Assembly: GCA_016866775.1 (NCBI GenBank) | Contig: VGLJ01000033.1 | Location: 1 to 51,588 of the forward strand | Direction of reading: 5' to 3' | Length of the DNA: 51,588 nt | From: Candidatus Rokuibacteriota bacterium | Lineage (GTDB): Bacteria > Methylomirabilota > Methylomirabilia > Rokubacteriales > CSP1-6 | In this document: in pieces, positions 1-51,588 of the stretch | Position numbering within the stretch: position 1 is the stretch's first letter | Layout: each line of letters opens with the position of its first letter | Made by a program: the position numbers and the translations under genes | The notes under the pieces: generated by a model | What the model was told of the DNA's origin: nothing | Seen by the model: only the letters and a program-made list of their open reading frames with translations | The model's database searches: none

Positions 1-1
1 C

Positions 2-1915
2 ACGCCGCGCCCGCCGGTGACCACGCTCGACGCCGCGCTCGCGGCGGACGCGGTGCTCGTGCGCCGCACGGGCGGCCGCGGCGACGTGGATGCCGCGTTC
101 GCGCGCGCGCCGGTGACCGTCCGCGACACGTTCACGCACGGCCGTGTCGCCGCCTCCCCGATGGAGCCGCGTGCGGTGCTCGCGGACTGGGACGGCGAGA
201 CGCTGACGGTGTGGGCGTCGAGCCAGACGCCGCGCGTGCTGCGCGGCGCGCTCGCGGTCGCGCTCGACCTGGCGGAGGCGCGCGTGCGCGTCGTGACGCC
301 CGACGTCGGCGGAGGCTTCGGCCTGAAGGTGCCCGTGTTCCCCGAGGACGTGATCGTCGCCGCCGCCGCGCGTTTGCTCGGACGCCCGGTGAAGTGGATC
401 GAGGAGCGGCGCGATTGCCTCGCCGCCGCCTCGCACGCGCGAGAGCAGCGCACGGAGGCGGCAGTGGCCGCCGACGAGCAGGGACGCGTGCTCGCCGTGC
501 GTGCGCGTGTCTTCTCCGACGCCGGCGCGCACCACATCTTCCCGCTCACGCAGGCGCTCGAGCCGCTCGGGTCGGCGGCGATTCTGCCGGGGCCGTACCG
601 GACGCCGGCCTACGCCTTCGAAGCCGTCGCGCTCCGCACCAACAAGTCACCGCTCGGGCCGTACCGCGGCGTCGGCATGACGATGGGCGCGTTCGTCATG
701 GAGCGCCTGCTCGATCTCGTCGCCGCCCGCCTCGGGCTCGATCCCGCGGAGGTGCGACGCCGCAACTTCATCGCGCGCGACGAGTATCCGTTCACGTCCG
801 CGAGCGGGCTCTCGTACGACAGCGGGGATTATCCGAAAGCGCTCGACGCCGCGCTCGCCGCCGCGGACTATGACGGCCTGCGCCGCGCGCAGGCCGCCGC
901 GCGCGCGGAGGGCCGGCTCGTCGGCATCGGCATCGGCTGCTACACCGAGTTCACCGGGATGGGCTCCGTGGTGTTCCGCGGGCGCGGGATGATGGACGTG
1001 CCCGGGATCGAGGCGGCCACGGTGATCATGGACGCCGACGGCACCGTGCGCTGCGCGCTGAGCTTCCCGAGCCAGGGGCAGGGGCACGCGACCGCGGTCG
1101 CGCAGGTGATCGCCGACCGCGTCGGCATCGCGCTCGAGCGCGTGCGGCTGATTCCGCTCGACACGCAAGCCGTGCCCGTCGGCAGCGGCACGTTCGGCAG
1201 CCGCACCGCCGTCGCGCTCGGCGGCACGGTCACCGTCGCCGCCGACGCCATCGCCACGAAGCTGCGCGCGCTCGCGGCGAGCCGCCTCGAAGCGAACGCC
1301 GACGACATCGTGCTCGCCGAGGGGCGCGCGAGCGTCCGCGGCGCGCCCGATCACGGCGTGGCCATCCCGGAGCTCGCGCGGCTCGCGTACTTCCCGCCCG
1401 TGAACGGGCTCGCGCCCGGTCTCACGCCGGGCCTCGAAGCGACCGTGTACTTCGATCCGCCCGGCCACACGTTCTCGGGCGCCGTCCACGTCGCCGCCGT
1501 CGAGGTGGACCGGGAGACGGGGCGCGTGCGCGTCACCCGGTACGTCGTGGTCGAGGACTGCGGGCCCGTCATCAACCCGATGCTCGTCGAGGGCCAGATT
1601 CACGGCGCCGTCGCGCAGGGGCTCGGCGAAGCGCTGCTCGAAGAGCTGGTCTACGACGCGGACGGCCAGCTCCTCACCGGCACGCTCATGGAGTACGCGC
1701 TGCCGAAGGCGGACGACGTGCCGGCGCTCGAGGTCGGGCACATCGAGACGCCGTCGCCGCGCATGCCCGGGGGCTTCAAGGGCATGGGCGAAGGAGGCAC
1801 CATCGGAGCCCCCGCCACCCTCGCCAACGCCGTCGCCGACGCGGTCCGTGGGGCGGTCGTCACGCGGCTGCCCCTCCGGCCGGAGCGGCTGATCTTCCCC
1901 GATGGCGTAAGATAA
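2..1915 (+). CDS. Molybdenum hydroxylase large subunit (xanthine/CO dehydrogenase family), 5' partial
   Basis: The reading frame is open from base 2, so the gene starts outside the window; the GTG at 17 is only the first in-frame start visible. The roughly 635 residues are the molybdopterin-binding part of the xanthine dehydrogenase/CoxL family (usual length about 750-800); the N-terminal a/b hammerhead region is missing. Visible family motifs are GGGFG near residue 100, PYRGVG in the active-site loop, GQGH, and the C-terminal KGMGEGG, whose Glu (about residue 592) is the catalytic base position. The PYRGVG loop differs from the AYRCSFR signature of form I CO dehydrogenase, so substrate is unknown. 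Cytoplasmic hydroxylation of an aromatic or aldehyde substrate is the likely role. FAD and 2Fe-2S subunit genes would be expected upstream. Confidence 0.93.
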   Translation, partial: TPRPPVTTLDAALAADAVLVRRTGGRGDVDAAFARAPVTVRDTFTHGRVAASPMEPRAVLADWDGETLTVWASSQTPRVLRGALAVALDLAEARVRVVTPDVGGGFGLKVPVFPEDVIVAAAARLLGRPVKWIEERRDCLAAASHAREQRTEAAVAADEQGRVLAVRARVFSDAGAHHIFPLTQALEPLGSAAILPGPYRTPAYAFEAVALRTNKSPLGPYRGVGMTMGAFVMERLLDLVAARLGLDPAEVRRRNFIARDEYPFTSASGLSYDSGDYPKALDAALAAADYDGLRRAQAAARAEGRLVGIGIGCYTEFTGMGSVVFRGRGMMDVPGIEAATVIMDADGTVRCALSFPSQGQGHATAVAQVIADRVGIALERVRLIPLDTQAVPVGSGTFGSRTAVALGGTVTVAADAIATKLRALAASRLEANADDIVLAEGRASVRGAPDHGVAIPELARLAYFPPVNGLAPGLTPGLEATVYFDPPGHTFSGAVHVAAVEVDRETGRVRVTRYVVVEDCGPVINPMLVEGQIHGAVAQGLGEALLEELVYDADGQLLTGTLMEYALPKADDVPALEVGHIETPSPRMPGGFKGMGEGGTIGAPATLANAVADAVRGAVVTRLPLRPERLIFPDGVR

Positions 1916-1977
1916 GAATCGAAGCGGCGCAGCATTCCCGCGCCGGGCGGGGCCGTCGGCGACCGGAGAGCGCGGAT

Positions 1978-4020
1978 GTGAGTCACCCCAGGGGAACTGT
2001 CCTCGTGGTGAACGACGTTGCGGATGCCCGCGAGCTCGTCTCCACCATCCTCGCCGTGGGCGGCTACACGGTCGTCGAGGCCGCCACCGGCACCGAGGCG
2101 CTCCGGCGCGTCGAGGACGAGCCGGACCTCGTCGTCCTCGACGTGCACCTGCCGGACATGGACGGCTTCGAGGTCTGCCGTCGTATCAAGAGCGATCCGC
2201 GGAGCGCCGCCACGCCGGTCGTCCAGATCTCGGCCATCTTCTCCCGCACCGAGCATCAGGTCCGCGGCCTCACCGGCGGCGCCGACGCCTATCTCACGAA
2301 GCCGTTCGAGCCCGAGCTGCTCGTCGCCACCGTCAACGCGCTCATGCGCCTGCGCACGATCGAGCGGGAGCTCTCGCGCAGCAACCGGGCGCTCCGTCTG
2401 CAGCACGAGCTCACGCAGGCGCTGCTCGACGGCTCGAAGGCGGACATCGCGCCGCGCGTGCTGATGACGATCGCCGACGCGCTCGGCGCGGAGGTCGGCG
2501 AGCTCTGGCGGATCGACCGGCTCGACGACACGCTGATCCGCGACGGCGTGTGGTACGCGCCGGGGCTCCGGAACCCCGCGCCGCTCGATCGCGCCACGGA
2601 CGGCATGCGGATCCCGCGCAAGGCCGGGATCGCGGGGTGCGCGTGGGACCATGCGAGCGTCGAGTGGGTCGACAACCTCGACGCGCGGCTCCTGCCCGCG
2701 CGCGCGGCCGCCGTGCGGGCGCTCGGCCTGCGCAGCGCGACGGTGGTGCCGATCGTCACGCGCGAGGGCGTCGCGGGGGCCGTCGTGCTCTTCCACCGGA
2801 GCGGCGGCCGCCTGCCGGAGGATCTCGTGCGCCTCGCGAGCGACGCCGGGGGACGCGTCGGCCTCTTCATCGAGCGCCGGCGCAACGCCGAAGCGCTGCG
2901 CCGCGCCGAGGAGCAGCTCGTGCAGGCGCAGAAGATGGAGGCCGTGGGACGGCTCGCCGGCGGCATCGCGCACGACTTCAACAACCTGCTGACCGTCATC
3001 GGCGGCCACGCGCAGCTCCTCGTCGAGGGGCTGCCCGGCGACAGCCCCGCGCGGTACGAGGCGCAGCTCATCGCCACCGCCGCCGACCGCGCCGCGACCC
3101 TGACGGCCGGGCTCCTCGCCTTCAGCCGCAAGCAGGGCGTGCATCCGCGCGTGCTCGCGCTCGACGAGCTGCTGCGCTCGATGTCGGGGATGCTCCGCCG
3201 CATGCTCGGCGAGAACATCGCCGTCTCGGTGGAGACGCCGTCCGACGTCGGGCACGTGCGCGCCGACCGCGGGCAGATCGAGCAGGGCGTCATGAACCTC
3301 GCGGTCAACGCGCGCGACGCGATGCCGACGGGCGGCCGTCTCACGCTCTCGCTCGCGAACGTCGACCTCGAGGCGTCGGAGACCGAGACGCTGCCGCCGG
3401 GCGTGTACGTGCTGTTGACGGTGACCGACACCGGGGTGGGGATGGACGCCGAGACGCGGGCGCGCGCGTTCGAGCCGTTCTACACGACGAAAGCCACGGG
3501 CAAGGGGACCGACCTCGGGCTCTCGACCGTGTACGGCATCGTCACGCAGAGCGCGGGCGACGTCCGCGTCGAGAGCGAGCCCGGCCGCGGCACGACGTTC
3601 CGGATCTTCCTGCCGCGTGTCGACGCGCCGGCCGACGCCGCGCCGGCGCCGAGCGCGGCGCCGCTGCCCACCGGCATCGAGACCGTGCTCGTGGTGGAGG
3701 ACGAAGACGCCGTGCGCTCGCTCGCGGTCGCGGCGCTGCGCAAGCTCGGCTACACGGTGCTCGAGGCCCCGGATGCCGAGCGCGCGGTGGAGGTGTTCGC
3801 GCAGCACGGCACGCGGGTGGATCTGCTGGTCACGGATGTCGTGATGCCCGGCGTGAACGGCCCGTTGCTCGCCGAGCGCTTGCGAGAGCGCGACGCGGCG
3901 CTGCGCGTGCTGTACGTCTCCGGCTACGCCGAGGAGGCGCCGGACACCGCGGCGTTCCTCCCCAAGCCCTACACGGGCGTGTCGCTCGCGCGGAAAGTTC
4001 GCGAAGTCCTCGACGCCTGA
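1978..4020 (+). CDS. Hybrid sensor histidine kinase, REC-GAF-HisKA-HATPase-REC
   Basis: 680 residues, starting at GTG 1978 with a GGAGAG ribosome binding site. Domain order: receiver 1 (residues 8-122, phosphoacceptor D55, K107), GAF-like domain (about 150-300), HisKA with H332 in the motif AHDFNN, HATPase_c (N-box around NLAVNARDAM, DTGVGM, FEPFYTTK), and a C-terminal receiver with D620. No membrane segment is visible, so it should be cytoplasmic and fed by another phosphodonor or a GAF ligand. The second glycine box reads GKGTDLGL rather than the common GKGTGLGL (D512), a departure in the ATP lid. It stands alone: the next gene is convergent only 6 bp away, and no DNA-binding response regulator lies nearby, so its output is unknown. 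Confidence 0.93.
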   Translation: MSHPRGTVLVVNDVADARELVSTILAVGGYTVVEAATGTEALRRVEDEPDLVVLDVHLPDMDGFEVCRRIKSDPRSAATPVVQISAIFSRTEHQVRGLTGGADAYLTKPFEPELLVATVNALMRLRTIERELSRSNRALRLQHELTQALLDGSKADIAPRVLMTIADALGAEVGELWRIDRLDDTLIRDGVWYAPGLRNPAPLDRATDGMRIPRKAGIAGCAWDHASVEWVDNLDARLLPARAAAVRALGLRSATVVPIVTREGVAGAVVLFHRSGGRLPEDLVRLASDAGGRVGLFIERRRNAEALRRAEEQLVQAQKMEAVGRLAGGIAHDFNNLLTVIGGHAQLLVEGLPGDSPARYEAQLIATAADRAATLTAGLLAFSRKQGVHPRVLALDELLRSMSGMLRRMLGENIAVSVETPSDVGHVRADRGQIEQGVMNLAVNARDAMPTGGRLTLSLANVDLEASETETLPPGVYVLLTVTDTGVGMDAETRARAFEPFYTTKATGKGTDLGLSTVYGIVTQSAGDVRVESEPGRGTTFRIFLPRVDAPADAAPAPSAAPLPTGIETVLVVEDEDAVRSLAVAALRKLGYTVLEAPDAERAVEVFAQHGTRVDLLVTDVVMPGVNGPLLAERLRERDAALRVLYVSGYAEEAPDTAAFLPKPYTGVSLARKVREVLDA

Positions 4021-4026
4021 GCGGCG

Positions 4027-4437
4027 TCAGGCCTCCTCGCCGGGGTCCGGCTTCGCGACGACCCCGTTGATCTTCCAGCTCCCGCCTTCGCGCACCATGT
4101 CGTAGACCGCTTCGACCGGAGTCCCGTTGGCGCCGCGGATCTTGATGACGAGGTAGAGGTGGCCCTCGGGACCGACGCGCGTCGCGATCACGGTGGCGCG
4201 AAGCGAGTTCGCGATCTCCGGATAGCCGGACCTCACCATGCGCTCGAAAGCGGCGCGGTCGAAGAGGCGGCGGATCTCTTCGGAGGCGAACGCGTACGCG
4301 GCGTCGTAGTCGTTGCGGCGGAACGCCTCGAGCTGACGGAGCACGGGCTCGGCCGCCGCTTTCTCGTCGCCCTGGGCGAGCGCGCGCATCGGCAGCGTCG
4401 CAACGATGAGCAGCAGCAGCGCGAGTGCCGGCCTCAC
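4027..4437 (-). CDS. Small exported DUF4864-like protein
   Basis: 136 residues from GTG 4437. The N-terminus is a clear signal peptide (hydrophobic LALLLLIVATL, then ALAQG), so the product is exported. The mature part (QLEAFRRNDYDAAYAFASEE... ending in a WKINGVVAK strand) resembles DUF4864, a small NTF2-like cone fold of unknown function; this assignment is from memory of the family, not a search. A longer frame reaches 4665, but the signal peptide fixes the start at 4437. It is divergent from the sensor kinase at 4463 with only 25 bp between the two starts, and a TACCAT -10-like hexamer lies 9 nt before its GTG. Confidence 0.75.
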   Translation of the reverse strand: MRPALALLLLIVATLPMRALAQGDEKAAAEPVLRQLEAFRRNDYDAAYAFASEEIRRLFDRAAFERMVRSGYPEIANSLRATVIATRVGPEGHLYLVIKIRGANGTPVEAVYDMVREGGSWKINGVVAKPDPGEEA

Positions 4438-4446
4438 GGCATCGCC

Positions 4447-4452
4447 ATGGTA
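4447..4452 (-). promoter_or_regulatory. Putative -10 element (TACCAT) of a near-leaderless transcript
   Basis: TACCAT read on the minus strand, 9 nt before the GTG start at 4437. It overlaps the plus-strand TAGCAT at 4451-4456, so both divergent genes would be driven from one 25-bp gap. No -35 box is evident. Confidence 0.35.
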
Positions 4453-4456
4453 GCAT
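4451..4456 (+). promoter_or_regulatory. Putative -10 element (TAGCAT) of a leaderless transcript
   Basis: TAGCAT, 6 nt before the ATG at 4463. If used as a -10 box, transcription would begin at or near the start codon. No ribosome binding site precedes this ATG, which agrees with leaderless initiation. Confidence 0.4.
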
Positions 4457-4462
4457 CGCGCG

Positions 4463-6411
4463 ATGCGCGCGTCGCCGGTCGCCGGGCTCCTCGTGAGCGC
4501 GTTCGGCGCGATCGTGCTCGCGGGATGGACGCTCGACCTCGGCGTCCTCACGAGCGTGCTGCCCGGGTTGCCGGCCGTCCACGCGAGCGTCGCGCTCCCG
4601 CTCTTCCTCACGGGCGCCGCCGTCGTGCTGCTCGCGCGCGTGCCCGCAGGGGTGTGGTCGCGCATCGCGCGCCGCGCCGCCGCCGCGCTCGCCCTCGCGC
4701 CCGGTCTGCTGACGCTCGCCGACTACGCGATCGACATGCGCTTCGCCGTCGGCCACGGCGGCCTGCACGAGCTCGTGACCGCGGGCGGGCGCATGCCGCC
4801 GGTCACCGCGCTGGGCCTCGTGACGAGCGCGGCCGCCTTCCTCGTGCTCGACGTCGTGCGCGCCGGCGCGGTGGCGCAGATCCTCGCCCTGGCCACCGGC
4901 GTGGTCGGATTGCTCACGCTGCTCGGCGACACCGCGGCGACCGTGCAGACGGCGGTCGCGCTCGTGGTCCTGAGCGCCGGCATCCTCCTCGCGCGGCCGG
5001 ACCGCGGGCTCATGCGGCTCGCGCAGGCCGACACGCCCGCCGGCGTCGTCGTGCGGCGGCTCTTGCCGGTCGTCGTCGCCGCGCCGTTCGTCGTCGGCTG
5101 GCTCGTCGAGGCCGGGCGGCGCGCGGCGCTCTACGGCCCGGAGTTCTCGATGGCGCTCTCGGTCGTCGGCACCGTCGTCACGCTGTCGGGCGTGGTCTCG
5201 CTCGCCGCGGCGGCGCTCCACCGTGCGGACGTGCGACGGCGGCGCGTCGAGACCGCGCTGCACCGCGCGGACGCCGAGGTCGGGCGCGTGGTCGACGCGA
5301 ACAAGGCGCTCGTCGACATGACCGCTCGCCTGCGCCCGCTGGAGCGGGTGAACCGCCTGGTGTCGTCGTCGCTCGACTTCGACGCGGTGCTGGTCGCCAT
5401 CGCGCGCGCCGCGTCCGACATCACCGCCACGCCGGTGGTCTCGTTCTGGCTCGTCGACGAGTCGGCGCGCACCGTCACCGTGCGCGCGTGGTCCGACGCG
5501 GACGCCGGCGCCGACTTTCCGAACCCGAGCTTCGCGTTCGGCGACGGCGCGGTGGGCACGGTGGCCGCGACGCGCCGGCCCCTCCACATTCCCGACGTCC
5601 TCGCGAGCGGTGCGGGCGTCCGCGCGAAGGCGTGGTGCACGCGGCACGACCTCCGCAGCTTCTACGGCGTGCCCGTCCTCGCCCAGGACAGGCTGCTGGC
5701 CGTCCTCGCGCTGAGCCAGCGCGTCCCCGTGGCCCCGCCTGAAGAGGAGCAGGCGCTGCTCGCGAGCTTCGTGGCGCAGGCGGCCGTCGCGATCGACAAC
5801 GCGCGGCTCTTCGCGGAGACGCAGGAGCGGCGCCGCGCCGCGGAGGCGGCCGAGGCGCGCTATCGCGAGCTGTTCGATCGGAACCTCGCCGGCGTCTTCC
5901 GCACGACGCTGAACGGCCGTCCCCTCGATTGCAACGAGGCGCTCGTCCGGATCCTCGGCTATCGCTCGCGCGACGACGTGCTCGCGCTCCGCGTCGACGA
6001 CCTGTACGTCGATCCCTACGACGGCGCGCGCGTCGAGTTCCCGCGCCGCGCGGGCGAGCGGCTGGGCAACGTGGAGCTCCGGTGGCGGCGTGCCGACGGC
6101 ACGCCGATCTCGGTGCTGGTCAACGTCGCCGCGATCGAGAGCGGCGAGGGCACGGTGCTCGAGGGGATCATCGTCGACATCACCGATCGCGAGCGCGCGG
6201 CCGCGGCCGAGCGCGAAGCGGAAGCGCTGCGCGCCGTCGCGAAGCTCGCGAACGCGGCGGCGCACGAGATCAACAACCCGCTCGCGGTGATCCTGGCGCA
6301 CCTCGACCTGCTCGCGAAGCGCGCCGACGCGGACGCCGAGATGATGCAGCGGATCGATCGCGCGCGCTCGTCCTGCCGCCGGATCTCCGAGATGATCACG
6401 CGCCATCACGC
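4463..6411 (+). pseudogene. Membrane sensor histidine kinase (GAF-PAS-HisKA) truncated before its ATPase domain
   Basis: From ATG 4463: an N-terminal membrane domain of several hydrophobic helices (residues about 1-255), a short linker, GAF domain (about 280-450), PAS domain (about 465-580) and HisKA with H601 in AHEINNPLAVI. Kinase-like sequence stops near residue 649 (ISEMITR), where the HATPase_c domain should follow. The same frame stays open to 6847 but encodes only Ser/Arg-rich nonsense lying over a LysE-family gene in another frame. So the ATP-binding domain is absent and the protein cannot phosphorylate itself as written. A deletion joining two genes, or an assembly chimera, is the simplest reading. 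Confidence 0.85.
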
Positions 6412-6414
6412 ACA

Positions 6415-6858
6415 ATGCTGTTCCTCGTGCCGCTCGGACTCGGGAGTCTCGTCCTCGGGTATCCGGTCGTGCTCACCGCGTTGCACTGGGCCGGTCTCGC
6501 GTTTCTCCTCTGGCTCGCGTGGAGGATCGCGACGGCGCCCGGCCGCGCCGAAGCGGCGCAGGACCGCGGGCACGTCGGCTTCCTGGACGCCGCCATCGTG
6601 CAGTGGATCAACCCGAAGTCGTGGCTCGTCAGCGCGAGCGCGGCGAGCACGTTCCTCGATGCGCAGGCGGGAAGCGCGATCGTGCAGGCCGGCGCGCTCG
6701 CCGTCTTGTTCGTCGTCGGAGCGACGCCCGGCTGCTTCGTCTGGCTGGCCTTCGGCGCGACGGTCCAGCGCGTGCTGCGGAGCGAGCGCAGACGACGCGT
6801 CTTCAACGTCGCGATGGGCGCGCTGCTCGCGCTGTCGGTCGTCCTGATGCTGCGGTAG
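6415..6858 (+). pseudogene. LysE/RhtB-type amino-acid exporter lacking its N-terminus
   Basis: 147 codons from ATG 6415. The sequence matches the middle and end of LysE/RhtB family exporters: a glycine-rich helix (LGLGSLVLG), TALHWAGLAFLLWLAWRIA, the IVQWINPKSWL motif, and C-terminal helices. Family members are about 200 residues; the first roughly 60 residues, including the conserved TPGPN motif, are missing because the upstream side is kinase sequence in a different frame. The ATG is probably an internal Met of the original protein. It is likely a non-functional remnant. The 3' end is intact and convergent with the CoA-transferase gene 6 bp away. Confidence 0.8.
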
Positions 6859-6864
6859 CCGCGC

Positions 6865-8058
6865 CTACTCGATCACGCCCTGCGTACGCAGGTCCGCGAT
6901 GGCTTCCGCGGTCATGCCGAGCGACTTCAGCACGTCCTCCGTCTGCTCGCCGGACATCGGCGCGGCACGACGGACGGAGCCCGGGGTGTCGGACAGCTTG
7001 ATCGCGATGCCGAACTGCTTCACCTTGCCGAGCTTCGGATGGTCGGCCTCGACGATCATCTGCCGGTGGGTGATCTGCGGGTCCTTCACCATCTCCTCGA
7101 CGTCGTAGACCTTGCCCACGCAGACGTCGGCCTTCACGAGCAGCTCGTACCACTCGTCGCGGTCGCGCGTCTTGATGAGGGCCTCGATCTCCTGGCGCGC
7201 CTTCGCTTCGTCCGCGTTGGCGGCGCGCACGAACTGATCCGGCTTCCGCGCGTGCTTCACGAAGTCCGGCCGGCCGATCGCCTTGCAGAAGTTCTCCCAG
7301 AGCCACGGCTCGGTGCAGCCGATCGTGAGGAGCTTCTTGTCGCGCGTCTCGTAGATCGCGTAGTAGGGATACGAGCCGCCGAGGAAGCCTTCGCCCCGGC
7401 GCGGCGCCAGGCCGTCGGAGAAGAAGAACCGCATGTTCGGCGTCGCCGCGAGCAGCGAGACCGAGGTGTCGAGGTACGAGACGTCGACGAGCTGGCCCCG
7501 TCCGGTCTTCTCGCGCGCGTAGAGCGCGAGCACGATGCCGAGCGCCCCGTGCAGGCTCGCGCCGGCGTAGTCGGCGACGAGATTCAGGGGGATCACGGGC
7601 TTGCGATCGGGCTCGCCGATGAGGTTGAGCACGCCGGCCAGCGACAGGTAGTTCATGTCGTGCGCCGGGTAGTCACGGTACGGGCCGTCCTGGCCGAAGC
7701 CCGAGAGCGAGCAATAGACCAGACGCGGGTTCAGTTTTTTCAGATCGTCGTGGCCCGCGCCAAGGCGCTTCAGCACGCCGGGGCGGAAGCCTTCGATGAT
7801 CACGTCGGCCTCGGCGGCGAGCTTCCGGAAGACGTCCTGGCCTGCCGGCGCCTTCATGTTCAGCGTCATCGACCGCTTGTTGCGGTTGACGAACGCGAAC
7901 GCGGCGCGCCGCTCTTCCTGGGCGTCGCGGGTGCGGTGCGGCTCGGGCGTCTCGATCTTGAGGACGTCGGCGCCGTAGTCCGCGAGGAACATGCCCGGCA
8001 TCTCGGCCGGCGGGACGCGCGCGAGCTCGAGCACCTTGAGGCCGTCGAAGATCGCCAT
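6865..8058 (-). CDS. CaiB/BaiF (family III) CoA-transferase
   Basis: 397 residues from ATG 8058, preceded by AAGGAG at good spacing; a longer frame to 8178 lies inside the upstream gene and is rejected. Family III features include the N-terminal GLKVLELARV, DYGADVLKIE, the region GFGQDGPYRD, and an AHDMNYL segment carrying the likely catalytic Asp (D134). Such enzymes move CoA between organic acids in the cytoplasm; the acid here is unknown. The start overlaps the stop of the MmgE/PrpD gene (TGATG), so the two are translationally coupled. The pairing suggests joint use in breakdown of a di- or tricarboxylic or methyl-branched acid, which is inference. Confidence 0.93.
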   Translation of the reverse strand: MAIFDGLKVLELARVPPAEMPGMFLADYGADVLKIETPEPHRTRDAQEERRAAFAFVNRNKRSMTLNMKAPAGQDVFRKLAAEADVIIEGFRPGVLKRLGAGHDDLKKLNPRLVYCSLSGFGQDGPYRDYPAHDMNYLSLAGVLNLIGEPDRKPVIPLNLVADYAGASLHGALGIVLALYAREKTGRGQLVDVSYLDTSVSLLAATPNMRFFFSDGLAPRRGEGFLGGSYPYYAIYETRDKKLLTIGCTEPWLWENFCKAIGRPDFVKHARKPDQFVRAANADEAKARQEIEALIKTRDRDEWYELLVKADVCVGKVYDVEEMVKDPQITHRQMIVEADHPKLGKVKQFGIAIKLSDTPGSVRRAAPMSGEQTEDVLKSLGMTAEAIADLRTQGVIE

Positions 8059-9425
8059 CAGTCGCTCCTTGTCACGACCCGCGCGGTGAGCGCGCGGATG
8101 TCCGGAATCGTGTCGAGCTGCGCGAGCTGCCCGACCACGGCTTCGGCTTCGCCGCGCTCGAGCACGCCCGCGGCGCACCCGAGGAACTTGTCGCGAAGCT
8201 GCGCGTCGGAGAGCGGGGTATCGGGATGACCGGAAGCGCCGCGCGGCGGCTCGCTGAGGACGCGGCCGTCACGCAGGCGAATCGTGACGCGGCTCCACGC
8301 CTGCTGCTCGAGCTGGTCGGGTAGCGCGGGATCGACGACCATGCGAACCCGCTTTTCGAGAGCGGCCACCGACGGATCGCGCACCGGGCCGTCCTGGAAG
8401 TCGTCGATGCCGACGGCGCCGCGGCCGAGCGCCGCGGCCGCGCAGTAGGGCATCGAGAACTTCCGCTCGAGCGCGTTGGTCGGCGCCGGGTGGCGCAGCA
8501 CCTCGGGCACGACGTGGTGCACGCCGACCTCGACGTCGTCGATCTGCTCGGCCGTGAGCCCGTGACGTGTGCGCAGCGCGACGAGCGCGTCGATCGCCGA
8601 GTGGGTGAGCGCGCACGACGGATACGGCTTCACCGCGATGCCCGAGCGGACGATCTGCCACTCGCGGCCGAGCTCGCCGAAGGCGCCGGACGACAGCTTC
8701 TCGCCGCTGAACGCCGCGGCGAAGCCCTGCGAGCCGTCGAGGGCGGTCGGCGATGCCGTCATCCCCGCGGCGGCCAGCGCCGTGGCGGTGACCGCGTTCA
8801 GCGCGGCGTGCCCGGCATGGTAGGGCTTCGTCATCGAGCCGAAGTTCTCCTTGAGCCCCGACGCGAGCGACGCCGCGATGCCGAGCGCGTGCGTCGTCCG
8901 CGCGGCGTCGAGTCCGCGCAGCCGCGCGGCCGCCGCCGCGCAGCCGATGGTGCCGAGCGTGGCCGTCGCGTGCCAGCCGCGCGTGTAGTGGCCGGGGTTG
9001 AGCGCGAGCCCGAGCGCGGCGCTGACTTCGAACCCGATGAGATAGGCGAGGACCACCGCGGCGCCGTCGGCGGTCTCGGCCTCGCCGCACGCGAGCGCGG
9101 TCGCGAGCAACGGCACGCTCGGGTGGCCCATCAACGCGAAGTTCGTGTCGTCGAAATCGTGCGCGTGGCCCGCCGCTCCGTTACAGAGGGCGGCCCACGT
9201 CGGCGACGTGCGGAGGCCGGTCCCGACGACCGTGCACAGCGGCACGCCGCCCTCGACGCGCGCGACGGCTCGGGTGATCCGCGCGACGGGCTCCGAGGCG
9301 CCGGCGAGCATCACGCCGATCGTGTCGATGGCCGCGCGGCCGACTTGCGCGCGCGCGGCGTCCGGAGCGTCCGTGAGGCGTGCGTCGACGACGAACTCGG
9401 CGAGGCGGGCGGTGGCGGTCGTCAC
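8058..9425 (-). CDS. MmgE/PrpD family protein (2-methylcitrate dehydratase-like)
   Basis: 455 residues from GTG 9425. It shows the MmgE/PrpD layout: an N-terminal helical domain with AHDFDD, a central KENFGSMTKPYHAG stretch, and a C-terminal domain with KPYPSCALTHSAIDA. Family members include 2-methylcitrate dehydratase, cis-aconitate decarboxylase and uncharacterised dehydratases, so substrate cannot be named. It is cytoplasmic. It is first in a two-gene unit with the CoA-transferase. A TATCAT -10-like hexamer lies 7 nt before the GTG and no ribosome binding site is seen, which predicts a leaderless mRNA. Confidence 0.92.
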   Translation of the reverse strand: MTTATARLAEFVVDARLTDAPDAARAQVGRAAIDTIGVMLAGASEPVARITRAVARVEGGVPLCTVVGTGLRTSPTWAALCNGAAGHAHDFDDTNFALMGHPSVPLLATALACGEAETADGAAVVLAYLIGFEVSAALGLALNPGHYTRGWHATATLGTIGCAAAAARLRGLDAARTTHALGIAASLASGLKENFGSMTKPYHAGHAALNAVTATALAAAGMTASPTALDGSQGFAAAFSGEKLSSGAFGELGREWQIVRSGIAVKPYPSCALTHSAIDALVALRTRHGLTAEQIDDVEVGVHHVVPEVLRHPAPTNALERKFSMPYCAAAALGRGAVGIDDFQDGPVRDPSVAALEKRVRMVVDPALPDQLEQQAWSRVTIRLRDGRVLSEPPRGASGHPDTPLSDAQLRDKFLGCAAGVLERGEAEAVVGQLAQLDTIPDIRALTARVVTRSD

Positions 9426-9432
9426 GACCGCG

Positions 9433-9438
9433 ATGATA
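9433..9438 (-). promoter_or_regulatory. Putative -10 element (TATCAT) of a leaderless transcript
   Basis: TATCAT on the minus strand, 7 nt upstream of GTG 9425, in an 18-bp gap between genes. It matches the TANNNT pattern seen at many operon heads in this window. Confidence 0.45.
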
Positions 9439-9443
9439 CCCGT

Positions 9444-9683
9444 TTAGCTGGCGCGGGTGGTCGCCCAACCGAGGCTGCGGAGGTCTTCCTCGATGTGGCG
9501 GCGCCGCCGCTCGGCGCACCGCTGCTCGGCGGTGACGGTCATGCTGGCACCGCGGCGCTGGCCGTGGCGGCGATCGAGCAGCACCGCGATGGCGCGATCG
9601 TTCGCAAACGCCTGGCAGAGCCGCTCGTACAGTTCGGCCCGGTCGCGCGCGACGATCATGAGCACCGAGGGCACCGTTGCCAT
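9444..9683 (-). CDS. Small uncharacterised protein
   Basis: 79 residues from ATG 9683; a further in-frame Met lies at 9659. The product starts with a short hydrophobic strand (VLMIVARD), has an acidic-to-basic middle, and ends in a strongly Arg-rich stretch followed by DLRSLGW. No signal peptide or domain is recognised. The longer in-frame extension to 9953 runs antisense through the amidohydrolase gene and is not credible. The gene is divergent from that amidohydrolase; a TACGAT hexamer lies 11 nt before its start. The compact folded N-terminal half suggests a real small cytoplasmic protein, possibly nucleic-acid binding because of its charge, but that is speculative. Confidence 0.6.
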   Translation of the reverse strand: MATVPSVLMIVARDRAELYERLCQAFANDRAIAVLLDRRHGQRRGASMTVTAEQRCAERRRRHIEEDLRSLGWATTRAS

Positions 9684-9740
9684 GGTGGACCGTGATCGTA
9701 GGATCATTCCGGGGGGTCCGTCAACCGGGCGGGGACAGGG

Positions 9741-9746
9741 TATAGT
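9741..9746 (+). promoter_or_regulatory. Putative -10 element (TATAGT)
   Basis: TATAGT, 10 nt upstream of ATG 9757, in the 73-bp gap between divergent starts. No good -35 box is seen. Transcription would start within a few bases of the ATG. Confidence 0.4.
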
Positions 9747-9756
9747 CGCGGGCGCC

Positions 9757-11211
9757 ATGCCCCGGTACGACACCGCCCTCGTCAACGGCACCGTCGTCCT
9801 CCCAGATCTCGGGCCGGTGCGCTGCGACCTCGGCGTGCGCGAGGGCCGCGTGGCCGCGCTGGCCGACGCCATCGCGGCGCAGGATGCCGACCACGTCATC
9901 GACGCGCGCGGCAAGCTCGTGCTGCCCGGCGCGGTCGACTCGCACTTCCACATCGGGATCTATCGCGACCTCGCGCGCGATGCCGAGAGCGAGACCCGTT
10001 CGGCACTGGCCGGCGGCGTGACCACGGTGGTGAGCTACTTCCGGACCGGCAGCCACTACCTCAACAAGAGCGGCCCGTACCGGACGATCTTCCCCGAGGT
10101 CGTGGCGGCGACCGAAGGGCACGCGCACACCGACTTCGGCTATCACCTCGGGATCATGACGACGGACCAGCTCGACGAGATCGACTGGCTCGTCGGCGAG
10201 CAGGGCGTGGCGTCGTTCAAGTACTACATGTTCTACAAGGGCCTCAACCTCACGTCGGACTCGACGCGCGGGACCGACTACACGATGTCCGACTCGTACG
10301 ACCTCGGCCACCTCTACCGGCTCATGACCCAGGTGGCGGCGGCGTCGCGGAAGCACGGCGCGCGCGGTCGGATCTCGCTCAGCCTCCACTGCGAGCAGGC
10401 GGAGCTGCTGCGCGTGTTCATCGAGGAGGCGCGCCGCGCGGGCGCGACCGGGCTCGAGGCGTATCACAAGGCGCGCCCGCCGCTCACCGAACAGCTCTCG
10501 ATCGCCGAGGCGCTCGTCCTCACCGAAGCCACGCGCTGCCCGGTCAACCTCCTGCATCTCTCGAGCACGGAGGCCGTCACCGCGGGCTCCGAGGGACGGC
10601 GTCGGCACCCCGATCTCGACATCCGGCTCGAGACGACGCTGCATCACCTCGCGCTGACCTACGAGACGGCGGGCGGCGCGATCGGCAAGGTGAATCCGCC
10701 GATCCGCACCGACGCCGATCGCGAGGCGCTGTGGCGCGCCGTGCTCGACGGCCGTATCGACACCGTCGTGAGCGACCACGCGTGCTGCTCCGAGGAGGAC
10801 AAGGAGATCGAGTTCTGGTCGGCGCTGCCGGGCTTCGGCGGCACCGCCCTGCTGTACCCCTATCTGCTCAGCGAGGGGCCGCGGCGCGGGCTGTCGCTCG
10901 CGCGGATCGTCGCGCTCGCCAGCGCGAATCCCGCGCGCGCGTTCGGTCTCTTCCCGCGCAAGGGCGCGATCGCCGTCGGCAGCGACGCCGACCTGGTCGT
11001 CGTCGATCCCGAGCGCGAGCAGATCGTGTCGCCGGGCGTGCTGCACTCCGCGCAGGACTTCACGCCGTTCGCCGGCCTGCGCGTGAAGGGCTGGCCCACC
11101 CACACGCTGCTGCGCGGCCGCGTCGCCTTCGACGGCACGAGCGTCGTCGGCGCGCCCGCGGGAACGTACGTCAAGCGTCCCGTTTCGACACCAGAGCGGG
11201 CGGGCGCTTGA
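9757..11211 (+). CDS. Cyclic amidohydrolase (dihydropyrimidinase/hydantoinase/allantoinase family)
   Basis: 484 residues from ATG 9757. All metal-site residues of the dihydropyrimidinase branch are present: H63-x-H65, a carboxylated-Lys candidate K155 (ASFKYY), H211 (LSLHCEQ), H267 (NLLHLSS) and D340 (VVSDHACC). The amidohydrolase C-terminal end (SDADLVVVDP) is intact. It should hydrolyse a cyclic amide or related ring in the cytoplasm; which one cannot be told. The frame continues upstream to 9457, but that segment overlaps the divergent small gene and is rejected. The next gene, an NMT1-like binding protein, begins inside this gene's stop codon, hinting that both act on the same N-heterocycle or its precursor. 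Confidence 0.93.
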   Translation: MPRYDTALVNGTVVLPDLGPVRCDLGVREGRVAALADAIAAQDADHVIDARGKLVLPGAVDSHFHIGIYRDLARDAESETRSALAGGVTTVVSYFRTGSHYLNKSGPYRTIFPEVVAATEGHAHTDFGYHLGIMTTDQLDEIDWLVGEQGVASFKYYMFYKGLNLTSDSTRGTDYTMSDSYDLGHLYRLMTQVAAASRKHGARGRISLSLHCEQAELLRVFIEEARRAGATGLEAYHKARPPLTEQLSIAEALVLTEATRCPVNLLHLSSTEAVTAGSEGRRRHPDLDIRLETTLHHLALTYETAGGAIGKVNPPIRTDADREALWRAVLDGRIDTVVSDHACCSEEDKEIEFWSALPGFGGTALLYPYLLSEGPRRGLSLARIVALASANPARAFGLFPRKGAIAVGSDADLVVVDPEREQIVSPGVLHSAQDFTPFAGLRVKGWPTHTLLRGRVAFDGTSVVGAPAGTYVKRPVSTPERAGA

Positions 11212-12134
11212 GCGCCCGGGGCCCGCGACTCACAATGATGGAGCCGTTCCACTCGCCGTTCTACGCGCCCGCGCTCGTCGCGGTGCACGGCGGGCACTTC
11301 GCGCGCGCGGGCTTCGACGTCACGGTGCGGACCGCGACGCCGGCGAAGAGCGCGGCCGATGCGCTGCTCGACGGCAGCGCCGACTTCGCGGTCTCCGGGA
11401 TCATGCGCAGTCTCGACCTCGTCGATCGCGGCGGGCCGCCGATCGTCCACTTCGCGGCCGTCAACGATCGCAACGGCTTCTTCCTCGTGAGCCGCGTGCC
11501 CCGGCCGGACTTCGCGTGGACCGATCTCGTCGGCCGGACGGTGCTGTCGTTCGGCGGCGCGCCGACGCCGTATCAGTGCATGCTGACGGTGCTGCGCGAG
11601 GCCGGGGTGGACCCCGCGAAGGTCACGTTCGTGCAGGGCCTCGGCGTGCCGGAGGCCGCGCTGGCGTTCACCGGCGGCGAGGGCGACTTCATCGAGTGCG
11701 GACCGCCGGTGGTCGACGGGCTGGTGAGTGATGGCGTGGGCTCGCTCGTCGCCTCGATGGGCGTCGCGACGGGACCGGTGCCGTTCAGCTCGCTGATGGC
11801 GACCGAGCGGCGCCTACGCGACGACCGCGGCGATCTCGTGCGTCTCGTCCGCGCGTTCCACGGCGCGCAGCGCTGGCTCGCGCACGCGTCCGCGGATGAG
11901 GTCGCATCGGTGCTGCGCCCGGCGTTTCCCGGCATCCAGGCGCCGCTGCTCGCGCGGATCGTGGCGCGCTATCGCGCGCAGGGCACGTGGCCCGACGATC
12001 CGCGCCTCGATCGCCGCGGCTACGAGCGGCTCCAGGAGATCCTGTTCACCGGCGGCTTCATCAAGGGCCACCACGCCTACGAGCGCCTGATCGACACGTC
12101 GATCGCCACCGAAGCGCTTCTCCCGACTATCTAG
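11208..12134 (+). CDS. NMT1/THI5-like substrate-binding protein without visible signal peptide
   Basis: 308 residues from TTG 11208, which overlaps the previous stop (TTGA); ATG 11235 is the conservative alternative. The upstream TTG is preferred because the strand RLTMMEPF belongs to the start of the periplasmic-binding fold. The body resembles NMT1/SsuA/ThiY-type binding proteins: two lobes, a YAPALVAVHGGHFARAGFDV start, and a VGRTVLSFGG hinge region. No signal peptide is present with either start, unusual for an ABC binding protein, and no permease or ATPase gene lies nearby. It may be a cytoplasmic pyrimidine- or cofactor-related enzyme of the THI5 type, or a binding protein exported in some other way. 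Confidence 0.75.
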   Translation: MSARGPRLTMMEPFHSPFYAPALVAVHGGHFARAGFDVTVRTATPAKSAADALLDGSADFAVSGIMRSLDLVDRGGPPIVHFAAVNDRNGFFLVSRVPRPDFAWTDLVGRTVLSFGGAPTPYQCMLTVLREAGVDPAKVTFVQGLGVPEAALAFTGGEGDFIECGPPVVDGLVSDGVGSLVASMGVATGPVPFSSLMATERRLRDDRGDLVRLVRAFHGAQRWLAHASADEVASVLRPAFPGIQAPLLARIVARYRAQGTWPDDPRLDRRGYERLQEILFTGGFIKGHHAYERLIDTSIATEALLPTI

Positions 12135-12246
12135 CGACTCCACCCCGGCGGGCGCCAGATCGGCTGCGTTCGAGCGCCGGCTCCGCCGGCGCGATCCGTT
12201 CTGGGGGGAGGCAGGGAGGAGCACGCCGTCAGGCGCGCGACGACCG

Positions 12247-12282
12247 CCGGAAGGGGGGCGAAGCCGCGAAGCCCCCCTCCGG
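12247..12282. terminator. Bidirectional hairpin between convergent genes
   Basis: CCGGAAGGGGGGC (12247-12259) pairs with GCCCCCCTCCGG (12271-12282), a 12-bp stem with one bulged A and an 11-nt loop. It sits between the converging stops at 12134 and 12284. There is no T tract, so it could also be Rho-assisted or mRNA-stabilising. The rest of 12135-12283 shows nothing. Confidence 0.55.
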
Positions 12283-12283
12283 G

Positions 12284-12742
12284 TCACGCCACGCGGCGGC
12301 GGCGCGCGCGCTTCGGACGGGGGCCGCTGGCGGACGCCGGCGTCCGGGCAAGGAACGCGGGCGCCTCCAGCGTGGCGTCGGGCTGCAGCAAGCGCTTCGC
12401 GAGGAAGTATTTCTTCGGACGGCGCACGAGCTCGCGGCGGCGATCGCGGTCGCGCGTGACGCTGGTCTCGAGCGCGTCGAACGCGGCGTCGAAGGCGACC
12501 TCTTCGCTCGCGCCGAGGCCTTCCACGCTGAAGTCGCGGCGTCGCGGCATGTCGTGCACGATCCTGCAGCGGATGCCGGGCCCGCCCTTCGGCCCGTTCT
12601 CGTCGTCGAAGATCACCTTCGCGGTCGTGGGCGGCGGGTCGATGCGGCCGAGCGTCCGCGCGACCTTCGTGCGCACGCGCGTCGCGAACGGGCGGTTGCG
12701 GGTGCCTTCGACGATCAGCGCCAGGGTCCTCGGGATCTTCAT
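12284..12742 (-). CDS. HPF/RaiA-like ribosome-associated protein
   Basis: 152 residues from ATG 12742, with a GGGAG ribosome binding site 9 nt upstream; a longer frame to 12778 is possible. The sequence follows the short S30AE (HPF/RaiA) pattern: RVRTKVARTLGRID, a strand pair with PGIRCRIVHDM, a valine-rich strand, then a DAAFDALETSV helix. The C-terminal 35 residues are basic and disordered-looking (RPKRARRRR). Such proteins bind the 30S decoding region and hibernate ribosomes under stress. The preceding gene encodes a zinc-ribbon protein 19 bp away in the same direction, so the pair is probably co-transcribed. The family call rests on pattern only. Confidence 0.65.
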   Translation of the reverse strand: MKIPRTLALIVEGTRNRPFATRVRTKVARTLGRIDPPPTTAKVIFDDENGPKGGPGIRCRIVHDMPRRRDFSVEGLGASEEVAFDAAFDALETSVTRDRDRRRELVRRPKKYFLAKRLLQPDATLEAPAFLARTPASASGPRPKRARRRRVA

Positions 12743-12761
12743 GGCTGGTGGCTCCCGCCGG

Positions 12762-13058
12762 TCAGCTCGCGCGCTCATGCCCGTCGCGTTCGAGCCGCCG
12801 GACCTCTTCGTGGATTCGACGCTGCATCTCCCGTGGAGCGAGCGGCTGGACGTCCGCCATGATCGGCCGGCACGCCGGGCACATCCAGAGCGCGTCGTCC
12901 TTGAGATGGCGCGGGGTGAGCTCGCCGGTCACGAGCTCCTCGGCGCGCCGCCGGAGGCTCGCGATGCGTTCGCGCAGGATCTGCTTCGGGGCGCGCGAGT
13001 CGGCGTGGCGCAACAGCGCCACCGAGCTCCCGCAGAGGGGACATTGGCCGGGCGTCAC
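12762..13058 (-). CDS. Small zinc-ribbon-like protein
   Basis: 98 residues from GTG 13058. Two CxxC knuckles, CPLC near residues 6-9 and CPAC near 61-64, are separated by a charged helix (RERIASLRRRAEELV), giving a likely structural zinc site. A second charged helix follows (PREMQRRIHEEVRRL). The family is not recognised. It is followed 19 bp later by the HPF/RaiA-like gene, so a role near ribosomes or RNA is possible. A TACAAT -10-like box lies at 13083-13088 and GGATGAG precedes the GTG. Confidence 0.65.
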   Translation of the reverse strand: MTPGQCPLCGSSVALLRHADSRAPKQILRERIASLRRRAEELVTGELTPRHLKDDALWMCPACRPIMADVQPLAPREMQRRIHEEVRRLERDGHERAS

Positions 13059-13082
13059 GCGTGCTCATCCCGACGGAGCCCC

Positions 13083-13088
13083 ATTGTA
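13083..13088 (-). promoter_or_regulatory. Putative -10 element (TACAAT)
   Basis: TACAAT on the minus strand, 24 nt before GTG 13058, leaving room for a short leader with a GGATGAG ribosome binding site. No clear -35 box is seen. It would serve the zinc-ribbon and HPF-like pair. Confidence 0.35.
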
Positions 13089-13156
13089 CCGGGCGCGTCA
13101 TTTCTACATCGCGGCATCGCCCCTCCCGGGATCGAGAGGCTTCAAACGCGGTGCCG

Positions 13157-13900
13157 TCAGCTCTCGGCGAGCTCCACGAGCAGCGCGGCGTGATCGCTGA
13201 GCAGCGCGCGGCGCCGCCGGAGGCTCGCGCCGCCCCACGCGTACGACGCGTCCTTCAGGCGGGGAAGCAGCGCGGCGTTGACGAAGGCCTGGTCGATGCG
13301 GAAGCCGTTCGCGCCGTTCGGCGAGTACCACGTGTAGACGCGCGCGTCGGGGCGCAGGTGACGGAACGCGTCCGCCCATCCGCACGCGGTGAGGCCGTCG
13401 ACCCATCGCTCCTCGATCGCGTTGAACGCGGGAACCTCCTCGTCGAGTCCGCGCCGTCCCGAGTTGGTGTCCCCGATGAAGAGCGCGGGTCCGAGACGCC
13501 AGCCGCGCGCGCACGTCAGCACGGCGTCGAGGAACGGATACTTCTTGCCGCCGGCGCGATTCGGGACGTGCATCGCGCCGAGGACGAAGGGCAGGGGGGC
13601 CGCGACGGACGCCGCGATCCACCGGTGCCGGAGCGACGGCCCGGCGCGCAGGCGCACACGACGCACGGGCCAGCGCGAGGCGATCAGGAGCGCGTTCGCG
13701 TTCGGGAGCTCACGATCGGCGGTCGTGAGCTGATGCGCGAGCCCGACGCCGGCGAGCTGCGTGGCCAGCGCGCGACTCGGCGGCGTGCCCCGGAACTCCG
13801 ACAGCGCGACGACGTCCGCGCTCCACCGCGCGATCTGTCGCGCGATCGCCGCCGCGCGGACCCCGCCGCCGCCCCGGATGTTCCACGCGAGGATCCGCAT
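13157..13900 (-). CDS. Endonuclease/exonuclease/phosphatase (EEP) family hydrolase
   Basis: 247 residues from ATG 13900. EEP superfamily landmarks are present: N7 in ILAWNIRG, E35 (ALSEF), a central His in GAMHVPN, IGDTNSG with the catalytic Asp/Asn pair, and the terminal SDHAALLVEL with the catalytic His. The fold hydrolyses phosphodiesters (DNA, RNA, sphingomyelin, inositol phosphates); the substrate is not indicated. No signal peptide, so cytoplasmic. The start lies 8 bp after the amidase stop, so it may be the last gene of the amidase transcript. Confidence 0.85.
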   Translation of the reverse strand: MRILAWNIRGGGGVRAAAIARQIARWSADVVALSEFRGTPPSRALATQLAGVGLAHQLTTADRELPNANALLIASRWPVRRVRLRAGPSLRHRWIAASVAAPLPFVLGAMHVPNRAGGKKYPFLDAVLTCARGWRLGPALFIGDTNSGRRGLDEEVPAFNAIEERWVDGLTACGWADAFRHLRPDARVYTWYSPNGANGFRIDQAFVNAALLPRLKDASYAWGGASLRRRRALLSDHAALLVELAES

Positions 13901-13907
13901 GGGTTGC

Positions 13908-15335
13908 TCAGGGGTCCGGAGGCACGCGCTGATGCCAGGCCGTGGCGTGTTCGTACGCCCACGCGGCGCGCAGGACCGTGGCGTCGTCGTAGCGCCGTCC
14001 CGCGATCTGCAAGCCGAGCGGAAGCCCCGTCGTCGTGAACCCGCACGGCACCGAGATCGCCGGCGTCGCCGAGAGATTGAACGGCGTCGTGTACGACCGG
14101 CGCTTGAAGAAGCGCGCCGCCGCGTCCGCCTTGCTCGTCACCGGCGCGTGCCCGCTGGCGATCTGCGGCGCGGGGCCGGGCTGCGTCGGGGCGAGCAGGA
14201 GATCGACGCGCTCGAGCGCGCCGAGGACCTCGCGGGTGATCAGCGCGCGGGCGCGCGCGGCCTGATGGTACGCGGCCGCCGGCAGCAGGCTCGCGGCGAG
14301 CAGCCGGCGGCGCGTGGCCACGTCGTACTCCGACGCCCGCTCGCGCAGCCACCGCTGATGCGCACCGGCCCCTTCCGAATCGGCGAGGGCCATGAACACG
14401 GCGCCGGCGAGCGGCACGAGCGGCAGCGACAGCTCCTCGACCTTCGCGCCCAGCTTCCGGAACTGCTCGATCGCGGCCAGCACCGCGCGCTGCCCTTCCG
14501 GATGCGTGTCGGCGCTCGTGGCCAGCTCGCGGACGATGCCGATGCGCACGCCGTCGACGCCCGCGTGCAACCGCGTGAGCACGTCGCCGGGCGCCTGCTG
14601 TCGCATCTGCGGGTCGCCAGGGTCCGGCCCGGCGATGACGGACAGGACCACCGCCGCGTCTTCCACCGTGCGCGTGATCGGACCGATCGCGTCCATCGAC
14701 CAGCAGAGCGGGATGCAGCCCGCGCGCGGCACCAGTCCCCAGGTCGGCCGCAAGCCGACCGCGCCGCAGTTCGACGCCGGGCTGCGGATCGAGCCGCCCG
14801 TGTCCTCGCCGAGCGTCACGGCCGCGAGCGCCGCCGCCGCCGCGATGCCGGAGCCCGAGGACGAGCCGCCGGGATCGTGCGCGACGTTCCACGGGTTCCG
14901 CGGCTGGCCGTACGGGAAGTCTTGCGTGCCTCCGAGCGCGAACTCCGTCAGGTTCAGCTTGCCCAGGAGGATCGCGCCGGCGCGGCGAAGGCGCGCGACC
15001 ACCGGCGCGTCGGCGGAGGCGACGTTGTCGGCGAGGAGCCGCGATCCCGCGGTCGTCCGGAGCCCGGTGGCGTCGAGCTGGTCCTTCACCGCGAACGGCA
15101 CGCCGTGCAGTGGCCCGAGACGCTCGCCGCGCGCCACCGCCTGCTCGGCGCGCTCGGCGTCGGCGAGCGCCTGGTCGCGACAGACCGTGATGTACGCGTG
15201 CAGCGTGCCGTCCAGGCGATCGATGCGATCGAGGAACGCGCGCACGAGCGCCACGGGTGAGAGCTGCCGCGCACGGATCCTCGCGGCCAGCTCCGTCGCG
15301 GGCGTGAAGGCGAGGTCGGACGCGGCGGCGCTCAT
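13908..15335 (-). CDS. Amidase signature enzyme (AtzE/GatA-like)
   Basis: 475 residues from ATG 15335. The amidase signature is complete: the catalytic Lys in PFAVKDQLDATG, the Gly/Ser-rich loop GGSSSGSG with the cis-Ser, and the nucleophile Ser in DTGGSIRSPA. It hydrolyses an amide, carboxybiuret-type or tRNA-linked substrate in the cytoplasm. The start overlaps the stop of a 57-residue GatC/AtzG-like gene (ATGA), a layout typical of AtzE-type amidases that need a small partner subunit rather than of free-standing amidases. A GatB gene is not present, which argues against the Glu-tRNA(Gln) amidotransferase. AtzE-like 1-carboxybiuret hydrolase is one option; substrate remains open. Confidence 0.88.
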   Translation of the reverse strand: MSAAASDLAFTPATELAARIRARQLSPVALVRAFLDRIDRLDGTLHAYITVCRDQALADAERAEQAVARGERLGPLHGVPFAVKDQLDATGLRTTAGSRLLADNVASADAPVVARLRRAGAILLGKLNLTEFALGGTQDFPYGQPRNPWNVAHDPGGSSSGSGIAAAAALAAVTLGEDTGGSIRSPASNCGAVGLRPTWGLVPRAGCIPLCWSMDAIGPITRTVEDAAVVLSVIAGPDPGDPQMRQQAPGDVLTRLHAGVDGVRIGIVRELATSADTHPEGQRAVLAAIEQFRKLGAKVEELSLPLVPLAGAVFMALADSEGAGAHQRWLRERASEYDVATRRRLLAASLLPAAAYHQAARARALITREVLGALERVDLLLAPTQPGPAPQIASGHAPVTSKADAAARFFKRRSYTTPFNLSATPAISVPCGFTTTGLPLGLQIAGRRYDDATVLRAAWAYEHATAWHQRVPPDP

Positions 15336-15505
15336 GGCGACGGCGGCGTCGGCTCGACGGTGTCGAGCGGCAACGCCGCGAGCGGCGCGAGCGCGTCGCG
15401 CATGGCGTTCAGGCGGTGTGTGATCTCGATCAGGTCGTCGTCGGTCGGCGCGAGGCCGAGGGCCACGGCAAGGGCGTGGACCTCCGCGGGGGTGAGGTCG
15501 TTCAT
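15332..15505 (-). CDS. AtzG/GatC-like small amidase subunit (DUF4089-like)
   Basis: 57 residues from ATG 15505. The product begins MNDLTPAEVHALAVALGL, continues with an acidic turn and a helix (DLIEITHRLNAMRDAL), and ends with LDTVEPTPPSP. This short helix-helix-extended-tail form with a VEP tail is like GatC and AtzG, which wrap round an amidase partner and stabilise it. Its TGA overlaps the ATG of the amidase, giving 1:1 translational coupling. A TAGAAT hexamer lies 8 nt before the ATG. The family call comes from length, tail motif and context. Confidence 0.75.
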   Translation of the reverse strand: MNDLTPAEVHALAVALGLAPTDDDLIEITHRLNAMRDALAPLAALPLDTVEPTPPSP

Positions 15506-15513
15506 GCCCCCGG

Positions 15514-15519
15514 ATTCTA
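15514..15519 (-). promoter_or_regulatory. Putative -10 element (TAGAAT) of a leaderless transcript
   Basis: TAGAAT then 8 nt (CCGGGGGC) before ATG 15505 on the minus strand. The same hexamer with nearly the same 8-nt spacer (CCGCGGCC) precedes ATG 17085. Confidence 0.5.
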
Positions 15520-15534
15520 CTGCGCCCGCGACGG

Positions 15535-16239
15535 TTACTTCGCGTCGTGGAAGATGACGCCGAGCGTGTAGCGCGTGCCGCGACGGATCGTGCTGACGCC
15601 GTGGCGGAGGGCGGCGCGGGACCAGCCGCGCGCGCCGTGGAGCGGGCGATGGCGCGTCGGGAAGATCACGATCTCGCCCTGCTCGGTGGCGATCGCCTCA
15701 CCGCGCGACTGCGCGCGCGGCCGCTGCTCGACGAGCAGGAAGTCGCCGCCGTCGTAGTCGCTCCGACGGCTCAGGAAACACGTGAGCTGCAGCGGGAAGA
15801 CGACGTCGCCGTAGATGTCCTGGTGCAGGCAGTTGTAGCCGCCGGCCTCGTAGTGGAGCAGCAGTGGCGTCGGCCTGGTCTGGCCGTGCCGCTTGCAGAG
15901 CGCCTGAAGGTCGGCAAGCGTCGCCGGGTGACGCGTGCGGCTCCCGAGCGCCGTTTCCCAGCGGTTCGCGATGGCGGCGAGCGGCGGATAGGCGTGGACG
16001 CGCAGCTCCTGGACGAGCGGAGGCAGCGGCGCCGCGAAGTACTGGTAGTCACCGACGCCGAAGCGGAAGCGCTCCATCTCCACGCGCGAGCGGAAGCGGT
16101 CGCGCTCGCCGTACATCGCGATCAGCGCGTCGCATTCGTCCGGCGTCAGCACCACCGGCGTCTTCGCGTAGCCGTGGCGCGACAACGAGTCTTCGATCGC
16201 GCTCCAGTCCAGCGCCGCGAGTCTCTGCTGAGCGTCCAT
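15535..16239 (-). CDS. 2-oxoglutarate/Fe(II)-dependent dioxygenase
   Basis: 234 residues from ATG 16239. The Fe(II) facial triad is visible as H139-Q-D141 (CLHQDIYGD) and H213 (LRHGVST), and R223 (GTRYTLGVIFHDAK) fits the 2-oxoglutarate carboxylate. The strands around FPLQLTCFLS and GEIVIFP complete the double-stranded beta-helix. This looks like the prolyl 4-hydroxylase-like 2OG-Fe(II) group, so hydroxylation of a protein or small molecule is plausible. It lies alone between the amidase pair and the MBL-fold gene; a TATAAC box is placed 7 nt before its start. Confidence 0.87.
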   Translation of the reverse strand: MDAQQRLAALDWSAIEDSLSRHGYAKTPVVLTPDECDALIAMYGERDRFRSRVEMERFRFGVGDYQYFAAPLPPLVQELRVHAYPPLAAIANRWETALGSRTRHPATLADLQALCKRHGQTRPTPLLLHYEAGGYNCLHQDIYGDVVFPLQLTCFLSRRSDYDGGDFLLVEQRPRAQSRGEAIATEQGEIVIFPTRHRPLHGARGWSRAALRHGVSTIRRGTRYTLGVIFHDAK

Positions 16240-16246
16240 GACGATG

Positions 16247-16252
16247 GTTATA
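16247..16252 (-). promoter_or_regulatory. Putative -10 element (TATAAC)
   Basis: TATAAC on the minus strand, 7 nt before ATG 16239; five of six positions match TATAAT, although the last base breaks the TANNNT rule. No ribosome binding site lies between it and the ATG. Confidence 0.4.
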
Positions 16253-16329
16253 CGCGCGAACGCCGACGCGGGGTGGCCGCCCGGCTCACGAGCGAGGGGG
16301 TCGGGGTCCTTAGCTGTGAGGCCCCGTGT

Positions 16330-17085
16330 TCAGCGGTAGGCGTCGGGCGCCTGCTTCACCGTCGTCCAGAAGACGGGATCGTGGCTCGGGAAGATCTTCG
16401 CGCCGGTCAGCCGCGCGAGGGTCTTCAGCCGCTTGATGGAATGGAGCGCGAGGGTCGGGTTCCACACCACGCCGGGCACGCGCTCCTTCTCCAGGTGCTC
16501 GTGCCAGTAGCATGCATCGCCCGTGAGGATCACCGGCCCCGTCTCCGGCAGCTCGACCATCAGCGACTGGTGCCCCGGCGTGTGGCCGTCGGTTCGTAGG
16601 GCGGTCACGCCCGGGGCGAGCTCGGTGTCGCCGTCCAGCAGCCGCCACCGATAGTCGGGGAGATCGAAGTTCTTCCGGTAGTAGAAGCTCGCGAAGAACG
16701 ACGCCGGGTAGTGCGCGTAGCTGTACTCGTCCTTCTGCACCACGAGCTCGGACGTGCGGAAGAACTCCGCGCCGCCCGCGTGGTCGTAGTGCAGGTGCGA
16801 CAGCACCACGAGGTCGACGTTGTCGGTCTCGAGGCCGATGCGCTCGAGGCGATGGACGAGCAGGTCGTCGTCCGTGAAGTGCGCGAGCCGGTCGGTGCGC
16901 ATCAGGCCCGGCACCGCGCGCGGCGAGACGCCGGTGTCGTACAGGATCGTCGCGTCGTCGGTGTGGATCACGTACGACGTGATCGGGATCCGGGCGGGCG
17001 CTTCGCCGTACTCGCCGTAGAAGAGCATCGAGCGCGGGATGCCGAGGAAGCCGTTCTGGAGCGCGTAGAGCGCCTTGACCGCCAT
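16330..17085 (-). CDS. MBL-fold metallo-hydrolase (N-acyl homoserine lactonase-like)
   Basis: 251 residues from ATG 17085. The metallo-beta-lactamase motif H97-x-H99-x-D101-H102 (SHLHYDHAGG) is intact, with further metal ligands in DGHTPGH, LTGDACY and the terminal PSHDPVFW. The N-terminal layout (LYDTGVSP; a two-metal hydrolase with a YARHYP-like loop) resembles the AhlD/AiiA lactonase group, so lactone or ester hydrolysis is likely; quorum-quenching is possible but unproven. The in-frame extension to 17175 overlaps the divergent gene and is rejected. It is divergent from the acyl-CoA dehydrogenase with only 25 bp between starts. Confidence 0.87.
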   Translation of the reverse strand: MAVKALYALQNGFLGIPRSMLFYGEYGEAPARIPITSYVIHTDDATILYDTGVSPRAVPGLMRTDRLAHFTDDDLLVHRLERIGLETDNVDLVVLSHLHYDHAGGAEFFRTSELVVQKDEYSYAHYPASFFASFYYRKNFDLPDYRWRLLDGDTELAPGVTALRTDGHTPGHQSLMVELPETGPVILTGDACYWHEHLEKERVPGVVWNPTLALHSIKRLKTLARLTGAKIFPSHDPVFWTTVKQAPDAYR

Positions 17086-17093
17086 GGCCGCGG

Positions 17094-17099
17094 ATTCTA
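17094..17099 (-). promoter_or_regulatory. Putative -10 element (TAGAAT) overlapping a divergent one
   Basis: TAGAAT on the minus strand, 8 nt before ATG 17085. It shares two bases with the plus-strand TATCGT at 17098-17103, so RNA polymerase probably cannot occupy both at once. Confidence 0.45.
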
Positions 17100-17103
17100 T
17101 CGT
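17098..17103 (+). promoter_or_regulatory. Putative -10 element (TATCGT) of a leaderless transcript
   Basis: TATCGT, 7 nt before ATG 17111, within the 25-bp divergent gap. No ribosome binding site precedes the ATG. Confidence 0.4.
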
Positions 17104-17110
17104 ATGGCGC

Positions 17111-18274
17111 ATGGACTTCGCGCTCACCGAACCGCAGGAGCTGATCCGCAAGGAAGTCGCGGCGCTCGCGCGCACCTTCTCGCTCGACTACTGGCTCGAG
17201 AAGGACCGCCGCCACGACTACCCGTGGGAGTTCGTGAAGGCCTTCGCCGCCGGCGGCTGGCTCGGGATGATCATTCCCGAGCCGTACGGAGGCTCCGGGC
17301 TCGGCGTCACCGAAGCCGCGCTCATGCTCGGCGAGATCTGCGCGGCGGGCGCGGGCACGAGCGGCGCCTCGCCGATCCACTTCTACATGTTCCCGCCGAT
17401 GCCGGTGATCAAGCACGGCAGCGAGAGTCTCAAGCAGCGCTACCTGCCGAAGATCCCGACGGGCGAGATCGTGATGTCGTTCGGCGTGACCGAGCCGAAC
17501 GCGGGCACGGACACCTCACGGATCCAGACGTTCGCCGAGCGGAAGGGCGACCGCTTCGTCGTCAACGGCCGCAAGGTGTGGAACACCAACGCGCGGCAGG
17601 CGACGCACATGCTGCTGCTCGCGCGCACCGCGCCGCGCGATCCCGCCAAGCCGTTCCGCGGGCTCACGCTGTTCTTCACGCCGTTCGACCGCTCGAAGAT
17701 CACCGTGCGCGAGATCGAGAAGCTCGGCCGCGCCGCCGTCGACTCCAACGAGATCTTCATCGACGGGCTCGAGATCCCCGCGGACGACGTGGTCGGCGAC
17801 GTGGGGCAGGGCTTCTATCACCTGCTGGACTCGCTGAACCCCGAGCGCGTGCTGACGGCGATCGAGGCCGTCGGCATCGGACGGGCGGCGCTCGAGCGCG
17901 CGACGCAGTACGCGAAGGAGCGCGTGGTCTTCGACCGGCCGATCGGCCAGAACCAGGCGATCGCGCACCCGCTCGCGATGGCGTGGGCGAAGCTCGAGAC
18001 CGCGGAGCTGATGTGCCTGAAGGCCGCGTGGCTCTTCGACAACGGCAAGCCCTGCGGCGCCGAGTCGAACACCGCCAAGCTCATGGCGGCCGAGGCCGGC
18101 TTCGAGGCGTGCGACGTCGCGCTGCAGACGCACGGCGGCTACGGCTACGCGAAGGAGTTCCACGTCGAGCGGCTCTGGCGCGAGATCCGCCTCTACAAGA
18201 TCGCGCCGGTGTCGCAGCAGATGGTCCTGAACTACCTCTCCGAGCACGTGCTCGGCCTGCCGAAGAGCTACTAG
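17111..18274 (+). CDS. Acyl-CoA dehydrogenase family protein
   Basis: 387 residues from ATG 17111 (MDFALTEPQEL). The acyl-CoA dehydrogenase layout is clear: helical N-terminal domain, FAD-contact strand FGVTEPNAGTD, middle beta domain, and C-terminal helical domain ending with the GGYGYAKEFHVERLWREIR segment. The LYKIAPVSQQMVLNYL tail is typical of a subgroup of uncertain substrate. The enzyme would oxidise an acyl-CoA at the alpha-beta position, passing electrons to ETF, in the cytoplasm. Its 3' end overlaps the convergent MFS gene by 4 bp. An earlier in-frame ATG at 17075 lies inside the divergent MBL gene and is rejected. Confidence 0.93.
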   Translation: MDFALTEPQELIRKEVAALARTFSLDYWLEKDRRHDYPWEFVKAFAAGGWLGMIIPEPYGGSGLGVTEAALMLGEICAAGAGTSGASPIHFYMFPPMPVIKHGSESLKQRYLPKIPTGEIVMSFGVTEPNAGTDTSRIQTFAERKGDRFVVNGRKVWNTNARQATHMLLLARTAPRDPAKPFRGLTLFFTPFDRSKITVREIEKLGRAAVDSNEIFIDGLEIPADDVVGDVGQGFYHLLDSLNPERVLTAIEAVGIGRAALERATQYAKERVVFDRPIGQNQAIAHPLAMAWAKLETAELMCLKAAWLFDNGKPCGAESNTAKLMAAEAGFEACDVALQTHGGYGYAKEFHVERLWREIRLYKIAPVSQQMVLNYLSEHVLGLPKSY

Positions 18275-19416
18275 ACGGAGGACCGGCGCTCGACGAGGAG
18301 GAAGGTGCCGAGCGCGATCACGATGAATGCGGTCGCCGTGGCGAACCCGGCGCCGTGCGACCCGTGCTCCGCGACGGCGCCGATCAGGAGCGCGCCGGCG
18401 AAGGCTCCGAGGTCCCAGCCTCCCGAGACGGACCCCATCGCCACTCCGCGCTCGCGGTCGGGCACGCGCTCCACCACCAGAGCGACGAGCATCGGATAGA
18501 GCGCCGAGCTTCCGACGGCGAGCAGGATCGCAGCGACAGCCAGGCGGGCCGGAGTCGGTGGCGCGATCAGAACGCCGAAGCCGGCGGCCAGACAGCCGAG
18601 CGCGGGTAGGAGGATCTGGCTTCGGCCCACGCGGCCTGCGATCCCCGAGACCGCGGCCCGAAAGACGATCATGCCCACGGAGTAGAGGCCGAAGAACCAC
18701 GGCAGGTGCCGCTCATGCCCGTGGTCGGCGGCGTGGAGAGGCAAGAACGCATAGAGAGCGCTCTGCCCCATCGCCGCGATGGCCACGACGATCGACAGCG
18801 GTACGGCGCCGCGGCTCCAGAGCGGCGACGAACCCGCGCGACCACCCGCCGTCGAACGCGGCGACCACCAGCCGCAGGCCGCGGCGCCCAGCCCGAGCAT
18901 CGTCACCAGCGTGAAGTTCGCGCGGACACCGACGTGGCGGAACAGCCAGAGACCGAGAGGCGCCGCGATGGCCATCGCGACCGGCGCCGCGAGATAGTAC
19001 ACGCTCAGCGCCTCGGCGCGGCGCTCGGCGGGCGCGCTCGCGGCCAGCATCGCGGCCGCCATCGTGACCAGGCCGAAGCCGACGCCGAAGACGGCCATCA
19101 GCACGACGAGCGCCGGGGGCGCGGTGACCGCCTGGAATCCGAGCGAGGACAGGATGACGAGCACGGCGCCCGCAAAGAGGGCCCGCCGAATGCCTCGACG
19201 ATCGATCCACGCCCCCGCGACGGGGCGCAGCACGACCGCGACCAGCGAGAAGACCGAGAAGAGCACGCCGACCTGGGTGCTGCTCGCGCCGAGGGCCACG
19301 AGATGCAGCGACAACACCGGCGTGAGCCCGTAGACGGCGAGATGCGCGGCCACGCTGATCGCCAGCGCCGTGCCCAGCGGCGCGGACCGCGCAGCCCCGA
19401 GGGCCGCGAGCCTCAC
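18271..19416 (-). CDS. MFS transporter
   Basis: 381 residues from GTG 19416, with about twelve hydrophobic helices and the major-facilitator signature GAWIDRRGIRRALF between helices 2 and 3, mirrored by GRVGRSQ between helices 8 and 9. Substrate unknown; a drug/metabolite efflux-type porter is typical for this size. The GTG overlaps the stop of the PAP2 gene (GTGA), so the two are coupled. The C-terminus overlaps the acyl-CoA dehydrogenase stop on the other strand by 4 bp. Confidence 0.9.
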   Translation of the reverse strand: MRLAALGAARSAPLGTALAISVAAHLAVYGLTPVLSLHLVALGASSTQVGVLFSVFSLVAVVLRPVAGAWIDRRGIRRALFAGAVLVILSSLGFQAVTAPPALVVLMAVFGVGFGLVTMAAAMLAASAPAERRAEALSVYYLAAPVAMAIAAPLGLWLFRHVGVRANFTLVTMLGLGAAACGWWSPRSTAGGRAGSSPLWSRGAVPLSIVVAIAAMGQSALYAFLPLHAADHGHERHLPWFFGLYSVGMIVFRAAVSGIAGRVGRSQILLPALGCLAAGFGVLIAPPTPARLAVAAILLAVGSSALYPMLVALVVERVPDRERGVAMGSVSGGWDLGAFAGALLIGAVAEHGSHGAGFATATAFIVIALGTFLLVERRSSV

Positions 19417-20018
19417 GCGCGACGATCTGCCGCGGACGCGTCCCTACGCACCGCGAGCACCGCGGCGGCCGACGCGAGCGCGAGGCCGAGCGCGAAGCCG
19501 CCGAGCACGTCCGACGGCCAGTGCGCGCGGAGCATCACTCGCGCGATCCCGACGAGCACGATCATGACCGTCGCGATCAGCCGGAGGGGTCTCCGGATCT
19601 CCGGGCGGAGCGATTCCGACAGGTAGAGCACCGCGCCGAAATAGGCGGCGGCCGCCGTCGCGTGGCCGCTCGGAAAACCGAACGCGGCGCCTTCCGGCCG
19701 CGGGCGGCCCACCACGATCTTCAGCGCCCCCTCGGCGAGCGGCGCCGCGATCATCAGCGTGGTCCACACCCACCAGGCCCGCCGCGCGCGCGCGAAGACC
19801 ACGAAGAGGAGCAAGGTGGCGGGCAACAGGAAGCGCCAGTCGCCGGCGACGTTCACCACACGCATCGCCGCGATGACGGCGGGCGACGCGATCGTCACGA
19901 GACGGTCGCGGATGACCGTGTCGGGACCGACGGTGCCGACGAAGAGCTCGGCGAGCGCGAGGACGACGAACGCCGCGGACGTGACGACCAGGACGCCACG
20001 CGGTGATCGAAGCGGCAT
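19413..20018 (-). CDS. PAP2-family membrane phosphatase
   Basis: 201 residues from ATG 20018. The three-part PAP2 motif is complete: KIVVGRPRP, FPSGHAT, and ARVMLRAHWPSD with the catalytic His and Asp. Around six hydrophobic helices are present. Such enzymes dephosphorylate lipid phosphates (phosphatidate, undecaprenyl pyrophosphate) on the outer face of the inner membrane. A TAGACT hexamer 6 nt before the ATG overlaps the stop of the ZnuB-like gene upstream, so it may have its own leaderless promoter as well as read-through from the metal cluster. Confidence 0.9.
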   Translation of the reverse strand: MPLRSPRGVLVVTSAAFVVLALAELFVGTVGPDTVIRDRLVTIASPAVIAAMRVVNVAGDWRFLLPATLLLFVVFARARRAWWVWTTLMIAAPLAEGALKIVVGRPRPEGAAFGFPSGHATAAAAYFGAVLYLSESLRPEIRRPLRLIATVMIVLVGIARVMLRAHWPSDVLGGFALGLALASAAAVLAVRRDASAADRRA

Positions 20019-20024
20019 CCGCCG

Positions 20025-20030
20025 AGTCTA
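20025..20030 (-). promoter_or_regulatory. Putative -10 element (TAGACT) of a leaderless transcript
   Basis: TAGACT on the minus strand, 6 nt before ATG 20018, overlapping the TAG stop of the upstream ZnuB-like gene. Confidence 0.35.
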
Positions 20031-20837
20031 GCGGCGGAACGCCCAGAACGCGAGGAGCGTCGCGCCGAACATGCACACGACCGTCGCGCCCGTCGGCAGG
20101 TCGAGCGCCGCGGAGGCGACGACACCGAGCACGCTCACGAGTGTCCCGAACGCCCAGCCGATGAGGAGCTTCGCGCGCACGGTCCGGCCGAGCGCGACCC
20201 CGGCGAGCGCGGGGACGATGAGATACGAGAAGACGAGCAGCACGCCACCGATCCGCACCGAGCTGGTCACGACCACGCCGAACGACGCGTAGAACAGGAA
20301 GTCCCACCAGCGCACGCGCCAGCCCGCGGCGAACGCGGCATCGGGATCGGTGGAGATGAGGAAGAAGGGCCGGCGACACGCCCAGTGGAGCGCGCCCACC
20401 ACCGCGTAGAGCAGCGCGACCTTGACGACGTCCGAGGCTTGCACCGCGAGCAGGTTGCCGACGAGCATCGCGCGCACGTGCTCGACCCCGTGCGGCGCCC
20501 GGTCCGCGAGCAGGACGGCGCCCGCGGAGGACACCGCGTACACGACGCCGATGACCGCCTCCTGCGAGACGTGGCGCTCGCGCGTGCGCGTGACCGCGAG
20601 CACGAGCGCGCCCGCGACCGTGGCGCCGAGGCCGCAGGCGTACGACTGCCACGTGTCCAGGTCGAAGCCGACGAGGAACGCGGCGGTCGCGCCCAGCGCG
20701 GCGATCTGGGCGAGCGCGATGTCCACGAAGACGACCTCGCGCGCGAGCACGTGGACCCCGAGGTAGGCGTGGATCCCCGTGAGCACGAGACACATGAGGA
20801 ACGGCGCCCACAGCAGCGCGAGGAGGTCGAAGAACAC
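20028..20837 (-). CDS. Metal ABC transporter permease (ZnuB/MntB family)
   Basis: 269 residues from GTG 20837, with eight to nine hydrophobic helices and the family elements GIHAYLGVHVLAREVVFVDIALAQIAALG and SYLIVPALAG. It forms the inner-membrane channel of a zinc or manganese importer. It follows a ZnuA-like gene by 10 bp but has no ATPase gene of its own; the only ATPase of this family nearby is at 24775-25536, so the two permeases probably share it or an unlinked one. The sequence is diverged from the second permease in the cluster, so it is not a recent duplicate. Confidence 0.9.
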   Translation of the reverse strand: MFFDLLALLWAPFLMCLVLTGIHAYLGVHVLAREVVFVDIALAQIAALGATAAFLVGFDLDTWQSYACGLGATVAGALVLAVTRTRERHVSQEAVIGVVYAVSSAGAVLLADRAPHGVEHVRAMLVGNLLAVQASDVVKVALLYAVVGALHWACRRPFFLISTDPDAAFAAGWRVRWWDFLFYASFGVVVTSSVRIGGVLLVFSYLIVPALAGVALGRTVRAKLLIGWAFGTLVSVLGVVASAALDLPTGATVVCMFGATLLAFWAFRR

Positions 20838-20847
20838 GGCAGGATCG

Positions 20848-21771
20848 CTACCGGAGCGCCTCCGCGAGGGTCCGGACGTTGTGGTCGATCGCCGCGAGGT
20901 AGTTGTCGGCGCCCTTCACCGCGCCGACGGCGGAGGCCACCACGACCGCGCGGCCTCCGGCCTCTTCGGCCACGCGCGCCGCCAGCTTCTGGTCGTTCCA
21001 CGGCTCGACCAGCACGACCTTCACGCGCTCCTCCTTCATCTTCTTGATGAGCTGCGCGAGGTGGCCGGGCGAGGGCGGAATGCCGGGGCGATCCTCGATC
21101 GTGCCGATCTGGACGAGGCCGAAGCGCTTCAGGAAATACGCGAAGAGCGAGTGGTAGCCCACGACCTTGCCGCCTTTCAGGGGCTCCATCGTCTTCGTCC
21201 ACTTCGCCATCTCGGCCTCGACGCGCGCGAGGAAGGCCTGCCGGTTCTTCTCGAACGTCGCGCGGTGCGGCGGGGCGACGCGCGCGAGGCCCTCGAGGAT
21301 GTTCTGCGTGAGGACCGGCGCGAGGCCCGGATCGAGCGAGAAGTGCGGGTTGCCGAGCGGGTGGACGTCGCCCATCGAGCGATCGACGCGCCCGGTGGGC
21401 ACCTCGATGACCGGCACGTTGTGCGAGACGTCGACGCGGCCCGGCGCGCCGCGGATGATCTTCGGGTTGTTCGCGCCCTGCACGGCCACGTCGACCCAGC
21501 TGTCGAGGTCGAGGCCGTTCTGGACGAGGATGTCGGCCTTCCGGAGCTTCAGCATCATGCTCGGACGCACTTCCGCCTCGTGGAAGTTCTGCGTCCCGCG
21601 CGTGAGCGACTCGACGTCGACGAGCTCGCCCCCGACGGCCTCGGTCAGCGATTTCAGGTCGGGGATGGTGGTGACCACCCGGACTTTTTCCGCGGCGTGC
21701 GCGGAGCACACCAGCGCGGCGAGCGCGAGCGCGATCGCGGCGAGCACGCGCGTGAGCCTCGAGACCTTCAT
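20848..21771 (-). CDS. Metal ABC transporter substrate-binding protein (ZnuA-like, second copy)
   Basis: 307 residues from ATG 21771. A Sec signal peptide ends at SAHAAEKV. Cluster A-I features: VVTTIPDLKSLTEAVGG, candidate ligand His in NFHEAEVRPS, His in GNPHFSLDP, His in GYHSLFAYF, and an acidic residue in VEPWNDQ. There is no His-rich loop, unlike the copy at 25527, so it may prefer manganese or bind zinc with different affinity. A perfect AGGAGG lies inside the 3' end of the Fur-family gene and the ATG overlaps that gene's stop (ATGA), so regulator and binding protein are tightly coupled. Confidence 0.9.
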   Translation of the reverse strand: MKVSRLTRVLAAIALALAALVCSAHAAEKVRVVTTIPDLKSLTEAVGGELVDVESLTRGTQNFHEAEVRPSMMLKLRKADILVQNGLDLDSWVDVAVQGANNPKIIRGAPGRVDVSHNVPVIEVPTGRVDRSMGDVHPLGNPHFSLDPGLAPVLTQNILEGLARVAPPHRATFEKNRQAFLARVEAEMAKWTKTMEPLKGGKVVGYHSLFAYFLKRFGLVQIGTIEDRPGIPPSPGHLAQLIKKMKEERVKVVLVEPWNDQKLAARVAEEAGGRAVVVASAVGAVKGADNYLAAIDHNVRTLAEALR

Positions 21772-22241
21772 CGTGAAACCTCCTGCGAGCGGAGCGGACC
21801 GCACGGTCCGCAGACTCCGTAGAGCCGGATGTCGTGCCCCGTCACCTCGAAGCGCGTGGCGCGCCGGACCCGCCGTTCGAGCCGCGCGAGCACGGGCTTT
21901 CTGAGTACGCAGCCGTCGAAGTCCTGCACCGCGCCGCAGCGTTGGCAGACGAGGTGATGGTGGTGTCCGGTGAAGCGCTCGCTCAGCTCGAACCGCTGCG
22001 TGCCGCGTGAGGTGTCCGCAACCTTCATGATGTCCTGACGGCAGAGGAGCGCGACCGTGCGATAGACCGACGCGAGATTCACCCGCCGTCCACGGAGCCG
22101 TCCGTACAGCTCCGCGACCGACAGCGGGTGCCGGACGTCCGCGAGCACCTCGAGCACCGCGCGGCGCGGGCGCGTGAGCCGCACACCACGCGCGGCGAGC
22201 ATCGACGAGAGGGTGGGAGACGCGGTCGTGGCGCCGGTCAC
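21768..22241 (-). CDS. Fur-family metalloregulator (Zur-like)
   Basis: 157 residues from GTG 22241, which overlaps the previous stop (GTGA). The N-terminal winged helix (RLTRPRRAVLEVLAD, NLASVYRTVALL) is followed by the dimerisation domain with H93-96 and two zinc knuckles, C99-x-x-C102 and C144-x-x-C147. It should act as a cytoplasmic repressor of metal uptake genes. Its place among ZnuABC genes makes zinc (Zur) or manganese sensing more likely than iron. The longer frame to 22337 lies in the preceding gene. I did not find a convincing 7-1-7 operator upstream of the cluster. Confidence 0.9.
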   Translation of the reverse strand: MTGATTASPTLSSMLAARGVRLTRPRRAVLEVLADVRHPLSVAELYGRLRGRRVNLASVYRTVALLCRQDIMKVADTSRGTQRFELSERFTGHHHHLVCQRCGAVQDFDGCVLRKPVLARLERRVRRATRFEVTGHDIRLYGVCGPCGPLRSQEVSR

Positions 22242-22516
22242 GGGACGTCCGTGAGGGCGCCGACGCAGTGGACGTGATTGCCGTGGAGGAGACACACCTC
22301 GCCGCGCGGGCCGTGGATCGCACGCTCGTCCTTCCACCAGCCGTCACCGCCGCCCCGGAGAGAGCCGTGATCGCCGATCCCCGCGCCGACTCGTATCCGA
22401 CCACTGCGCCACGGGTCGTCGTAGATCGCGACGGTCGTCCCGTCGGCGCACGAGAAGGCCATGTCGAGCCGCACGCAGGCGACGAAGAGCAGCGCGAGCC
22501 CCGCGAGCCGTGTCAT
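22238..22516 (-). CDS. Small exported protein of unknown function
   Basis: 92 residues from ATG 22516, overlapping the NicO-family stop (ATGA). A hydrophobic N-terminus (LAGLALLFVACV) is a signal peptide or anchor; the Cys could be a lipobox, but Phe at -3 is atypical. The mature part has WWKDERAIHGPRGEVCLLHGNHVHC, with two Cys and three His that could bind metal. The 4-bp overlaps at both ends show it is an authentic member of the metal operon. Family not recognised. Confidence 0.65.
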   Translation of the reverse strand: MTRLAGLALLFVACVRLDMAFSCADGTTVAIYDDPWRSGRIRVGAGIGDHGSLRGGGDGWWKDERAIHGPRGEVCLLHGNHVHCVGALTDVP

Positions 22517-23433
22517 CCCAGCCGTGCCCACGCGCCCGCGAGCAGGAGGCTCCCGATGGCCGCGATGATCACGCCGCCCGCGACGCTCAAGCCTTTGGCC
22601 ACCCAGCCGCTCACGCGCGACTCGGCCGGGAACGCCACCATGATGGTGCGCCGGCCTAGGATCGCCAGGACGCCCACTAGCGAGGTCGTGATGCTCATGC
22701 CGATGGCCATCACGAGCGTCAGGCCCACCCCGATGAGCAGCACACCGTTCGTGAGCGCGAACAGCATGATGATCAGCGCGCTCGCGCACGGCGTGACGCC
22801 GGCCGCGATGACCATGCCGATGCCGACGCGCTCGCGCGCGTCGTGGTCGTAATGGTGCGTGCCGCGCGCGGCGGAGATCGCGATGACGAGACCGATCGCG
22901 ATGATCAGCACGTAGCTCACGGCTTCGAGCCAGACCGAGCGTCCGAGTACGTCGAAGCCGTGCTGGCCGAGGATCACACCGAGACCCCACACGAGGACGA
23001 TCGAGGTGATCGCCTGGAGGAACGAGATCGCGCTCCCGGCAACGATGCCGGCGCCGATGCGCGCCTTCCTGGCGAGAAAGAACGACGACACGACGAGCTT
23101 GCCGTGGCCCGGGCCCGCGGCGTGGAGGACGCCGTACACGAACGCCACGCCGGTCACGACGAGGAGGGCGCGCAGGGAGCCCGTCTCGCGAATCGCTTTG
23201 AGCTCGCGGGAGATCGTCCGGTTGAGGTCGCGCTGCGCGGAGGCGATCGGCGCGACGATCGGCCGCAGGAACCCGGGCACCGCGCCGCCTTCAGCGCCGC
23301 CGGGCACCGGCGTGGGCGCGGCGGGGCGCGACGGGGCCACGCCCCACGGGTTCTGCTGTGCGGTCGCCGGCGCGGCGACGAGACACAAGGCCGCGAGCAC
23401 GAGCGCGCGGATCAACGTCGGCGGTAGCTGCAT
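22513..23433 (-). CDS. NicO/RcnA-family nickel/cobalt transporter
   Basis: 306 residues from ATG 23433, preceded by GGAGA inside the end of the upstream frame. A signal-like N-terminus and a periplasmic Pro/Gly-rich stretch precede a six-to-seven helix membrane domain with the family motif VLHAAGPGHGK, a His/Asp-rich loop (GTHHYDHDARER) and the VTPCASALIIML helix. NicO proteins of this group export nickel or cobalt (RcnA) or take up nickel. Standing next to a DUF1007 domain is a known pairing for this family. Export of excess metal beside uptake genes would give two-way homeostasis. Confidence 0.85.
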   Translation of the reverse strand: MQLPPTLIRALVLAALCLVAAPATAQQNPWGVAPSRPAAPTPVPGGAEGGAVPGFLRPIVAPIASAQRDLNRTISRELKAIRETGSLRALLVVTGVAFVYGVLHAAGPGHGKLVVSSFFLARKARIGAGIVAGSAISFLQAITSIVLVWGLGVILGQHGFDVLGRSVWLEAVSYVLIIAIGLVIAISAARGTHHYDHDARERVGIGMVIAAGVTPCASALIIMLFALTNGVLLIGVGLTLVMAIGMSITTSLVGVLAILGRRTIMVAFPAESRVSGWVAKGLSVAGGVIIAAIGSLLLAGAWARLG

Positions 23434-24782
23434 CGCAAGGTCTCCACCAGTTTTGTCTTCGCCTCGCGCACCGGGGCGCATTCGATGCGATAGCTCGGCG
23501 GGCCTTCGGCCGTGATCATGGGACCGATCGCCGTGAACGCGGTGTAGAACGTCGCGTCGACCACGTTGACCTCCACCGTGCCTTCCCTTCGCGTCGCGCG
23601 CGGGATCGGCACGATGAAGAGATAGTGAAGCTGGCCCTTGACGTTCTGGGCCTCGAAGTCCTTCGGGTCCTTCACCGGGATCGCGGTCCCGTCGACCTTG
23701 ACCTCGACGAACCAGTTGAAGTCCTTCAGCCGTGAGAAGTGGTCCTGCTCGAGCGCGCGCGTCTCCCGCGCCGAGAACTTGCCGTCGCGGTCGCTGTCGT
23801 ACTTCTGGATGATCAGCTCGCTCAGCATCTCGTCGAACGCCCAGTCGACCCTCACACCTTCCGGGCCGTCGGCGCCGAAGCGCACGGTCACCGTGTAATC
23901 GATCCAGGCGTGCGGGTGCGCGCCGGCGCGCGTCGCGCCGAGCGCGAGCACGACGAGCGCGGTGGCCGCGGCGACGCGGGCGACGCGGAAGCGGCGCACG
24001 GGGCCTGTGAGGGCGAAGAGCACCAGCGCCGTGAGCACCACGGAAGCCCCGGCGGCCAGCCGCAGGTAATACGCGAGGACGAGCCCCGTCACCATCGAGA
24101 CGACGGCCAGCCCCATCGCGGTGAACAACGCGCCGCGGAAGCTCCTCGCGAGCGCGAAGCCGGCGAGCGTCGGGATGACGATCATCGCGCTGACGAGGAG
24201 CACGCCGACCATGCGCATTGCGATCACCGTCGTCAGCGCCGTGAGGACCGTGATCACGAGGTTCAGCGCCGCCACCGGCACACCGCTCGTCCGCGCGAGA
24301 TCTTCGTTGAGCGTGATCGCGAGCAAGCGCGGGTAGAGGAGGCCGATCGCGACGCCGACCACGACACCCAGCCCGCCGATCATCCAGAGGTCGGTCACGG
24401 TCACCGTCAGGATGCTGCCGAACAGCACGGCGAAGAGGTCGACGTTGAAGCCGCGGCCGAGGCCGATCAGCACGACGGCGAAGGCCAGGCCCCCCGAGAG
24501 GAAGATCGCCAGCGACGCATCGCCGGTGAGGGCGCCGCGCGTCCGCAGCCGCTCGATGCCGACGGCGCCCGCCGCGGTCACGACGAGCGCGCCGACGACC
24601 GGCGAGACGCCGGCCACGAGCCCGAGCGCCACGCCCGCGAGCGCGACGTGCGCGAGCGTGTCCGCGATCAGCGAGAGCCGGCGCGGCACGAGGAAGATGC
24701 CGATCGCGGGACAGATCAGCGCGGTGATCACGCCGGCGATCAACGCGCGCTGCATGAAGCCGTACGAGAGGAGCTCAGGCAT
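23412..24782 (-). CDS. ZnuB-type ABC permease fused in frame to periplasmic DUF1007 domain
   Basis: 456 codons with no stop. Residues 1-260 are a ZnuB/MntB permease (PAIGIFLVPRRLSLIADTLAHVALAG; AMIVIPTLAG). Residues 262-288 look exactly like a Sec signal peptide (RRFRVAR, hydrophobic core, AGA), followed by the DUF1007 domain starting at H289-P-H291. A complete EF-hand-like loop runs D329 to E340 (DSDRDGKFSARE). A GTG at 23999 is placed to start DUF1007 separately (195 residues, a normal length), so either a true fusion tethers DUF1007 to the channel or a lost permease stop is bypassed by internal initiation. The start overlaps the ZnuC stop. Confidence 0.88.
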   Translation of the reverse strand: MPELLSYGFMQRALIAGVITALICPAIGIFLVPRRLSLIADTLAHVALAGVALGLVAGVSPVVGALVVTAAGAVGIERLRTRGALTGDASLAIFLSGGLAFAVVLIGLGRGFNVDLFAVLFGSILTVTVTDLWMIGGLGVVVGVAIGLLYPRLLAITLNEDLARTSGVPVAALNLVITVLTALTTVIAMRMVGVLLVSAMIVIPTLAGFALARSFRGALFTAMGLAVVSMVTGLVLAYYLRLAAGASVVLTALVLFALTGPVRRFRVARVAAATALVVLALGATRAGAHPHAWIDYTVTVRFGADGPEGVRVDWAFDEMLSELIIQKYDSDRDGKFSARETRALEQDHFSRLKDFNWFVEVKVDGTAIPVKDPKDFEAQNVKGQLHYLFIVPIPRATRREGTVEVNVVDATFYTAFTAIGPMITAEGPPSYRIECAPVREAKTKLVETLRCSYRRR

Positions 24783-25536
24783 GGGCGCAGGGCGGCTCGT
24801 GGCCCACGACGCGCACGGTGGTGCCGTAGAGCGCGGTGAGGGGGTCGTTCGTGAAGTAGTCCTGGGGGCGACCGCAGAAGATCACTCGGCGGTTCAGACA
24901 CGCGAGCTTCGTGACCTCGCGCGCGACGACGCCGATGTCGTGGCTCACGAGGACGAGCGTCACGCCGCGCTCGCGGTTCAAGTGGTGGAGTAACGCGTAG
25001 AAGCTGCTCTGCGTTTCCGGATCGATGCCCCCCGTCGGCTCGTCGAGGATCAGGAGCTCCGGATTGGACACCAGCGCCCTCGCGATCAGCACGCGCTGTT
25101 GCTGGCCCGCGGACAGTGCACCGACGCGATCGCCCGCACGTTCCGTCATTCCCACGAGGCCGAGCGCGTCCGACACGACGTCACGCCCGCTCGAGCCGCT
25201 GCCGAACCATCGCCGCGACGCCACGAGTCCCGTCGTCACGACCTCGTCAACGCGCACCGGCAGCGCGGCGTCGAAGCTCGTGCGCTGAGGAACGTAGCCG
25301 ATCCGGCGCCAGTCACGGAACGCGGTGGGGGCGACGCCGAAGACTCGGATGCTGCCTGCCGACGGCGCCAGCAGACCGAGGATGAGACGGAGCAGCGTCG
25401 TCTTGCCGGACCCGTTCGGCCCGATGATGCCGACGAAATCGCCGGGCTCGATGGTGAACGTGACGTCCTCGAGCACACGAGCGCCCCCGAACTCCATGCT
25501 CGCGTGATCGAGGACGACGACGTCGCTCACGTGCAC
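24775..25536 (-). CDS. Metal ABC transporter ATP-binding protein (ZnuC-like)
   Basis: 253 residues. Walker A G39-PNGSGKT, Q-loop Gln in YVPQR, signature LSAGQQQR (141-148), Walker B LLILDEPTGG (D165, E166), D-loop, and switch His in LVSHD are all intact. The protein powers zinc or manganese import from the cytoplasmic face. The 5' end overlaps the ZnuA-like gene at 25527 and the 3' end overlaps the permease fusion. It is the only ATPase for two binding proteins and two permeases. The C-terminus is short and His-containing (GHEPPCAHA). Confidence 0.94.
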   Translation of the reverse strand: MHVSDVVVLDHASMEFGGARVLEDVTFTIEPGDFVGIIGPNGSGKTTLLRLILGLLAPSAGSIRVFGVAPTAFRDWRRIGYVPQRTSFDAALPVRVDEVVTTGLVASRRWFGSGSSGRDVVSDALGLVGMTERAGDRVGALSAGQQQRVLIARALVSNPELLILDEPTGGIDPETQSSFYALLHHLNRERGVTLVLVSHDIGVVAREVTKLACLNRRVIFCGRPQDYFTNDPLTALYGTTVRVVGHEPPCAHA

Positions 25537-26453
25537 TCCAGCGCGATGCGGAGATTCTTCAGGTTGTCCTCCATCACGGCGACATAGTCCTTGCCCGCCT
25601 TCGCCTCGTCGGCGGTGAGGCCTTCCAGCGGGTTCAGCACGAGCGTCTTCGCGCCGACTTCGGCCGCCAGCGTTTCGGCGAGCTTCGGGCTTACGAGCGT
25701 CTCGAAGAAGATGACCTTCGCTTTCAGCTTGCGCACCAGCCGCACCACGCGCGCGAGCTCGGCCGGACTCGGCTCCGCCTCGGGCGAGATGCCCATGACG
25801 GGCACCTGAAGCAGGCCGTATCGCTTCGCGAGATACGCGAACGCGGCATGCGACACCACGATCTCGCGGCGCGCACAGTCGGCCAGGCCCGTGCCGAGCG
25901 TCTCATGCAGCGCGTTCAGACGAGCCGTGTAATTCACCGCGCGTGTCGCATAGTGTGCGGCGTTCGCCGGATCCGCCTTGGCGAGCCCTGCGCGAATGGC
26001 TTCGACCTGACCGCGGGCGAGCAGCGGATCGAGCCACACATGCGGATCGGGCTCCGCCTTGGCCTTCGCGTGGGTGTGCGTGTCGTGACCCGGCAGGTCC
26101 GCCGTGAGCAACGACAAGCCGGCCGTCGCCTCGACGACGATGGCCTTGCCCGCGGCGGTCCTGGCGAGCCGTGCGGCGCCGGCATCGAAGCCGGCGCCGT
26201 TGTAGACGAACACCGCCGCCTTCTCGACCCGCGCGACGTCGGCTGGCGACGGCTCCCAGTCGTGCGGCTCGACGCCCGTCGGGACCAGCGACACGACCTC
26301 CGCGCGATCGCCCGCGACCTGCCGAGTGAAGTCGGCGAGCGTGGAGAAGCTGGCCACGACGAGCGTGCGTGGCGGCTCGACCTTGGGCTTCTCCTGGCAG
26401 GCGGCGAGTGCCAGGACGACGACGCCGAGCAGGGCCGCCGTTGACGTCTTCAT
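25527..26453 (-). CDS. Metal ABC transporter substrate-binding lipoprotein (ZnuA-like)
   Basis: 308 residues from ATG 26453. A lipobox (VVLALAAC) makes it a lipoprotein. Candidate ligands are His in GVEPHDWEPS, His in DPHVWLDP, His in VSHAAFAYL and the Glu in FFETLVSP. A His-rich loop (GHDTHTHAKAKAEPDPH) precedes the second ligand; such loops are typical of zinc-specific ZnuA and gather or sense zinc. It delivers metal to the permease. Its end overlaps the ATPase gene by 10 bp, and the porin gene lies 7 bp upstream. Confidence 0.93.
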   Translation of the reverse strand: MKTSTAALLGVVVLALAACQEKPKVEPPRTLVVASFSTLADFTRQVAGDRAEVVSLVPTGVEPHDWEPSPADVARVEKAAVFVYNGAGFDAGAARLARTAAGKAIVVEATAGLSLLTADLPGHDTHTHAKAKAEPDPHVWLDPLLARGQVEAIRAGLAKADPANAAHYATRAVNYTARLNALHETLGTGLADCARREIVVSHAAFAYLAKRYGLLQVPVMGISPEAEPSPAELARVVRLVRKLKAKVIFFETLVSPKLAETLAAEVGAKTLVLNPLEGLTADEAKAGKDYVAVMEDNLKNLRIALECT

Positions 26454-26460
26454 GGCCGCC

Positions 26461-27789
26461 TCAGAACTGATGCGCCGGGTGGGCGCCGAGGATGAAGGTG
26501 GCCTGGAAGAGCAGCTCGTCCACGTGCCGCGCGCTCGCGCTGTTGGCCGAGAAGCCTGCGTCCTGCGTGCGTTCGGTCAGCCGGTAGGCGAGGCGGAAGC
26601 GCAGGAACTCCGACGGCCAGAAGGTGACGTACGGCTCGAAGGCCCGCTCGCGCCCACGGTCGAGTAGCTCCGTGTAGTCGTAACGCAGGCCGCCGGCCCA
26701 GCGACGGAATGGCTGCACCTCGGCGTACGCGTACCAGCCGAAGCGGGTGAACGTGTCGTCGGGGATGTCGATGTCGCGCGTGACTTCACGGCGGCGGATC
26801 GACCAGATCCCTTCGCCGCCCACGGTGAGCAATGGATGCAGCCACCCTTCGGGACGGAACTTGTAGCGCACGTCGAAGCCCGGCAGCGTGTTCCTCTGCC
26901 GTTCGGCCGTGCGCCCCGAGGCCACCGAGAGCCCGACCTGGAGCGCGTGCTCATCGGTCAGCTCGAAGAACGTCCGCAGGCGACCGGTGACGAGCGGCTC
27001 GCGGATGCGGCCGCGGCCGAACGCCGTCTCGTTGTCGCCGTTGAAGACGCCGCCAAGGACCTCGAGATAGAACGGCAGGCCGGGGACCCACGTTGCCTCG
27101 AAGCCCTTCTCGATCAGGCCTTCCTCGCCGAAGAAATAGCGATAGACGGCCGGACGATCGATCCATGGGAGGTCGTGCTCGTGGAGCTGGTTGCTCCACC
27201 CGTACCGGGTGCGCATCTGGCCCATCTTCAACTGTGTGTTGAAGGGCAGTGTCAGCAGCGTGAGGTGCGCCTCCGCGAGGCTCACTGCGGTTTCCTGGCC
27301 TCGGGCCTCCTCGCCCATCTCGATGCGGACCTCGCCGCGCGCGTACGGATCGATCTGACCGAAGAGGCTCAGCTCGACCTCGCGCGGGAAGAAGCGATTC
27401 TCGCGGCCGCGGAACGTCCCGGCACCCGCCTTGTCCACGTTGCGCTGCGTGAGGTTGCCCACGAAGTCGCCGGCGATACCGATGTCGAACAAGAGCTGGC
27501 CGGTGCCGCGCTGCTGGGACAGCGTGAACGGCTGGCGAGGCCGCAAGAGATCCATCGTGCTCGGTGGTGTTTGCGTGGCGACCGGCGCGGGGGCCGGCGG
27601 CTGCGATTCGAGTCGGCGGAGACGCTCGGCGAGCGCCTCCATCGATTTCTGATGCTCCTTCTGTAACGCCTCGAAGTTCCTGCGCATCTGTTCGAGCTCG
27701 CGCCGGAGCTCCGCGGCGTCCTGGGCGCGGGCGGGTGGCGCGAGTGCCGTCACGATGAGTGCCACGGCCAGCACGATGAGTATTCGCAT
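26461..27789 (-). CDS. Outer-membrane porin with N-terminal coiled coil
   Basis: 442 residues from ATG 27789, with a GGAGG ribosome binding site. Signal peptide ends at ARAQDA; residues about 25-65 form a coiled coil (ELRRELEQMRRNFEALQKEH), then a Pro-rich linker and a beta-barrel of alternating strands ending in the canonical terminal Phe (GAHPAHQF). The pattern is like phosphate-selective or zinc-regulated porins that pair with metal ABC importers. It stands immediately upstream of the ZnuA-like lipoprotein and so probably lets metal ions cross the outer membrane. Confidence 0.85.
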   Translation of the reverse strand: MRILIVLAVALIVTALAPPARAQDAAELRRELEQMRRNFEALQKEHQKSMEALAERLRRLESQPPAPAPVATQTPPSTMDLLRPRQPFTLSQQRGTGQLLFDIGIAGDFVGNLTQRNVDKAGAGTFRGRENRFFPREVELSLFGQIDPYARGEVRIEMGEEARGQETAVSLAEAHLTLLTLPFNTQLKMGQMRTRYGWSNQLHEHDLPWIDRPAVYRYFFGEEGLIEKGFEATWVPGLPFYLEVLGGVFNGDNETAFGRGRIREPLVTGRLRTFFELTDEHALQVGLSVASGRTAERQRNTLPGFDVRYKFRPEGWLHPLLTVGGEGIWSIRRREVTRDIDIPDDTFTRFGWYAYAEVQPFRRWAGGLRYDYTELLDRGRERAFEPYVTFWPSEFLRFRLAYRLTERTQDAGFSANSASARHVDELLFQATFILGAHPAHQF

Positions 27790-27799
27790 GTGCCCCTCC

Positions 27800-27842
27800 G
27801 TCGATTCGACTCCGGGCCCGACCCCGACTCGATCGAGTGGGG
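27800..27842. promoter_or_regulatory. Cluster of inverted repeats upstream of the porin
   Basis: Three palindromes lie between the porin start and the small gene upstream: GTCGATTCGAC (27800-27810, one central base), CGGGCCCG around 27813-27820, and the perfect ACTCGATCGAGT (27827-27838), flanked by CCCC and GGGG. They could be an operator for the cluster's Fur-family protein or an mRNA structure. They do not match an AT-rich Zur box, so the role is uncertain. Confidence 0.3.
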
Positions 27843-27868
27843 CGGCCTCGGCTACAGGGAGGACGGAG

Positions 27869-28165
27869 TCAGGCGGCGGGCGGTGCGCGCGGAGCGCCGG
27901 TGCGCGCGACGTGGAGCTCGCGGCACGCGGGCGTGAAGCACGGAAGCGCCGCGGAGGCGGCGTCGAGCGTGACGACCGGGACGACGGCGGCTTCCACGAC
28001 GTGCCCGGCGAGTCCGGCGAGGAGCGTCAGGTCGTGTTCCTGGTTGTAGAGGCCGGACTCGGCACCTGCGTGGTGGTGCGGCACGCTGCCGAGCTGGAGC
28101 AGCATCGCCATCGCGGCGAGCAGCAGCGCGGCGACGATCGGCAGACGCGACGCGGGGCGGCGCAT
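27869..28165 (-). CDS. Small exported protein with HHH and Cys motifs, unknown
   Basis: 98 residues from ATG 28165. A signal peptide or membrane anchor (IVAALLLAAMAMLLQLG) is followed by a PHHHAG motif, a hydrophobic middle, and CFTPACREL near the C-terminus. His and Cys positions suggest metal contact. It resembles small exported proteins found in front of metal operons, but I cannot name the family. It heads the zinc-type module and has the best promoter seen in the cluster (28175-28203). Confidence 0.65.
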   Translation of the reverse strand: MRRPASRLPIVAALLLAAMAMLLQLGSVPHHHAGAESGLYNQEHDLTLLAGLAGHVVEAAVVPVVTLDAASAALPCFTPACRELHVARTGAPRAPPAA

Positions 28166-28174
28166 GGTCAGCTA

Positions 28175-28203
28175 CTAATACGCGAGTCGCGAACGGTTTG
28201 CAA
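28175..28203 (-). promoter_or_regulatory. Promoter of the zinc-type module
   Basis: On the minus strand TTGCAA (28203-28198) and TATTAG (28180-28175) are spaced by 17 bp. The -10 ends 9 nt before ATG 28165, so the transcript would have almost no leader. It lies in the only 38-bp gap between the copper-type and zinc-type modules. Confidence 0.5.
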
Positions 28204-28581
28204 CTACGGCCGGGGCCGGACGTCGAACGGGAACGTGCCTTCGACCAGGTGGCCGTCCACGGAGAGCACGCGGTACTTCACCGAATACCCGCCCTTCTTC
28301 AGCGGCGGCACGCCCACCGAGAGCTTGCGCGGGTCCTCGGGGCCGACGACGATCTTGCCGTCGTCGACGCGGACCTGGTCCGCCCATACCGAGAGCGTCG
28401 AGTACGCCGGCTCCAGGCGCTCGTTGAACGTCAGCTCGACCCGTGACGGTGAGATGGCGAGCGTCGCGCGGCGAGCCGGCGACGACTTCACCAGCACCGC
28501 GTGCGCCTCTGCGACGGACACGCGCGCCGAGAGAAGCATCAGCACGGCCGCGAGCGCCACGCGGACGAGGCGCGCCGTCAT
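28204..28581 (-). CDS. copC: CopC-like periplasmic copper-binding protein
   Basis: 125 residues from ATG 28581. Signal peptide cleaves before H27 (EAHAVLVKSSP), leaving an N-terminal His, and D109-G-H111 (SVDGHLVEG) supplies the partners of the Cu(II) site, so the type I His-brace-like centre of CopC looks complete. The size matches stand-alone CopC domains. It carries Cu(II) in the periplasm, usually to CopD, and a CopD-domain protein is encoded at the head of the same run. The start overlaps the previous stop (ATGA). No Met-rich Cu(I) site is evident. Confidence 0.92.
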   Translation of the reverse strand: MTARLVRVALAAVLMLLSARVSVAEAHAVLVKSSPARRATLAISPSRVELTFNERLEPAYSTLSVWADQVRVDDGKIVVGPEDPRKLSVGVPPLKKGGYSVKYRVLSVDGHLVEGTFPFDVRPRP

Positions 28582-28823
28582 CGCGTATCCGGCTCCGACC
28601 GCTTGGCGCTCGTCTCCCCGGAGGCGCCCTGGTCCGGGTTCGGGCGGGTGAGCACCATGATGAGCACGACCACGATCAGCGCGACGAGGAGCGCGAGGCC
28701 GCCGGTGATCAGCGCGGTTGCGAGCGGGCCCATGCCCTCGACGCGGAAGGCGCCGGGATGGTCCGCGAACGCCGGCGTCGCGGCGAAGACGGCCGCGAGG
28801 GTGACGCCGAGACTTCGCGTCAC
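28578..28823 (-). CDS. Small membrane protein of the copper-type cluster
   Basis: 81 residues from GTG 28823, coupled at both ends (GTGA with the cytochrome gene, ATGA with copC). A signal peptide (LGVTLAAVFAATPAFA) leads to a short periplasmic piece DHPGAFRVEGMG, then one strong transmembrane helix and a charged cytoplasmic tail (RPNPDQGASGETSAKRSEPD). No family recognised. Bracketing by CopC and a cytochrome c suggests a membrane anchor or adaptor for them. Confidence 0.7.
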   Translation of the reverse strand: MTRSLGVTLAAVFAATPAFADHPGAFRVEGMGPLATALITGGLALLVALIVVVLIMVLTRPNPDQGASGETSAKRSEPDTR

Positions 28824-29755
28824 TTCGCGGGCGCGCTCCAGTCGAAGGCTACGGTCTGCGGACGCGCATAGCGCGTGCGATCGGGGCCCACGACCGGGAC
28901 CGTCGTCGCGCCGATCGTGAGCACGATGCGCTGCGTGCCCTGCGGGAGCGTTGCGTCCGCACCGTAGTGGAATCCGCTCGGACCGACCATCGGCGCGAGC
29001 TTCACCACGCGCGTCGGCGCGCCCTGGATCTGCACGCCGGCGGACACCGGGAGATACGGCACCGGCTCGCCGGTCTCCGCGTCGCTGACGAACGCCATCA
29101 GGTGTCCCGCCGCGCCGCCCGGCTTCGCCGCGTGGTGCCCGCCGTGTGCGCCGTGACCGGCATGCCCGCCGTGACCCTGAGCGTGGTCTTGCCCGCTCGC
29201 GGCGTGGAACGCGAGACGGACGCGATACGGCCCGATCGTGCGCTCCATCGCCGCGCCGTGATGCCCGTGATGGTGCCCCTGACCACCGCCGTCCTGACTC
29301 TTGATGAACGCGACCAGGTCGACGAGCTGCGCGACGCTGAGCGAATCCGCGTAGCTCGGCATGATCGACGTGCCGTCCGGCCCGATCCATCCCGGCCCCT
29401 CGAGGAGCACCGCGTTCGGCGCGAGGATCGACTCCGCGAAGTACTCCGCAGGATGATGCGCGCCCATCCCGGTGAGCTCGGGGCCGGTCTTGCCATCGCC
29501 ACCCGTGGGCGGGAAGTTGCCGCCCTTGATCAGGTGGCACTTGTAGCACTCGAGGTCGGCGAAGAGCTGGCGGCCCTTCGCGGGATCGCCAGCGCCGGGA
29601 AGCGTGAACTTCCATCCGCGCGGCACGCCGCCGCCGCGGTGCAGCTCGTCCATCGTCACGCGGCGCTGCGCGGCCGCGCCTGTCGCGAGCGTCGCCACGA
29701 GCGCGGTGAGCGCGAGCACGCCCAGCGCCGCGCCGATGACCGTCCGGTGCCTCAT
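28820..29755 (-). CDS. Cytochrome c fused to a Tp34/P19-like metal-binding domain with His-rich inserts
   Basis: 311 residues from ATG 29755. Signal peptide, then a class I cytochrome c domain with C70-YK-C73-H74 and an axial Met candidate in GTSIMPSYAD. After it comes HHHGHH (about 158-164), then a beta domain like Tp34/P19 periplasmic iron-transport proteins (GPYRVRLAFHAAS ... MAFVSDAETGEPVPYLPV ... GFHYGADATLP ... TVAFDWS). A second Gly/His-rich insert (HGGHAGHGAHGGHH) lies at about 188-209 within the first strands. P19 binds Cu and Fe or Mn. Joining it to a haem suggests redox change of bound metal, which is inference. Overlaps with neighbours are 4 bp each side. Confidence 0.85.
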   Translation of the reverse strand: MRHRTVIGAALGVLALTALVATLATGAAAQRRVTMDELHRGGGVPRGWKFTLPGAGDPAKGRQLFADLECYKCHLIKGGNFPPTGGDGKTGPELTGMGAHHPAEYFAESILAPNAVLLEGPGWIGPDGTSIMPSYADSLSVAQLVDLVAFIKSQDGGGQGHHHGHHGAAMERTIGPYRVRLAFHAASGQDHAQGHGGHAGHGAHGGHHAAKPGGAAGHLMAFVSDAETGEPVPYLPVSAGVQIQGAPTRVVKLAPMVGPSGFHYGADATLPQGTQRIVLTIGATTVPVVGPDRTRYARPQTVAFDWSAPAK

Positions 29756-30951
29756 CGCGTCGTCCTCCCCGAGCCTGCGCCGAGGCGCAGGATGATCGTT
29801 TTCGCCCGCGGGAACTGCTCCTCGTGCCACGTCACGACCGCCCGACCGTCAGGGGCCATCGTCACATCTGGAGCATATGCCTTGACCGCCTGGGACAGCG
29901 CCTGAATTGGGCCGAGACGGTCCGTCGTCACCTCGCGCAGGAGCACGCGACGGCGCACCGCCGTGGAATCTTCCCAGACGATCGCGGCGTGGCCCCGATC
30001 GTTCACGGCCAGCCGCGCGTGATCCGGGATCGACGACGTCGAGACGTGGACCCGGCGCGGCGCCGTGAATCGCCGGCCGTCCGTGGACGTCGCGTACAGC
30101 ACGGCCGGCTCGTTGCGCGCGCCTTCCGTGTACCAGACCGCGTGGACGCGGCCCTGACCGTCGATGGCGGCGGTGCCGCCGCGGTGCGGACACGCGGTGA
30201 TCCGCCAGCCGTCGGCGTGCACGCGCGCGGGCGCGCCGAACGTCCGCCCGCCGTCGCGCGAGGCCGCGAGCACCATGTCGCGAATGTCGCCGGGGAAGAC
30301 CTTGCGCCACAGCACCGTCACGATGTCCGGCGCGGCGGCCGCGAGCGACACGCGGCAGCACACGCAGGTCTCGTCGTCGTCCAGCGCGCGCGTGCTCTCC
30401 ACGCGCGTGCCGCGCTCGAGGATGCGCGTGAGATACGTGCGCGGCCGCTCACCGGCGCGCGTCTCGATCCACGCGACCAGCACGGTGCCGTCGGGCGCGA
30501 CGGCGAGCCCCTCGAACGAGTGCGAGGTCGGCGTGTCGTCGGTCACGCGGAGCGGCGGCTCGAACGTCTTGCCACCGTCGAGCGATCGCGACAGCTGCAA
30601 GTCGGACGCGAAGAGGCCGCCCTCCGGCTTCGCGCGGCGCGAGGCCCAGCTCACGTAGATCTCGCCGCGCGACCCGACCGCGAGGCCCGGGCCCTGGTGG
30701 AGCGAATCCGCGCTGAGGCCTTTCGGCGAGACGCGAACGCGCTCGCCCTCGGCCCGCGCCGCGTAGACCACGTTGTCGTGGCCTTCCTGAGCCACCCACG
30801 TGACGAGCGGGCCCTCGCGATCGACCACCAGCGCCGGCGCCGAGAGGCGGACGTCGTGGCCGGCCGCCGGATGGACGATCTCGTGACGCTGGGCCTGGGC
30901 GCCGGCGGGCAGCGCGACGAGCGCCGCGACGAGAACGAGCCGGCGGATCAC
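29752..30951 (-). CDS. Exported BNR/sialidase-like beta-propeller with CVCC motif
   Basis: 399 residues from GTG 30951, overlapping the TonB-receptor stop (GTGA); GTG 30963 gives four more residues. Signal peptide ends at AQAQRH. Asp-box repeats SRSLDGGKTF and SRDGGRTF and evenly spaced propeller strands mark a BNR/sialidase fold. Sialidase active-site Arg triads are not evident, so enzymatic sialidase activity is unlikely. A CVCC motif (DDDETCVCCRVSL) and ACPHRGG add Cys residues that could hold metal. It is embedded among copper and receptor genes and is probably a periplasmic or surface binding protein. Confidence 0.8.
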   Translation of the reverse strand: MIRRLVLVAALVALPAGAQAQRHEIVHPAAGHDVRLSAPALVVDREGPLVTWVAQEGHDNVVYAARAEGERVRVSPKGLSADSLHQGPGLAVGSRGEIYVSWASRRAKPEGGLFASDLQLSRSLDGGKTFEPPLRVTDDTPTSHSFEGLAVAPDGTVLVAWIETRAGERPRTYLTRILERGTRVESTRALDDDETCVCCRVSLAAAAPDIVTVLWRKVFPGDIRDMVLAASRDGGRTFGAPARVHADGWRITACPHRGGTAAIDGQGRVHAVWYTEGARNEPAVLYATSTDGRRFTAPRRVHVSTSSIPDHARLAVNDRGHAAIVWEDSTAVRRRVLLREVTTDRLGPIQALSQAVKAYAPDVTMAPDGRAVVTWHEEQFPRAKTIILRLGAGSGRTTR

Positions 30952-33023
30952 TTCCACCGCCACGCGACGCCGCCGTAGAACGCGCGGCCATCACCCGGCT
31001 CGTAGAAGCGCCCGACGGCGCTGTCGACGACCACCGACGAGGCGTAGGTCACGTCCGCGAGGTTCCGGCCCTCGAAGAACACGCTGAGGTTCCAGCGCTT
31101 CACGTCGTACCCCATGCGCACGCTCACGAGCTCATAGGGCGACGTGCGGTTGCGGTTCTCGCTGTTGACGACATAACCCTGGGGCACGAATTCCACGTTC
31201 GGTGCGACCCAGAAGCCCGAGGCGTGGTCGTAGCGCAGCTCGCCGCGCAGGAAGTGGCGTGGCGCGCCGGGCACGTCGTTGTCGCCGAAGTTCCGATCGT
31301 CGACGAACACGAATCGTGACCACGTGTACGCGGTGCGCGCGGTCAGCGAATCGCCGCCGATCAGATCACGCGCGATCACCACGTCGAAACCGGCCTCCAG
31401 GCCCATGTGCCGCGAGCGGTCGATGTTGCGGAAGCGGGGGACCGTGAACGGCGCGCCCGGAAACGGCTGGACGTTGACGTTCTGGATCTCGTCCCACAGC
31501 TCGATGTCGTAGACCGCCACGTCCCATGTCACGCGACCGAGCGCGCGCCCACGCATCCCCACCTCGAACTGCCACGCCTTCTGCGCGTCGAGCAGGCTCA
31601 GGTTCCGCGTGTTGAGCTGGCCCGGCGCGGTGAGCTCGAGGAGCAGCGGCGGCTCGTACGCATGGCTCGCGTTGCCGTAGACCTGGACCTCCTTGCTGAC
31701 GCGCCCGATCGTCCCGAACCGCGGAACGAGCGCGACGTATTCGACGTCGCCCGACTGGTTGCCGTTGGAGAGGAAGCGATCGCGCACGGCGCGATAGGCG
31801 TACTGGCCGCGCACGCCGGCAACGAGCGTGAGCGCGGACGTGACGTCGAGCTGCGCTTCCGCGTAGAGCCCGACGTTCGTCGCCTGGTTGAGCTGGTTCT
31901 TGATCTTCGCGCCGCGCCGGCCGGCGAGGTTGGCGAGCTGGGCGTCGATCTGGCTGGTGGAGAGGTACTGCAGGCCCGCGGTGAAGCGGCTCGCGAGGCC
32001 GAACAGTGGCGCCGTCTGGATGTACCGGAGCTCCGCGCCCCAGTTGTAGGTGGTCTGGTCGATGATCGCGAAGCTCAGCGGATGATCGAGGTCCTGGTAG
32101 TCGGTCTGCAGCCGCCCCTCGATCGCGCCGCTCTCGCCGAGCGGCGTCCGCACGGTGAGCGCGCCGCGCACGTAGTCGTAGCGGCGCGCGGCCCGGGTGG
32201 CGACGCTGGTCGGATCGGCGCGCCGCGGATCGCGCTCGAGCTCGTCGCGCGTGAGCGCGCCGGGCAGGTTCTCGTCGTTGCGGACATAGCCGAGGTCGAG
32301 CCGCACGCTCGTCCCGCCGCCGAGCTCGTAGCCGAACGACGTGTAGAACCGGTGCCGGATCTGGTCGCTGTAGTCGCGATACCCGTTCAGCTCGACGTCG
32401 GTGAAGCTGCCGTACAGGTCGAACGGGCCGTAGACCTGTCCGGTCGCGAGGTGGTTCTTCCAGAAGCCGAACGAGCCGGCTTCGCTGCGGAGCGCGAGCA
32501 GCCCCTCGTCGTGGCCCGTCTTGGTGACGAGGTTGACGGCGCCACCGAGGGTGAAGCCGCCGAACCTGAGCGCGTTGGCGCCCTTGTAGACCTCGATGCG
32601 CTTGGTGGCGAGCAGCTCGAGCGACTCGAAGTCGCTGAAGCCGTCGGCCTGGCCGTAGACGAAGCCGTCGAGCAGGACGTTGACCCCGCGCAGGTGGAAG
32701 TTGTTCCGGAGGCCCGAGCCGCGGATCGAGAGCTGGCTCTCGTCGGCGGCGCCCGCGCGGGGCCGGATCAGCACGCCCGGCGTGTAGTCGAGCGCGTCTT
32801 TCAGGTTCGCCGACCTCGCGCTCTCGATCTCGTGCTGCGGGATGACGTTCACGCTGCCCGGCACGCGCTCCAGCTCCTCGCGCGTCTGCTCGTCCGTCTG
32901 CCGGCGCTCGGGTACGAGCCGCGGGCTTTCCACGACGACGGGCGGAAGGGTCGGTGGGGGCTGTGCCCCGGCCGTGGCGGCGGTCATCGCCACGATGAAA
33001 GACATCAACAATATCGGTCTCAT
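30948..33023 (-). CDS. TonB-dependent outer-membrane receptor
   Basis: 691 residues from ATG 33023. Signal peptide, candidate TonB box around PPVVVESPR, plug domain (VPGSVNVIPQHEIESARSANLKDALDYTPGVLI ... IRGSGLRNNFHLRGVNVLLDG ... VEVYKGANALRFGG), and a 22-strand barrel rich in aromatic-alternating strands. The plug resembles the FecA/siderophore type. The barrel ends in WRWK rather than an aromatic terminal residue. The ligand is unknown; genes around it for CopC, CopD, cytochromes and P19 suggest copper or iron chelates. The tonB gene lies 8 bp upstream, so the energy transducer is co-expressed. Confidence 0.93.
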   Translation of the reverse strand: MRPILLMSFIVAMTAATAGAQPPPTLPPVVVESPRLVPERRQTDEQTREELERVPGSVNVIPQHEIESARSANLKDALDYTPGVLIRPRAGAADESQLSIRGSGLRNNFHLRGVNVLLDGFVYGQADGFSDFESLELLATKRIEVYKGANALRFGGFTLGGAVNLVTKTGHDEGLLALRSEAGSFGFWKNHLATGQVYGPFDLYGSFTDVELNGYRDYSDQIRHRFYTSFGYELGGGTSVRLDLGYVRNDENLPGALTRDELERDPRRADPTSVATRAARRYDYVRGALTVRTPLGESGAIEGRLQTDYQDLDHPLSFAIIDQTTYNWGAELRYIQTAPLFGLASRFTAGLQYLSTSQIDAQLANLAGRRGAKIKNQLNQATNVGLYAEAQLDVTSALTLVAGVRGQYAYRAVRDRFLSNGNQSGDVEYVALVPRFGTIGRVSKEVQVYGNASHAYEPPLLLELTAPGQLNTRNLSLLDAQKAWQFEVGMRGRALGRVTWDVAVYDIELWDEIQNVNVQPFPGAPFTVPRFRNIDRSRHMGLEAGFDVVIARDLIGGDSLTARTAYTWSRFVFVDDRNFGDNDVPGAPRHFLRGELRYDHASGFWVAPNVEFVPQGYVVNSENRNRTSPYELVSVRMGYDVKRWNLSVFFEGRNLADVTYASSVVVDSAVGRFYEPGDGRAFYGGVAWRWK

Positions 33024-33031
33024 TTGAACGC

Positions 33032-33841
33032 TCACTTGAGGCGAAACTCGACGGGGAGGCGCACCCACATCGCCACCGCCTGTTCGCCACGTCGGGCGGG
33101 GTCGAAGCGCCAGCGGCGCACCGCATCGCTCGCCGCCTCGTCGAGATCGGGATGGCCGGCCGACTGCTCGATTTCCACGTTTCCGACACGGCCGTCCTCG
33201 AGCACGTGCACGCGTAGCAGCGTGGTGCCCTGAACACCGAGCCGCTTTGCGCTGGACGGATACGACGGCCGCACCTGGTACCCACCGGTCGGGCGCGCCA
33301 CCTGCGTGACACCGCTATCGCGCGGGATCGAGGCGACCGCCGGCGGTGCCGACTTCGTCGCGTTCTCCACCATCGACACCCCGCCCTCCGTCGCCCGCCC
33401 GGCGGGCGCCGGCGCCGTGGTCGGCAAGGAGACGGCCGGCGCCGAGGCTTGCGCATTGGGAGCGGGGGCCACGGTGGGCGATGCCGCTGGCGGCGGAGCG
33501 CCGGCGGGCCGCGGCGGCGCCACGGAGGCCGGCTCGTCGGCCTTCGGTGCCGTGTCGATCTTCGGCGGCGGGGCCGCGATCGGCCTCGGCAGCGTCAGCC
33601 GCTTGGGCGGTGCGGGCGCGGCAGGAGGCGCCTCGACGACACGCGGCGCCTCGATGACGACGAGGTCGACCGCGATCGCGTCCGGCACGCGGGCGCTCGC
33701 GCGCGGCACGACGCCGGCCGCCACGGCCACGAGGCCCAGGTGAAGCACGAGCGACGCGCCGATGGGCGCGACGCGCGTGAGCGCGGCGCGATCGAATCGA
33801 ATGATGTCTCCTCCTCCGCGAGTCCGGATGACCCGGCGCAC
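33032..33841 (-). CDS. tonB: Energy transducer TonB
   Basis: Pattern: one N-terminal transmembrane helix (VAPIGASLVLHLGLVAVAAGVV), a long Pro/Ala-rich periplasmic spacer, and a C-terminal TonB domain (SYPSSAKRLGVQGTTLLRVHVLEDGRV ... ASDAVRRWRFDPARRGEQAVAMWVRLPVEF). It carries proton-motive force to the receptor next to it. The only canonical in-frame start is GTG 33841 (269 residues), which has no ribosome binding site. A strong GGAGGAGGAG at 33817-33808 is followed by ATC 33805 and ATT 33802, so a non-standard ATT start (256 residues) with a neat short N-tail is at least as likely. Confidence 0.9.
   Translation of the reverse strand: MRRVIRTRGGGDIIRFDRAALTRVAPIGASLVLHLGLVAVAAGVVPRASARVPDAIAVDLVVIEAPRVVEAPPAAPAPPKRLTLPRPIAAPPPKIDTAPKADEPASVAPPRPAGAPPPAASPTVAPAPNAQASAPAVSLPTTAPAPAGRATEGGVSMVENATKSAPPAVASIPRDSGVTQVARPTGGYQVRPSYPSSAKRLGVQGTTLLRVHVLEDGRVGNVEIEQSAGHPDLDEAASDAVRRWRFDPARRGEQAVAMWVRLPVEFRLK
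33808..33817 (-). promoter_or_regulatory. Strong Shine-Dalgarno with no ATG, GTG or TTG after it
   Basis: GGAGGAGGAG on the minus strand; the next in-frame codons are ATC (33805) and ATT (33802), 5-8 nt on. This decides between the ATT start and the GTG at 33841 for tonB. Confidence 0.5.
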
Positions 33842-33878
33842 CGGCGAGCCGGCGGCGCGGGCGTGCGAGCGAAACGAC

Positions 33879-34421
33879 TTAGGCGGAGCGGAGGGTGGGC
33901 GGCGCGCGGCCGGCGTCGGGCGCGAGGCTGCGCGCGACGAGGGCCGGCGTGGTGACGGTGGTGACGGCGCTCTGAACGAGCGCGAGCGGTGAAGCGTCGA
34001 CGATCGCGTCGGCGACGTCCGCGCTGAGCTGCGCCGACACCCCGGCGACCAGGCATTGCGTGATGTCGTCCGTCTGGCCGAGGTGGTGCGTCGAGTGGAC
34101 GCCGGCCTCGAACGCGAAGACCGCGGCGACGAGCACGAGCGCGAGGGCCACCGCGCGGCGCGGCCGCCACGCACCCGCGACCGCGACAGCGGCCAGCGAC
34201 AGCAGGACGGCCCACGGAGCCGAGGGCGCAGCAGGGCCGGCGCCCAGCGTCTCGCCGGAACGCGCAATGCGTGCTGCGCGTGCCGTTTCGGCGGACGGCA
34301 GCGCATTCGTCGAGAGCGTCTCGTGGACGGGGATGTGCGCCGCCGCCGGCGCGGCACCGAGCAGCGTGGCGCCGAGCACCATCGTGGCGAGAGCGAGGAC
34401 GACGAGCGCGGTGCGGGACAT
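33879..34421 (-). CDS. Membrane protein of unknown function in the receptor cluster
   Basis: 180 residues from ATG 34421. A signal peptide (ALVVLALATMVLGATLLGAAPAAA) leads to a short exported segment starting AHIPVHETL, followed by two hydrophobic helices (WAVLLSLAAVAVAGAW; VALALVLVAAVFAFEAG), then STHHLGQTDDITQCL with two His and one Cys, and a tail. No family recognised. Placement directly upstream of tonB suggests a role in the same uptake system. A TAGGAT hexamer 7 nt before the ATG predicts a leaderless promoter here. Confidence 0.65.
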   Translation of the reverse strand: MSRTALVVLALATMVLGATLLGAAPAAAHIPVHETLSTNALPSAETARAARIARSGETLGAGPAAPSAPWAVLLSLAAVAVAGAWRPRRAVALALVLVAAVFAFEAGVHSTHHLGQTDDITQCLVAGVSAQLSADVADAIVDASPLALVQSAVTTVTTPALVARSLAPDAGRAPPTLRSA

Positions 34422-34428
34422 CACGGGT

Positions 34429-34434
34429 ATCCTA
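34429..34434 (-). promoter_or_regulatory. Putative -10 element (TAGGAT) of a leaderless transcript
   Basis: TAGGAT on the minus strand, 7 nt before ATG 34421, in the 60-bp gap after the YVTN gene. It would start a sub-operon for tonB and the receptor. Confidence 0.45.
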
Positions 34435-34481
34435 CACCGCAAACAGGCGGCGGAGCCGGTCAGTTCCGCCCGGACCTGCGG

Positions 34482-35468
34482 CTAGCGGCCGGCCCGGCGC
34501 GTTTCCTCGGGACGCAGCGCCATGCCGTGCGGCGCCTTGCCGACCTGGATCCGGCGCACTTCCTTGTGCGTGGCGACGTCGATGACCGAGACCGCGCCGG
34601 CGTAGCGGTTGGTGACGAGCGCGTAGCGTCCGTTCGGCTCCATCGTCACCAGGTCGGGATACCCGCGGGAGTCGACGACCTTGACGATCTTGTCGTCGGC
34701 GGTGCTGACGACCACCACCTTGTTGGCCTTGCGCAGCGTCACGTAGAGGAACTTGCCGTCGAGCGTCAGCGTGGTCTCGTGCACCACGCCCGGCATCGCG
34801 ATGCTCGCGACCTGCTTGTTGGTGACGGTGTCGATCTTCAGCACGGCCTTGTTCTCGCCCGCGCCCGCGTAGAGCACCTTGCCGTCCGGGCTGAGCGCCA
34901 GCCCCATCGCGTCGCCGCCGCCGTGGATGATGCGCGCGACCGCGGTGCGCGTCTGCGTGTCGATCACGGTCACGTCACCCGCCGTCTCGCCCGAGACGTA
35001 GAACAGCCGCGCGTCACGCGAGAACACGCTGTGCGCCGGCCACGTCGAGACCTCGAGGCGCCACTCGATCTTCTCGGCCTTCAGGTCCCAGACGATGATC
35101 TCGTCGTTGCTGGCGTCGCTCGACCAGTCGAGCACGTAGAGATAGCGGCCGTCCGGGCTGAAGCTCAGGTTGTACGGGTTGCCGCCGATCTTCACGCGCT
35201 TCACCAGCTTGCGCGCCTGCGCGTCGACGACGCCGAGATCGCGGCTCTTGTCGTAGACGACCCACGCCTGCTTGCCGTCCGGGTGGAACACGATGCGATT
35301 CGGCTTGCCCTGGCCGAGCGGGATCGTGCCCGTCACCTCGAAGGTGTTGGTGTCGATGATCGAGATCGAGTTCGACTTCGTGTTCGTGACGTAGAGGCTC
35401 GCCGCGCCGGCCGGTGCCGCGAGGGCGAGCGTGACGAGGAGCGCGAGGGCGCGGGCGGCGGACGTCAC
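34482..35468 (-). CDS. Exported YVTN-type beta-propeller protein
   Basis: 328 residues from GTG 35468, preceded by AGGAGG at 9 nt. A signal peptide (ALALLVTLALAAPAGAA) is followed by SLYVTNTKSNSISIIDTNT and about seven repeats of the YVTN/YncE kind (each with a D-x-D-G or SPDGR turn). Such propellers are periplasmic scaffolds; some work with TonB receptors or haem and copper enzymes (nitrous-oxide reductase, cytochrome-like). No catalytic residues are obvious. It lies between the CusF-like gene and the receptor group. Confidence 0.88.
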   Translation of the reverse strand: MTSAARALALLVTLALAAPAGAASLYVTNTKSNSISIIDTNTFEVTGTIPLGQGKPNRIVFHPDGKQAWVVYDKSRDLGVVDAQARKLVKRVKIGGNPYNLSFSPDGRYLYVLDWSSDASNDEIIVWDLKAEKIEWRLEVSTWPAHSVFSRDARLFYVSGETAGDVTVIDTQTRTAVARIIHGGGDAMGLALSPDGKVLYAGAGENKAVLKIDTVTNKQVASIAMPGVVHETTLTLDGKFLYVTLRKANKVVVVSTADDKIVKVVDSRGYPDLVTMEPNGRYALVTNRYAGAVSVIDVATHKEVRRIQVGKAPHGMALRPEETRRAGR

Positions 35469-35482
35469 GGGAGCGGGCCTCC

Positions 35483-35839
35483 TCAGGGTTTTTCGATCGC
35501 GGTCACGACCACGAGCGGTGGCGATCCACGCACCGTAAATCGTACCGCGTCGCCCACGGAAAGCGACGGGGGAATCTTCGCTCCGGCCAGGCGGAAGCCC
35601 ATGGTCATGCCCGGCATGTAGCCCGGGATGTCCGCGTGCGTGAGCACGACGATGCCGAGCTCGGGCACGATCGCGCGGACCACGCCCTCGACGTCACGCC
35701 ACTCGCGCTCGGGGCCGCCCCAGGTGATCGTCCGGGCATCCGCCTGGGCGGCGGTGCGGCGCCACAGGTGCCAGCCACCGGCGGCTCCGACGACGACCAG
35801 GAAAAGATTGACCAGCAGGGCGGCCGTGAGCGCCCTCAA
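35483..35839 (-). CDS. CusF-like copper-binding protein with N-terminal anchor
   Basis: 118 residues from TTG 35839, which overlaps the stop of the CopD fusion (TTGA). Residues 5-24 form a membrane anchor or uncleaved signal. The domain has the CusF/Cu-binding signature: H68 (VLTHADIPGYM), then M75, M78 and M80 in GYMPGMTMGF. CusF-type proteins bind Cu(I) and Ag(I) in the periplasm and hand it to pumps or to cytochrome oxidase assembly factors. It is directly downstream of the CopD fusion, so the two should be made together. Confidence 0.85.
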   Translation of the reverse strand: MRALTAALLVNLFLVVVGAAGGWHLWRRTAAQADARTITWGGPEREWRDVEGVVRAIVPELGIVVLTHADIPGYMPGMTMGFRLAGAKIPPSLSVGDAVRFTVRGSPPLVVVTAIEKP

Positions 35840-37821
35840 TGCACGTGCTCGTCGGCCGGCGGGGCGTCGGCCTTCTCCTGGTTCAGCTCCTGGATCTCCG
35901 CGAGCAGGCGATTCATGTCGCGCGCGGTCTCGGTGCGGCTCGACCAGCGTGCGCGGAGGTAGCCGCGGCGGTCGATCAGGAACTCGGCGTGCGGCGCCGT
36001 GTCGAACCGCCGGTAGACGGAGAGGATGTCGAGGCCGCCATCGGTGACGACCGGGAAGAGCACGCGCGGGGTGTCGCCGAGCTTCTTGATCGCGTCGGGG
36101 GACGCGTCGGTCGGCACCGCGATGATCTCGACCCCCAAGGTGGTGAGCATCTGATACGCGTCGGCGAGCTGGGCGAGACGCTCGCGCGAGCGCGGCAGCG
36201 TGTAGAGGACCAGGAGGACGTGACGGCCGCCGCGATAGTCGCGCAGCGACCGTGGGGGCGCCGGGGCGACGGTGTATGAGAAATCCGGCGCCACCAGCCA
36301 TGCGCGGCCCGGATCGACGGTCGGGCCCATCCAGCGCGCGGTCTCGAGCACGCCGAGCAGGCGCACGTAGTTGATCACGTCCCAGCGCTGCTCCTCGCTG
36401 AGCGTCGCGGCGAACCCGGGCATCGCGGCGCGCGCGATCCCGTGGCTCACCCACCAGAAGAGGTCGCCGGCGGTGTGATCGCCGGTGTGTGGCGCGCGAA
36501 GATCCGCGGGCGGCCGCGGCAGGCGCGGCGCCGCGGGGCCGTCGCCGCCGCCCGAGCGTCCGTGGCAGACCGCGCAATGCTCGTCGTAGACGGCCATCCC
36601 GCTCACGATCGACGTCGCCGTGTAGGGGACGGTCGGGCGGTGATAGGTCGTGGGATAGGCGTCGACCGCGAGGGGAATCAGCGCGAGCGCGCCACCCATC
36701 GTCACGAGCACGAGCGCGCCGGCGAGCAAGGGCAGCCGCAGGCGCTGGCGCCGCAGCATCGCCACGCAGAGGAGCCCGACGAGGCCGATGACGGCCACCT
36801 GGCTCCCGACGAGGACTTGCCACCGCGCCTCGGTGCTGCGCTCCAGCGCCGCCGTCGCGAGCCGGAACGCGAACGGCCACGCGGCTTGCTCGTGACGCGC
36901 CGGTGGCGTCACGCCGAGCGCCGCGACGACGGCGAGCACCGCGGCGATCAACACCGCCTCGGTCGTCACCGACGCGGCCAGACGCCGCATCGCGGGGCGG
37001 CCGATCGTCTCGGCGTCGCCGCTCAACGCCGGCAGGAGACGCCGGCGATGACGCGCGGCCACGATCAGCGCGAGCGCGAACGCGACGAGCTTCACCAGAA
37101 GCAGGCGGCCGTACGTCGTGCCGATGAGCCCGGCGACGTCCGCGATGTGCGTCGTCGCGTTCACGACGCCCGAGAGGCCGAGCGCGATGACCGTGACCAG
37201 CGCCCACCGCGAGAATCGACGTCCGGCCACGACCGCGTACGGCCGCGCGTCCGCGCCGCTCTCCCGCGAGGCCGCGCGCAGGAGCAGCGCGAGGGCAGGG
37301 AGCGCGCCGGCCCAGACGCCCGTGGCGGCGAGATGGATGAAGTCGACAGCGATCGCACGGATCGCACCGGGCTCGACGGCCGCTGCGTGCCCCGCGGCGC
37401 TGGCGAGCGCCAGTGCGAGGGCCGCGAGCGCCGCGGTCTCGCCGTGCAGCGCGACCCAGTCGACGCGCGCGACGACGCGCAGGCCGCCGCTGACGAAGAA
37501 GCCGGCGAGCGCGAGGAGCGCCAGGCGGCTCAGCCACACGAGACCGCCCTGCGTCTCGGTGGCGACGCGCAACAGCGCGCGTGGCTCGAACGCGGCGCCG
37601 GCGCGGCCTTCGAGGAGCGCGGTCTGATGCGCGAGGACGCCGACGCCCGCGACGACGGCGACGAGCAGCAGCCAGCGCGCCGCGCGCGCGACGCGCCGCT
37701 GCCACGCGAGCGCGGTGGGCCGGTCGGACGCGCCGGCGACGAGCAGCATCACCGCGCCGCCGACGAGCGCGACGGACGCGACGAGGTGGATCCAGCGGAG
37801 GGCGAGCGCGAGCGTGCTCAC
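35836..37821 (-). CDS. Three-part fusion: CopD-like membrane domain, cytochrome c, Cys-less redoxin domain
   Basis: 661 residues from GTG 37821. Residues 1-310 form a CopD-like polytopic domain (FSRWALVTVIALGLSGVVNA; GRLLLVKLVAFALALIVAARHRRR). Two further helices follow (about 330-385). A cytochrome c domain carries C416-AV-C419-H420 and an axial Met in ARAAMPGFAATL. The last part (about 500-645) is a thioredoxin-like/peroxiredoxin-like domain (HVLLVLYTLPRSRERLAQLADAY ... VEIIAVPTDASPDAIKKLG ... AEFLIDRRGYLRARW) in which the usual active-site Cys is absent. It would sit in the inner membrane with haem and redoxin parts in the periplasm, joining copper transport to electron transfer. Confidence 0.88.
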   Translation of the reverse strand: MSTLALALRWIHLVASVALVGGAVMLLVAGASDRPTALAWQRRVARAARWLLLVAVVAGVGVLAHQTALLEGRAGAAFEPRALLRVATETQGGLVWLSRLALLALAGFFVSGGLRVVARVDWVALHGETAALAALALALASAAGHAAAVEPGAIRAIAVDFIHLAATGVWAGALPALALLLRAASRESGADARPYAVVAGRRFSRWALVTVIALGLSGVVNATTHIADVAGLIGTTYGRLLLVKLVAFALALIVAARHRRRLLPALSGDAETIGRPAMRRLAASVTTEAVLIAAVLAVVAALGVTPPARHEQAAWPFAFRLATAALERSTEARWQVLVGSQVAVIGLVGLLCVAMLRRQRLRLPLLAGALVLVTMGGALALIPLAVDAYPTTYHRPTVPYTATSIVSGMAVYDEHCAVCHGRSGGGDGPAAPRLPRPPADLRAPHTGDHTAGDLFWWVSHGIARAAMPGFAATLSEEQRWDVINYVRLLGVLETARWMGPTVDPGRAWLVAPDFSYTVAPAPPRSLRDYRGGRHVLLVLYTLPRSRERLAQLADAYQMLTTLGVEIIAVPTDASPDAIKKLGDTPRVLFPVVTDGGLDILSVYRRFDTAPHAEFLIDRRGYLRARWSSRTETARDMNRLLAEIQELNQEKADAPPADEHVH

Positions 37822-37831
37822 GAGCGCGTGC

Positions 37832-37837
37832 TATTTT
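37832..37837 (+). promoter_or_regulatory. Putative -10 element (TATTTT)
   Basis: TATTTT, 5 nt before GTG 37843, in the 21-bp gap shared with the divergent CopD fusion. It is one of the few AT-rich stretches in the region. Confidence 0.35.
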
Positions 37838-37842
37838 GAGAC

Positions 37843-38094
37843 GTGTCCGTGCCGGTCACGCGCTGCTGCGTGGTGGGACTCGTCGTGGGGGTCGTGGTGC
37901 GGCAGGGCGCGGCCGGCGCGACATCCAAGCCAGATTACCAAGGGACCGCCGTGACGATGAGCATGCCGTTCATCGCGGCGCCGGCCGCGCTCTTCACAGG
38001 GCTGAAGGCGGGCGATCGTGTGGCGTTCGGGCTGAAGGTGACGCCGGACGCCCTCCTCGTCATCGCGCTGCGGCTCCTCCAGCGGAAGCCATGA
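37843..38094 (+). CDS. Small exported protein with half of a CusF-like fold
   Basis: 83 residues from GTG 37843. A hydrophobic N-terminus (VVGLVVGVVV) acts as signal peptide. The mature part (YQGTAVTMSMPFIAAPAALFTGLKAGDRVAF) aligns by eye with the second half of CusF-like domains, keeping the M-x-M-P-F motif (MSMPF, 39-43) but lacking the preceding His and first Met. It is either a degenerate copy of the CusF-like gene or a minimal two-Met copper site. Its stop overlaps the ATG of the HAD gene (ATGA), supporting real translation. It is divergent from the CopD fusion. Confidence 0.6.
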   Translation: MSVPVTRCCVVGLVVGVVVRQGAAGATSKPDYQGTAVTMSMPFIAAPAALFTGLKAGDRVAFGLKVTPDALLVIALRLLQRKP

Positions 38095-38831
38095 TCCGCG
38101 CCATTCTCTTCGACGCCGGCAACACGCTCATCCACATGGACTACGTGGCGATCGCCGCGGAGCTCGCGCGTCACGGGGTCGCCGTGACGCCCGAGCAGAT
38201 CCAGCGCGGCGACTGGACGGCGCGCGTCCGGCTCGACGGGGAGCTCTTCGCGCCGCAGGACGCCGTGTCGACCGAGAGCCGCGACACCACCGCGCGCTAC
38301 ACGCGCTACCTGCTCGAGGGCGCCGGCGTGCACGATCCCGCGCTGCACGAGCGGATGATGGCGTGGCGTCGCGGCTACAACGCGCCCGTCGGCCTGTGGA
38401 CGGTGGCAGAGCCCGAAGCCGCCGACGCGCTCGCGCTGGTGCGGCAGGCGGGTCGCGTGGCGGGCGTGATCTCGAACTCCAACGGGACGATCCGACGCAT
38501 CCTCGAGTCGCTGGACCTCGCACGCCGTCTCGACTTCATCCTCGACTCCCACGAGGAAGGCCTCGAGAAGCCGGACGCGCGCTTCTTCCAGTTGGCACTC
38601 GCGCGGGCGGGCGTGGCGCCGGACGAGGCCGCCTACATCGGCGATTTCTATTCGATCGACGTGATGGGCGCGCGGCGCGCGGGCATCCGCGGGGTGTTGA
38701 TGGACCCCGGCGGCTGCTGGGGCGTACGCGACTGTCCGTGCGCGCCGACGGTCCTCGACGCGGTGAGACTTGTCTTGAGATGGGGGACTCAGGGCGCCCC
38801 TCAATCCCCCCGCGCGGAGGGCCCGGCGTGA
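38091..38831 (+). CDS. HAD-superfamily hydrolase
   Basis: 246 residues from ATG 38091. HAD motifs: I, FDAGNTL (nucleophile D8; the usual second Asp is Gly), II, GVISNSNG, III, Lys in GLEKPD, and IV, GDFYSIDVMGARRAG. The loss of the D+2 acid/base residue is shared by part of the family and makes simple phosphatase activity uncertain. Cytoplasmic; substrate unknown. The ATG overlaps the stop of the small CusF-like gene. The stop codon lies within the loop of a strong hairpin. Confidence 0.87.
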   Translation: MIRAILFDAGNTLIHMDYVAIAAELARHGVAVTPEQIQRGDWTARVRLDGELFAPQDAVSTESRDTTARYTRYLLEGAGVHDPALHERMMAWRRGYNAPVGLWTVAEPEAADALALVRQAGRVAGVISNSNGTIRRILESLDLARRLDFILDSHEEGLEKPDARFFQLALARAGVAPDEAAYIGDFYSIDVMGARRAGIRGVLMDPGGCWGVRDCPCAPTVLDAVRLVLRWGTQGAPQSPRAEGPA

Positions 38832-38847
38832 ATCCGGGCCCTCCGCG
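38813..38847. terminator. Perfect 14-bp bidirectional hairpin terminator
   Basis: CGCGGAGGGCCCGG (38813-38826) and its exact complement CCGGGCCCTCCGCG (38834-38847) flank a 7-nt loop that contains the HAD stop codon. The next stop, of the convergent ATPase gene, is at 38857. No T tract follows on either strand, so termination would depend on the stem itself or on Rho. Confidence 0.7.
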
Positions 38848-38856
38848 AGTGCCGGC

Positions 38857-39893
<1,037 letters not shown>

Positions 39894-39897
<4 letters not shown>

Positions 39898-41291
39898 CCC
39901 GAGGTGCGCCGGGTGAGCCGCGTGACGACGAGCAGCGGGATCAGGCCGACGAGCACGAGCGCGAGCGCGGGGAGCGCGGCCTCTTCCCACAGCGACTCCG
40001 AGGTGCGCTCCCAGATCTCGATCGCGAGCGTCTTGAGACCGATCGGCCGCAGGAGCAGCGTGGCCGGCAGCTCCTTCATCGTCTCCACCCAGAGGAGGAG
40101 CATCGTCGCGCCGAGGCTGCCCCGCAGCATCGGCAGGTGGACGCGGCCGAGCAACCGGCGGCCCGCGACGCCGAGCGATTGCGCCGCTTCGTCCATGCTC
40201 CGCGGGATGCGGACGAGCGCCGCGTCCAGTCCCTGGAGCGCGACGGCGAGGAAGCGCACGAGGTACGCGAAGAGGATGCCGGCCACCGATCCGGTCAGGA
40301 GCACGTCGCCGACGCCGATCGTGCGCAGCGCCGACGCGAGCGCGCGGTCGGCGAACGCGAGCGGTCCGAGCGTCCCCACGGCGATGACCGCGCCCGGGAC
40401 CGCGTAGCCCATCGCCGAGAACTCGGTGGCGAGCTGCGTGAGCCGCGAGCGGTCGAGGCGGCGCGCGTACGCGAGTGCCAGGCCCACCAGCGTGATGACG
40501 ATCGCCGCGCCGCCCGCCAGCCACGCCGTGTCGATCAACAGCGTGGTGAAGGTCTGCGCCATGCCGGCGGCGAGGCCGCGACTCCACGCCCACACGACGA
40601 GCTGCGCGACCGGGAGCACGAACCCGAGCGCCAGCACGGCGGCACACGCCGCCGTCGCGGCCACGGCCGAGCCGCCCTCGAGCGTGACGTTCACGAGCTG
40701 CCGGCCGCCGCGCGGCCGGTTGAGGAAGTGCCGGGCCCCGCGCGTCGCGCGCTCGATGACGAGCAGCGCGAACGCGCCCACGAGCAGCAGGCTCGCGAGC
40801 TGCGTGGCCGCGATCCGATCGAACATCCCCGCCCACGTCCGGTAGACCGTCTCGGTCAGCGTGCGATGGCCGAAGAGCGAGACGGTCCCGAGGTCGGCCA
40901 GCGCTTCCATCATCGCGAGCGCCGCGCCCGCGACGATGGCCGGCCGTGCGAGCGGGAGCGCGACGGCGAGGAACGCGCGCGGGCGCGACCGGCCGAGGCT
41001 GCGCGCGGCTTCCATGAGGCTCGACGCCTGCTCCTGGAAGGCCGCGCGCGCGAGGACGAAGACGTACGGGTAATAGACGAGCGTCATCGTCAGCGTCACG
41101 CCCCACCACCCGCGCACGTCGGGCAGCCAGGCCGAGAACTCGAAGAAGCCGAGGAGCACGAAGCCCATCACGTACGCGGGCAGCGCCAGCGGCAGCACGA
41201 GCGCCCACGCGAAGAGGGACGAGCCCGGGAAGCGATAGGCCGAGACGAGCCACGCGAGCCCCGTACCGAGCAGGAGGCTGCCGGCCCCCAC
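39894..41291 (-). CDS. Iron(III)-type ABC transporter permease (FbpB-like), N-terminus uncertain
   Basis: 465 residues from GTG 41291, with two repeats of six helices typical of FbpB/SfuB. EAA loops are visible (SLMEAARSLGRSRPRAFLAVALP; MDEAAQSLGVAGRRLLGRVHLP). Coding sequence of the same frame continues upstream to about 41460 and encodes a good first membrane helix (SLTLAAGAIALVVALPLLALLAAW), but holds no ATG, GTG or TTG. The true start is therefore either non-standard near the TAA of the binding protein at 41470, or GTG 41291 with loss of the first helix. Confidence 0.88.
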
Positions 41292-41469
41292 GCCGAGCAG
41301 GAGCGTGAACGTGTTCCAGACGACGCCGGGGAGCTGCGTGCGCCAGAGGTGGATCCAGATGTCGACGGCGGGGGTGCGCCACGCCGCGAGGAGGGCGAGC
41401 AGCGGCAGCGCGACGACGAGCGCGATCGCGCCGGCGGCGAGCGTGAGGCTGCCGGCGCGCCGCGGACGG

Positions 41470-42471
41470 TTACCTGTAGCCGACGCGATCGCTGAGCCGC
41501 GTGGCCGCGGCCTGGAACTCTCCGGCCGAGGCGACGTTGATGTCGTCCTGGCGGAACGAACCCCAGCTCCGGACGATCGGGTGCGCTTCAGCCTTCGGGT
41601 TCACCGGAAACTCCATGCTCTGGGTGGCGAACATCTGCTGCGCCTCGACGCTCGAGAGGAACTCGAGGAAGCGGATCGCGCTCGCGCGGTTGCGCGCGTG
41701 CGCGGTGACGCCGGCGCCGGAGACGTTCACGTGCGTGCCGTGGATCTGCTGGTTCGCCCAGAAGATGCCGACGGGGACGTTCGGATCCTTCGCGAGCAGG
41801 CGGGCGAGGTAATACGAGTTCGCGATCCCGACGTCGCACTGCCCGGCGGCGATCGCCTCGAGGATCTTCGTGTCGCCCTGGATCAGCTTCGGATCGTTGG
41901 CGACCCAGCCCTTCAGGATCGCCTCGGTGCGCGGCTCGCCGTGGCGCTTGATGAGCGTCGCCACGAGCGACTGGTTGTAGATGTAGCCCGAGCTCCTGAG
42001 ACAGAGGCGGCCCTTCCACTTCGGATCGCCGAGCGCTTCGTAGGTCGAGAGCTCCGCGGGCGCGACCTTCTTCGTGCTGTACATGATCGTGCGCGCGCGG
42101 ACGGTGAGGCCGAACCACTTGTTCTCGGGATCGCGCAGGTGCGCGGGCACGTTGCCCGCGAGGGTCGTCGAGGTGACGGGGCTCAGGAGCCCCGCGCGCG
42201 CGGCGTTCCAGAGGTTGCCGGCGTCGACGGTCAGCAGCACGTCGGCCGGGCTGCGGCCGCCTTCGGCCTTGAGCCGCTCGAACAGCGGCCCCGCGTCGCC
42301 GGTGAGGACCTTCACGGCGATGCCGGTCTGGTTCGTGAACGCTTCGAACGCGGGCTCCTGCCCGTAGTGGCGGGCGGAATAGACGACGACCTCGTCGGCG
42401 GCGACGAGGGGGGAGACGAGGGCGGCGGTGAAGGCGACGGCGACGAGGAGCGCGGGCAGCCAGGGCGTCAT
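41470..42471 (-). CDS. Iron(III)-type ABC transporter substrate-binding protein (FbpA/FutA-like)
   Basis: 333 residues from ATG 42471. Signal peptide ends at LVAADEV; the mature start VVVYSARHYGQEPAFEAFTNQTG is typical of FbpA/FutA. Tyr ligands are expected in YSARHYG and IANSYYLARLL, both present. Two-lobed periplasmic iron-binding protein; no lipobox. First gene of the operon, with a likely promoter (42480-42509). The following permease reads out of frame from near this gene's TAA. Confidence 0.92.
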   Translation of the reverse strand: MTPWLPALLVAVAFTAALVSPLVAADEVVVYSARHYGQEPAFEAFTNQTGIAVKVLTGDAGPLFERLKAEGGRSPADVLLTVDAGNLWNAARAGLLSPVTSTTLAGNVPAHLRDPENKWFGLTVRARTIMYSTKKVAPAELSTYEALGDPKWKGRLCLRSSGYIYNQSLVATLIKRHGEPRTEAILKGWVANDPKLIQGDTKILEAIAAGQCDVGIANSYYLARLLAKDPNVPVGIFWANQQIHGTHVNVSGAGVTAHARNRASAIRFLEFLSSVEAQQMFATQSMEFPVNPKAEAHPIVRSWGSFRQDDINVASAGEFQAAATRLSDRVGYR

Positions 42472-42479
42472 GGCCGAAT

Positions 42480-42509
42480 TAACTACACCTAACTCGGAGC
42501 GTTCGTCAA
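42480..42509 (-). promoter_or_regulatory. Promoter of the iron(III) ABC operon
   Basis: On the minus strand TTGACG (42509-42504) and TAGTTA (42485-42480) with an 18-bp spacer; the -10 ends 8 nt before ATG 42471. A second TTGACA (42518-42513) overlaps the stop of the phosphomutase gene. No Fur box of the classical type is seen. Confidence 0.5.
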
Positions 42510-42514
42510 CCCTG

Positions 42515-43885
42515 TCAATCGGGGAGGGTGACGGACGGGAACCGGCTGAGGGCCCCGTAGATCTCGCGCTTCATCGCCTCGATCTCGGCCTCGCTGCGGG
42601 CCTCGAACCGGAGCGTGAGGTACGGATTGGTGTTCGAGGCGCGGACGAGGCCCCAGCCCCCGTTGGGGAAGAGGACGCGCGCGCCGTCGATGTCGATCGT
42701 GTCGTAGCGCTGCTTGAGCTCGTGCACGAGCTCGTCGACCACGCGGAACTTGTCGGCGTCCGGGCACATCGCCTTCAGCTCCGGCGTGGCGTGCATGTGC
42801 GGCAGCGAGTCGAACAGCGCCGAGGCCGGGCCGCGGTGGCGCGCGACGATGTCGATGATCTTGCACGAGGCGAGCAGGCCGTCGTCGACACCGTAGTAGT
42901 GCTCGGCGAAGAACATGTGGCCGCTCACCTCGCCGCCCAGCAGGATGCCGTCCTCGCGCATCTTGCGCTTGAGGTGCGAGTGGCCGGTCTTCCACATGAC
43001 CGGCACGCCGCCGTGCCGCCGGATGTCCTCGACGAGCAGCTGCGACGACTTCACGTCGAAGACGATCTTCGCGCCGGGATGGCGCGAGAGGAGATCGCGC
43101 GCGAGCAGCGCCAGGATCAGGTCGGCCTCGTGACGGCGGCCGCGCTCGTCGACGACGCCGACGCGGTCCGCGTCGCCGTCGTACGCGACGCCGAGGTCGG
43201 CGCCTGTCGCCACCACCTCGCGCTGGAGATCGACGACGTTCGCGGGATCCTCGGGGTCGGGGAGGTGATTCGGGAAGCTGCCATCGGAGTCGCAGAAGAG
43301 CTCGACGACCTCGCAGCCGATCCGTCGCAGGAGCTCCGGCGCGTAGAGCGCGGCGACGCCGTTGCCTGCGTCGACCACCACCTTGAGCGGACGCTCCAGG
43401 CGCACGAGCGTCGTCACGGTCGCGACGTAGTCCTCGCGCGGGCTGCGCGTCTCGATCGCGCCGTGACCGGATTCGTAGTCGCCCCGCCCGATCGCCGCGC
43501 GGAGCCCCTGGATCTCCTCCTCGGTGAGCGGCGCCGCGCCGGGATGGACCATCTTCACGCCGTTGTACTCGACCGGATTGTGGCTGCCGGTGATGTTGGC
43601 GCCGCCGTCGAGCTTCCAGTGCGCCGTCGCGAAATAGAGCATCGGCGTGGTCACGATGCCGATGTCCACCACGTCGATGCCGGCGGCGCGCGTGCCCGCG
43701 ACGAAGGCCGCCTTCAGGTCGCGCGAGCTGGTCCGATTGTCCTGGCCGATGGCGACGCGGCGGCCCCCGCGGCGCCGGATCAGCGTCGCGTAGGCCCGGC
43801 CGACCTGCTCGAACGCCGCAGGACTGATATCGGGTCCGACGAGCCCGCGCACGTCATACGCGCGAAAAATATGGGGGTTCAGCAT
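42515..43885 (-). CDS. Phosphomannomutase/phosphoglucomutase (AlgC-like)
   Basis: 456 residues from ATG 43885. Features of the alpha-D-phosphohexomutase family: active-site loop TGSHNP with S101 (Ala to Gly variant of TASHNP), metal loop DGDADRVG, sugar-binding GEVSGHMFF, and phosphate loop RASNTNPYLTLRFEA. It interconverts hexose 1- and 6-phosphates for lipopolysaccharide and exopolysaccharide precursors in the cytoplasm. It is monocistronic, divergent from the alpha/beta hydrolase, and its end is followed closely by the iron operon promoter. Confidence 0.95.
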   Translation of the reverse strand: MLNPHIFRAYDVRGLVGPDISPAAFEQVGRAYATLIRRRGGRRVAIGQDNRTSSRDLKAAFVAGTRAAGIDVVDIGIVTTPMLYFATAHWKLDGGANITGSHNPVEYNGVKMVHPGAAPLTEEEIQGLRAAIGRGDYESGHGAIETRSPREDYVATVTTLVRLERPLKVVVDAGNGVAALYAPELLRRIGCEVVELFCDSDGSFPNHLPDPEDPANVVDLQREVVATGADLGVAYDGDADRVGVVDERGRRHEADLILALLARDLLSRHPGAKIVFDVKSSQLLVEDIRRHGGVPVMWKTGHSHLKRKMREDGILLGGEVSGHMFFAEHYYGVDDGLLASCKIIDIVARHRGPASALFDSLPHMHATPELKAMCPDADKFRVVDELVHELKQRYDTIDIDGARVLFPNGGWGLVRASNTNPYLTLRFEARSEAEIEAMKREIYGALSRFPSVTLPD

Positions 43886-43956
43886 TTGTACGCGGTCGGC
43901 TCCTGCGCTATCGTGAGCGGCGAGCAGAGCGTATCACGGCCTCGCTCGGAGCTTCG

Positions 43957-44673
43957 ATGACCACCTTCGTTCTCGTTCACGGGATGAGCCATGGCGGCTG
44001 GGCCTGGGAGCCGCTCGCCGCGCGTCTCACGCGCGCCGGGCATCGTGTCCTCGCCATGGATCTGCCGGGCCACGGGCGGCGTGCGCACGAGCGGGCGCGC
44101 GCGCGCGTCGACCGCTACGCGGCGGCCGTGGCCGACGCGATGATGCTCGCCGGCGCGCACGACGCGGTCGTGGTCGGCCACTCGATGGGCGGTGTCGTGA
44201 TCCCGAAAGTGGCCGAGCGCGTCCCCGCGCGCGTGCGACACCTCGTCTTTCTCGCGGCGGTCGTGCTCCCGCCGCGCGCCAGCCTCTTCGAGACGCAGCT
44301 CGCACCGCCCGCGCGCGCGATGCTGCGCGGCCTCGCGAGCGCCGGCGGCGGCGCCATCCAATATTCCGCGTCGCTCGAGTGGGCGCGATGGATGAGCGAC
44401 ATGCCGCCCGGCGACGCGCGCGTGGTCGACGCGCTCGGCCGCCTGACCCCGCAGCCCCTGACGCCGTGGCTCGAGCTGGTGGACTCGCGGGGCTTCTACG
44501 CGATGCGTGTGCCGTGCACCTACATCCGCTGCCTGCGCGATGAGGCCGTCACGCCGGCGCGCGCGGCCGAGTACGCGCGGCGCCTCGGCGTGAGCCCGAT
44601 CGACATGGACTGCGCCCACAACCCGATGATGTCGGCGCCGGACGCGCTGGCGAGAATTCTGGTGAGGCTATGA
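43957..44673 (+). CDS. Alpha/beta hydrolase
   Basis: 238 residues from ATG 43957, with GGAG 5 nt upstream. Oxyanion-loop HGMSHGGWAWEPL, nucleophile elbow VGHSMGG and terminal His in MDCAHNPMMSAP show an intact alpha/beta hydrolase of the methyl-esterase/hydroxynitrile-lyase (MhpC/salicylate-binding-protein-2-like) type. No signal peptide. Its stop overlaps the CMD gene start (ATGA); together they suggest a lactone or enol-lactone step in aromatic breakdown, but this is inference. Confidence 0.9.
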   Translation: MTTFVLVHGMSHGGWAWEPLAARLTRAGHRVLAMDLPGHGRRAHERARARVDRYAAAVADAMMLAGAHDAVVVGHSMGGVVIPKVAERVPARVRHLVFLAAVVLPPRASLFETQLAPPARAMLRGLASAGGGAIQYSASLEWARWMSDMPPGDARVVDALGRLTPQPLTPWLELVDSRGFYAMRVPCTYIRCLRDEAVTPARAAEYARRLGVSPIDMDCAHNPMMSAPDALARILVRL

Positions 44674-45062
44674 CCGACGATCGCGAGCTGCGCGAGCGGA
44701 CCAAGAAGACGGCGCAGATGCTCTTCCACACGCTGAAGGGCGGCGCCGGGTTCGAGACGTGGAAGAAGTTCGACAAGGACCTCGCGCGCGAGCTCTCGAT
44801 GTTCTTCGCCGGCACGCTCTACAGCCGCGAGGTCATCTCGCAGAAGCAGCGCGAGCTGTGCGCGGTGGCGTCGCTCACCGTGCTGCACCGGCCCCACGAG
44901 CTGCGCGCGCACATCCACGCCGCGCTGAACGTCGGCGCCACGCGGCAGGAGGTCGCGGAGGTTGTCTTCCAGCAGGTCACCTACGGCGGGATGCCGGTCG
45001 TCGTCGACGCCCTCGACGTCTTCAAGAAGGTCCTCGAGGAGCGCGGCGAGTGGCAGGAGTAA
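44670..45062 (+). CDS. Carboxymuconolactone decarboxylase-like protein
   Basis: 130 residues from ATG 44670 (ATGA overlap). The CMD fold is apparent: QKQRELCAVASLTVLHRPHELRAHIHAALNVGATRQEVAEVVFQQVTYGG. There is no CxxC, so it is of the decarboxylase (PcaC-like) rather than the AhpD peroxidase type. It is encoded between an alpha/beta hydrolase and the IMPase-like gene. A PcaC role with an enol-lactone hydrolase partner is plausible but unproven. Confidence 0.9.
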   Translation: MTDDRELRERTKKTAQMLFHTLKGGAGFETWKKFDKDLARELSMFFAGTLYSREVISQKQRELCAVASLTVLHRPHELRAHIHAALNVGATRQEVAEVVFQQVTYGGMPVVVDALDVFKKVLEERGEWQE

Positions 45063-45078
45063 CGCCCGGGAGCCTGCG

Positions 45079-45843
45079 CTGAGCTCTCGACGCGCGCACG
45101 ACGCAGCCGTCGACGCCGCGCGCGCCGCCGGCGCGATCGCGATGCGGTACTACCGCGGTGGCTTCGACGTGACGATCAAGCCGGATCACACGCCCGTCAC
45201 GCAGGCCGATCAGGAGGCGGAGCGCGCGGTCATCGAGATCCTCGGCGGCGCCCTCGGCGATTGCGGATTCCTCGGTGAGGAGTTCGGCGCCAAGGGACCG
45301 CAGGATCGCCGCTGGATCATCGATCCGATCGACGGCACGCGGAACTTCGTGCGTCACATTCCGATCTGGGCCGTCCTGATCGGGCTCGAGGAGGCGGGCG
45401 AGGTGACCGCGGGCGTGATCTTCAACCCCGTCACCGACGAGATGTACTCCGCGTACCGGGGTGGCGGCGCGTTCCTCAACGGCGAGCGGATCCGCGTGTC
45501 GGAGGTCACCGACCTCGCGCAGGCGTGGTTCTTCCACGCCGGGCTCGGCATCGTGCGCAAGGCGGGCTGGTGGCCGGGGTTCGAGAAGCTGATCGACGCC
45601 ACGCTGAGCCAGCGTGGCCCGGGCGACTATCTCGGCTACGGGCTCGTGGCCTCGGGGCGCGGCGAGATCTACGCCGAGCTCGATCTGAAGCCGTGGGATC
45701 TCGCGCCGTGCAAGATCGTCGTGGAAGAAGCCGGCGGCCGCTTCACCGACTTCGACGGCCGGCCGACCATCTATTCGGGGACGGCGCTCGTCACCAACGG
45801 CCGCCTCCACGAGGCGACGCTCGCGCTGCTCCGCCGCGGGTGA
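45079..45843 (+). CDS. Inositol monophosphatase-family protein, possibly CTG start
   Basis: Family motifs: GEEFG (metal), PIDGTRNF (metal and catalysis), and WDLAP near the C-terminus. It may be an inositol-phosphate, histidinol-phosphate or PAP phosphatase in the cytoplasm. The first helix, RRAHDAAVDAARAAGAIAMRYY, is needed for the fold and lies upstream of the first fitting ATG (45142), while ATG 44962 would impose a 100-bp overlap with nonsense sequence. CTG 45079, 6 nt after GGGAG, gives a normal 254-residue protein, so I place the start there. Stop overlaps the next GTG (GTGA). Confidence 0.85.
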   Translation: MSSRRAHDAAVDAARAAGAIAMRYYRGGFDVTIKPDHTPVTQADQEAERAVIEILGGALGDCGFLGEEFGAKGPQDRRWIIDPIDGTRNFVRHIPIWAVLIGLEEAGEVTAGVIFNPVTDEMYSAYRGGGAFLNGERIRVSEVTDLAQAWFFHAGLGIVRKAGWWPGFEKLIDATLSQRGPGDYLGYGLVASGRGEIYAELDLKPWDLAPCKIVVEEAGGRFTDFDGRPTIYSGTALVTNGRLHEATLALLRRG

Positions 45844-46799
45844 CCGTGGACGACCGCGCGCTCGTCATTCATCCCGGCGCGCTCGGGGACGTGCTGCTCG
45901 CGATCCCGGCGCTGCGCGTGCTCCGCGGGCGTGGTGGAACGATCACGATCGCGGCACAGCCCCGCATCGGCGCGCTGCTCGTCGCGCTCGGCGCGGCCGA
46001 CGAGACGGTGTCGTTCGACACGCTCGGTCTCGAGGCGTTGTTCACCGACACGCCGCTCGCGCCCGATGCTCCGTTCGCGCGCCGTCTCGCGGCCGCGAGG
46101 CACGTCGTCTGCTGGTTCGGCGCGCGTGACGCGCACTTCGCGCGCCGCCTTCGTGCGCTCGCGCCCGGGACGGCGATCGCCGCTCCAGCGCCATCGTCGA
46201 CCGCGACGGCGCATCCGGCGCCGATGCGTGTCTGGGAGCACCTCGTGTCGACGATCGGCGATCACGCCACGGAGCCACAGCGCGCATCGCCTTCCATTGA
46301 TCTCGTGCCCATCGCGATCGCGTCGAGGCTCATCGACGAGGGCCGCGCCGCGCTCGCGGCCGCGGGCTGGGATGGCCGCTCACGCGTGCTGATCGTCCAC
46401 CCGGGTGCGGGCGGTGCCGCGAAGCGTTGGCCCGCGGAAGGCTTCGCGGCCGTGGTGGGGGAGCTGGACGCGACCGTCGTCGTTCACGAGGGGCCGGCGG
46501 ATGCGGAAGCGGTCAAAGCCTTCACGAGGCTCGTGCGCCGTAACGTCCTGCACCTCACGCATCCGTCGCTCTCGGCGCTGGCCGGCGCGCTGTCGCTCGC
46601 GAGCGGCTATCTCGGCAACGATTCCGGCGTGAGCCACCTCGCGTCGGCGGTCGGCGCGCGCGCGGTCATCCTCTTCACCGAACCGGCGCTCGCCTGGGCA
46701 CCGTGGTCTCCCACGGCACGGTGCCTGACCGTGACGACGGCCAGGATCCTCGATGCCGAGCGTGCCGCGGTCGCCGCCGGCCTCGCGGCGCTCGACTGA
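45840..46799 (+). CDS. Glycosyltransferase family 9 (heptosyltransferase-like)
   Basis: 319 residues from GTG 45840 (GTGA overlap with the IMPase stop). N-terminal IHPGALGDVLLAIPALRVLR and C-terminal HPGAGGAAKRWPAEGFAAVV, HLTHPSLSALAGAL and GNDSGVSHLASAVG are the GT9 hallmarks (ADP-heptose:LPS heptosyltransferase). It adds a heptose or related sugar to lipopolysaccharide core on the cytoplasmic side. It is the last main gene of a five-gene run; the in-frame extension back to 45525 is within the IMPase gene and is not coding. Confidence 0.9.
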   Translation: MTVDDRALVIHPGALGDVLLAIPALRVLRGRGGTITIAAQPRIGALLVALGAADETVSFDTLGLEALFTDTPLAPDAPFARRLAAARHVVCWFGARDAHFARRLRALAPGTAIAAPAPSSTATAHPAPMRVWEHLVSTIGDHATEPQRASPSIDLVPIAIASRLIDEGRAALAAAGWDGRSRVLIVHPGAGGAAKRWPAEGFAAVVGELDATVVVHEGPADAEAVKAFTRLVRRNVLHLTHPSLSALAGALSLASGYLGNDSGVSHLASAVGARAVILFTEPALAWAPWSPTARCLTVTTARILDAERAAVAAGLAALD

Positions 46800-46802
46800 G
46801 CG

Positions 46803-46973
46803 ATGAAGCGCCGCTCGCACCTCGGCCTGGTCCTCGCCGGCGCCGTCGTCATCGCGACGGGATTCGCGATCGCGCTGGTCGAGGTCTACAGGTTCCCGAA
46901 GGGCTCGATCTGGTCCGTGGTCGGCGCCGCGGTCGTTCTGGTCGCGCTGATCCGCGTGCTGACGAAGCGCTGA
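46803..46973 (+). CDS. Small two-helix membrane protein
   Basis: 56 residues from ATG 46803, three bases after the GT9 stop. Sequence is MKRRSHLGLVLAGAVVIATG, then a short loop with VYRFPKGSIW and a second helix (VVGAAVVLVALIRVL) ending TKR. Positive residues at both ends and two helices suggest both termini face the cytoplasm. Family unknown; probably co-transcribed with the GT9 gene. Confidence 0.6.
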   Translation: MKRRSHLGLVLAGAVVIATGFAIALVEVYRFPKGSIWSVVGAAVVLVALIRVLTKR

Positions 46974-46979
46974 GCGCCG

Positions 46980-48413
46980 CTACGCGAGCGGCTTCATCGC
47001 CGTCCAGTCGGGCTCGGTGGCGACGGCGAAGCCGGGGCAGGCGAGCGAGCCGATCGCGAGGCGGCCTTCGAGGATGCGCAGGCGCACCGCGCCGTTGCTG
47101 CGGCCGTAGAGATCGGGATGGGCCTTGAGGAAGTGGTCCTGCTCGCCCACGGGGACCGCGGCCATGCCGTTCACGTAGTGGTGGCCGTTGCGCTCGACGT
47201 GCTCGAGGCCCAGGAGCGCGACGAGGGCCAGGTCCTGCTGCACGCTCACGCCCGCCTGCGTCGTCAGGTCCTCGGCGGACATGAAGCAGGTCGGCGCGCC
47301 CGCCTGCGCGTTCCAGCGCGCGCAGCGCGCGGCGTTGATCACCGACTTGTAGAAGCCCTTGCAGCTCTTGCTCGACACGCCCACGTATCCGCGGGCGCGC
47401 GCGACGAGGAAGCTGTCGATCGTCCCGTCGGACTCGTCGATGATCACCGGCCGTCGCGCGCTCAGCGGCCGGATGTCGGCGTCGAGCGCGACCGTGCGCG
47501 TCAGCGGCTGCTCGATGAAGAGCGTGGACGCGACGAGCCGGCGCAGGGCCGGCGCCCGCTCCATGGCCGACCACAGCTCGGCCACCGCCCCGACGCTCTC
47601 GAACTGCTCGTTGCCGTCGAGCGTGACGCGATAGGGCGCGTCCGCGCGGTCGAGCACGCACGCGATCGACGTGAGGCGCGCGATGTCCGCGCGCACGTCG
47701 CCGCTCACCTTGATCTTGAAGTAGGTGTGGCCGTACTCGGCGACGACTTCCTCGAGCGTCTCCGGCAGCCCGTCCTTCACGCGCGTGCTGGGCGTCTGGT
47801 CCCCGGCGGTGATCGGATCGACGAGGCCGACGGTGTGGCGCGCGTGCAGCGACGACGACGGGCGCAGGCTCCGGAGGTACGTGTCGATGTCGAAGCCCGC
47901 GAGGTCCGGCGCCACCTCCGCCGGCGCGATTCCCGCCACGTTGGCGCGCATCGCGTCGAAGAACGACACGTTCGCGAGCCGGCACACCGCGTCGAGCACC
48001 GCGCGGTCGATCAATGCCGGGCCGTAGCCCGCGATCAACGGGTTCAGCGTCTTCGCCGCGCACGCGGACACCTGGTCGGCGTAGTGCGCGGAGAAGGACT
48101 CGAACGGCGTGCGCGCGGTCCGGTCGGTCACGTACTGCTCGGCGCAGATCCTGAGCGACGTCCGGAGCTGGGCGAAGTTCTCCTCGTTGCTCAGCGCCGT
48201 GTTCTTGTCGAACCACTTCGCCGCCAGCATCTCCGCGGCCATGCCCCACGCTTCGCGGCCGTCCGGCAGGGCCACCCGCGCGCGCACGAACACTTGAGGG
48301 CACTCGGTGAGGGTGACGACACCGAAGCGGAACGGCATGCGCAGACGGACGTCGCGCTCCGCGAGGCGAACCTCGCGGACGGTGACCCGCGGCGGCATCG
48401 CGCGCGTGCTCAT
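46980..48413 (-). CDS. Enolase-superfamily enzyme (mandelate racemase/muconate lactonising-like)
   Basis: 477 residues from ATG 48413. A capping domain (RMPFRFGVVTL) and a barrel with the K-x-K base motif (YFKIKVSG), the metal ligands D in TLDGNEQ, E in FIEQPL, and D/E in IIDESDG, then SSKSCKGFYK with a second Lys base, fit the enolase superfamily. It is somewhat long for MLE/MR enzymes (about 370-400), with an insertion after the first barrel strand. A racemisation, dehydration or cycloisomerisation of a carboxylate is expected. The frame is open upstream to 48479 because it merges with a gene remnant. Confidence 0.87.
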   Translation of the reverse strand: MSTRAMPPRVTVREVRLAERDVRLRMPFRFGVVTLTECPQVFVRARVALPDGREAWGMAAEMLAAKWFDKNTALSNEENFAQLRTSLRICAEQYVTDRTARTPFESFSAHYADQVSACAAKTLNPLIAGYGPALIDRAVLDAVCRLANVSFFDAMRANVAGIAPAEVAPDLAGFDIDTYLRSLRPSSSLHARHTVGLVDPITAGDQTPSTRVKDGLPETLEEVVAEYGHTYFKIKVSGDVRADIARLTSIACVLDRADAPYRVTLDGNEQFESVGAVAELWSAMERAPALRRLVASTLFIEQPLTRTVALDADIRPLSARRPVIIDESDGTIDSFLVARARGYVGVSSKSCKGFYKSVINAARCARWNAQAGAPTCFMSAEDLTTQAGVSVQQDLALVALLGLEHVERNGHHYVNGMAAVPVGEQDHFLKAHPDLYGRSNGAVRLRILEGRLAIGSLACPGFAVATEPDWTAMKPLA

Positions 48414-48792
48414 GAGGGGTCCTGAGAATACCTCATTCGCGCGCGAGCGGCCCACCCGCGCCTCGACGTACCGCACCACCTCGGGATCCGCGGCGCCGCG
48501 CGCGGTGGCGGCGGCGATCTCGCGCGGCCACAGCAGTGAGAGATCGTCGCGCGGCGGCGCGGGGCGTCCGCGGCACGCTGAGGCTCCACGAGAGATTCAC
48601 CTGCACGGTGCCGAGGTCGCGCGGCACGGCGGCGGTGAGGATGAGCGGGCCGATCGTGAACTCGGGATTCGGGCGCGCGGCGAGGAACACTTGCGCGGAC
48701 GCCGCGGTCGCGGTGCCGATCGACAGCCCGAGCGCCAGCAGGGCGGCGACTGCCCGTGAATCGATTGTGAGAGGATACAGCAATGCCCCCAC
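48414..48792 (-). pseudogene. Frameshifted N-terminal remnant of an exported protein
   Basis: Minus-strand GTG 48792 opens a signal peptide (AVAALLALGLSIGTATAASAQ) and about 40 mature residues (FLAARPNPEFTIGPLILTAA ... TVQVNLSWSLSVP). After that the frame turns Arg-rich, while the neighbouring frame continues credibly (DDLSLLWPREIAAAT ... DPEVVRYVEARVGRSRANEVF) and runs without a stop into the enolase-superfamily gene. A one-base indel near 48550-48575 plus loss of the C-terminal part explains this. Family not recognised. This is the only stretch over 300 bp without an intact gene. Confidence 0.6.
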
Positions 48793-49784
48793 GAATCGGT
48801 TTCTCGGTGATGCCGCTCGAGACCCGGCGCGAGGCGATCATCGATCTCGCCACGGACGCGGATCGCCGCGGCTACCACGGATTCTTCATGCCCGAGACGT
48901 GGGCGTGGGACATGACCGTGCTGCTCGCGGACGCGGCGGCGCGCACCACGCAGATCACGCTCGGCACCGGCATCGTCGGCATCTGGAACCGCAGCGCCGC
49001 GACGATCGCGATGGGCGCGGCCACGCTGCACGCGATCTCCGGCGGACGCTTCGTGCTGGGGCTCGGCGCCAGCACGCCGCAGCTCGCGGAAGGCCTGCAC
49101 GACACGCCGTTCGGGCAGCCGGTGCCGCGGATGCGGCGGATGATCACGCAGATCCGCGCGCTGCTGCGCGGCGAGCGGATTCCGCTCGACGTCGCGACGG
49201 GCGCGCGCGCGCTCAAGCTCAACGTCCCGCCGGTGCCCGAGCTCCCCATCACGGTCGCCGCGCTCGGCGACGCGATGACGCGCCTCACGGGCGAGCTCGC
49301 GGACGCGTGGTCGCCGTTCCTCTATCCCTGGGCGCAGCTCGACACCGGGCGCGCGCGCCTGCGCGAGGGCGCCGCGCGCGGCGGGCACCCGGACCGGACG
49401 CCCGAGATCCATCCGTCCATTCCGACGGTCGTGGCGGAGACCGACGCGAAGGCGCGGGAAGGCGCCGCGTGGTTCGTCGCGTTCTACGTCACGACGATGG
49501 GGACGATCTATCGCGACTCGCTGACGCGGCAGGGCTACGGCAAGCAGGTCCAGGCGGTGCTCGCGGCGAACGCGCCGAAGTTCACCGGCGCGGTGCCGCC
49601 GGACGCCGAGGAGCTGCTCGAGCAGCTGATCGTCTACGGCACGCCCGCCGAGGCGCGACGGCGTCTCGCGCGGTGGCACGCCGCGGGCGGGACGTTCACC
49701 GTGCTGCTGCTCGGCCCGAACCTCACCCCGGAGCAGCGCGCGTTCACGCTGGACGCCTTCCGCCCGATGCTAGGGTCCGCGTAG
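48783..49784 (+). CDS. LLM-class flavin-dependent oxidoreductase
   Basis: 333 residues from ATG 48783 with AGAGGA 8 nt upstream. The luciferase-like monooxygenase pattern is clear: FSVMPLETRREAIIDLATDAD, TQITLGTGIVGIWNRSAATIAMGAATLHAISGGRFVLGLG, and a barrel C-terminus. It uses F420 or FMN; in this group F420 is common but not provable here. Overlaps the 5' end of the divergent remnant by 10 bp. Probable operon with the MtaA-like gene 9 bp downstream. Confidence 0.92.
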   Translation: MPPRIGFSVMPLETRREAIIDLATDADRRGYHGFFMPETWAWDMTVLLADAAARTTQITLGTGIVGIWNRSAATIAMGAATLHAISGGRFVLGLGASTPQLAEGLHDTPFGQPVPRMRRMITQIRALLRGERIPLDVATGARALKLNVPPVPELPITVAALGDAMTRLTGELADAWSPFLYPWAQLDTGRARLREGAARGGHPDRTPEIHPSIPTVVAETDAKAREGAAWFVAFYVTTMGTIYRDSLTRQGYGKQVQAVLAANAPKFTGAVPPDAEELLEQLIVYGTPAEARRRLARWHAAGGTFTVLLLGPNLTPEQRAFTLDAFRPMLGSA

Positions 49785-49793
49785 GAGGCCGCC

Positions 49794-50864
49794 ATGGCTG
49801 AGATCACCCCGCGCGATCGCGTCGTCGCCGCCTACAAGGGCCAGTTCGCCGATCGCGTGCCCGCCTATCCGATCGCCGGGTCGTTCGCGGGCTGCCTCGA
49901 CGGCCTGTCGATCGAGGAGTACTGCACGGACGCGAAGAAGGCCGTGAAGGCGATGCTGAACTACTACGAGCGCTATCAGCCGGACATCATGATCGCGTTC
50001 AACGACCTCGCAAAGGAAGCGGAAGCGATCGGCTGTCACGTGAAGTATTCCGACTACGTGGTGCCGTCGATCGACCAGCACGTGCTCCAGGACGACAAGG
50101 GCAAGCTCGCGACGCTCGAGATCCCCGATCCGTACAAGGCGGGCCGGCTGCCGGCGTTCCTCGAGCAGTGCTCGGCGCTCTCGGCGGCGAAGTTCCCGAG
50201 CGCGCTCGGCGCGGTGCTCGTCGGGCCGTGGACGATCGCGATGCTGATGCGCAACCCCGAGATCATGTGCCTCGACACGATCGACGACCCGGCGTTCGTG
50301 CACGACCTCATGCGCTTCGCCACCGAGTACGCGAAGCAGTTCGGCGAGGCCGTGCTGAAGACGCGGATCGGCTTGAGCTACACCGATCCGACCGCGTCGT
50401 GCTCGCTCGTGGGCCCGGACACGTACCGCGCGTTCATCAAGCCGTATCACCAGGCGCTCGTCGACCACTTCAAGGCGAAGAAGGTCGGCGTCACGATCCA
50501 CATCTGCGGGACGACGCACCAGATCCACGAGGATCTCGTCGACGTCGGCTTCAACGCGATCACCATCGACCTCGACCAGCAGGCGGATCCCGCGCTGAAG
50601 GTCGACCAGCTCGACAAGCTGGTCACGCTGGGCAACCAGCGCGGCGTCGTCGGCATCGGCAACGTCGACGTCACCATCTTCGAGCGCGCGAGCCAGGCGG
50701 AGATCGAATCCGAGGTGAAGCGGTGCATCGACACCGTGGGCGGGCGCTCCCGCTTCGTGCTCTCGACGTCGTGCGAGCTGCCGCCGCGCGCCAACCCGGA
50801 TTGCGTGAAGTGGTTCATGGACTGCGCGCGCGACTACGGCCGCTACGACCGCATCCTGGGCTAA
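49794..50864 (+). CDS. Uroporphyrinogen decarboxylase-family methyltransferase (MtaA/CmuA-like)
   Basis: 356 residues from ATG 49794 with AGGAGG. The barrel begins TPRDRVVAAYKGQFADRVPAYP as in the UroD family. Zinc ligands of the methyltransferase branch are visible: H236-I-C238 (IHICGTT) and C327 (TSCELPP). This fits methylcobamide:CoM/tetrahydrofolate-type methyl transfer or another thiol transfer rather than haem synthesis. No corrinoid protein gene is nearby. Paired with the LLM oxidoreductase. Confidence 0.9.
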   Translation: MAEITPRDRVVAAYKGQFADRVPAYPIAGSFAGCLDGLSIEEYCTDAKKAVKAMLNYYERYQPDIMIAFNDLAKEAEAIGCHVKYSDYVVPSIDQHVLQDDKGKLATLEIPDPYKAGRLPAFLEQCSALSAAKFPSALGAVLVGPWTIAMLMRNPEIMCLDTIDDPAFVHDLMRFATEYAKQFGEAVLKTRIGLSYTDPTASCSLVGPDTYRAFIKPYHQALVDHFKAKKVGVTIHICGTTHQIHEDLVDVGFNAITIDLDQQADPALKVDQLDKLVTLGNQRGVVGIGNVDVTIFERASQAEIESEVKRCIDTVGGRSRFVLSTSCELPPRANPDCVKWFMDCARDYGRYDRILG

Positions 50865-50886
50865 ATCCCGCGCCGCTCGAGGCCGA

Positions 50887-50892
50887 TACTCT
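50887..50892 (+). promoter_or_regulatory. Putative -10 element (TACTCT)
   Basis: TACTCT, 9 nt before ATG 50902; no ribosome binding site in between. It fits the TANNNT pattern found at other starts here. Confidence 0.35.
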
Positions 50893-50901
50893 CGACGAGC
50901 C

Positions 50902-51588
50902 ATGGCCAACGCACTCGTCGAGGTGCTCGCGCGCGCCAGTCGTGGTCAAGCCAGCTTCCGCGAGCTCGCCGCCGCCCTGAACGCGCACGACACGTTGTGG
51001 GGGATCCCGAGCCTGCAGCAGGTGCAGGAGCTGCTCGCGGCCGCGAAGACTCCGGGCGGGCGTGCCGGCGCCGTCGCGTTCAACGGCATCAGAACCGCCG
51101 ACGGAGAGTTCGGCGGCCTCCTGTTCACCGACGACGACCGCGCCGCGGCGTACGGCCGATCGAACGGCCTGGCCGACGCCGAGGGCGGCGTGCCCGTCGC
51201 CAGCGTCCCGCCACTGGCCGGCATCGTTCGCTGTCTCGTGCACAGCTGGGACGGTCTCGTGCTGGACGCCGGGACCGACCACGCCGTGAGCCTCGAGCTG
51301 TCGTCCGTGAAGCGGCTCCACGCGAGCATGACCCGCGAGGCGTTCGCGCGCCGGCCGGAGCTCCACGTCGTCCTTCATCTGGGGCGCCCGCTCGTTCAGT
51401 CCGAAGGAGAGTCCCGGTACGCCTTCGTCTACGAGGCGGCGGAGACCGCGGCGGCCGGCATCGCGCAGCAGCCGGCCGGCGTCACCGCGGCCCCGCGGCC
51501 CACCGGTGCGCTGCTCGAAGAGTTCCTCGCCGCCGGCGTCACCCGGCTCGTGGTCGATCCGAAGCTCCCATTGCAGCGGACGTACGAT
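50902..51588 (+). CDS. SseB-like domain protein, 3' partial
   Basis: 229 codons from ATG 50902 with no stop before the window ends. The part RTADGEFGGLLFTDDDRAAAYGRS, followed by ASVPPLAGIVRCLVHSW and DGLVLDAGTDHAVSLELSSV, resembles the SseB N-terminal domain (enhanced serine sensitivity family). A hydrophilic linker and a second region (ALLEEFLAAGVTRLVVDP) follow. No signal peptide. SseB-type proteins are often of unclear function, some linked to type VII or III secretion. Domain call is by eye. Confidence 0.6.
   Translation, partial: MANALVEVLARASRGQASFRELAAALNAHDTLWGIPSLQQVQELLAAAKTPGGRAGAVAFNGIRTADGEFGGLLFTDDDRAAAYGRSNGLADAEGGVPVASVPPLAGIVRCLVHSWDGLVLDAGTDHAVSLELSSVKRLHASMTREAFARRPELHVVLHLGRPLVQSEGESRYAFVYEAAETAAAGIAQQPAGVTAAPRPTGALLEEFLAAGVTRLVVDPKLPLQRTYD

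Follow-up and report, generated by a model that had tools for sequence, protein, structure and literature searches.

The window, i.e., the whole 51,588-nt stretch of DNA that was analysed, has a GC content of 71.6% and comes from a soil bacterium, an uncultured member of the Rokubacteria (Methylomirabilota). Ten ORFs occupy its minus strand at positions 28204 to 37821 (genes A to J); an ORF check confirmed that all are present, and they had been correctly named in the initial annotation. The same-strand run extends past position 28204 with K, a porin-like protein, ZnuA, ZnuC and a ZnuB-DUF1007 fusion. The features are the following.

35836..37821, minus strand: A, CopD, cytochrome c and a cysteine-free thioredoxin fold in 661 residues, with an invariant C-terminal HVH (Pfam, alignment, structure comparison)
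35483..35839, minus strand: B, CusF-type periplasmic copper-binding protein with an N-terminal membrane anchor (PF11604, E 6.5e-14)
34482..35468, minus strand: C, seven-bladed YVTN/YncE-type propeller, the most conserved part (Pfam, neighbourhoods, structure search)
33879..34421, minus strand: D, candidate metal-sensing arrest leader (HSxHH...C motif, 48 residues, RAPP)
33888..34018, minus strand: C-rich, G-poor 3' end of D, a possible Rho-loading stretch (composition)
33032..33841, minus strand: E, TonB, start codon uncertain (TonB_C, E 1e-22)
30948..33023, minus strand: F, TonB-dependent receptor related to receptors adjoining copper-uptake genes (Pfam, homologue neighbourhoods)
29752..30957, minus strand: G, sialidase-like propeller with TCxCC...CP cysteines (family found in copper islands)
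28820..29755, minus strand: H, cytochrome c and P19/Tp34-like domain (Pfam, profile comparison)
28578..28823, minus strand: I, small membrane protein (kept beside the core in some relatives)
28204..28581, minus strand: J, CopC with conserved H27, D109 and H111 (Pfam, alignment)
27869..28165, minus strand: K, second candidate arrest leader, just outside the original ten-gene region (His motif, 48 residues, RAPP)
27892..27983, minus strand: C-rich, G-poor 3' end of K (composition)
26461..27789, minus strand: L, porin-like outer-membrane protein (after K in 30/30 K loci)
25527..26453, minus strand: M, ZnuA-type metal-binding protein (PF01297, E 1.1e-85)
24775..25536, minus strand: N, ZnuC-type ATPase (profile search)
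23412..24782, minus strand: O, ABC-3 permease fused to DUF1007 (profile search)

The description of most junctions as 4-bp overlaps was too strong, because such overlaps occur at only four of the nine (A/B, G/H, H/I and I/J), the first being conditional on the A/B TTG start being right. F and G overlap by ~10 bp, and the remaining four junctions are gaps of ~8 to 60 nt. D lies within the run, 60 nt past C and a short gap ahead of tonB.

Pfam confirmed CusF, CopC, the cytochrome c-P19 fusion, the TonB C terminus and the plug and barrel of the receptor, as well as the union of CopD, cytochrome c and AhpC/TSA in the single protein A. The latter scored 78 bits against CopD PF05425 (cut-off, 32.1) and stayed below the cut-off of the NCBIfam CopD equivalog. 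Its 'redoxin' part has kept the fold but lacks the catalytic cysteines of the active site in all 29 homologues, and we therefore rejected a redox-active role of the SCO/ResA or peroxiredoxin type. Thus, the in-transit redox change proposed earlier draws support from two c-type hemes, whose ligands are invariant in A, but not from the cysteine-free redoxin. The P19 domain of H was weak in a single-sequence search (Pfam Iron_transport/P19, E 2.9e-4) and firmer by profile comparison, which matched Tp34, P19 and FtrA structures (E 1.5e-6 to 2.5e-3) and supported homology to P19/Tp34 (PF10634). It shares the conserved APM...HYG of P19/FetP and Tp34, but unlike them it is fused to a cytochrome c, is detectable mainly by profile and has no FTR1 partner.

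In the homologue alignment of B, residues H68, M75, M78 and M80 are invariant. H27, D109 and H111 of J, which we take to be the Cu(II) ligands of CopC with H27 at the mature N terminus, are kept in 28 to 29 of 29 CopC homologues, placing J with the Cu(II)-binding CopC type. As to the two propellers reported, Pfam confirmed the YVTN/YncE type for C, while G gave only sub-threshold BNR_2 and PDIAV matches. C carries invariant His, Met and Asp residues, and a structure search with it retrieved generic YVTN, NirF, hydrazine-synthase and YncE propellers only; as its score was also far under the cut-off, identification as an AztD-type zinc chaperone was discarded. AztA-, AztB- and AztC-like scores in the run all fell under the NCBIfam equivalog cut-offs, which places the run outside the AztABCD zinc system. 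The G family is located in Roseobacter copper islands, and the TCxCC...CP cysteines are common to G and these relatives.

Gene neighbourhoods were compared across 95 genomes of the phylum Methylomirabilota. The refuting condition set at the outset, that these genes are not conserved together in any relative, was contradicted, because other Rokubacteria show the same core order and again have D, TonB and receptor linked to H, A, B, C and I. The rare combination nevertheless does not hold as one set, as it consists of two modules with different distributions. The widespread core comprises the CopD-cytochrome-pseudoredoxin protein, CusF, the YVTN propeller, cytochrome-P19 and CopC, followed by porin and ZnuA; A was found in 54 of the 95 genomes, and the core is kept with K, porin and ZnuA in many relatives. 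The TonB cassette (D, TonB, receptor F and propeller G) occurs in 3/95 genomes, the only ones with strong matches to F and to G, and in a few further genomes D, TonB and/or a different receptor adjoin the core.

In Rhodoferax, Polaromonas and others, genes that look like pmoC-pmoA-pmoB are followed by CopC and then by a homologue of A. This resembles the CopC-CopD genes of pmo/amo operons (PMC6189053), in which CopC likewise precedes a CopD-containing protein, but A has extra cytochrome c and pseudoredoxin domains. Such fusions are tied to copper-enzyme supply across phyla. In this genome, no copper enzyme is tied to the cluster: four COX2 genes lie elsewhere, and pmoA is absent, so a role in supplying a copper monooxygenase was dismissed.

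The closest plasmid relatives of F adjoin DUF2946, YcnI/DUF1775 and 'copper uptake system-associated' NF033672 genes, and a relative in Methylosinus is located near methanobactin genes. F might instead import PQQ or lanthanide-PQQ like PqqU/YncD, and its pairing with a YncE-like propeller would then match the E. coli arrangement. C is YncE-like by Pfam, YncD/PqqU are the only close solved structures for F, with homology over the full length (E 2.5e-44 and 1.5e-43, ~640 residues), and PqqU is its best NCBIfam model. However, identity to YncD/PqqU is 29%, and the score against the PqqU model is 180 bits for a cut-off of 1200. The PQQ-binding signature of PqqU consists of Y/F/W99, R304 and R365 (PMC12124388); F has Phe at position 99, but both alignments place Asp at 365, and only one of the two retains R304. 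In one alignment, F is 30 to 35% identical to receptors beside copper genes and 26% to PqqU, and no PQQ alcohol dehydrogenase exceeded the model cut-off in the genome. As F deviates from the PqqU signature, we rejected PQQ import, which we regard as improbable.

Copper thus appears to be the best-supported cargo, because F relatives lie beside copper-uptake genes, G relatives lie in copper islands and the PQQ signature is not found in F. The copper families CopC, CusF and CopD are all present (Pfam). Of the TonB-powered copper/iron pathway proposed initially, the copper-directed envelope route is supported, and its iron side comes down to the weak P19 domain. If that domain and the receptor formed a ferrous or siderophore route, the cluster would handle iron or an iron chelate, and generic siderophore-receptor models do match F; this reading has little probability, given that the run showed neither FTR1/FetM nor siderophore genes and that the copper families and the copper-linked neighbours of F and G relatives point elsewhere. 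A role in detoxification, with parts that bind or export excess copper, would fit the occurrence of CusF and CopC/D in resistance systems and of G relatives in resistance islands. It is rather unlikely, since the run yielded no P-type ATPase, RND pump or multicopper oxidase, TonB receptors serve import and the receptor led by CruR, the copper-sensing leader of Bordetella pertussis, is repressed by copper (PMC9426467). Somewhat less unlikely is that everything from A to the Znu genes serves to acquire zinc or a mixture of transition metals, with D and K both sensing zinc: the conserved grouping of K, porin and ZnuA with the core, the AztABC-like scores and the all-histidine motif of most K members speak for it, and the copper links of CopC, CusF, CopD, F and G, the near-invariant Cys of the D motif and the Cys as third K ligand in divergent members speak against it. 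The ZnuA-type ABC genes do suggest that part of the run is for something other than copper. We therefore favour as likely that the cluster serves copper acquisition and delivery, with the TonB cassette under D and the porin-ZnuA genes under K.

As regards regulation, D is the most informative gene. It had been counted as one of two small membrane proteins, its C-terminal RAPP arrest motif being overlooked, and it probably reads as a leader instead. Its putative ligands are H109, H112, H113 and C123, the last being its only Cys, and RAPP (172-175) lies 5 residues before the end. K has H30-x-H32...YN-x2-H44, with RAPP (93-96) 2 residues before the end. D was found in 37/95 and K in 30/95 phylum genomes, and 30 members of each family were compared. 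All 30 D tails carry RAPP, and those of K carry RAPP (28) or RGPP (2), 2 to 8 residues from the C terminus in the members measured. The K motif takes the form HxH...[YWF]Nxx[HC]. In 60/60 members, 46 to 48 residues separate the last motif residue from RAPP/RGPP. Among the 52 genes of the window, D has the largest and K the fourth-largest excess of C over G in the last 78 nt, and this excess is larger in both families than in other genes (P ~1e-10, uncorrected for relatedness).

D and K could also be ordinary small membrane proteins in which RAPP arose by coincidence, since both are hydrophobic and rich in Ala, Pro and Arg at the high GC content of the window. Yet among 1750 called proteins, 25 have RAPP within their last 16 residues, where the overall RAPP frequency of these proteins predicts 0.79, and the 25 are mostly encoded just ahead of outer-membrane protein genes. 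Moreover, tail and spacing are fixed although the stretch between motif and RAPP has diverged (median identity, 20 to 23%), and the sole substitution is RGPP, the other arrest-competent motif (PMC12992588). Coincidence is thus very improbable, and D and K probably act as nascent-chain switches that sense metal.

The model for D and K is built on gene content, conservation, motifs, fixed spacing and C-rich 3' ends; from these we infer arrest, metal binding, Rho action, the direction of regulation and copper as cargo. F would import a copper species, free or chelated, over the outer membrane with power from E; in the periplasm, G, H, B and J would bind copper and hand it on, the hemes of H and A would set its redox state, and the CopD part of A would act as membrane step or reductase for copper-enzyme assembly. 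A ribosome translating D would stall at its C-terminal RAPP, with the HSxHH...C motif, ~48 residues upstream, therefore placed just outside the ribosome. When metal is scarce, the stalled ribosome would cover the C-rich Rho-loading stretch and transcription would proceed into tonB and the receptor gene; copper binding to the motif would release the stall, allowing Rho access and transcription termination. K may act likewise on the porin-ZnuA genes through its His or His/Cys motif, possibly with another metal such as zinc.

CruR is the DUF2946 uORF of the CruR-BfrG copper operon; its CXXC copper motif lies 45 residues from RAPP, near-constant within one or two, and a C>G stretch serves as Rho-loading site for Rho-dependent termination at the leader end (PMC9426467). 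D and K resemble it as small exported proteins in which a nearly constant spacer links a metal motif to a C-terminal RAPP, and in having a C>G stretch near the leader 3' end; D also shares its position before a TonB-dependent receptor gene. However, D and K use HSxHH...C or HxH...[YWF]Nxx[HC] in place of CXXC, with a spacer of 46 to 48 instead of 45 residues. CruR genes head operons, whereas D lies inside the run, which has two leaders; D precedes TonB, receptor and propeller, and K precedes porin and ZnuA. The DUF2946 profile (PF11162) matched neither family, and any CxxC occurs in 2/30 D and 0/30 K reading frames, so DUF2946 membership was rejected; in the phylum, one genome only exceeded the PF11162 cut-off, at a divergent D-like locus.

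RAPP arrest was demonstrated in vitro in PMC12992588, which reports secreted small ORFs with C-terminal RAPP/RGPP before metal-homeostasis genes as universal in Gram-negatives. D and K belong to this general class, whose members precede TonB- or Cu-related genes, but the accessible part mentions no fixed His/Cys-to-RAPP register, porin-ZnuA targets or Methylomirabilota. CutF of Rhodobacter capsulatus (PMC9973294) likewise senses copper as an exported nascent chain and has a proline-rich C terminus, but it acts through a hairpin that covers the following Shine-Dalgarno sequence. We discarded such a hairpin switch here, because the intergenic RNA folds were no better than shuffles (z 0.88 and -0.26).

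It is quite possible, if short of likely, that D and K represent two unrecognised His/Cys nascent-chain metal-sensor families in Methylomirabilota, with a 46- to 48-residue ruler to a RAPP stall, and that the run is split into sections for different metals, the receptor part responding to copper and the porin-ZnuA part to zinc or some other metal. Very few nascent chains that sense metal by stalling have been characterised in detail, and these are of the CXXC/CXXXC DUF2946 type. D and K would extend the same ruler-like geometry to other ligands, other uptake genes and an uncultured phylum, allowing a direct test of whether ligand chemistry sets the sensed metal while spacing and RAPP stay fixed. 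The cluster also suggests a likely copper-acquisition route for Rokubacteria. Leaders beside proteobacterial relatives of F have motif-RAPP spacings of 45, 45 and 48.

The initial annotation described ten contiguous minus-strand genes of a putative TonB-powered metal pathway, and all ten ORFs were recovered on that strand with families matching the names given. Most junctions had been said to carry 4-bp overlaps; we found such overlaps at four of the nine. Beyond CopC the same-strand run goes on with K, the porin-like L, ZnuA, ZnuC, and a ZnuB-DUF1007 fusion, in a window of 71.6% GC.

37821-35836, minus strand: A, CopD + cytochrome c + thioredoxin fold
35839-35483, minus strand: B, CusF
35468-34482, minus strand: C, YVTN propeller
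34421-33879, minus strand: D, leader candidate with C-terminal RAPP
about 33841-33032, minus strand: E, TonB
33023-30948, minus strand: F, receptor
30957-29752, minus strand: G, propeller
29755-28820, minus strand: H, cytochrome c + P19-like
28823-28578, minus strand: I, small ORF between H and J
28581-28204, minus strand: J, CopC
28165-27869, minus strand: K, leader candidate with C-terminal RAPP
27789-26461, minus strand: L, porin-like protein

The C-termini of both D and K carry RAPP. Among 1750 called proteins of the window and the relatives' loci, RAPP occurred within the last 16 residues 25 times (not all independent, as some loci are the same contig taken twice) versus 0.79 expected from its frequency in the remainder of these proteins. 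The next same-strand gene, where readable, coded for a TonB-receptor, a barrel or the porin, except for one gene of no assigned family. Profile searches of our phylum set of 95 genomes, in which named relatives are Candidatus Rokubacteria or Methylomirabilota, detected D in 37 and K in 30. At the 60 loci read, all D proteins end with RAPP and K with RAPP (28) or RGPP (2), and the gene for porin L follows K in 30 of 30. D-type leaders with RAPP are also found in genus g33, class-level relatives in which pmoA is common (loci L188, L190-L192, L194, L196 and L197); two of them lie about 480 nt upstream of a CopD-like gene.

Most D proteins harbor an HSxHH...C motif, and K an HxH...[YWF]Nxx[HC] motif that ends in His among close relatives and in Cys among distant ones. 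Between the last motif residue and the Arg of R[AG]PP, the spacer measures 46 residues in 2 D sequences, 47 in 11 and 48 in 17; for K it is 47 in 7 sequences and 48 in 23. Median ungapped pairwise identity within this stretch is 0.20 for D and 0.23 for K. In the leaders preceding proteobacterial relatives of F, the distance from CxxC to R[AGD]PP is 45, 45 and 48 residues. The C-minus-G content of the last 78 nt is highest for D and fourth for K of the 52 window genes, and both families exceed other genes (Mann-Whitney P 1.3e-10, relatedness ignored). These C-rich 3′ ends resemble the C > G stretch marking the Rho site of CruR, the copper-sensing DUF2946 leader of Bordetella pertussis. The Pfam DUF2946 profile did not recognize D or K. 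As its sole match over cut-off in the phylum was a divergent D-like locus, D is probably distantly related to CruR.

Judging from these sequence features, D and K are very likely arrest-type leaders, and they likely use the spaced motif for metal sensing. Copper is the favored metal for D; that K senses another one, zinc, is a tentative proposal. By analogy with CruR, metal excess would shut off the genes downstream of each leader. In this window D sits inside the run and may therefore serve as an attenuator within it, separating A-B-C from E-J; K would be another such element, placed after J and ahead of the porin-Znu genes. RAPP leaders ahead of TonB and copper genes form a known class (PMC9426467, PMC12992588). 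New relative to that class would be the two families with the ligands they use, porin-ZnuA as a target and a register kept strictly at 46-48, none of which was found in these articles, supplementary tables aside; some family members may already figure in those tables.

The cargo of F is probably copper. Its nearest relatives on plasmids (up to 35%) adjoin genes for DUF2946 proteins, YcnI and the "copper uptake system-associated" NF033672; a Methylosinus relative lies near methanobactin genes, and one in Azospirillum has no copper neighbor. The closest solved structures are PqqU/YncD (29% identity). The published PQQ-receptor signature of PqqU includes R365 (PMC12124388), at which F departs from it, and F was rejected as a PQQ receptor. 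G belongs to a family that in Roseobacters is annotated "sialidase family" and sited in copper islands, and the cysteines TCxCC and CP are common to both. J keeps the residues that we take to be the Cu(II) ligands of CopC. The C-terminal domain of H groups with P19/Tp34; of the APM...HYG motif it retains M and H, which are metal ligands in P19. In propeller C (34482-35468), His146, Met188, His230 and Asp272 are invariant and His314 is present in 18 of 19 sequences; these repeat-equivalent positions suggest a putative metal or cofactor site. In Methylosinus sp. C49, a small CxxC ORF with RAPP or RGPP precedes each of two receptors near methanobactin genes (L171, 6291-6698 and 11473-11868).

Matches to A at E below 1e-20 occur in 54 of the 95 genomes and 25 of 33 genera, and A-B-C recurs with CopC, K, the porin and a ZnuA in many of them; conservation is highest for C (66-79% identity). 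Strong matches to F, and likewise to G, were limited to two further phylum genomes, G070 and G054, where D-E-F-G are grouped on a contig that lacks A. In G070, G is followed by two CopC genes; in G054 the receptor is split over two overlapping frames (L056, G054:C120), either a frameshift or an assembly error. Elsewhere, a TonB gene adjoins H-A-B (G043, G044, G045, G062), with I where the contig allows, CopC genes nearby in all four, and in G062 also C, as far as the contig allows. D and a second outer-membrane barrel accompany this arrangement in G043 and G062, and the receptor is of a different type, QHQGGGKAEQYLIRG, in G045 and G062. The proposed gene combination is thus kept in relatives, in the form of two modules that travel together and a receptor that can be exchanged.

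Beyond the phylum, homologues of A are present in Bradyrhizobium (order CopC-A-CusF), Methylocapsa and Deltaproteobacteria MAGs. In Polaromonas, Rhodoferax, other Betaproteobacteria and one alphaproteobacterium, CopC-A lies downstream of three genes read by eye as pmoC-pmoA-pmoB (L132, L135-L137, L139, L146 and L147); CopC and CopD genes are known members of pmo/amo operons (PMC6189053). The thioredoxin domain of A has become cysteine-free in 29 of 29 homologues but invariably retains His611 and an HVH at its end; the tail is disordered in the AF2 model. We interpret A as a protein that would bind copper and transfer electrons rather than act as a thiol oxidoreductase. No pmoA was found in this genome, and its four COX2 matches are possible copper clients. 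Among the genomes in the set that belong to the window's own family, G038 alone has a pmoA-family gene (C365:6592-7248, PF02461, E 4.1e-55).

Divergent from A lies a HAD-family hydrolase gene (38091-38831, plus strand), which may be part of the system because a homologue adjoins CopC in L040, L048, L053 and L063. Just upstream of the run, 38857-42471 (minus strand) codes for a separate ABC importer with a PotA/PhnT-like ATPase, a double permease and a binding protein. The ABC-3 permease-DUF1007 fusion is a single 456-aa ORF (23412-24782, minus strand). Downstream of the Znu genes, 20028-23415 (minus strand) codes for a second ABC-3-like permease, a second ZnuA and a NicO protein, with an apparent Fur/Zur-type regulator, identified by eye, among them (21768-22202, minus strand).

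Follow-up and report, generated by a model that had tools for sequence, protein, structure and literature searches.

P19 is a homodimer that binds Cu and Fe/Mn. It works alongside the permease FTR1, with a redox partner in the periplasm (PMC10783030, PMC6083913, PMC8238504); P19 gene clusters encode this partner separately, and it may be a thioredoxin, a cytochrome or an FMN-binding protein (PMC6083913, PMC8238504). The FtrA protein of Rubrivivax is cited in PMC11966278 as able to oxidise Fe(II) in its Cu-loaded form. The other closely related setting is copper import by CopC and CopD, exemplified by B. subtilis YcnJ (CopC-CopD-YtkA), where CopC/CopD import is linked to the respiratory oxidases and supports them (PMC13344008).

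Here, we analysed a DNA stretch of 51,588 nucleotides (the window) from a soil Rokubacteria bacterium, in which a single secreted protein joins an electron-carrying cytochrome to a P19-related metal-binding domain. Our literature searches for a combination of cytochrome c and a P19 domain gave no report. The gene and the parts of its product are the following:

28820..29755, minus strand: cytochrome c/P19-fold fusion gene (ORF, ATG at 29755; 311 aa; probable signal peptide)
29294..29581, minus strand: class I cytochrome c domain, residues 59-154 (PF00034, 41.7 bits; CYKCH at 70-74; axial Met132 likely)
29258..29275, minus strand: HHHGHH linker (residues 161-166), corresponding to the His tail at the end of unfused cytochromes
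28823..29257, minus strand: P19/Tp34-fold domain, residues 167-311 (profile and model), with the putative metal residues His218, Met220, Met256 and His263
29108..29203, minus strand: Gly/His-rich loop at residues about 185-216, where it separates the first strands of the P19-fold domain; variable, often absent

The first-pass annotation had read from this ORF a CYKCH haem domain, then HHHGHH and a P19-like beta domain split by a Gly/His-rich insert, and the ORF itself, PF00034 and PF10634 confirm that order, which is preceded, by our own reading of the sequence, by a signal-like N-terminus at about residues 1-30. The protein contains 20 His, the last of which is His263. In the full-length AlphaFold model (pLDDT 69, pTM 0.51) the placing of the domains relative to each other is not confidently predicted.

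With regard to the P19 assignment, the score of PF10634 (Fe2+ transport protein, P19) was 21.5 bits at residues 227-283 of the full protein against a cut-off of 21, and since a single marginal Pfam score is too little on its own, the call was checked in five ways. The score rose to 23.2 for the C-terminal domain alone, and 21 of the 24 fusion members that we collected matched PF10634 at E<=1 (best E 3e-8). When all PDB sequences were searched with a profile built from the C-terminal domain, 15 matched, every one in the P19 family (Tp34, HftA, FetP, P19, FtrA; best E 2e-6), including 4nwn, a designed cage with a P19-like sequence, and hhalign against true P19 proteins of the same phylum plus one other returned a probability of 96.9%. 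The AlphaFold model of the C-terminal domain alone had a mean pLDDT of 86, with a core of about 95, and all 38 Foldseek matches at E<=1e-3 were P19, Tp34, FtrA, FetP or HftA structures or a designed cage on that fold. VIA-align gave Z scores of 13.1-14.3 against P19-family chains over about 119 residues; beyond the family, CrdA reached 12.4, a DUF4426 protein 10.7 and the rest at most 9.1. The Tp34/P19 identity claimed in the first-pass annotation, which depended on profile support, was thus borne out, and we regard the P19/Tp34 fold of the C-terminal domain as robust. H. pylori CrdA, a copper resistance determinant, has a similar beta-sandwich (2.1 A over 99 residues); it gave no sequence match to the C-terminal domain in the PDB profile search, has no haem, and its proposed site is Met-rich and lacks His (PMC9182242). 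A YtkA domain, as in YcnJ, was considered and rejected, there being no Pfam match to it in the fusion protein.

The residues of the putative metal site lie in three motifs of the C-terminal domain, GHLM (217-220), LAPM (253-256) and FHYG (262-265). In the numbering of C. jejuni P19 (PDB chain 3lzl), His42, Glu44, Met88, Asp92 and His95 correspond to His218, Met220, Met256, Ser260 and His263 of the fusion, and His132 has no counterpart, no His being found past residue 263. The fusion therefore aligns three of the four residues His42, Met88, His95 and His132, which we take to be the copper ligands of P19. The two acidic positions are not kept: Glu44 is replaced by Met, and Asp92 by Ser260 here and by Gln, Ser, Arg or other residues in relatives. 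The loss of the acidic residues together with the gain of a second Met would indicate a copper-type site, and we infer from the alignment that His218, Met220, Met256 and His263 may together bind copper, in a site that would suit both Cu(I) and Cu(II). As compared to the P19, Tp34, FetP, FtrA and HftA proteins, the domain shares the fold, the equivalents of His42, Met88 and His95, the periplasmic location and the expectation of a redox partner, whereas it differs in the substituted and missing positions just described, in a shorter hairpin after the first His, in its fusion to a cytochrome c, and in its occurrence in a copper operon and in a genome without FTR1.

The combination His/Met/Met/His is present at all four positions in 18/24 members, across divergent genera, and one member has Gln at 220. 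Site residues are partially lost in L014 and L018 (also in L013), and all four are lost together in the clade L023/L025/L027. The cytochrome is intact in these four lineages with partial or total loss, and L014, L018 and L023/L025/L027 remain in the copper operon in spite of it. The fact that lineages can lose site residues and yet retain the cytochrome and, mostly, the operon argues that the metal site is dispensable.

The N-terminal domain has the CxxCH motif, the axial Met and the PF00034 match of a class I cytochrome c. Met132 lies within IMPSY, and in the alignment the haem C, C, H and Met are invariant in 24/24 fusion members. CxxCH and the Met ligand are shared with SoxX-like and class I cytochromes c, with a weak NCBIfam match to SoxX (24 bits, cut-off 61) and a structural match to SoxAX (1h31_B); the domain differs from SoxX-like proteins in belonging to its own sequence family with a His tail and in being fused here to a putative metal-binding domain. 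Unfused cytochrome relatives of the same class mostly stop 9-18 residues past the last helix, and this short tail contains at least one His (for example, ...SLTEGGHKH and ...SLTPKGGHSHTGH), so that the HHHGHH linker is most simply explained as the old cytochrome tail, which would have been retained on addition of the P19-fold domain. The loop insert, mostly modelled without regular structure, is 2 to 32 residues long across the 24 members and is without His, and essentially absent, in eight of them; both linker and loop differ between relatives in length and His count. The two His-rich inserts highlighted in the first-pass annotation are therefore present in the window, but they are not conserved parts of a carrier. 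We rejected them as the defining feature of the protein, the linker being an inherited tail and the loop missing in 8/24 members, and they are likely to be accessory.

The same cytochrome family was seen in other contexts. A relative in Myxococcota (L046:5842-6759) carries a different C-terminal extension of about 130 aa, and two CopD-type proteins (L056, minus-strand frame 12602-14113, and L059:5757-7262) end in the same His-tailed cytochrome c family (ETQGGVHRHRP); the genomes of L056 and L059 also contain the P19 fusion.

A search for the same domain order in other genomes, as proposed at the outset, recovered it in 23 genomes besides the window's own, i.e. in 24 non-redundant genomes, all of one GTDB family (Rokubacteria, Methylomirabilota), with an additional fragment at a contig edge in G041. 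The genome-wide scan used short exact peptide patterns, which distant fusions could escape. The fusion was found in none of 297 sampled genomes of Myxococcota, the phylum of L046, three of which had stand-alone matches; the plasmid search gave one match, to the cytochrome only and not to a fusion, and the search around L045, covering one genome, gave no fusion. In these sequence searches, the cytochrome/P19 pairing was found only in the Rokubacteria group. The tree of the cytochrome domain was weakly resolved as to one or several fusion events.

The surroundings of the gene in the window are as follows:

28204..28581, minus strand: CopC (PF04234), in which a DGH motif and a His that directly follows the signal peptide are read as a putative Cu(II) site
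28578..28823, minus strand: small one-helix membrane protein, 81 aa, its start overlapping the fusion gene's stop; a similar small gene lies beside the operon in L056 and L064
29752..30963, minus strand: BNR-repeat-like protein containing CVCC, its gene overlapping the fusion gene at the latter's start
30948..33005, minus strand: TonB-dependent receptor
34482..35468, minus strand: YNCE-like beta-propeller, part of the conserved operon
35483..35839, minus strand: CusF-like Cu(I)-binding protein (PF11604, 52 bits)
35836..37821, minus strand: CopD-cytochrome c-AhpC/TSA-fold triple fusion (CAVCH haem motif; thioredoxin-like part without CXXC)

The CopC and CopD-fusion neighbours noticed at first pass are thus in place. 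The fusion gene shares four bases with each of its neighbours (29752-29755 and 28820-28823), which puts it in a tight operon with the BNR-like protein, the small membrane protein and CopC. The BNR-like gene was not seen adjoining the fusion in the other genomes; in the window, this gene, the TonB-dependent receptor and a TonB protein intervene within the cluster. The P19 fusion and the CopD fusion share one cluster in 15 genomes, a count that covers the window and the G041 fragment, and these clusters mostly also hold the CusF-like protein, the YNCE-like propeller or CopC; CopC and CopD lie in a conserved cluster with the fusion in many, not all, fused genomes. Within the 24-member set, G046 alone lacks a close homologue of the CopD fusion. 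In genus g7, the P19 fusion is located elsewhere than the CopD gene, the CopD fusion still being in the genome, and in three further genomes the P19 fusion does not adjoin the CopD gene. In L082 and L083 a cytochrome without P19 domain occupies the same operon slot, which makes the cytochrome the conserved element and the P19-fold domain an addition. The locus shares with YcnJ the set of CopC, CopD and an extra beta-domain; as opposed to YcnJ, CopD here bears a cytochrome c together with a thioredoxin-fold domain that lacks CXXC, and the place of the extra beta domain is taken by a P19-like domain carried on a second cytochrome.

The CopD triple fusion, which is the second fusion of a copper protein with a cytochrome in the cluster, was matched at E<=1e-60 in 53/95 genomes of the phylum. 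Elsewhere in the window, two tandem ZnuA/ABC-3 metal uptake sets (20028-26453, minus strand) have a Fur-like regulator between them (21768-22202, our own reading of the sequence), and an ABC-3 metal permease fused to DUF1007 (23412-24782, minus strand) adjoins ZnuA and a NicO-type nickel transporter.

As for the partners encoded elsewhere in the genome, FTR1 (PF03239) is absent from the window's genome, which is 97.5% complete. Many fused genomes contain FTR1, never on the contig of the fusion, whereas the true P19 genes of the phylum are on the same contig as FTR1 in six genomes. The window's genome (G000) has four COX2 matches and, at the same completeness, no match to SCO1 or to PCuAC (PF04314), the latter also giving no match in the fusion protein; CuA assembly would then depend on other chaperones, or the genes lie in a gap of the genome. 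The fusion as a general replacement of PCuAC was rejected, since most fused genomes encode PCuAC elsewhere.

Taken together, the copper-gene neighbours and the altered binding residues suggest copper rather than iron, and copper handling is the better fit. We see an even chance that the fusion is a soluble periplasmic copper-handling protein of the CopC/CopD operon, whose own haem exchanges electrons with its copper. The two His and two Met of the P19-fold domain would bind copper in both the Cu(I) and the Cu(II) state; the haem would take an electron from, or give one to, the copper in the same chain; copper would be passed between the Cu(II)-type CopC, the Cu(I)-type CusF-like protein and the CopD-cytochrome fusion, and would thereby have the oxidation state that its import, or the loading of respiratory oxidases, requires, with the His-rich linker and loop possibly serving as auxiliary weak copper sites. 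That copper is the metal, that the haem exchanges electrons with it, in either direction, and that the role is in import or oxidase loading, we infer from the P19 fold, the fold match to CrdA, the four residues retained in 18/24 members and lost together in L023/L025/L027, the copper cluster and the absence of FTR1; the oxidase-loading side is supported by the CopC/CopD link of B. subtilis (PMC13344008) and by the four COX2 without SCO1 or PCuAC. The cytochrome in the slot of L082 and L083 and the genomes of g7 and three others lacking adjacency to CopD weaken the copper-site explanation, and a strict coupling of haem and metal is disfavoured by the several lineages that lose the metal residues and keep the haem. 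That a single-chain, cytochrome-coupled copper oxidoreductase was made from the P19 fold, with the haem directly setting the oxidation state of copper in CopC/CopD import, is a tentative and rather doubtful proposal.

The lineages with degraded metal sites would be explained if the protein were a plain electron carrier, its cytochrome being a partner of the CopD-cytochrome fusion or of an oxidase and its P19-fold domain a docking or anchoring module with a dispensable metal site, as the haem ligands kept in 24/24 members and the unfused cytochromes of L082 and L083 would also allow; we hold this to be unlikely, considering the four metal-type residues kept across divergent genera and their joint loss in one clade. 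An iron carrier or ferroxidase, in which the P19-fold domain oxidises Fe(II) like Cu-loaded FtrA, the cytochrome removes the electron and the iron feeds a permease, draws on the fold, on the Rubrivivax finding as cited in PMC11966278, on the separate redox partners of P19 clusters (PMC6083913, PMC8238504) and on the FTR1 genes of many fused genomes. The Met at the Glu44 position, the variable Asp92 position, the missing His132 equivalent, the copper genes alongside and the lack of FTR1, which elsewhere lies on another contig, make iron an improbable answer, and the Fe/Mn carrier of P19 type seen at first pass is not upheld by the same residues and genome. Least probable of all, in our view very much so, is a zinc or broad metal buffer that would work through its His-rich parts and serve the ZnuABC-like transporters encoded next to it: the protein is rich in His, and metal ABC transporter genes (PF01297/PF00950) adjoin the fusion in the window and are near it in a few relatives, but the loop is so often missing and the linker so variable, linkage to ZnuA is seen in few genomes and copper linkage in many, and the haem would have no obvious role beside redox-inert zinc.

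The finding bears on the change in oxidation state that metals undergo in P19-type carriers and in CopC/CopD systems. With a P19-fold metal site and a haem in one natural protein of a CopC/CopD operon, the electron partner becomes explicit and open to test with a single purified protein; the fusion further suggests that copper, in addition to iron, may be served by this fold.

Follow-up and report, generated by a model that had tools for sequence, protein, structure and literature searches.

What would a membrane protein of the CopD family do with a haem, and with a thioredoxin fold that contains no cysteine? The question is raised by a gene of a Candidatus Rokuibacteriota bacterium (phylum Methylomirabilota; assembly GCA_016866775.1, contig VGLJ01000033.1, positions 1 to 51,588), the whole 51,588-nucleotide stretch analysed being referred to below as the window. 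This gene encodes a variant of the known CopD proteins: a literature search, which mainly covered papers outside subscription, found no published description of a CopD-cytochrome c-redoxin fusion.

Domain organization of the fusion

As the original prediction claimed, a CopD-like membrane domain, a CxxCH cytochrome and a thioredoxin-like domain are carried by a single chain, and all three exceed the gathering scores in profile searches (Table 1). The Pfam domain CopD (PF05425) was detected at residues 199–302 (E 8e-22, 78 bits versus a gathering score of 32.1), Cytochrome_CBB3/Cytochrom_C at residues 407–487 (E 4e-12) and AhpC-TSA (PF00578) at residues 511–624 (E 1.5e-8, 35.1 bits versus 26). 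The NCBIfam CopD equivalog NF033808 spans residues 3–307 with 136.7 bits, under its cut-off of 195 bits. The AF2 model of the protein has a mean pLDDT of 90.2 and a pTM of 0.82, the pLDDT falling below 50 in the C-terminal H-x-H tail.

Table 1. Features of the fusion gene and of neighbouring genes (positions in the window)
Feature	Position	Strand	Evidence or remark
Whole fusion gene	35836..37821	-	661 aa, GTG start, full-length homologues in two phyla
CopD membrane domain, residues 1–310	36892..37821	-	Pfam, NCBIfam, YebZ alignment
Linker with two extra predicted membrane helices (330–355, 359–384)	36628..36891	-	AF2 model
Cytochrome c domain, residues 399–497	36331..36627	-	Pfam, solved-structure comparison
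Haem motif CAVCH (416–420)	36562..36576	-	Conservation among 79 homologues
Cys-less AhpC/TSA-type thioredoxin fold, residues 508–650	35872..36300	-	Pfam, sequence and fold comparison
L542-P-R-S545, CxxC position	36187..36198	-	By-eye alignment with own-genome TlpA-like WCPPCR
His611-x-Glu613 (His611 at the cis-Pro position)	35983..35991	-	Alignment, homologue counts
C-terminal H659-V-H661 tail	35839..35847	-	Homologue counts; disordered in model
CusF-like protein, N-terminal hydrophobic stretch	35483..35839	-	PF11604, E 6.5e-14
Secreted YVTN beta-propeller protein, next along strand	34482..35468	-	Profile search
Short divergent CusF-like ORF	37843..38094	+	PF11604, 26.6 bits, just under cut-off
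CopC, ~7 kb downstream of fusion	28204..28581	-	PF04234, E 2.9e-23

The homologue counts given below are based on 79 distinct sequences, some residue counts being made on 80 alignment rows. In the CopD part, His12, His145 and His163 align with His13, His135 and His154 of YebZ from Escherichia coli, and these transmembrane histidines are retained in 61, 78 and 79 of the 79 homologues, respectively. Directly ahead of the two extra helices, H310 (located in a loop and retained in 78/79), W315 and P316 are nearly invariant.

The protein contains three cysteines, i.e. C352, which lies within a membrane helix and is not conserved, and C416 and C419 of the haem motif, which form its only cysteine pair, in agreement with the original prediction. 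C416, C419 and H420 are found in all 79 homologues and Met467 in 78, this last residue being probably the sixth haem ligand. By its CxxCH motif and distal methionine, the cytochrome part would thus fit a mono-haem His/Met cytochrome c; its closest solved structure is cytochrome c552 (9vr0). Since the attachment of haem c takes place outside the cytoplasm, the cytochrome must lie on the periplasmic side, and so must the redoxin that follows it.

A thioredoxin fold devoid of cysteine

The redoxin part, which is encoded on the minus strand like the rest of the gene, contains no cysteine at all and lacks in particular the one expected within the segment YTLPRSRERL, as the original prediction had pointed out. 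A by-eye alignment of a TlpA-like protein from the same genome (L135, NFWATWCPPCREEMPAL) with the fusion (LVLYTLPRSRERLAQL) indicates that CxxC is replaced by L-P-x-S; likewise, the cis-Pro segment LPSSFVVDRQG of L135 corresponds to PHAEFLIDRRG, the cis-Pro being replaced by His611. The catalytic Cys/Sec and the cis-Pro of the AhpC/TSA-ResA redoxins are therefore both missing. Among the homologues, the active-site replacement is LP.S in 53/79 and WP.S in 8/79.

The possibility that homologues keep a cysteine lost here by error was examined. Six of the 79 have any cysteine in their redoxin part, at scattered sites, and only one (L151, which is very divergent and sits on a very long branch of the tree) has a cysteine at the first active-site position. 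Conservation of the lack in the 79 homologues rules out a sequencing error or a pseudogene, and the gene has no in-frame TGA, which rules out a hidden selenocysteine. As for the ancestral state of the redoxin, the very long branch of L151 prevents it from being read as cysteine. This architecture, with its lack of cysteine, recurs in two phyla at ~30–60% identity and therefore does not result from chance. These data support an old and conserved loss of cysteine, and a redoxin that cannot act as a dithiol oxidoreductase or as a peroxiredoxin.

The genome itself provides a baseline: among its 22 AhpC-TSA stretches, seven have the catalytic cysteine, 14 have an in-frame TGA at this position (probably encoding selenocysteine), and the fusion alone lacks both. 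The TGA-containing loci (L130, L132–L134, L136, L138, L140–L142, L144, L145, L147, L149 and L150) show motifs such as WUPFC, WUPYC or GUSKC, and this Rokubacteria genome is, to judge from them, probably rich in selenoproteins.

Other positions of the domain are strongly conserved. The check for conserved histidines that came with the original prediction gave H-x-E at positions 611/613 in 71/79 homologues, other acidic/His combinations (E-x-D, D-x-E, E-x-E, E-x-H) in six more, and an H-x-H located within the last eight residues, after a variable linker, in 72/79; this tail was absent from the original prediction. R623 (80/80 alignment rows), D617 (79/80), R548 (78/80) and H659 (76/80) are nearly invariant. 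H-x-E and H-x-H may be copper ligands or docking features. It had been proposed that the domain is a docking or copper-binding module rather than an oxidoreductase: the loss of the thiols, the copper setting and the conserved His/Glu and H-x-H residues support this proposal in part, whereas copper binding itself is something that we infer.

Foldseek and VIA both support a thioredoxin fold. The nearest fold is that of ResA (2h1b; VIA Z 16.1, rmsd 2.2, 134 aligned residues), peroxiredoxins having a Z of ~15 (VIA); by sequence, the domain is nearest to AhpE (E 1.5e-9), Bcp and ResA/TlpA. In the fusion, L, S and H replace the CxxC or peroxidatic cysteine and the cis-Pro of all these proteins. Sco1/SenC proteins share with the domain a thioredoxin fold and a copper setting, but their CxxxC copper ligands are absent from the fusion, which did not match SCO1-SenC (PF02630) in Pfam at E<=1. 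By motif and profile, the suggestion of a Sco-type relationship was thus not upheld. Sco is not among the structural matches listed for the domain, which does not in itself speak against a similar fold.

Genes surrounding the fusion

The fusion had been described as placed directly upstream of a gene encoding a CusF-like protein, and the two genes even overlap: they are on the same strand and the TTG start of the CusF-like gene, at 35839, overlaps the stop codon of the fusion. The CusF-like protein carries an H-x6-M-xx-M-x-M sequence that is a possible ligand set. The YVTN propeller gene comes next, and after it genes for a short hydrophobic protein, for TonB and for a TonB-dependent receptor; CopC is encoded farther along the same strand. 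In most Methylomirabilota loci, CusF is directly 3' of the fusion, and in many relatives from both phyla, including Alphaproteobacteria, CopC is directly upstream of it.

In six loci (L166, L168, L170, L174, L176 and L183), monooxygenase genes in the order C-A-B are followed by one or two small genes that occupy the AmoD/AmoE position (without Pfam match and named by position only), then by copC and the fusion; L182 has the same order, its C gene not being seen. The C-A-B/copC/fusion order is found in a Pseudomonadota order with amo-bearing genomes and in G545.

Several other genes are found around the fusion. The minus strand of the window carries a metal island (20028–37821) that includes two ZnuA-type binding proteins with ABC parts, NicO, CopC, a small His-rich protein, a cytochrome c, a TonB-dependent receptor and TonB. 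A gene encoding a HAD-family hydrolase (38091–38831), divergent from the fusion, is kept at this place in many relatives and has no obvious link with copper. In both phyla, a secreted protein of ~330 aa without Pfam match (HGVVGKRFLPSTLAIDDPFVADEL..., L109:9366–10349) adjoins CopC and the fusion; its homologues are found in the alphaproteobacterial loci L040, L043, L099, L102 and L103.

Distribution and evolution

Of the 95 Methylomirabilota genomes searched, 54 carry the fusion. It is also present in several Pseudomonadota. The named relatives are one Candidatus Rokuibacteriota MAG and, for the others, Alphaproteobacteria, and further members come from an alphaproteobacterial order and from the Pseudomonadota order with amo-bearing genomes; in an even draw over Alphaproteobacteria and over Pseudomonadota, the fusion is rare overall. 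A search of plasmids gave matches at Burkholderia places only, and for the cytochrome-redoxin part only. One ORF from Burkholderia cenocepacia (L098:2788–3846) encodes a cytochrome c and a degenerate redoxin without CopD; a piece located upstream in another frame resembles the linker of the fusion, so a frameshift is possible.

In the phylogenetic tree, whose root was placed for drawing only, a Pseudomonadota clade holds all the monooxygenase-linked copies, a separate clade consists of Methylomirabilota, and the alphaproteobacterial set groups beside some Methylomirabilota. This last grouping suggests that the gene moved between phyla. Several lineages have two copies of the fusion per genome. 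In four such genomes (G463, G1013, G1050 and G1085), H-x-H ends only one of the two copies, and it is the copy located beside amo and/or copC that does without this tail; the tail is therefore not needed at that location.

Comparison with known CopD systems

The fusion shares with the CopD domain (PF05425) of CopD, YebZ and YcnJ the same transmembrane histidines and the CopC partner. YebZ stops where the additional part of the fusion starts, this part being made up of the extra helix pair, the c-type cytochrome and the redoxin, and YcnJ has another organization, CopC-CopD-YtkA (PMC12362106). In Corynebacterium glutamicum, CopD is also joined to a module of respiratory copper assembly, but the partner is CtaG, without haem c or redoxin (cited in PMC13344008).

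A parallel in gene order is found in ammonia and methane oxidizers, whose amo/pmo operons show C-A-B, D, copC and then CopD. The presence of copCD in amo and pmo operons is reported in the available parts of PMC6189053, PMC5960693 and PMC10472526; those of the first two name the protein CopD, and none of the three mentions cytochrome or redoxin parts. By description and gene order, the fusion and the CopD of these operons (for example Q820J3 of N. europaea and Q2Y5C4 of N. multiformis) probably belong to one family.

Putative function and alternative explanations

The domain order, the CopD histidines, the haem c site, the cysteine-less redoxin, the H-x-E and H-x-H residues and the copper-related neighbours support a reading to which we give an even chance: the fusion would be a copper transporter of the CopD type that carries its own haem redox partner, its non-catalytic redoxin acting as a docking module or metal ligand. 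The fusion of a haem c to CopD suggests a redox step at CopD, and the protein probably links electron transfer with the handling of copper. The following sequence of events can be proposed. CopC would deliver Cu(II) to CopD on its periplasmic side, where the fused haem would exchange an electron with copper on its entry to or exit from CopD, reduction of Cu(II) to Cu(I) being judged the more likely direction. Cu(I) would then be moved inward or handed to the CusF-like protein or to a client enzyme. The redoxin, having lost its thiol chemistry, would serve as a rigid docking module, and its H-x-E together with the flexible H-x-H tail may serve to hold copper or to present it, the clients being membrane copper enzymes. 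CopD proteins contribute to the uptake of copper in Bacillus subtilis and E. coli (PMC12362106, PMC13344008), a conserved CopD histidine being essential for copper-limited growth in YcnJ (PMC12362106, PMC13344008) and reported as important for uptake in YebZ (PMC13344008). Against this reading, CopD transport itself is known from growth and accumulation phenotypes, and the H-x-H tail is missing from the four paralogues located beside amo and/or copC.

We put forward more tentatively, as a possibility that is less likely than not, a redox-gated copper transporter in which the haem would change the state of copper during its passage through CopD and the rebuilt thioredoxin fold would hold or dock it, the H-x-E created at the cis-Pro position and the H-x-H tail standing in for the thiols. 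The direction of electron flow deserves attention. Typical c-type cytochrome potentials are above that of aqueous Cu(II)/Cu(I), so a net reduction requires an acceptor that stabilizes Cu(I). The opposite direction, oxidation of Cu(I) by the haem, is possible and, thermodynamically, has to be taken seriously as an alternative. It would correspond to copper detoxification: the haem would take electrons from periplasmic Cu(I) and pass them to the oxidases, producing the less toxic Cu(II), much like a multicopper oxidase, and CopC/CopD would sequester this Cu(II). Electron transfer from Cu(I) to a ferric cytochrome c is downhill for free copper, a chaperone of the Cu(I) type, CusF, adjoins the fusion, and CopC/CopD were first reported as resistance genes, according to the literature summarized in PMC6769254. 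We nevertheless consider detoxification unlikely, as direct study of CopCD homologues points to copper uptake (PMC12362106, PMC13344008) and as the position beside amo/pmo-type operons suggests supply rather than removal.

This same position, after C-A-B and the genes at the AmoD/AmoE position, would also suit an assembly factor, i.e. a protein whose main role would be that of a scaffold for the loading of copper into one specific membrane enzyme, either a copper monooxygenase or a haem-copper oxidase, its redoxin docking the client as TlpA and Sco do for CuA; the redoxin is nearest to ResA by fold and related to TlpA by sequence, both being known maturation factors. However, no client fits all the carriers, since nearly all those from Methylomirabilota lack AMO/PMO and most have Sco, which makes this explanation about as doubtful as detoxification. 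Where Pseudomonadota have the gene next to copper monooxygenase operons, these enzymes are, we infer, the clients. A link with AMO/PMO inside Methylomirabilota was rejected: AMO occurs in 11 of the 95 genomes, and the fusion in a single one of these (G038). In the genome of the window itself, there is no match to AMO/PMO subunit A but there are several to haem-copper oxidases; these are probably the copper clients in this organism, a choice that is a guess. Sco is found in 77 of the 95 Methylomirabilota genomes, including most carriers of the fusion, which rules out the fusion as a general replacement of Sco, even if SCO1-SenC gave no match at E<=1e-10 in the genome of the window and in a few other carriers. 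Finally, the redoxin and the tail might be functionless relics, CopD and the cytochrome alone being of importance. The redoxin lacks the catalytic residues and is strongly diverged in long-branch members, and some paralogues have lost the tail; but the conservation of the non-catalytic positions R623, D617, R548 and H659, beside a pre-tail linker that is variable, makes this very improbable.

Implications

For YcnJ of B. subtilis, it is stated as unknown whether the metal undergoes reduction on its way (PMC12362106), and no reductase is known to associate with the protein (PMC13344008). With CopD naturally fused to a haem c, mutation of the haem motif offers a direct test of redox coupling at CopD. 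The cysteine-less redoxin of the fusion clearly illustrates how a redox fold can be retained without its thiols. The gene is also found beside operons for the enzymes that oxidize ammonia and methane, and the copper supply of these enzymes has a bearing on nitrification and on methane turnover. If the fusion were indeed a redox-gated transporter, this mode of copper handling would be common to lineages with copper monooxygenases and to Rokubacteria that lack such enzymes.
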